Virus record (IMG/VR): IMGVR_UViG_3300045135_003292 | Coordinates: 1 to 24,230 of that record | Length of the DNA stretch: 24,230 nucleotides | Strand: one strand, 5' to 3' | Origin: a virus | In this document: piece after piece, positions 1-24,230 of the stretch | Position numbering within the stretch: position 1 is the first letter of the stretch | Layout: each line of letters starts with the position of its first letter | Made by a program: the position numbers and the translations under genes | Notes under the pieces: generated by a model | Seen by the model: only the letters and a program-made list of their open reading frames with translations | What the model was told of the DNA's origin: nothing | Databases searched by the model: none

Positions 1-209
1 CCAGAAGATCCAGAGGTTCCAGAGGTTCCAGAAGAACCAGATGTACCAGCGGTTCCTGCGGGACCTTCGGGACCAGTAGGACCTACGTTGCCATCAGCTC
101 CAGATGTACCAGAAGTTCCTCCGGGGCCTTGCGGACCTTCGGGACCAGTAGGACCTATGTTACCGTCAGCTCCAGACGTGCCAGATGTACCAGATGTACC
201 AGAGGAGCC
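1..209 (-). repeat. Collagen-like tripeptide-coding repeats
   Basis: On the minus strand this stretch encodes Gly-x-y triplets. Two near-identical copies of a unit of the form GTSGTSGADGN(I/V)GPTGPEGP are followed by GTAGTSGSSGTSG-type triplets. At DNA level it appears as repeated ccaga(t/g)gt-type 9-base units. The array is coding, continues past the left edge, and would be prone to length change by recombination or slippage. Confidence 0.85.
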
Positions 210-851
210 TTCTACGTCAGAAAGTACAGAATTAGTATCTCCTAAATCAAAAGCCCTTACTTCAATCTGAGAATCTGTTTTTGGGGCTTCTACGAACTTT
301 AATCCAGTAAGGGTACCATCAACAGTATAGTCTATTGTGGGGTCGTTAACTAGACCATCTACAGAAACTATAAGAGACTTTTCATTGCTTACCGAAAATG
401 GTAAAGCGTAACCTGTTGTTGAGCCATCTCCGTCATAGCGAACGCTGTTAACAACTAAGCCAAATTTTATTCCACTACGATAAATATCTCCCCAAAAATT
501 AAAATGACCAGAGACATCTAAAGGATACTGTGGGGAATTATTGTTTACTCCAAAGTATTTGTTTACGTCGTCGTAATATAAGCCAGTTCCGCCATCAAAA
601 TAAACTCCATCAATTCCCTGAGTGCCTGTATAGTAAGAAAGATAACCAGAAACTCCAGCTGCATTCTCGGCTATATTACCTGCTCCGCCTCCGCCTCCGC
701 TAATTTCTTGCCAAGACCCGGCTTGTTTTAAGTAAATTTTTAAGGTATCGGTCGCAAAATAGTTTGCTCCGTTCGCAGCATCAGTTAGAACACTTGATTT
801 TTCTGCATCAGTGCCTACAAATTTATCTCCTACGTACCTTTTAACCGACAT
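1..851 (-). CDS. Collagen-like tail fibre protein, N-terminal part (runs off left edge)
   Basis: Read on the minus strand from the ATG at 851, the frame stays open to the window edge (283 complete codons); the rest of the gene is outside. The first ~50 residues (MSVKRYVGDKFVG, then a TDTLKIYLK segment and SWQEI) resemble the N-termini of many marine phage fibres. A Gly-rich linker lies at ~52-58, beta-rich segments at ~60-130, and a second beta-rich module at ~135-205 containing PLDVSG-like and DYTVDGTLTGL-like strings. From residue ~215 the protein is a G-x-y array, with GTSGTSG blocks alternating with GPTGPEGP blocks, as in collagen-like trimeric fibres. The preceding gene ends 9 bases upstream. 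No Shine-Dalgarno is visible, but a copy of the TTAGTGTAAWT motif sits 7 bases before the start. The role is inferred as a host-contacting or decorating fibre; the receptor is unknown. Confidence 0.8.
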   Translation of the reverse strand, partial: MSVKRYVGDKFVGTDAEKSSVLTDAANGANYFATDTLKIYLKQAGSWQEISGGGGGAGNIAENAAGVSGYLSYYTGTQGIDGVYFDGGTGLYYDDVNKYFGVNNNSPQYPLDVSGHFNFWGDIYRSGIKFGLVVNSVRYDGDGSTTGYALPFSVSNEKSLIVSVDGLVNDPTIDYTVDGTLTGLKFVEAPKTDSQIEVRAFDLGDTNSVLSDVEGSSGTSGTSGTSGADGNIGPTGPEGPQGPGGTSGTSGADGNVGPTGPEGPAGTAGTSGSSGTSGTSGSS

Positions 852-858
852 TAGAAAT

Positions 859-869
859 AATTACACTAA
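859..869 (-). promoter_or_regulatory. Candidate promoter/operator motif TTAGTGTAATT before the fibre gene
   Basis: Read on the minus strand this is TTAGTGTAATT, a 10/11 match to the two TTAGTGTAAAT copies in the divergent region at 15527-15559. It points toward the fibre gene and ends 7 bases before its ATG. It overlaps the last codons of the upstream heptosyltransferase gene (TTA GTG TAA), so part of the similarity could be coding coincidence. A phage-specific promoter element is inferred from position and orientation; no sigma-70 boxes are convincing. Confidence 0.4.
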
Positions 870-2015
870 TTTGTTTATTTCATTTATAACTTTATTGGAA
901 GAAATAGACTTAGAGCATTCAAAATCTTTGTTTTTGGGGCACCAATTCCAGTCCCCTCTGTCAAATAGATGATTTGTGTCATGCCAGCAGCTATTGCAAA
1001 CATCTTCGTTGATAAGTCTATGAGGCGTATGAAACTCATGGAAAGATCCAGTAAAACCAGATATAAGTATGACTTTTTTATTTAAGCCCCAAGCAAGCCA
1101 GCTCATACCCGAGCTTAAACCTATAAAAAATTCACATCCTTTTATTAAAGATGATGCTTCTAAAGTATTGTTTATTTCTGGGTGAATTACATTTTTTAAT
1201 TCTGGTAAATCCATCCAAGGTAGCTTTTCCCTTTGGACAAGTACGACTTTATAGCCAATAGAATTTAAATGATCTACAACATCTTGCCAGCCATTTTTGT
1301 TTTGCCAGTGTTTGCATCCGGCTGTTGAAGAATTAGATATACATACATATTTTTGACCTTCTAGAAAATTGATTTTTGGGGGGTCGTCTATTTTACATTT
1401 TATCTCTGGGCTATTTTTCATTCCAAGTTGGTCAGCTCCAATTTGATGCAACGGTAGCTTTCTCCAGTCAGTGGGATGATGGTTGCTGATTTTGTCCATA
1501 TAGACTCCTATCCACCACTCGTAGTGAACCCGATGCGAGCCAGCATTAGGTTCGAAAAAGTTTATTTGTGGGTAAGAGTTCTTAAATAAATGATTATGAA
1601 AAGTAGATACGTATAAATTACAGTTGTGAGTTTTACGGAATTTTTCTACCTGAGGAATCCAAGCAATGGTATCACCAACCGATTTGGAATCAAAAACAAC
1701 ATTTACATTTTTACCATTTAAATTAAGTTCATGATTAACTATTAATTCATCATTCTTAAAAACTTCTACCCTCCAATCTTTATAATAAAGCTCATTAGTA
1801 GAAAGCCAACAGTTTTCTGAAATCGTGTTTGAACAAACAGTAGCTCCAGAACTTCTATCTATAAAATTTATTTTATATTTAGCTCCAGTGGATCGGTTAT
1901 TTATAACCTCTACTTTGGCACTTCTATGGAAATTAATTAATATTTTTTCTTTATTTTCTAGAAAATTATTTTTATTAAAATCCGTGTTTTCGTATTCTTT
2001 AAGAAGGTTGTCCAT
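861..2015 (-). CDS. TibC/Aah-type protein O-heptosyltransferase (BAHT family)
   Basis: The 384-residue protein matches the bacterial autotransporter heptosyltransferase plan. A beta-rich N-terminal domain (~25-100) is followed by a GT-B core. The segment at ~104-156 reads VNVVFDSKSVGDTIAWIP and on to a YVST..H.LF....PQI pattern typical of the family; Asp115 in the GDT motif is the likely catalytic base by family analogy. A second Rossmann-like half (~220-330) contains the GLSSGMSWLAWGL segment. The C-terminus carries Cys340, Cys343, Cys359 and Cys367, matching the four-Cys iron-binding finger of TibC; the first three share its CxxC-x15-C spacing as I recall it. Family members transfer heptose from ADP-heptose to serines of beta-helical adhesins. 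Here the neighbours are phage fibre genes, so a virion protein is the inferred acceptor. The start overlaps the upstream gene by 17 bases. Confidence 0.85.
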   Translation of the reverse strand: MDNLLKEYENTDFNKNNFLENKEKILINFHRSAKVEVINNRSTGAKYKINFIDRSSGATVCSNTISENCWLSTNELYYKDWRVEVFKNDELIVNHELNLNGKNVNVVFDSKSVGDTIAWIPQVEKFRKTHNCNLYVSTFHNHLFKNSYPQINFFEPNAGSHRVHYEWWIGVYMDKISNHHPTDWRKLPLHQIGADQLGMKNSPEIKCKIDDPPKINFLEGQKYVCISNSSTAGCKHWQNKNGWQDVVDHLNSIGYKVVLVQREKLPWMDLPELKNVIHPEINNTLEASSLIKGCEFFIGLSSGMSWLAWGLNKKVILISGFTGSFHEFHTPHRLINEDVCNSCWHDTNHLFDRGDWNWCPKNKDFECSKSISSNKVINEINKLV

Positions 2016-2991
2016 TTTTTAGTAATTTTAAAAAGCTATACAAAATTTTACATATTTCAAACCAGTTTCTTCTAACAGCAAACCCTCTAGCTGCTTGAAC
2101 AGAATCCTCCCATTTATCTATTACCTCCTTAAAAGCACTGGCTATTGAACTAAAGTTTGAATTACAATGATATATAGCATTGTCTCTATCTCCGAAGCCC
2201 TTAGCTATTGTTGATATAACGGGCATTCCTGTAGACATTGCATTTAAATAATGAGAGCTTAAGCCTTCAAAGTTCCGTTGCCTGAGGTCAAGAAGTATGT
2301 CGTGATTTTTTAGAAAATCAACATCCCCTTTAGATTCTTGAAAGATAGTCTGTCTTGAATAGGATGTAGAATCACATATAATGCTGCATTTTGAATTTGC
2401 TTCAAAAAATTTATGTTCTGTGTTATCGAAAAAACTGCAACCATTATTTAAAAAAGTTATAGACAATCCAAATTTGTTGGCAAATTTATTTGCTAGTACA
2501 TAATTCAAGAAGTCTTCCCCTTGTTCTCCATTTTCACCCATGCATAAAAACTTAGTTTCAGATGGTTTTATCTTCCCTCTCTTGATAGATAGTAGCGAAG
2601 AATTATGAGTATACCCCCAAGAGATATAAATCATTTTATTCTTATACTGCTTAAATACCTCTATCCAATCTAAAGATCGGCACACAGTGAACAGTGATTT
2701 TTCTATGGCATTATTGCAGTCCAAAAAAGCGTGAGAATCTACATTGACCGCTTCAAATTCATTAAGGAAAAATACATAATTTTCTATACCAGCATTTATT
2801 AAAGATAAAGCGTCAGAAATTTTGTAAACAAAAAAGAAGTCAGTTTCCCACCAGTTTTTCTCCACTGCTTCTTGAATTTGCGTCATGCAGACTTCCCCAA
2901 CCATTCCTGTAAATTCATTAAAATGAGCTGAAACTAAATTTTCTGTATCTAGCCCATTCATTGGGGACGGTTTAACAATATGAATTTTCAT
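1999..2991 (-). CDS. GT4-like (GT-B fold) glycosyltransferase
   Basis: This 330-residue protein is recognised mainly from its C-terminal half. A NHDILLDLRQRNFEGLSSHY segment (~229-248) is followed by LNAMSTGMPVIST (~249-261), which is the GT4 donor-binding region. In the usual EX7E motif the first Glu is present (Glu242), but the second position is Asn250, so donor contacts may be altered or activity reduced. The N-terminal half (~1-200) is divergent. No membrane segment or signal peptide is seen, so it probably acts in the cytoplasm. Its ATG overlaps the preceding stop by one base (TAATG), and its own end overlaps the heptosyltransferase gene by 17 bases, which implies coupled translation inside the sugar cassette. 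The donor and acceptor sugars cannot be inferred. Confidence 0.7.
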   Translation of the reverse strand: MKIHIVKPSPMNGLDTENLVSAHFNEFTGMVGEVCMTQIQEAVEKNWWETDFFFVYKISDALSLINAGIENYVFFLNEFEAVNVDSHAFLDCNNAIEKSLFTVCRSLDWIEVFKQYKNKMIYISWGYTHNSSLLSIKRGKIKPSETKFLCMGENGEQGEDFLNYVLANKFANKFGLSITFLNNGCSFFDNTEHKFFEANSKCSIICDSTSYSRQTIFQESKGDVDFLKNHDILLDLRQRNFEGLSSHYLNAMSTGMPVISTIAKGFGDRDNAIYHCNSNFSSIASAFKEVIDKWEDSVQAARGFAVRRNWFEICKILYSFLKLLKNGQPS

Positions 2992-3785
2992 TATATGTCT
3001 AAGTATTTATGTTTTTTAAGTGAAGCAAGTTTTTCTTCTAAACCTATAGGATCTAGCCCTAGTATGTGGTCAGCTATTTGTCCTGAAGTCAAACCAGCCC
3101 AATCCACAGGGTTCCTGAAAGACTCGTATTGCTTCCACCAATGTTCCCTAATTAAACCTTGGTCTTGCTTTAAATGATGACCAAATTTATCTAGACCATA
3201 CTCTTTCATTGAGTATCTACCTACGCGATAACTGGCGTAGTACCCTACATCGTCTTTCCAAGTAAATTCTTTAGAAGAGAGGTCGGGGATATCGAATTTG
3301 TTTTCAGATTCTAAATTATAAGCTGTTTTGTGGATTGGGTCTTTAAAATATGCTTCAGGTGGGCAAACTCGAACATTAGCTTGACCCAGTTGATGCAAGA
3401 AAGAATAAAATTTAGTAAATACAAAAACATTTGCATTTGTTTTATTTTGATATTGTATGCATTTATCTAACCAAATCCTAGCTTCATAAAGATCGTCAGT
3501 GTCTAAAATTATGGCCACATTTTTTTGCGAGTCATTATATCGATGGCTTGAAACAAGCCGGAGACCCTCTTTATCATTGTTTTGGAAAATATTAATAAAC
3601 CAATTGGTATGCCATTCTCTAAATATACCATATGTGCAATTACCCTTTAGAATTAGATCTAATAGAAACCTAGGACTAGAATAGTCGCCCATATAAAATT
3701 CACCGTACTCGACGAGAAACTGTTCGTCTCCAGTATCTCTAAGTTCTATGAAAGGGCCTTGATTGAAAGAATAATTAAATTTCAT
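2991..3785 (-). CDS. Unknown 264-residue protein related to the N-terminal half of the TibC-like enzyme
   Basis: I do not recognise a named family. By eye, residues ~5-145 follow the N-terminal half of the heptosyltransferase at 861-2015. Both have an N-terminal beta domain ending in a W-x-I/V-x-(I/V)-F strand, then KNVAIILDTDD (compare KNVNVVFDSKS), then TNANVFVFTKFYSFL (compare HNCNLYVSTFHNHLF), then a Pro-containing strand. The second Rossmann half and the cysteine cluster are missing, and the GDT motif is not kept. The C-terminal ~90 residues are aromatic-rich and end in NPVDWAG....GLDPIGLEEKL. It is joined to both neighbours by one-base TAATG overlaps. It may be a non-catalytic partner or a divergent enzyme; a GT-A enzyme using the LDTDD string is a weaker alternative. 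Confidence 0.55.
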   Translation of the reverse strand: MKFNYSFNQGPFIELRDTGDEQFLVEYGEFYMGDYSSPRFLLDLILKGNCTYGIFREWHTNWFINIFQNNDKEGLRLVSSHRYNDSQKNVAIILDTDDLYEARIWLDKCIQYQNKTNANVFVFTKFYSFLHQLGQANVRVCPPEAYFKDPIHKTAYNLESENKFDIPDLSSKEFTWKDDVGYYASYRVGRYSMKEYGLDKFGHHLKQDQGLIREHWWKQYESFRNPVDWAGLTSGQIADHILGLDPIGLEEKLASLKKHKYLDI

Positions 3786-5341
3786 TACTTAAAATAAATA
3801 AAATCTTCTGCCACAAGAGCATCTATCATTCCGCTTTCTAAATGAGCAAAAGCCTCAGCCGGGGAATCGATGATGGGCTCGCCATGACCATTAAATGAAG
3901 TGTTTAACAAAACTGGGATATTAGAAATTTTATCATAAGAGTCTAAAACCTCATAAAACTTTTTATTCCTGTCTGGATAAACCAACTGAGGTCTTGCGGT
4001 ACCATCGCACTTGTGAACGACAGCGGGTATCTTATCAACCCATTCAGGTTTTGTTGAATAGCACATAGTCATGAACTCTGAAGTCATGTGAGACTTTTCA
4101 ACATTAAAAATTTCATTAGCTTTGTCATATTTAACGAACGGAGCGAAAGGCATTATTTCATGTCTTTTTAATCTTTCGTTTAAGTTCTTATGAGTATCAG
4201 GATCTGTAGCTTTTACAATTATGCTTCTAGCACCGAGGGCTCTTGGCCCATGTTCAAAGCGTCCTTGAAACCATCCTACTATTTTTCCAGAATCTAGCAT
4301 TTCAGCTAAACGATCTGGGTCGTAAGGATCTCTATGAAATTTTAGACCAACTTTTTGTATGTCATCATTTGAATAACATGACCCCAAAAAAACGTTTTCA
4401 AGCCTTTTGGTTTTTCTTTCTCCTTTATGGTACGCTAAAGTTAAAGCTGCTCCTAGAGATAGCCCTTCATCTCCCATCGGAGGGAACACGAAAACTTCTT
4501 CTACCCAAGGAGTCTCATTTATTTTTTGATTGAGTTTGACGTTAGCAAATAAGCCTCCAACTAAAACCACCTTTTTGTACTCTGGGTATATTGAGTTTAA
4601 GTGGTTAAGAAGTTTGCAAAACTCATTTTCAATTACTAGTTGTACATTGTGTGCTACTTTAGATTTTGTTTCCAAAGAAGCATTTGACAAGTTTAATTTA
4701 TTTAAAAGTAAAGCGGTCTTTCCCGGTGAGTCGCCCGGAGAAAAACTAAAATTATTATTATAATAAAATATTTTATTTAATTTTCTATAAAGAGATTCGT
4801 CATATTTACCGTGAGCGGCTAAGCCGGTAACTTTCCCTTCGTCTTTTAACATCTTCCAGCCAAGGCAAACAGTAGTGTGAGCATACATTTGACCAGCCGA
4901 AGCTGCTGACCACAAAGGTATACTTTTTATTAAATTAAGCTTGTTGTCCTCGGCTAAATAAATTCTACCAAAGTCTTTATCTCCCCCTCCATCGTAAGAC
5001 ACAACGATAGTTTTTTCTTTAAACCCAGAAGTCAAGTACGCTCCGTAAGCATGACAAGCGTGGTGATTGACGACTGTCACTTTGCTTTCATCAACCCCTA
5101 AGCCTTTTACAAACCCATTACATATTGGAGCTGCAACCGCTATATCATCAAAGTCCTCAATAGATAGGGCATTTTCTTCTAGGATTCTTTTTACCGCAAG
5201 ATCAGGGTTTCTACCAAAATCATTACCTGACTTAACGCGAACTAATCTTTCTTCTTCGTAGCAGCAAATGATTTCTCCGTTTTTAACGTAAGAGGCGGAA
5301 GCGTTATGACTACCTCCAAATATTCCTAAAATTTTGCTCAT
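3785..5341 (-). CDS. O-carbamoyltransferase, NodU/CmcH/TobZ family
   Basis: The 518-residue protein has the full family layout. The N-terminus starts ILGIFGGSHNASAS with YEEERLVRVK at ~28-37. The metal-binding HHACHA motif is at 93-98, SYDGGGD at 115-121, GGLFANVKLNQKI at ~262-274 and DEGLSLGAA at ~291-299 (Kae1-like domain). The YrdC-like C-terminal domain has GPRALGARSI at 365-374 and LNTSFNGHGEPI at ~479-490. Such enzymes make carbamoyl-adenylate from carbamoyl phosphate and ATP and pass the carbamoyl group to a hydroxyl, typically on a sugar. Length is normal and no key motif is missing. It sits between the triple glycosyltransferase (4-base ATGA overlap) and the 264-residue protein (1-base overlap), so its likely substrate is a sugar built or transferred by this cassette. 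Confidence 0.92.
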   Translation of the reverse strand: MSKILGIFGGSHNASASYVKNGEIICCYEEERLVRVKSGNDFGRNPDLAVKRILEENALSIEDFDDIAVAAPICNGFVKGLGVDESKVTVVNHHACHAYGAYLTSGFKEKTIVVSYDGGGDKDFGRIYLAEDNKLNLIKSIPLWSAASAGQMYAHTTVCLGWKMLKDEGKVTGLAAHGKYDESLYRKLNKIFYYNNNFSFSPGDSPGKTALLLNKLNLSNASLETKSKVAHNVQLVIENEFCKLLNHLNSIYPEYKKVVLVGGLFANVKLNQKINETPWVEEVFVFPPMGDEGLSLGAALTLAYHKGERKTKRLENVFLGSCYSNDDIQKVGLKFHRDPYDPDRLAEMLDSGKIVGWFQGRFEHGPRALGARSIIVKATDPDTHKNLNERLKRHEIMPFAPFVKYDKANEIFNVEKSHMTSEFMTMCYSTKPEWVDKIPAVVHKCDGTARPQLVYPDRNKKFYEVLDSYDKISNIPVLLNTSFNGHGEPIIDSPAEAFAHLESGMIDALVAEDFIYFK

Positions 5342-8238
5342 CTTTTTGAATCTAAATAATCTATACAGGGATTCATTTTATCGGGGTTTTTCATTCCGTG
5401 GAACAACTTTACTAAACTTTTATCTTTTTTGAAACATATCCAGTTTTTATTGGCACCTGCATCTTCGTGAATATCTATTTGAACTCTACTCATTGATTCA
5501 TTCCAATCCTTTTCGACATCACAATTTTCAAAGTATTTTATAGTATCTAAATTGACAGTATTCAAAAAAGTTTGAGGTAAAGTTTTATTGTATTTTTCTT
5601 TCCAAAGTAAAACATTTATTATTGTTTCTTCGTGATACGGGGCATAGAGCTTCCATTCTCTAATTATAAATTCAGAATTACATAGCCTATTCCATTCTTC
5701 TATAAAGTCAGTACAATTTTTATTAAATAGAATTGTATTAGTTTGCCTGTACCAAACTCTAGATTCCTCTTCAACTTTAAGATTGTCCATTAGAGGCTTT
5801 TCCAAAAAAGCTTGGCCATCTTGAAGCATCATGTAAAAAGGTCCCTCTGTCAATAATGGATAGTTTTCGATATCTTTAAAGTAATCAAATATGGTATCAA
5901 AATTAGAGTTAGCTATCATATCTGTATCAAGATAAATGCCTTTCTCTAATCCTCTATCAAGGCTATCTAAAATTACTCTAGATTTTTGGCATAAAGTTTT
6001 ATATGTTATTTCATCATAAGCATCTTTAAAGAAGTCTCCTTTCGAGTCAGTCACTAAGGTAGGTTCAGAATCAAAGTCTGTTTCAAATGGTATTTTGATA
6101 AGATTAGGATAATCGAAATCAGCTTCACAGTTTTGCGTATATAAAATTACTTTATGCTCCGAAAATTTAAGTAAACTTTTAACTAAACATTCAGCCGTTT
6201 GCAGGTATTGTTTGGTGGTGTGGGTAATAATCGCGGTAGAAGGAAAATCCGAAACCATATTTTTTATTAGCTCACAATTTTCGTTTATGCTATCAGAAAG
6301 AAAAGACACATTAGACTTGTTGTCATAAGCGCCCATATATACTTCTAAGTTTCTAAGCGCTAATTTCATTCCCCAAGATAAGGCTTCCTTGATCACTATA
6401 GGATTAGTTTCCCTGTCGGTCGCATGACCTTTAGAGGTAAAAACAAAAAGATCCATACATTGATAAAATTTTTCAACGTCATCTCTTTCTCCCCAGACTT
6501 TACAATTGTCAGGTTGGTTCTCTATTAAGGGTTTCCAATATTGGTCAAAGTTTCCCGCTAAGTTGCCGACGAAATGAAACTGTATCTTTTCGCCATTAAG
6601 TTTTTTCGCGTACTCGAATACCTCTGCTTGATTCTTTCTCGGGGTGAATAAGCCAACGTTTAGCACGTGTTTATATGAGGGATCTAGACCTAAAGCCTTT
6701 AAGGATTCCTCTCTATTTGGCCTTTCTTTTAATTCTATGGGGTATTCAATTACCGCCTGAGGAACCCCGAAAGATTTGTACTTTTCTAAATGCCATTTAC
6801 TAATCCATATAAATTTATCTGGTAAATATTTTTTATATTGTAAAGGGTCAAAACCAGAATCATGAGAAGTTTCAAATATCTTATATGTTCTGTCTTTTGA
6901 ATAAAGTTTTTCAGCAAGTTCATCGGGGAACCCTCCGTACATATACTTCTCAGGGACTTCCTCTAAATGCACAAAATCTGGTTGAAAGGAATTTATAATA
7001 TCCATCAACCTCATTCTTTTGTCTTTGTGCTCTTCTGGGGATTCGTTCAAGTAGCCTAACGATGCAAATCTATTTTTAGGAATGAGATCTATTATCTTCT
7101 GTCTTTGAACAATAAATGCATCGCTATACAAAGTAAACTCGACTACAAACACATCGCATCCTTGCTTCAACAACGTCTCCAACCTTTTTCTAAAAACTTC
7201 AGGCATTCCTCCCGTAGAAAGATGTTCAGCTACCAATAAGACCTTTGTCTTTGGGGAGGATTCTTTTACTAACTCAAGTTTGTTATTTGGGTTCCATAGA
7301 GCAAGGCACTTTTGGAAAACTTGCATAACATTTGGATGGCACTCAAAAGTTTTCTTCTTTTCTAAACACGATATTAACGGCGGGACTCCATGTATTGAAC
7401 CCCATTCAGCGATACCATACTTTACATCAGACCCGCAAAATAGACCACAATCTCCCCTTATGAAAGAATATTTATAAATTTGAGAACTATGTCTAAATGG
7501 AGCTCTTAGAACTGGGTCAATAGAAGAACCTAATTGGATAATTTGAGCATCAGTTGTCCCCGCTAAATGCAATAGGCCAGAATCCATAGTTATAAAACAA
7601 GAACTATTTTCTATTACATGCCAGCAATCGCTTAAAGAAAGTTGATTAGTTAAATCTAACCCCAGACTAACATCTAAGCTAAAAACATTTTTATCTTGCT
7701 TGCCCCAAAAGCCAGTTTCGTGATCATCTTTCCCTACAAGTACGACTGGGATTCCAGTAAGAGCCAGCTTGGATATTAAGCTTTGAAAGTTGCTTTGTTC
7801 CCAAGTTCTCGAAGGCCAAGTTGATCCAGCATGAACACAAACGTAATTGTCTGGCAATCTTGATCTATCGAAATTAGCTTCAGGAAAAAACTCGCAAGTC
7901 ATCTCCATGGGTTTCAGCATCATGCCTAACTCAGTGGCGTGAAACTGACGTATGTCATAGGTATTGTGCTTTCTTTCTGGCCTGTCAGAGCCATGACTGG
8001 CAATCTCGAAAAAAGTTTTAAACACTTCGAATTTTTCAGAAGCTTCCTTTGCACACTCTTCCTCCTCTTTGTCGAAGCTCCTAACAGACGCTACGTAAGG
8101 ACTGCGCTCAAAAACTTTAGGGTGGTGCGTTACGACATGGATTTTCTCATTGTAGCAAGTAAACAGTTTGCGGAGTATTGGGGTAGCGCAAATTGTATCC
8201 CCCAAAGCTCTTGAGCCTATCAGGTAACATTTTTCCAT
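5338..8238 (-). CDS. Three-domain glycosyltransferase fusion: GT9 + GT4 + GT-A (GT8-like)
   Basis: From the ATG at 8238 the protein has 966 residues. An in-frame TTG at 8259 would add seven, but the ATG is preferred because it is preceded by AGG and begins directly with the first GT9 strand (MEKCYLIGSRALGDT). Domain 1 (~1-315) is heptosyltransferase-like (GT9), with VCVHAGSTWPSRTW and the TMDSGLLHLAG donor motif at ~217-227. It also has four cysteines at ~264, 268, 291 and 300. Domain 2 (~331-650) is GT4-like, with GLFTPRKNQ at ~529-537 and a complete EX7E starting at Glu610. Domain 3 (~667-955) is a GT-A domain with the metal-binding LDTD at ~770-773 and a late LFHG motif as in GT8-type enzymes. 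One polypeptide could therefore add three sugars in sequence. No membrane segments are seen. Confidence 0.88.
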   Translation of the reverse strand: MEKCYLIGSRALGDTICATPILRKLFTCYNEKIHVVTHHPKVFERSPYVASVRSFDKEEEECAKEASEKFEVFKTFFEIASHGSDRPERKHNTYDIRQFHATELGMMLKPMEMTCEFFPEANFDRSRLPDNYVCVHAGSTWPSRTWEQSNFQSLISKLALTGIPVVLVGKDDHETGFWGKQDKNVFSLDVSLGLDLTNQLSLSDCWHVIENSSCFITMDSGLLHLAGTTDAQIIQLGSSIDPVLRAPFRHSSQIYKYSFIRGDCGLFCGSDVKYGIAEWGSIHGVPPLISCLEKKKTFECHPNVMQVFQKCLALWNPNNKLELVKESSPKTKVLLVAEHLSTGGMPEVFRKRLETLLKQGCDVFVVEFTLYSDAFIVQRQKIIDLIPKNRFASLGYLNESPEEHKDKRMRLMDIINSFQPDFVHLEEVPEKYMYGGFPDELAEKLYSKDRTYKIFETSHDSGFDPLQYKKYLPDKFIWISKWHLEKYKSFGVPQAVIEYPIELKERPNREESLKALGLDPSYKHVLNVGLFTPRKNQAEVFEYAKKLNGEKIQFHFVGNLAGNFDQYWKPLIENQPDNCKVWGERDDVEKFYQCMDLFVFTSKGHATDRETNPIVIKEALSWGMKLALRNLEVYMGAYDNKSNVSFLSDSINENCELIKNMVSDFPSTAIITHTTKQYLQTAECLVKSLLKFSEHKVILYTQNCEADFDYPNLIKIPFETDFDSEPTLVTDSKGDFFKDAYDEITYKTLCQKSRVILDSLDRGLEKGIYLDTDMIANSNFDTIFDYFKDIENYPLLTEGPFYMMLQDGQAFLEKPLMDNLKVEEESRVWYRQTNTILFNKNCTDFIEEWNRLCNSEFIIREWKLYAPYHEETIINVLLWKEKYNKTLPQTFLNTVNLDTIKYFENCDVEKDWNESMSRVQIDIHEDAGANKNWICFKKDKSLVKLFHGMKNPDKMNPCIDYLDSKR

Positions 8239-8277
8239 GTACCTGAAAGTATATCTCAAAAATGGAAAAAAATCAAA

Positions 8278-8910
8278 TTATAAAGGAAAAGATGATAAAA
8301 TAATACCAGTAGCTAGATAAGAATCCGTAGATTGTCCTGAATGAGTATCTAAAGCCACATATCCATATTCAGAATCTTTAGCCGTGTATAGCTTAGACTC
8401 ATAATCATCTCCTGAATATAGATAAATGTTTTCGTTTACATGCAGATCATCTAAATACGGAATGAAATCTCCAGTTACTGTTTCGTGCCTTAAGGTTCTT
8501 GCTACTGCTGTAGACCCCGGTTTAGCCGCATCTCCTGAAAACCCAGATGTTACAACCCTGAATTGTAGTCTCTGAGGAAATCTGGGGAAGTCGCTTGGGA
8601 TCACTCCGCTGATCGCTACCTTATTAGCTTCTGGTACGTAGCTTTTATCGTGGTCAGGAACAAGCCCAGTATTAAAGTTTATACCCGTGGAAGACGAGAG
8701 CACCTCTACATTTGTTAAGGAGTTTTCACTCCCGACGTTATCGTCAGCAAATTCTGGGTGCAGTAGGAAAAGTTCTGTAACGCCGCTAAGTCTAGCCCCC
8801 GTTATAACAAATTGTGTTCCTAACGGGCCCTTAGAAGGAGAGAAGCCCGAAACGCTTGGCCCTTCGTGTTTATTTTCTCCAAAAAAGAATGTATTAAAAT
8901 TCAAAGGCAT
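8278..8910 (-). CDS. Small IPT/TIG-domain virion protein
   Basis: This 210-residue protein has an IPT/TIG-like segment at ~18-125 (VSGFSPSKGPLGTQFVITGA, then LSGVTELFLL, and a later ISGVIPSDFP strand) similar to the repeats in the giant protein just upstream, whose stop is 2 bases before this ATG. The C-terminal ~75 residues are beta-rich (YLDDLHVNENIYLYSGDDY) and match nothing I recognise. The tight junction suggests it extends or caps the TIG array of its neighbour. It has no signal peptide or membrane helix. A structural tail role is inferred from context only. Confidence 0.6.
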   Translation of the reverse strand: MPLNFNTFFFGENKHEGPSVSGFSPSKGPLGTQFVITGARLSGVTELFLLHPEFADDNVGSENSLTNVEVLSSSTGINFNTGLVPDHDKSYVPEANKVAISGVIPSDFPRFPQRLQFRVVTSGFSGDAAKPGSTAVARTLRHETVTGDFIPYLDDLHVNENIYLYSGDDYESKLYTAKDSEYGYVALDTHSGQSTDSYLATGIILSSFPL

Positions 8911-8912
8911 AA

Positions 8913-11900
8913 TTAGCAGTCTTGTTTAAGTATGTGTTTGTTTATTCTATCTTGAGCATTTTTAGAATTTTCTGGTAAATTATTTAAATCTCCACAATTA
9001 ACTATTTTTTGACCTAGTGATCCTCCTTGTGGAGCGTCTTTAGCTCCATAATTTAGGCCATCATCCAAAATAACCTCTTCTTCTATATTACAGTTAGTAT
9101 CGAATTTAGAACAAAGAGATAAATTGATTTGAACTTCATGTCCCGCCATAATTGCCCCAACAAAGCCTAATGGATTCACCATGCCTTCCCCAAAAGTACC
9201 AGAAAGTACAACGTGACCAGCATCATGATCACTTATAGAAGATCCTGTCAGGGTGCCAGATAAGCTTCCAGTAAGTAAATCATAATAAGATCCTCCTTGC
9301 TTATTAGATATTAAATATTTTTCAGCATTATCAAAACCTCCTGAGAGATTCTTAGTTAAAAACTTGCTAACTACTTGACCTTCCCAGAATCCTTGAAAGT
9401 TCCCATCTCTTACGCTAAAACTTTGTCTAGAGTAAGTCCCAACGAGATTTCTAGAAACGTCAAAGCAATTTACTCCGGTGACGTAAAACTGTTCTCCTAC
9501 TGAGAATACCCTGTTAACTAAACCGAATTTGCCTCCATCAGTAAAGGTTTTATTAGCTCCCGGAACTAACCTCCTAAACTCTCCGGATATTTCTGGCTGG
9601 ACTATGAATCTTTCAGGGGATTGATCAACAACCATGCCATGACTATTAGTGAAAAATTTCTTGTGAGGCCCTGTGGCCTTAGTTTCTGATACTTTCGACC
9701 CACTAGTTAAGTATATTGAATCATAGCGAGTCTCTCTATTGGGATAGAAGTAAGCTCCAGTGGCTCCCCAAGTAGTGTTTAAGTAATTTGGCCCATGATA
9801 TTTTACAGTCCCAGAGGGCGCTGTAAACCTGTAGTCTTGAGATTCTATTTCCTCGGTTGATGAAGGATTAGACGCTCCTCTGAACCTTACGTCTAAACCG
9901 GGATAATTAAGATTGACCCCTTTCGCTAAAATTTTTCCATCATCTAAGAATGAAAATTCAGGGCTTATTTCCTCTATTCTACTTAAGTACAAGCAATCAG
10001 AAGATTGCACTAAAGTTCCATCCTTGGTTTCAATTGTGATATATCCACTCTTAGCTAGATTTGATGGAGTCTGAAAAGATATTCCAGTGCTTGAACTACC
10101 TTGTAAAATTTTATGAGAACAAGGCATTTCAACATAGTATTCAGGATTAAAAGTTGCTTGGTTCTCTGGAAATTCAGATTCGTTTGGTAATGGCCCGGTA
10201 GCATTGTCAATGTAAACTGGATCTACCCCGCTTACATATAATCTTCTAACTTGATTTAAATTAGACCCAGACAAATGAACTGTTCTATTAAAACCTAAGG
10301 CTTTCGGAGTGAATCCATCTATTCTAGGAACAGGGTCTATCAAATCAAGAAATTCATTTGAAGTGATATGCCCTCCAGTCGCATGCACAGTGATTTCCCC
10401 ACCTTTAAGACCCGTGGGGATTTGGAAAGTAAATGAGGTACCATATATGCTTTGTTGAAGCGTCGTAACAGTTCTATCTCTACTTTGCCAGTTTGCAGCT
10501 AGGCTAGCATTTTTAGTTTTAAGATAATTGTCAGAAGTTATTTCTGTTTCTCCGACATAAACTTTATTTATGCCAGTTAAAAAAGCTCCAGATACGGTGA
10601 CCGTGTCTCCTTCACTACCGAAAAGAGGATCAAATCCACTAATTGTAGGAGGAAGAAAAACAAAAATATCTTGAGGTCCGACTGGTTTAATAGTATTAAC
10701 ATTTAAAGGCCAGTTTTTATTTCCGAAACTCTTTATCTCACTAATATTTTTATCATTTTGTATAAAAAACTTAAGCCCAGTATCAGCTAAGTCTGTAGCT
10801 TTTTTACCTGTTTGCCTTGGTATAGTAAAAGACAAACCAGTATACTGGCCTGAAAGTAAATGAGTAGGAGAGCTGCCTATGCCAGCTGTGCCAGCCGTAC
10901 CGGCAGAACCAGCTTGATAAAGGAAATTAGGATAAGATTTTGTTTTTATTGGGTTAGAGTTATCGTCTTCATATAAATTAATATATAAACGTGAACCGGG
11001 ATATAGGTTTTCACCGCTTACATAAACCTCTTGGCCAACGACTCCAGTTACCGACCTATTTACAAAATCTCCATGATGAGCAGAATTTATTTCAGCTGTA
11101 TTTACATAACAACCACTAGGCATAGGGTCGCCCATTACAACAAGGCCAGAAGTAGAAGCTCCACTCACAGTATAATTACCTCTGTCACATTCTAAGACAA
11201 CATCGTATATACCGTGCCCAGTGAACAAAAAATTAGCTTTGTCTGTATTATAAATATCAAATGAAGTTCCGGCCGTGCCCGCAGAGCCAGCTGTTCCAGC
11301 CGTTGCTTGCAGTCCTCTGTATCCAGTAGGGATATCAAAATAAATTAAATCATCATCAACTCCATTTGTATCTGTGGAGAAACTTAAAATACTAGAAAAC
11401 CCAGAAACACCTCCATGTATAATCCCTATTTCACTATTTGCATCATTATTAGTGCTGGAATTACTTATTGATGAAGGTTTTAGCTGGCCTGAAAGAATTT
11501 CATCGCCTGCTTTAGTTGTGCTTCTTTTAACCAACTTTAAACCAGTAGCTTGAGAAAAATAATTTCCACTTAATAATATTTGTTGTCCAGCAATACCAGA
11601 GTGAGAAGTTACAGACTTAATAACCGGAGCAGGTAGAACCGGAGAGAAGTTCATCCCTGATGGGTGGACTTCGCCATTTGAAGCTAGTATTCTTAGTTCG
11701 CCGCTTCTAGCATTTGAAGGTATAGTTCCTGTAAGTACAGTAGTTGGGTTTGTAGCGTCAGGGTAAACTATTCCTGTTTGCCCGTTATAGTCTACCGTGA
11801 AAGCAGTAGATAAATTTGCGTGATGAGACGTAACTGACCGCAAAAGAGATCCATAAAAGTTTCCCCCAGTTATTGAGATAGAAGTTCCTATGGTGCCGCT

Positions 11901-13733
11901 AGCTGTGTTAAACTGAGGGTCGCCTAAATCTGATTGAGAAATACTAGCATGTATACCAGATACAAAAACCTCTGGAACGTAATCTATAGGAGCAGATGCT
12001 GTAACTCCACTAGCGCCTGTAATCGTAATCCTGCCAGCTGAATATATATTGGATAGTTTGGGCGCAGCTAATAGTAATCTATCATTACCTATAGCTTCGC
12101 CTGTCTCTGTTAAAATTTGAAAACCGCTAGAAGTAGCCCCGCTGAGACGACCTAATTTTAAGTTAGCTACTCTACCGCTTGCTCCGTTAAGTGGGTCAAG
12201 CATGCTTGAAAAACCTTTTCCATGAAGAGTAATTAAACTACGAGGAGTCTTCGTAAGCCCAAGGGCACGACCATCAGTTATGATAGCTTTGGTTATAACT
12301 GGCTGAGGTACAAAATGTCTTCCATCTAAGTGGGCATCGTTAGTGCTAGTTACGTTTCTTGAGCTAGATTTAAAAGTTATGTGGCCAGACATACAGTTGT
12401 CCGGAACAGTTACTTTAGCTTCTGAGCTAGAGCCAACTGACATTATCTCAAAGTCTGCTTCAACAGATGATTGAGCACTAGTTGTCCCTTGCGGCCCAGT
12501 ATCTCTGACGAAAAACACTTTATCTACGTCATTAAAATATTCGCCTTTTACTATAATCTGATCTAGATATCTAGCAACGTAAGACTCTGTTGTGGCATTA
12601 GACTCAAAATAGCTTGTCAGTTTTATACCGGGATCAGTAATTGTTACATTTGAAGAGGAGCTAGTGCCAAATTCACAACCCTCTGTAAAAACTGTTATCT
12701 TAGAAGAAGTAGCTGCGTCTGGTACTTTGAAATTAATTAAAGTGTTTGAGGCTACGGTAAAGTCTTCGACATCTACTTGCCCGATAGTTATTCTTGTTAC
12801 ATCTACGAAATTTGTACCTGTAAGCCCATACGTTGATCCCCAAGCATGTGCTCCAACAGGATTAGTGATAGTTGGGCACTCTCCGAAAAAAGATTGAGTT
12901 ATATTAAGATTAGTAGATATTAATTTTCCTACAGAGCTTCTTATTCTCCTTTGAGATACAACTCCACTAACTGGAAAAGTAACCGAAACATTGGGAACAT
13001 CTGGATTAGCAATTTCTGCTTTAAGCTCTGCGGTTTTACCATAAATTGGTAAATCACCACTTAAAGAATCAAACTCTAATGTCGCTTGAACTGACTTAGG
13101 GCCAAAAACTACATGAGATGGCACTATTTCTCCCACTTCATAACTTGGTTCTACTTCAGATGCATAGTTGTACTGAAATGACGCAATGTTTTCTACTCTT
13201 GGTCTTATTTCATGGCCTTCCCCCTCTTCCGTGGAGGTTATTGCCATATCTTGAACATTAAAAATAGTAGTATCAATTGCTGCGGCTATGCTGTCGCTTT
13301 CATTTGGATTAGTAGATTTATGTTCTCCGCTTAAAGCTCCAAAAAAAGAAATTTGAGCATTTACTGATACAGGAGTATTAGGAACAAAATTAACTCCATA
13401 TTGGGTTAGGTAGCCAGAGCTAAAATTTAAACCTCCAAAATTACCACTTAAAGTCCTATATTTTGTAAACGTTCCTGAGTCGTTTATAATATAATCTTTT
13501 AAAGGGTCCTCGCCGGTTAAAGAATAACTTAAATTTAAAGATCCATTTATTCCGTCTTCCGGCGCAAAAACATAACTGTACCTTTTGCCAACTGTATACA
13601 CAGGTGATATACTAGCGTTTAAGTCTAAATTTATATTCTGAGCGATAAATTCTTTTGGGTCTGCTCCCGCTGGCCCATAATCTGGGTCATAGTCAGCAAT
13701 TGTAATTTTAGAATTTTTATAGTTCAGGTACAT
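8913..13733 (-). CDS. Giant tail protein: tail-tube-like N-terminus fused to an IPT/TIG-domain array
   Basis: In this 1606-residue protein, residues ~1-290 follow the two-domain plan of the two preceding genes: an NTPVSVNAQISFFG strand ends half one (~118-131), and VEPSYEVGEIVPSHVVF (~193-209) lies in half two. From ~295 to ~1320 there are roughly eight or nine IPT/TIG-like Ig domains, recognisable by recurring strings such as ITITGASG, PTISGFDPLFGSEGDTVTVS, IDGFTPKALGFNRTVHLSGS and VTSHSGIAGQQILLSG. Two short Gly-Thr/Ser-Ala tripeptide tracts interrupt the array (~810-823 and ~941-953). The last ~280 residues are beta-rich with a polar, Cys-containing tail. This looks like a large surface-exposed appendage on the tail and a plausible acceptor for the downstream sugar genes. 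There is no signal peptide. The domain count is approximate. Confidence 0.75.
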   Translation of the reverse strand: MYLNYKNSKITIADYDPDYGPAGADPKEFIAQNINLDLNASISPVYTVGKRYSYVFAPEDGINGSLNLSYSLTGEDPLKDYIINDSGTFTKYRTLSGNFGGLNFSSGYLTQYGVNFVPNTPVSVNAQISFFGALSGEHKSTNPNESDSIAAAIDTTIFNVQDMAITSTEEGEGHEIRPRVENIASFQYNYASEVEPSYEVGEIVPSHVVFGPKSVQATLEFDSLSGDLPIYGKTAELKAEIANPDVPNVSVTFPVSGVVSQRRIRSSVGKLISTNLNITQSFFGECPTITNPVGAHAWGSTYGLTGTNFVDVTRITIGQVDVEDFTVASNTLINFKVPDAATSSKITVFTEGCEFGTSSSSNVTITDPGIKLTSYFESNATTESYVARYLDQIIVKGEYFNDVDKVFFVRDTGPQGTTSAQSSVEADFEIMSVGSSSEAKVTVPDNCMSGHITFKSSSRNVTSTNDAHLDGRHFVPQPVITKAIITDGRALGLTKTPRSLITLHGKGFSSMLDPLNGASGRVANLKLGRLSGATSSGFQILTETGEAIGNDRLLLAAPKLSNIYSAGRITITGASGVTASAPIDYVPEVFVSGIHASISQSDLGDPQFNTASGTIGTSISITGGNFYGSLLRSVTSHHANLSTAFTVDYNGQTGIVYPDATNPTTVLTGTIPSNARSGELRILASNGEVHPSGMNFSPVLPAPVIKSVTSHSGIAGQQILLSGNYFSQATGLKLVKRSTTKAGDEILSGQLKPSSISNSSTNNDANSEIGIIHGGVSGFSSILSFSTDTNGVDDDLIYFDIPTGYRGLQATAGTAGSAGTAGTSFDIYNTDKANFLFTGHGIYDVVLECDRGNYTVSGASTSGLVVMGDPMPSGCYVNTAEINSAHHGDFVNRSVTGVVGQEVYVSGENLYPGSRLYINLYEDDNSNPIKTKSYPNFLYQAGSAGTAGTAGIGSSPTHLLSGQYTGLSFTIPRQTGKKATDLADTGLKFFIQNDKNISEIKSFGNKNWPLNVNTIKPVGPQDIFVFLPPTISGFDPLFGSEGDTVTVSGAFLTGINKVYVGETEITSDNYLKTKNASLAANWQSRDRTVTTLQQSIYGTSFTFQIPTGLKGGEITVHATGGHITSNEFLDLIDPVPRIDGFTPKALGFNRTVHLSGSNLNQVRRLYVSGVDPVYIDNATGPLPNESEFPENQATFNPEYYVEMPCSHKILQGSSSTGISFQTPSNLAKSGYITIETKDGTLVQSSDCLYLSRIEEISPEFSFLDDGKILAKGVNLNYPGLDVRFRGASNPSSTEEIESQDYRFTAPSGTVKYHGPNYLNTTWGATGAYFYPNRETRYDSIYLTSGSKVSETKATGPHKKFFTNSHGMVVDQSPERFIVQPEISGEFRRLVPGANKTFTDGGKFGLVNRVFSVGEQFYVTGVNCFDVSRNLVGTYSRQSFSVRDGNFQGFWEGQVVSKFLTKNLSGGFDNAEKYLISNKQGGSYYDLLTGSLSGTLTGSSISDHDAGHVVLSGTFGEGMVNPLGFVGAIMAGHEVQINLSLCSKFDTNCNIEEEVILDDGLNYGAKDAPQGGSLGQKIVNCGDLNNLPENSKNAQDRINKHILKQDC
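10875..10913 (-). repeat. Gly-x-Ala tripeptide tract in the giant TIG protein (second)
   Basis: It encodes AGSAGTAGTAGIG (residues ~941-953) between two TIG-type beta strands. The DNA is visibly GC-richer than its surroundings. It resembles the other tract at 11265-11306 and the GTAGTSG part of the fibre at the left edge. Confidence 0.75.
11265..11306 (-). repeat. Gly-x-Ala tripeptide tract in the giant TIG protein (first)
   Basis: It encodes ATAGTAGSAGTAGT (residues ~810-823), in frame, between FDIPTGYRGLQ and SFDIYNTDK. It is collagen-like in its G-x-y phase but only four to five triplets long, so more likely a flexible spacer than a triple helix. Confidence 0.75.
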
Positions 13734-13734
13734 A

Positions 13735-14589
13735 CTAGAAATATTTGTTTGCTATTATTTGAGTTCTTACTATATCAGATACGTTAGCGCTAACATTAGT
13801 TGATTCTATATGGCTACCAGATAAGTCTATGGTTAAGGAAGCATCTGGTTTATCATTTCGGCAAGCTAGTAGTACTGGAGCTAAAGTAAGTTGACCTGAG
13901 AAAGTGCCAGTATTAGCCAAGTTTGATTTCTGACCAGTTATGCCGCTAACATGAGCATTATATAATTCTGTTTTAATTGTCGAGACGCTTTCCTTAGCAG
14001 CCATAAAGTCAACTTGACTTGGGACTTGTTTATTTATGACGTACATAGGCTCATGCCTAGCTTGAAAACTGTACTGAAGACCTAAAGTAGGATGCGCTTT
14101 AGGATGAGTCCCAGATTCAACTAAGTAAGTTGACCAGCCGTGGGTAATCGAATCAGTAGTATTGTAATCGATTGACGAAGTATGCCTACTAAATTGACCA
14201 GCGTTTTTACCTGTCACTAAATCGAAACACGTAAATTGAGCACTTGCTGATAAAGACTGATTCGGATTAGAATTAAAAGAATATTTATTTAAATAAAAAT
14301 CACCAGTTATGCCAGCAAATGATATTCTGGTTTTACTTGGGTTATGATTTTTAAGAAGCCTAACAACTTCAAAACAAGGCTCTGCCTCTGACTCTAATAG
14401 ATAACTCACAGAAAGAGATGCTTCTGCCGGGCCGTTTGGACTTACAGATATAACTCCTCTACGTCCAGCCGAATAAACTTCCGAGGCTTTATTGTTGATG
14501 GATAAGGAGCAACTTTGAGCTAAGAGACCAGTAAAATTAGCTGCTCCTTTAGGCTTAACACCAATGTCTATTTCATCGAAATAAATCAT
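13735..14589 (-). CDS. Tail-tube-like two-domain structural protein (paralogue 2)
   Basis: This 284-residue beta-rich protein has two similar halves. Half one (~1-125) ends with NPNQSLSASAQFTCFDLVTG. Half two (~165-284) begins with LQYSFQARHEPMYVINKQVP. The same two landmarks, an (A/S)AQF or AQI strand and an EP/RP-x-Y hinge, occur in the gene before it and in the N-terminus of the gene after it. Its start overlaps the previous gene by 4 bases (ATGA), and the next ATG lies one base after its stop. I infer a tail-tube or tube-decoration role from the fold-like pattern and location, not from a named family match. The Ser/Thr content is high. There are no membrane or signal segments. Confidence 0.6.
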   Translation of the reverse strand: MIYFDEIDIGVKPKGAANFTGLLAQSCSLSINNKASEVYSAGRRGVISVSPNGPAEASLSVSYLLESEAEPCFEVVRLLKNHNPSKTRISFAGITGDFYLNKYSFNSNPNQSLSASAQFTCFDLVTGKNAGQFSRHTSSIDYNTTDSITHGWSTYLVESGTHPKAHPTLGLQYSFQARHEPMYVINKQVPSQVDFMAAKESVSTIKTELYNAHVSGITGQKSNLANTGTFSGQLTLAPVLLACRNDKPDASLTIDLSGSHIESTNVSANVSDIVRTQIIANKYF

Positions 14590-15518
14590 AGTTTCTTTTT
14601 GTCTATTAAGGCCCTGTAACTTAAAGTGGAAGTAACGTTGCCATCTATATTAGTTCCTTGAGATTGAGAAACCAAAAGTAAATCAGTAAAACTATATGTT
14701 TGTAACAGACCATCAGTATTGTGATCAAAAAGCTGTAAAGTTAAGTTTTCTGTATGAGGAGAACATGGGAAATCTCTTAATATTTTATGGTCATATCCAG
14801 TCTTAGATTTCATGTTATGAGCATCCATATCTATTTGAAAGGTACATTGAACTGGAATTGGAAAATTTCTACATATTTTTATAGGAGTTTTTTCTCCTAG
14901 TCCATAAACGGGGCGCCTCGGAACGCCTATAGTTATAGAGAAAGAGTTAAGTCTATTAGTTTCAAAATCATCCATGCTTAGAGTCAAGCTCCTAGGGTCA
15001 GCTATTTGAAGAGTGAAATCTTTGCCATTATCCGCTGCGCTGGTTGTAGTAGTTTGAGATGCTATTTCACTACTAAAAGTCGTAGACTCTGCGTTAGAGG
15101 AAGTTAAAGGGCCCATGTTTCCAAATACTGAGAATTGAGCATCAATTCTAGGAATTTGGCCAACAGCGCAATTGAAAGTATAATTTGAGAGTACGCCCGA
15201 AGTGAATCCAATGTCTAAAGTATCAACACTAGTAGCTTTACCTTCCTCTACTTCATGAAGATATCCATTGGCGAGAAAGTCTCCAGTATACGAGATATAT
15301 GGATCATTATTAACAAAAAGAGCAGAAGTTGAAAAGCTGCCTACGTAAGCCCCGTTAGCTATTTCGGGATAGACTCCCGTTTGACCAATATGCTGCAATG
15401 GGCTAGCAGGAACAGCATAAGACATTTGTACGCTTTGCGTTCCTCTAACCTCTGTCGATGAGAGAAAAAATCTTTGATTCTCTCTCCTTAACCTTAATGG
15501 ACCCGGAATATCTGCCAT
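14586..15518 (-). CDS. Tail-tube-like two-domain structural protein (paralogue 1)
   Basis: This 310-residue protein is the first gene of the minus-strand block. Half one (~24-138) contains VQMSYAVPASP and ends in QIPRIDAQFSVFGN. A Thr/Ser-rich linker spans ~140-165. Half two (~175-310) has FSITIGVPRRPVYGLGEKTP and ends with a strand-rich SYRALIDKKKL. The layout parallels the next two genes. The ATG at 15518 is preceded by only a weak CGGA, and by the TTAGTGTAAAT motif ending 8 bases upstream. A structural role in the tail is inferred. It could equally be a tail-completion or baseplate hub protein; no enzyme motif is visible. Confidence 0.6.
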   Translation of the reverse strand: MADIPGPLRLRRENQRFFLSSTEVRGTQSVQMSYAVPASPLQHIGQTGVYPEIANGAYVGSFSTSALFVNNDPYISYTGDFLANGYLHEVEEGKATSVDTLDIGFTSGVLSNYTFNCAVGQIPRIDAQFSVFGNMGPLTSSNAESTTFSSEIASQTTTTSAADNGKDFTLQIADPRSLTLSMDDFETNRLNSFSITIGVPRRPVYGLGEKTPIKICRNFPIPVQCTFQIDMDAHNMKSKTGYDHKILRDFPCSPHTENLTLQLFDHNTDGLLQTYSFTDLLLVSQSQGTNIDGNVTSTLSYRALIDKKKL

Positions 15519-15526
15519 TCCGAATT

Positions 15527-15537
15527 ATTTACACTAA
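15527..15537 (-). promoter_or_regulatory. Candidate promoter/operator motif TTAGTGTAAAT (minus-strand block)
   Basis: Read on the minus strand this is TTAGTGTAAAT, ending 8 bases before the ATG at 15518. It is the left arm of the inverted repeat. Its orientation into the gene, like the other two copies, supports a transcription role. It lies very close to the start codon, so a leaderless or very short-leader transcript is possible. Confidence 0.5.
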
Positions 15538-15548
15538 TATTTACCTAT

Positions 15549-15559
15549 TTAGTGTAAAT
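15549..15559 (+). promoter_or_regulatory. Candidate promoter/operator motif TTAGTGTAAAT (tail-tip block)
   Basis: This is the right arm of the inverted repeat, pointing toward the M-like gene and ending 18 bases before its ATG. A Shine-Dalgarno-like AGGA at 15566-15569 lies between motif and start, leaving room for a short leader. Confidence 0.5.
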
Positions 15560-15577
15560 TCTATTAGGATTAAGGAA

Positions 15578-16231
15578 ATGGCTAATATATACGAGACAAA
15601 GAGTTTAAATAGACGAGGTCAAGAACTTTATGAATTGAACCAAATCTATGACAAAAACGATGTCGTTAAAGTAGTTACAGAGTTTGTGAACTCCTCTGGC
15701 ACTACGGTAACTGCTACTAGCAATACTATGTCCGACGACGGGAGTGGCAATCCAATTGTACAAAAAACTTTTTATTATTACTACGCTAGAAATGATTTGT
15801 CTTCAGGAGCTCACGGATCAAACGACTTAAATCCAACAATATCAGAAACAGCTTGGGGAGGAATAAAACAAACAAATAGAGGTAAAATACCAGAGTTCTT
15901 TTGGAAACCTTCATACGCTTCATCTGTAAACCACCAACCAAACATAGCAAAAATAGCATTTGGAGATGGGTACGAGCAGAGAATCTCTGATCATATAAAT
16001 AGTGATTTAGTAAAATTTAATTTAGTTTTCGAAAAAAGAAGAAAAAAAGAAGCTACAGCTATACTTCATTTTTTGCACGTTCGAAAGTCAGTAGAAAGTT
16101 TTTTATTTTCTCCTCCTGAGCCGTATAATCCTACAAAGCAATCACGTTTTGTTTGCAGGACTTGGTCAGCAAATTTTAATTTTTTTGATAACTATACCGT
16201 AAACGCACAGTTTGAAGAAGTAGCAGAATAA
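15578..16231 (+). CDS. M: Lambda gpM-like minor tail protein with N-terminal extension
   Basis: The start is set at the ATG at 15578, which has AGGA 8 bases upstream and avoids overlap with the divergent gene; this gives 217 residues. Residues ~112-217 match lambda M: IAKIAFGDGYEQRI (~123-136), an EATAILHFL stretch (~158-166), SFLFSPPEPYNP (~174-185) and a FVCRTWSANF...AQFEEV ending. M protein is part of the lambda tail-tip complex. The N-terminal ~110 residues are extra compared with lambda M (about 109 residues in total). They contain a YDKNDVV... FYYYYARNDL... NP...W pattern that resembles a small carbohydrate-binding (CBM5/12-like) module, as in the next gene. It is the first gene of the tail-tip block; the L gene follows after one base. 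Confidence 0.85.
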   Translation: MANIYETKSLNRRGQELYELNQIYDKNDVVKVVTEFVNSSGTTVTATSNTMSDDGSGNPIVQKTFYYYYARNDLSSGAHGSNDLNPTISETAWGGIKQTNRGKIPEFFWKPSYASSVNHQPNIAKIAFGDGYEQRISDHINSDLVKFNLVFEKRRKKEATAILHFLHVRKSVESFLFSPPEPYNPTKQSRFVCRTWSANFNFFDNYTVNAQFEEVAE

Positions 16232-16232
16232 T

Positions 16233-17339
16233 ATGCCAAGAGATTTGTATAGAGACGAGGCTAGAGTAGCCAGCAAAGCCCTAATAAAAGAAACTTTTCA
16301 ATTAGGACCATCTGCTGTTATTAGTCTGTTTGAGATAGACTTATCCGATATATTTATAGACAAACAAATAATTTTCGAAAAAGACGATAGCAATGAATTA
16401 GATAGAATATTAAGGTTTCATAATAATAATACTTTTACGGAACAAAGAAAATCTATTTTCTGGAGAGGCAGTCAATACTATCCAGCTCCTTTCAGAATGA
16501 CTGGTTTTGAGACTACAATGCAAGGCACGATCCCAAAACCTAAAATGGCATTATCAGCAGGAGAAGCTGGTACAAAAGCCATGGCAATCCTAAAAAGCAA
16601 ATTCAGGGAGCTGGATGACTTAGTTGGAGCTAAGGTAACTCGATATAAAACATTTGCTAAATTTTTAGATTTTGAAAATTTTAAAAGTGGCGATGTTCCT
16701 CAAGGATTTCAACCCGGAGTAAACGCTGAATTTCCAAGAGAAATTTTCTATATAGAAAGAAAATCTGTTGAAAATAAATTCACAATAGAGTTTGAACTTT
16801 CTTCGAATATAGACGTAGAAGGCACAAGGCTACCTAAAAGAATTATATTAGCTAATAGATGCCCTTGGCAATACAGAGGAGAGGGTTGCTGTTATGAGTA
16901 TAACGCAACTTGGAATGAAACTCTTCATGGCTCAAAGTCAGACTCGGATAACCCCACTGGAGGAGTATTGCCTTACAATTTTCAAGCTCCTCCAGTAGCG
17001 AATGAAATTGGACATAAAATTGCTGACATACTTAAAATCCCACAAGCAGATATAAAATTAAAAATTTCACAAGATGGTGAAGGCGGAACTGCTAAATGGG
17101 GGCCAAACACTGAATACGTAAAAGGGGACGCAATCTTTGTAGAAAAAAATGGGATTAATTACTATTTTGTCGCAAGAGGCCCCGTGCCTAAAGGCAACAG
17201 ACCTCCTAATGATAAATATTGGATAGCTGATCTATGCACTAAAGACATACAAGGATGTAAGCTTAGATTTTCTAGAGACGTATCGGTACCTTTAAGATTT
17301 GGAGGATTTCCATCAGCAGAAAAACAGAGGCAGAACTAA
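16233..17339 (+). CDS. L: Lambda gpL-like minor tail protein with Fe-S cysteines and CBM5/12-like insert
   Basis: The 368-residue protein retains the L-family cysteine pattern: Cys210-x8-Cys219 (CPWQYRGEGC) and Cys335-x6-Cys342 (CTKDIQGC). These match the spacing of the four cluster-binding cysteines of lambda L, and the protein ends with LRFGGFPS as family members do. In lambda the two pairs are close together; here ~115 residues separate them. That insert contains a CBM5/12-like module at ~288-332 (W..N.EYVKGD, YYFVARGP, PPNDKYW). The N-terminal ~200 residues carry the usual structural domain, including a YIERKSVENKFTIEFELSS segment. It is a tail-tip component acting next to M and K. The stop overlaps the next start by one base. 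Confidence 0.88.
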   Translation: MPRDLYRDEARVASKALIKETFQLGPSAVISLFEIDLSDIFIDKQIIFEKDDSNELDRILRFHNNNTFTEQRKSIFWRGSQYYPAPFRMTGFETTMQGTIPKPKMALSAGEAGTKAMAILKSKFRELDDLVGAKVTRYKTFAKFLDFENFKSGDVPQGFQPGVNAEFPREIFYIERKSVENKFTIEFELSSNIDVEGTRLPKRIILANRCPWQYRGEGCCYEYNATWNETLHGSKSDSDNPTGGVLPYNFQAPPVANEIGHKIADILKIPQADIKLKISQDGEGGTAKWGPNTEYVKGDAIFVEKNGINYYFVARGPVPKGNRPPNDKYWIADLCTKDIQGCKLRFSRDVSVPLRFGGFPSAEKQRQN

Positions 17340-17668
17340 TGAAGCTCAAAGATAGCTTATATATAAAAATGAAGAAGCACTCAGAGAAGTTCCAAGACTC
17401 TGAGTCTTGCGGCCTTTTATATAAAGACTTCTCTAGCGGGGAAATTGAATTTGAAGCTTGTAGCAATGTGCATGTTGATCCTAAAAGTTTTTTCGAGATA
17501 TCCCCTAAGGAGTATTTAAAAGCTTCTTCAAAAGGAGAAATCACTGCCGCTTTTCATTCGCATCCATTCACGGAAGGACCTTCTCCTCAAGATGTAAATA
17601 TGTCAAAAAATTTACAAATACCTTTTGTTATATATTCTCTTAAAACTAAAAAATTTTACTATACTTAA
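17339..17668 (+). CDS. Stand-alone JAMM/MPN-domain (Mov34/PAD-1-like) protein
   Basis: This 109-residue protein carries a complete JAMM metalloprotease set: Glu22 (in ESCGLLY), His73 and His75 (HSHP), Ser82 and Asp85. The spacing from the second His to the Ser is six residues, one fewer than the usual seven, as also in the next gene. It lies between L and K with one-base TAATG overlaps on both sides. Lambda K has a single JAMM domain, so this is an extra copy, probably from tandem duplication. Known JAMM enzymes cleave isopeptide or C-terminal bonds of ubiquitin-like folds; the I protein of such phages has a ubiquitin-like N-terminal domain and is a plausible target. The tail function is otherwise unknown. 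Confidence 0.85.
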   Translation: MKLKDSLYIKMKKHSEKFQDSESCGLLYKDFSSGEIEFEACSNVHVDPKSFFEISPKEYLKASSKGEITAAFHSHPFTEGPSPQDVNMSKNLQIPFVIYSLKTKKFYYT

Positions 17669-18417
17669 TGAGACTAAATTCAAAACAAAAAAATATCATA
17701 AAAGAACATGCGTTAGAGCAAATACCTAACGAATGTTGTGGTATTATATTAAGTGACTCTCAAGTTGTAAAATGCATTAACCATAGCCCTACTCCTCAAA
17801 CTACATTTCACATAAAGTACAACACTTTAAAAGATATTGACCAAGATGAGATTGTAGCCTTTTACCATTCCCACCCTTCTGGGCTACAGTTTAGCATGAC
17901 TGACAAATACTTTTCCCACAAGAGAAATATAACAGCTGTACTGTATTCTGTACAGGAAGACGATTTTAATTTCTACGAACCTACTTCATATTTTGAACTA
18001 CCTTTAATAGGGCGAGACTTCATAACAAATGAAGTAGATTGTATAACTTTAGTAAGGGACTACTATGGCAGATATCTAAACATAGACATTCCAGATATAA
18101 TTCATCCAGTCAGGAGCGTAGAGCCTGCTAATTGGATGGATCATAAAGAATTTTGGAGCTACAACAGGAGAACTAATAGAGAATTTGTTAACTTATTTGA
18201 AAGTAGGGGTTTTAAGGAAGTAGATTCTCTCAAAAAACATGATTTAATTCTAAGTGATAACGGAACAGTAAAAGCATTCTCTCACTGCGCAGTATATATT
18301 GATGATTCAAAAGTAGTACATCATCCTTACCCGGGAGAGTCTATTCAAGAAACACTAAGAAGTTTTGAAAACAATTCAAAAATATTATACATGAGACACC
18401 AAAACATGATGTCATGA
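17668..18417 (+). CDS. K: Lambda gpK-like tail-tip peptidase (JAMM + NlpC/P60)
   Basis: This 249-residue two-domain protein has a JAMM domain at ~1-112 with Glu22 (NECCGII), His67, His69, Ser76 and Asp79. The NlpC/P60 domain at ~115-249 has catalytic Cys125 (EVDCITLVRDYY) and His206 (FSHCAVYI). This is the lambda K arrangement. The NlpC/P60 part is expected to cut peptidoglycan peptides during DNA entry, while the JAMM part is thought to process the ubiquitin-like part of I during assembly. All catalytic residues are present. It overlaps the preceding gene by one base and the I gene by four (ATGA). Confidence 0.92.
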   Translation: MRLNSKQKNIIKEHALEQIPNECCGIILSDSQVVKCINHSPTPQTTFHIKYNTLKDIDQDEIVAFYHSHPSGLQFSMTDKYFSHKRNITAVLYSVQEDDFNFYEPTSYFELPLIGRDFITNEVDCITLVRDYYGRYLNIDIPDIIHPVRSVEPANWMDHKEFWSYNRRTNREFVNLFESRGFKEVDSLKKHDLILSDNGTVKAFSHCAVYIDDSKVVHHPYPGESIQETLRSFENNSKILYMRHQNMMS

Positions 18418-19094
18418 AAAATTTAGTAAATATAAAATTACATGGGGCGCTAGGCAAAGGAATGAAAAAGTCTAGCTGGAAACTTGCTGTGTCTAGTGTT
18501 GCAGAAGCGATTAACGCTATAAATAATATGACCGGAGACAGATTAAAAAAACTCCTGATAAAGTCAACAAAAAAGAATGTAAAATATAATGTTTTGATTA
18601 ATGATAGAGATTTTGAGCATGATGGGCCAGTGGATATTGAATTTCCAGAAAATATAGCAAACTCAGAACTAGTGATTAAAGGAGACTATATTGAAAAAAT
18701 AGATATAATCCCAGTAGTAGAAGGAGCGGGAGATGGTGCAAATATATTTACTATGATATTAGGTGTTATTCTAATAATCATAGGCGTAATGATGGTTATA
18801 GGTACATTGGGGGGCGGAGCACCTCTCGGATACGCTTTTATAGCGGCAGGCCTAGCTCTTTTTGCTGCAGGGTTAGCAAACCTATTATCTAAACCGCCAA
18901 AGCCCGACGATGTCGGAACTAGTTTAGGGTCCTACATGTTTAATGGCCCGGCAAACAATACGGAAGAAGGGAACCCTGTTCCTATCGCATACGGAAGACT
19001 AATGCTGGGAAGCCAAATCATATCTTCTACTTACGATGTTGATTACTTATCTGCAGACCCGGCAGACACAGATTATGGTTTCCACGGCCAATAG
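18414..19094 (+). CDS. I: Lambda gpI-like tail assembly protein
   Basis: The 226-residue protein begins with IKLHGALGKGM and a helix containing VAEAINAINNM, the ubiquitin-like (TAPI) N-terminal domain of I proteins (~1-100). A Gly-rich linker (VEGAGDGAN) leads to two hydrophobic helices at ~111-131 and ~137-157. The C-terminus holds the conserved YMFNGPANN and GNPVPIAYGRLMLGS segments (~174-201). I is needed for tail-tip assembly, and the N-terminal domain is the proposed substrate of the JAMM peptidase. Here two JAMM genes precede it. The gene is translationally coupled to K by the 4-base overlap and is followed by J after a 17-base gap. Confidence 0.9.
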   Translation: MKNLVNIKLHGALGKGMKKSSWKLAVSSVAEAINAINNMTGDRLKKLLIKSTKKNVKYNVLINDRDFEHDGPVDIEFPENIANSELVIKGDYIEKIDIIPVVEGAGDGANIFTMILGVILIIIGVMMVIGTLGGGAPLGYAFIAAGLALFAAGLANLLSKPPKPDDVGTSLGSYMFNGPANNTEEGNPVPIAYGRLMLGSQIISSTYDVDYLSADPADTDYGFHGQ

Positions 19095-19111
19095 AATAGA
19101 TAGAAAAAGAA

Positions 19112-22100
19112 ATGACACAGCTTAACTCAGGAATATTTCTACAAGGAGCTCATAAAAAAGCCAAAAGACCAAGCATTGCCAAAGAAGGTATTCTTGGAAG
19201 AATTGGCGGTGGCAAAAAAGCGGTTTCAAGGACACAAATCCAAGTTCTTGATTTAGTAGGAGAAGGGGAAATAGAGGGTTTAGTTTCAGGTGATTTTCAT
19301 TATTTTGGAAATGAGGGAGAATACGGATACGTATCAGGTCGTTTCGAGCCGTATGAATCATTTACCGCTAGAGCTGCAGAAAAAGACAGTGAAGTAACAA
19401 TTAAGTCTATTGATGATGTCAGATGGCTTAGGTCAATATATTGGAACAATGTCCCGCTTGTAGACACATCAGAGCAATTAAATTACGCTAATATTGATGT
19501 TGCGTTTGTAAACGGTAATGCAAAAGGCTTAGGAGACAACAGAAATGTTGATGGAACAACTGAAACATCATTTAGTCGTGACGTAACAAGAAAAGCAACC
19601 AAAACTAGAGCAATCTCTGAAAGACTAAGAGGTCCAAACTACATATATAATTCAAGCGGTAGGCCGACTGAAGATTTTGAGGATATATATAACCCTAACG
19701 CTACAGACGCGGAAGGTAAGAAAAAACATAGAAGAGCTGTAGCCAACTCGAAAGCCTACAGGGTGCTAAATAAAAACTGCACAGCAGTTAAAGTTAATGT
19801 CAAAATAGCTAGTCTTCAATATAGAGAATTAAGGAGAAAGAAAAAGTTAGGATCTATTAGAAATACGACAGTTAAATGGATGATAGAAGTAGAACCTATT
19901 TTCTCATCATTTAGCGAAGTTCCAGAAGCAGTTAGAAAATCTTTTAAAAAAACTAGACATGTTGAAGCCACGGGTAGAGTTCAAAAAGGATATTTAGACT
20001 CTAGAGAAATACCATTAGAGAACCTATCTTACAGAGAGGATTTCATTGGCTGGGAAATAACAATAATAAGAAAGACTTTTGAAGCCGTAAGCGCTTCTTA
20101 CGCTAATACAACTTTTGTAGACAGCATAACAGAAGTATATGAAGATTCTTACTCTTATCCTCATAGCGCTATAGTAAGCTCAAAGTTTTCTGCAGAATTC
20201 TTTTCTCAAGTACCTGACAGAAAATTTGACATGAAGTGCCTCAAAGTCAAAGTTCCAAATAACTATAATCCACTACTGAGAAACTATGGGCAGATTAGTG
20301 GGGGCGCAAGATATGCAGGCTCAACAGGTTTAAGTCCAAATATAAATGAAGCCAGTCTTTCTGCATCAAATTCTTTCGAACGAAATACTACTGATGATTC
20401 CGTGGCAGGTGGAGCGACTGAGTTGACCACTCATTCAGTTTATCCTTGGGTGCATCAAGATGTATCGGATTATTATTCTAGCCTTCCCGCAAATTGTTCC
20501 GGCGTTAAAATAAGCGGGCTAAGCGAACAAGAATTAGGAGATAAAACTGTAAATGGGACTACGGATATGTGGGACGGGAACTTCAAATCCGAAAAACAAT
20601 GGACAGATAATCCTGCTTGGGTCTTTTACGATTTACTTACAAATAGAAGGTATGGACTAGGGGAATACATAAATGAATCTGATATAGATAAATGGACATT
20701 ATTTAAGATAGGTCAATATTGTGATCAACTTGTTCCAGATGGATTAGGAGGATTGGAACCGCGATTTTCTGCTAATATAGTTCTAAACAAAAGAGAAGAA
20801 GCTTTTAAAGTTGTGAATGATATGAGCTCTATATTTAGAGCAGTAGCATATTATGGTCAAGGCAGCATTTTTGCAGTGCAAGATTCGCCTAAAGATCCGC
20901 TTATGCTGTTCACGAACTCAAATGTAGAAGGAGGTAACTTTAACTATCAATCTAGCAATAAAAAAGCTAGGCACAATGTTGCAATAGTAAAATATTTAGA
21001 TAGAGAAGATTTTTATAGACCAGCGATAGAATATGTAAAAGATATAGAAAGCATCAAGCAATACGGTGAAAGAGAAGTAGAAACTACTGCGTTCGGCGCT
21101 GTAACAAAATCTCAAGCCATGAGATGGGGTAAATGGACTCTACTCACTGAAAACTTACAAACGGAAACGGTAAACTTTACAGCAGGTTTAGAAGCTTCGT
21201 ATCTGAGGCCCGGAGATGTGTTTAGGGTTCAAGATCAGAATAGAATAGCTGAATCTTTAGGCGGTAGAGTGTCTGGCATCAGAATAGATGATAACTTAGG
21301 TGCTGTAATAACTTTAGACAGGTACTCATTATTCCCAGAATTTCAACCACACAATTTACAAGATGATTCAAACGACGGGAAACATCAGTTCGGAACAGGC
21401 ACTTTATCTCTGATGCTGCCGACTCACTATTATGACCCAATATCAACTGATATAGCAAACGAACAAGATGATGGCTCATCTACAGATGATGACCCTGTCT
21501 ACGGAACAGCCTACGCGAACGAAATAAGAAATGAATTAATATTAGAGTTTAATTTCTGGACAGGTCATTCGCTAAGGTCTGACGCAGATGGATACATATC
21601 TAGATTAGTTGGTCCTTCGGGAGAGCACCAAAATGGTTTAGTTGAAATTACTTTAACTGGTTCTAATTATCAAAGCAAATACATAAATACAAGTATATTT
21701 GATTTAGATTTGGGAGACGCTAGTTCTACAAATAACAATTCCAAAACTCCATTTGTATATACTATACATGACGCTCAAAACACGGGCGATACGTCTAATC
21801 TATATTCTACTTTATCAGTTAGGGAAACTGACAATGGAGCTTATGAGGTTATGGGATTAGAATATGCTAGTGGCAAATTTGACCAAGTCGAACAGGATTT
21901 CACCCTGCAAACTCAAAACACAGCTTTCTCTACAGATGCTCCAAAGACTCCTCACGTAGAAGCGTTTTTTAATAATCCAGCTGATACTATAGAATACAAA
22001 GTTAAGGTTGCTCAAGTAGAAGACGAAGATACTAAAGTCGAAAGTCCAGACCCAAATCATAACACTAATATGTTAATAACATATTACAAATATGAAGCAA

Positions 22101-23998
22101 ATGATAATCCTCACAATATTCTAGCATCTCAAGAAAACTATTTTAGTAAAACTGCTGATTTTAAAAATGGTGGCGAATTTAAGAGCCCCGCTGAAGATAA
22201 CAATCCTTGGAGCGATTTTACTAATAGCCAAATTGTTACTTATGACGAAAATATTACGCTTGAAAAAATAATGGATGTCTCAAGATCTGCAGGTGTCCAT
22301 TCTTTTGCTTTTTATAGCATGAACTACTTTGGGAAATTTTCTTCTTCTCCCGTTCTTAGAACAATTGCTGTACCAGCAGAAGAAATTGATGGAGACGACA
22401 AGTTAAATGACATTGAAATTGCTGCATTATCAATCAATGATGAAGATAGGTTAGAGTTACAATATGGAAGTAATGAAGATGTTAAAATAACCGACTTGAC
22501 CACGTTGGGAATCTCTTGGACCATAAACACTGTAGGTGAAGACACCTTCCTGAGGTCTTACGGAATGATTCCGGGTGCAGAAACCACTACCCGTGGATTA
22601 AATGCTGGTACCAGAGGGCTTAATCCTGATGAGCCATTACCTATTGCTAGTCACCTACACTACCTAATAACAGTAAGAGATCAAGCTTCGTCTTTTAATA
22701 ATGGTTTAGCATCACCTAACGCAAATGTTTATAATTTTAAAGATTTTAGTGATCACGTCGGAAATTTTCAGTCTTTAAGCGATACTTCAATCTGCTCTAA
22801 TCCATCTATATTTATAAAACAAGCCTTTGATATAGATAACCGTGCTAGTAATCTAAACCCAGTAGAACTAAGCCCAAGATCAACGGTTATAACAATAGAA
22901 GACTTAATTAAATTTAAGGATTCTAATAACGAACAATTAAATTATTCATACGAATATGGACCGCCCAGAAGATATGATATATTTGTAGAGTTAATTAATG
23001 ACGAAAGAACAGTCAATGATGGGACTGAAAGGCTTGTTACTTCTGCAAGCACTCAGGGATTAGGAAACTATGATAACACTACAGATATAGATAGTGATTC
23101 AGTAGGCACGAATACTGGATACGACGGGATTACTATAACGAATAGAAGACTGCCTACTTTCTTTTTTGTAAGTTCTTATATAAATGATTTATACGAGCAA
23201 GTTGCGGACTACGACAATTCTGCAGGCACTTATGCTAACGTAGACTTAAATTCTATAAATGCGTTTGTAAAAAACAACAGTAAAATATTTTTACTAAAAC
23301 AAAATTACACTGGAACAAAAGACCCAAGAAGCTCTGATGGTAAAGACTATTGGATAGAAGTAGATGCAATATGTCAAGCAACCTTGACGATGAGAAACAA
23401 TAAGCTTTTTGTAAGACCTGTAGGGCTGGCATTTTTTACCTCTGGGTCATCAGTAAGGCTTACGTCTATTCCTTTATCTAATGGATTTCAACATGAAAGA
23501 TTTAACGATTTCACATTTGGAGGTTTTCAAGTTGTCACTTCAACCCATAAGGAAGAAAAAAGTACGACTTTATTCAGAAGAGACAAGATTCATGAATTAG
23601 GCAAAAACGTAACCCAAGGATCTAAACAAGATATAGAAGAGGTAATCGAAGAACAAACTGAAGGTGGAGAAGAGCCTGCAACCACAGTTAATCAGGAAAT
23701 AAGGTTTCTGCAATCCCCATTTGAAAGAGAAGACGATCTAGACGAAGGGGACGATGATGTTTTCGAAAATGAAGATGACGAGCCAGATTCTGATGTCGAA
23801 GCCGAAGTGACTAAAACTGAAGCAGAAATTTTCTTAGATATACCAACTAATGTTAAACATGTGTGTATAGCTCCTTTAGATAGATTCGATATAAGTGTAA
23901 TAAATTATTACAGAGGAACCACGTCGGAGTTATCAGACTATTTAAAGAAAGCGATGCCGTATTCAAATATAGTAGACGTAACTTTCACTGAAGAATAA
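19112..23998 (+). CDS. J: Lambda gpJ-like central tail fibre / host-specificity protein
   Basis: This 1628-residue protein follows the J plan. The N-terminus has QIQVLDLVGEGEIEGLVSG (~42-60) and a YWNNVPL strand. The hub region has WVFYDLLTNRRYGLGEYI (~500-517), IFRAVAYYGQGSIF and AMRWGKW...LRPGDVFRVQDQ (~670-710). A GAYEVMGLEYASGKFDQVE segment (~910-928) and an Fn3-like region around 1060-1085 follow. The distal ~500 residues are beta-rich and unfamiliar, as expected for a fast-evolving receptor-binding part. A strongly acidic, low-complexity stretch (~1503-1565) precedes a final ~60-residue domain. It is longer than lambda J (about 1130 residues). The ATG has a weak GAAAAAGAA purine run upstream. 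It determines host recognition by family role. Confidence 0.92.
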   Translation: MTQLNSGIFLQGAHKKAKRPSIAKEGILGRIGGGKKAVSRTQIQVLDLVGEGEIEGLVSGDFHYFGNEGEYGYVSGRFEPYESFTARAAEKDSEVTIKSIDDVRWLRSIYWNNVPLVDTSEQLNYANIDVAFVNGNAKGLGDNRNVDGTTETSFSRDVTRKATKTRAISERLRGPNYIYNSSGRPTEDFEDIYNPNATDAEGKKKHRRAVANSKAYRVLNKNCTAVKVNVKIASLQYRELRRKKKLGSIRNTTVKWMIEVEPIFSSFSEVPEAVRKSFKKTRHVEATGRVQKGYLDSREIPLENLSYREDFIGWEITIIRKTFEAVSASYANTTFVDSITEVYEDSYSYPHSAIVSSKFSAEFFSQVPDRKFDMKCLKVKVPNNYNPLLRNYGQISGGARYAGSTGLSPNINEASLSASNSFERNTTDDSVAGGATELTTHSVYPWVHQDVSDYYSSLPANCSGVKISGLSEQELGDKTVNGTTDMWDGNFKSEKQWTDNPAWVFYDLLTNRRYGLGEYINESDIDKWTLFKIGQYCDQLVPDGLGGLEPRFSANIVLNKREEAFKVVNDMSSIFRAVAYYGQGSIFAVQDSPKDPLMLFTNSNVEGGNFNYQSSNKKARHNVAIVKYLDREDFYRPAIEYVKDIESIKQYGEREVETTAFGAVTKSQAMRWGKWTLLTENLQTETVNFTAGLEASYLRPGDVFRVQDQNRIAESLGGRVSGIRIDDNLGAVITLDRYSLFPEFQPHNLQDDSNDGKHQFGTGTLSLMLPTHYYDPISTDIANEQDDGSSTDDDPVYGTAYANEIRNELILEFNFWTGHSLRSDADGYISRLVGPSGEHQNGLVEITLTGSNYQSKYINTSIFDLDLGDASSTNNNSKTPFVYTIHDAQNTGDTSNLYSTLSVRETDNGAYEVMGLEYASGKFDQVEQDFTLQTQNTAFSTDAPKTPHVEAFFNNPADTIEYKVKVAQVEDEDTKVESPDPNHNTNMLITYYKYEANDNPHNILASQENYFSKTADFKNGGEFKSPAEDNNPWSDFTNSQIVTYDENITLEKIMDVSRSAGVHSFAFYSMNYFGKFSSSPVLRTIAVPAEEIDGDDKLNDIEIAALSINDEDRLELQYGSNEDVKITDLTTLGISWTINTVGEDTFLRSYGMIPGAETTTRGLNAGTRGLNPDEPLPIASHLHYLITVRDQASSFNNGLASPNANVYNFKDFSDHVGNFQSLSDTSICSNPSIFIKQAFDIDNRASNLNPVELSPRSTVITIEDLIKFKDSNNEQLNYSYEYGPPRRYDIFVELINDERTVNDGTERLVTSASTQGLGNYDNTTDIDSDSVGTNTGYDGITITNRRLPTFFFVSSYINDLYEQVADYDNSAGTYANVDLNSINAFVKNNSKIFLLKQNYTGTKDPRSSDGKDYWIEVDAICQATLTMRNNKLFVRPVGLAFFTSGSSVRLTSIPLSNGFQHERFNDFTFGGFQVVTSTHKEEKSTTLFRRDKIHELGKNVTQGSKQDIEEVIEEQTEGGEEPATTVNQEIRFLQSPFEREDDLDEGDDDVFENEDDEPDSDVEAEVTKTEAEIFLDIPTNVKHVCIAPLDRFDISVINYYRGTTSELSDYLKKAMPYSNIVDVTFTEE

Positions 23999-24012
23999 AA
24001 TAAAAAAACGAA

Positions 24013-24230
24013 ATGAACAATTCAGTAGCAACTTTTAAGAAAAACTCTAACACTATTTACAGCTCGACTGATTCAGATTGGACTAGAGTAAGAAATGGTA
24101 GTTTTATTAAATTTCAAAGCTCATCTGATTTATTTACCGTAACTGGTAAACAGCAGCATGATTTTTTGAAAAGCTTTGATAGAATTGCAAATGCAACAGT
24201 AGAGATAAAAGGCGACTGCTCAGACATCCT
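24013..24230 (+). CDS. Unknown protein, N-terminal part (runs off right edge)
   Basis: The frame is open from the ATG at 24013 to the edge, giving 72 complete codons. It starts 14 bases after the J stop, behind an A-rich stretch (AAAAAAACGAA) without a clear Shine-Dalgarno. The visible sequence (MNNSVATFKKNSNTIYSSTD, then DWTRVRNGSFIKF and FLKSFDRIANATVEIKGD) contains no motif I recognise. Its position directly after J suggests another tail-tip or fibre-associated protein, but that is context only. Confidence 0.6.
   Translation, partial: MNNSVATFKKNSNTIYSSTDSDWTRVRNGSFIKFQSSSDLFTVTGKQQHDFLKSFDRIANATVEIKGDCSDI

Follow-up and report, generated by a model that had tools for sequence, protein, structure and literature searches.

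The DNA analysed here (the window) comprises the 24,230 bases of IMG/VR record IMGVR_UViG_3300045135_003292, from an aquatic phage. From position 15518 downward, its minus strand carries two tube-like genes, the gene of a giant protein, a small TIG-like gene, a five-gene sugar cassette and a fibre gene, with successive spacings of -4, 1, 2, 39, -4, -1, -1, -17 and 9 bases. The features are the following.

1..851, minus: collagen-like tail fibre with GTSG repeats, presumed acceptor (Collagen E=6e-6; tail-fibre PHROGs)
861..2015, minus: TibC-type protein O-glycosyltransferase (GT9-like, iron finger), presumed initiating enzyme (TIGR04414, 280 bits; PDB 4rap, 190 bits)
1999..2991, minus: GT4-like glycosyltransferase (weak Pfam matches, E=0.03-0.05; Foldseek to PDB GT4 enzymes, E=2.6e-7)
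2991..3785, minus: TibC half-protein (18.9 bits to TIGR04414; hhalign to TibC, 98% probability)
3785..5341, minus: O-carbamoyltransferase of the NodU/TobZ type, presumed sugar-capping (Carbam_trans_C E=9e-54; Carbam_trans_N E=1e-30; PHROG 1601, 314 bits)
5338..8238, minus: GT9-GT4 fusion with a possible GT-A third domain (Glyco_transf_9 E=1e-11; Glycos_transf_1 E=2e-9)
8278..8910, minus: small TIG-like tail protein of the same operon (TIG E=0.029; 75% identity in the related contig L003)
8913..13733, minus: giant tail protein of the same operon (no Pfam match; 69% identity in L003)
13735..15518, minus: two tail-tube-like proteins of the same operon (Phage_tail_2 E=0.035, weak, for the first)
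15458..23998, plus: lambda-type tail tip genes M, L, K (two), I and J, given as context (Pfam and PHROG matches)

A preliminary description of this DNA had placed five adjoining, overlapping minus-strand genes at 861-8238, and both these coordinates and the junctions of 1-17 bases or ATGA type are borne out, the overlaps being 4 (ATGA), 1, 1 and 17 bases. Its account of the flanks was half right: the cassette does end 9 bp before the collagen-like fibre, but on the other side it starts 39 bp past the small gene 8278-8910, which separates it from the giant protein. The giant protein itself had been called a TIG protein, a label that is poorly supported: the only TIG match, itself weak, falls in the small gene. 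As part of the tail operon, the cassette would be expected to be co-expressed with the tail genes; a scan for promoters and terminators gave a result no better than shuffled sequences. The fibre is truncated by the contig end, and the portion present holds 10 GTSG motifs.

Both tail-tube-like proteins are conserved in the relatives G008, G011 and G013. Among the tip genes, the lambda K-type JAB domain occurs in tandem, as a short JAB-only protein (17339-17668) and a JAB/NlpC/P60 protein (17668-18417). The giant protein carries short GTAG/GSAG-type insertions at about residues 807-825 and 940-956, the second of which is missing from L003. These insertions might be extra acceptor sites; they also caused a match to the thiocillin RiPP (21.3 bits), which was rejected as spurious.

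Composition and variation of the cassette

The open frame of the fusion gene extends from a TTG at 8259, and translation probably begins at the ATG at 8238, where the L003 homologue begins with the same MEKCYL. Of the GT9-GT4-GT-A architecture described earlier, the GT9 and GT4 domains are well matched, and the C-terminal third bears a weak resemblance to GT-A enzymes (Gly_transf_sug DXD, E=0.085 here and 0.025 in L003). The identities given to the next gene and to the two TibC-related genes are confirmed by Pfam, hhalign and TIGR04414, respectively, the carbamoyltransferase having both the N- and the C-terminal domain of the NodU/TobZ family. The enzyme termed GT4-like is weak by sequence; the best Foldseek matches of its model are all GT4-type enzymes, and because that model is of low confidence (pLDDT 46.5) they are taken as support only. 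Its gene probably serves chain extension.

For the TibC half-protein, structure prediction was uninformative (pLDDT 39.6), and profile comparison was used in its place. In the hhalign alignment it covers TibC columns 25-208, that is, the barrel and N-lobe only, without donor lobe or iron finger, and its catalytic Asp is replaced by a Glu that is conserved in three relatives. The combination of the Glu with the missing elements suggests a non-catalytic binding partner.

The preliminary description had proposed looking for the same gene order in related phages, and L003 retains all of it, from the giant protein through the fibre, so that the arrangement is not due to chance; identity to the window is 68% for the TibC-type enzyme (aligned stretch), 69% for the giant protein and 61% for the TibC half. 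A second relative, L008, retains the set together with an additional short HAD-like gene. This gene, at 9236-9664 of L365 (the same contig as L008), heads the cassette and encodes a 142-residue protein, for which a role as sugar-phosphate phosphatase would suit the pathway. Carbamoyltransferase, TibC half, TibC, GT4 and GT9 also occur together in L348, a contig from a different type of phage, and carbamoyltransferase and TibC in L350, in both cases with GTSG-rich genes nearby. Finding relatives more widely required an alignment, since a scan with the single TibC sequence gave one relative and the alignment scan at least 570 viral ones. Among 87 TibC loci, a GT4 domain is found in 58 and a carbamoyltransferase in only 6, which makes GT4 and TibC the core of the system and the carbamoyl cap that was noted at the outset an accessory. 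Other TibC cassettes hold other sugar-modifying enzymes, judging from L002 (6290-7753), where a GT-A-like domain is followed in one fusion protein by a deacetylase domain of the PIG-L type (E=4e-12), beside a TibC fusion.

The TibC-type enzyme and its sugar donor

Over its full length, the TibC-type enzyme exceeds the curated cut-off of TIGR04414 (200 bits), with a score far above that of every LPS heptosyltransferase model. TibC is known to act on proteins (PMC4358343). The window enzyme retains D115, T231, K235, W306 and C340/C343/C359/C367, which correspond to Asp-110, Thr-226, Lys-230, Trp-305 and the iron-finger Cys-339/342/358/370 of TibC and are nearly invariant across the clade. The catalytic Asp and each iron-finger Cys are present in 79 or 80 of 80 phage sequences; the scan patterns included some of these residues, and the contigs selected by their repeats, which are free of that selection, nearly all retain them.

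The position of TibC Arg-286 is different. It is occupied by Ala-287 in the window enzyme and is variable in the clade, while all nine BAHT enzymes compared have Arg. In TibC this residue contacts adenine, and replacing it by Ala costs the enzyme most or all of its activity (PMC4358343). With Arg-286 lost, heptose is not to be assumed, and ADP-heptose was accordingly rejected as a settled donor. Chemistry and fold are thus conserved, but the donor may have changed in its nucleotide part. In the window, no heptose-synthesis gene was recognised and no autotransporter partner was found, the neighbour of the TibC-type gene being the GTSG fibre.

Association with GTSG repeats in phages and bacteria

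A GTSG-rich ORF occurs in 36-38 of 64 non-redundant TibC loci, with repeat ORFs counted over all frames because GTSG on the opposite strand reads as PEV-type repeats; at nearly half of the TibC loci none lies within reach, partly since contigs end. Compared with random ORFs at these loci, TibC sits nearer to such an ORF, with 18 cases within 1.5 kb where 10.0 would be expected (p=0.0005). In the cultivated Microcystis phage Mel-JY01, TibC has two GTSG-rich ORFs in its vicinity. The reverse test started from contigs chosen only by their repeat, namely a GTSG set of at least 15 kb (n=50) and a set with GPT collagen (n=48). TibC is present in 20/50 of the former and 0/48 of the latter (Fisher P=2e-7), or in 17/29 and 0/19 when only contigs of at least 40 kb are considered (P=2e-5), a control that is imperfectly matched given the G+C of 0.40 in the GTSG set and 0.48 in the GPT set, which also differ in phage type. 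Of the 20 TibC-bearing GTSG contigs, 13 have the enzyme no more than 4.1 kb away from a GTSG-rich ORF, against an expectation of 5.3 (P=5e-5). Many GTSG genes come without TibC, which is absent from 12 of the 29 GTSG contigs that reach 40 kb.

A cleaner control than the GPT set is provided by the family of fibres that share the N-terminus RYxGDxFxG. Within it, GTSG repeats are found in all five contigs with TibC (the window, L003, L008, L018 and L100) and in 0/10 contigs without TibC anywhere on the contig, a comparison that includes some truncated contigs or fibres and spans few lineages (about three with TibC and about five without). The complete fibres match the collagen model and carry a C-terminal Peptidase_S74 chaperone. 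One tail module was encountered in three states: without cassette and without repeats (G008), in the order J-GT4-TibC-repeat fibre (L018), and in the order J-repeat fibre-GT4-TibC (G011). The different gene order of the last two argues against a merely inherited neighbourhood.

Bacterial homologues were found in GTDB genomes by TibC alone. At 11 of the 20 loci obtained, a GTSG-repeat protein that is secreted or resembles a lipoprotein is encoded within 1 kb, and several of the remaining loci resemble phage contigs or are truncated. Some bacterial loci, namely L373 (6539-6919 and 9282-9908), L375 and L376, carry two GTSG-repeat genes at no more than 1.5 kb from the enzyme. The GTDB MAG contig L385 has almost the same gene content as L002, a phage contig, which shows that some apparently bacterial matches are phage; L371, L372, L380 and L384 also look viral.

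In one methanotroph family, TibC occurs in 16 of 237 genomes, at 17 loci. A repeat gene lies within 150 bases of the enzyme at 7 of the 8 highest-scoring loci, and at none of the nine lower-scoring ones. Methanotroph pairs of a TibC homologue and an adjacent GTSG protein include those at L383 and L387. Two loci of the low group reach 654-659 bits to TIGR04414, as expected of true autotransporter enzymes, compared with 261-320 in the GTSG group, and the tree splits the GTSG-associated clade from the true autotransporter enzymes with a support of 1.0. The 200-bit cut-off of TIGR04414 lets in this entire clade under a name that implies an autotransporter substrate. In the methanotroph family, most of the genomes that have true GTS/GSS tandem repeats also have TibC. 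Exceptions exist, such as G558, a counter-example with a GTSG/GSSG-repeat stretch (C298, 4199-4461) and no detected TibC. A class-wide bacterial survey of 369 genomes was thin, with no genome found beyond the seed and one that had been known before.

Interpretation and relation to known systems

The gene content and the genome comparisons make it probable, at roughly 75%, that the phage glycosylates the GTSG repeats of its own collagen-like tail fibre by means of the cassette. The self-glycosylation of a tail appendage proposed in the preliminary description is thus supported and its acceptor narrowed to GTSG, whereas the heptose-primed glycan it envisaged is not upheld, owing to the change of Arg-286 to Ala-287. 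What the enzymes act on, in which order and to what advantage, we infer as follows. The cassette would be a late-expressed, phage-encoded protein O-glycosylation system, in which the TibC-type enzyme adds the first sugar to Ser/Thr of the fibre repeats in the host cytoplasm, probably aided in repeat binding by the non-catalytic TibC half. The GT9/GT4/GT-A fusion and the extra GT4 enzyme would then lengthen the glycan and the carbamoyltransferase would cap it, before the coated fibre is assembled onto the virion. Most likely, the glycan would shield or stiffen the repeat shaft, or tune adsorption.

Similar genes in host-recognition regions of marine phages, glycosyltransferases of pelagimyophages among them, have been read in print as modifiers of the host surface (PMC7029224), and the cassette could accordingly alter the LPS core or O-antigen, blocking superinfection or changing receptors. 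The absence of membrane proteins speaks against this: none of the five cassette proteins has a membrane segment, so the hallmark of host O-antigen seroconversion, a membrane flippase or multi-pass glycosyltransferase, is lacking in the cassette, even if the GT9 enzymes of the LPS core are likewise soluble. Considering also the TIGR04414 score, which by far exceeds that of every LPS heptosyltransferase model, the position inside the tail operon, and the association with a single type of repeat protein, seen in phages as in bacteria, which an action on the host surface leaves unexplained, we judge such an action improbable. Quite unlikely, too, is a mere co-location, in which GTSG fibres and sugar genes gather in hypervariable regions without being substrate and enzyme. 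Fibres and glycosyltransferases do both reside in variable host-recognition regions, and the test and control sets differ in G+C and phage type; yet the fibre-family contrast (5/5 against 0/10), the two-gene TibC/GTSG pairs on bacterial chromosomes and the lack of any TibC link in GPT collagen fibres are hard to reconcile with it.

If glycosylation of the fibre is accepted, the first sugar could still be heptose from host ADP-heptose, as with TibC. The TIGR04414 score over the cut-off and the retained equivalents of Asp-110, Thr-226, Lys-230 and Trp-305 give this variant a real chance, but we lean against it in view of the lost adenine contact, whose mutation to Ala is so damaging in TibC (PMC4358343), and of a window without a recognised heptose-synthesis gene. 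The occurrence of the enzyme next to GTSG repeats in many unrelated phages and in some bacteria points to a recurring system of protein glycosylation. Fibre glycosylation may also be part of a wider pattern, which we propose tentatively and at somewhat under even odds: the TibC-like iron-finger clade would be a dedicated, mobile system modifying collagen-like GTSG repeats of fibres in phages and of secreted proteins and lipoproteins in bacteria, with a donor specificity changed from ADP-heptose and, in this lineage, a fibre shaft coated with a carbamoylated glycan.

Phage glycosyltransferases are usually read as modifiers of DNA or of the host surface; here the acceptor, the GTSG repeat, is predicted from sequence, and the prediction spans at least 570 viral stretches as well as two-gene bacterial units. 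If it is true, many aquatic phages carry sugar-coated fibres, with a bearing on host recognition and virion stability, a readable rule for spotting phage glycoproteins becomes available, and the automatic label 'autotransporter heptosyltransferase' is misleading for the GTSG-associated clade. Phage virion O-glycosylation as such is already known. In the open-access literature searched, outside which most subscription journals lie, no paper was found that describes phage enzymes of the TibC type or their partnership with GTSG repeats, and the pairing of the two appears to be new to that extent.

The closest known enzymes are the TibC/AAH BAHT enzymes (TIGR04414), with which the phage enzyme shares full-length homology, the catalytic Asp, the phosphate- and sugar-contact residues, the iron-finger Cys and the action of a soluble enzyme on a repeat protein. 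It differs in belonging to a separate clade (support 1.0; 261-320 bits, versus about 655 in the two true BAHTs tested), in the loss of the adenine-contact Arg, and in a clade partner that is a GTSG-repeat protein and not an autotransporter. In mycobacteriophages, according to the work of Freeman et al. 2023 as cited in PMC12619734, phage enzymes glycosylate the phage's own virion proteins, as predicted here from genes; the sites reported there are the C-termini of capsid and tail-tube proteins, in contrast to the TibC-type enzyme and fibre GTSG repeats of the present system. Characteristic of phage virion glycosylation, a glycosyltransferase gene lies beside a Ser/Thr-rich virion gene in the window, and this arrangement recurs. 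The carbamoyltransferase is a full-length match to the NodU/TobZ type (PHROG 1601), which is common in cyanophages and is here joined to a TibC cassette. In serine-rich repeat adhesins, GtfA/GtfB glycosylate a low-complexity Ser-rich repeat in the cytoplasm, possibly with an inactive partner, before the glycan is extended. Those enzymes belong to a different family, and the likeness is one of working principle only, in which the TibC half would have a role resembling that of GtfB.
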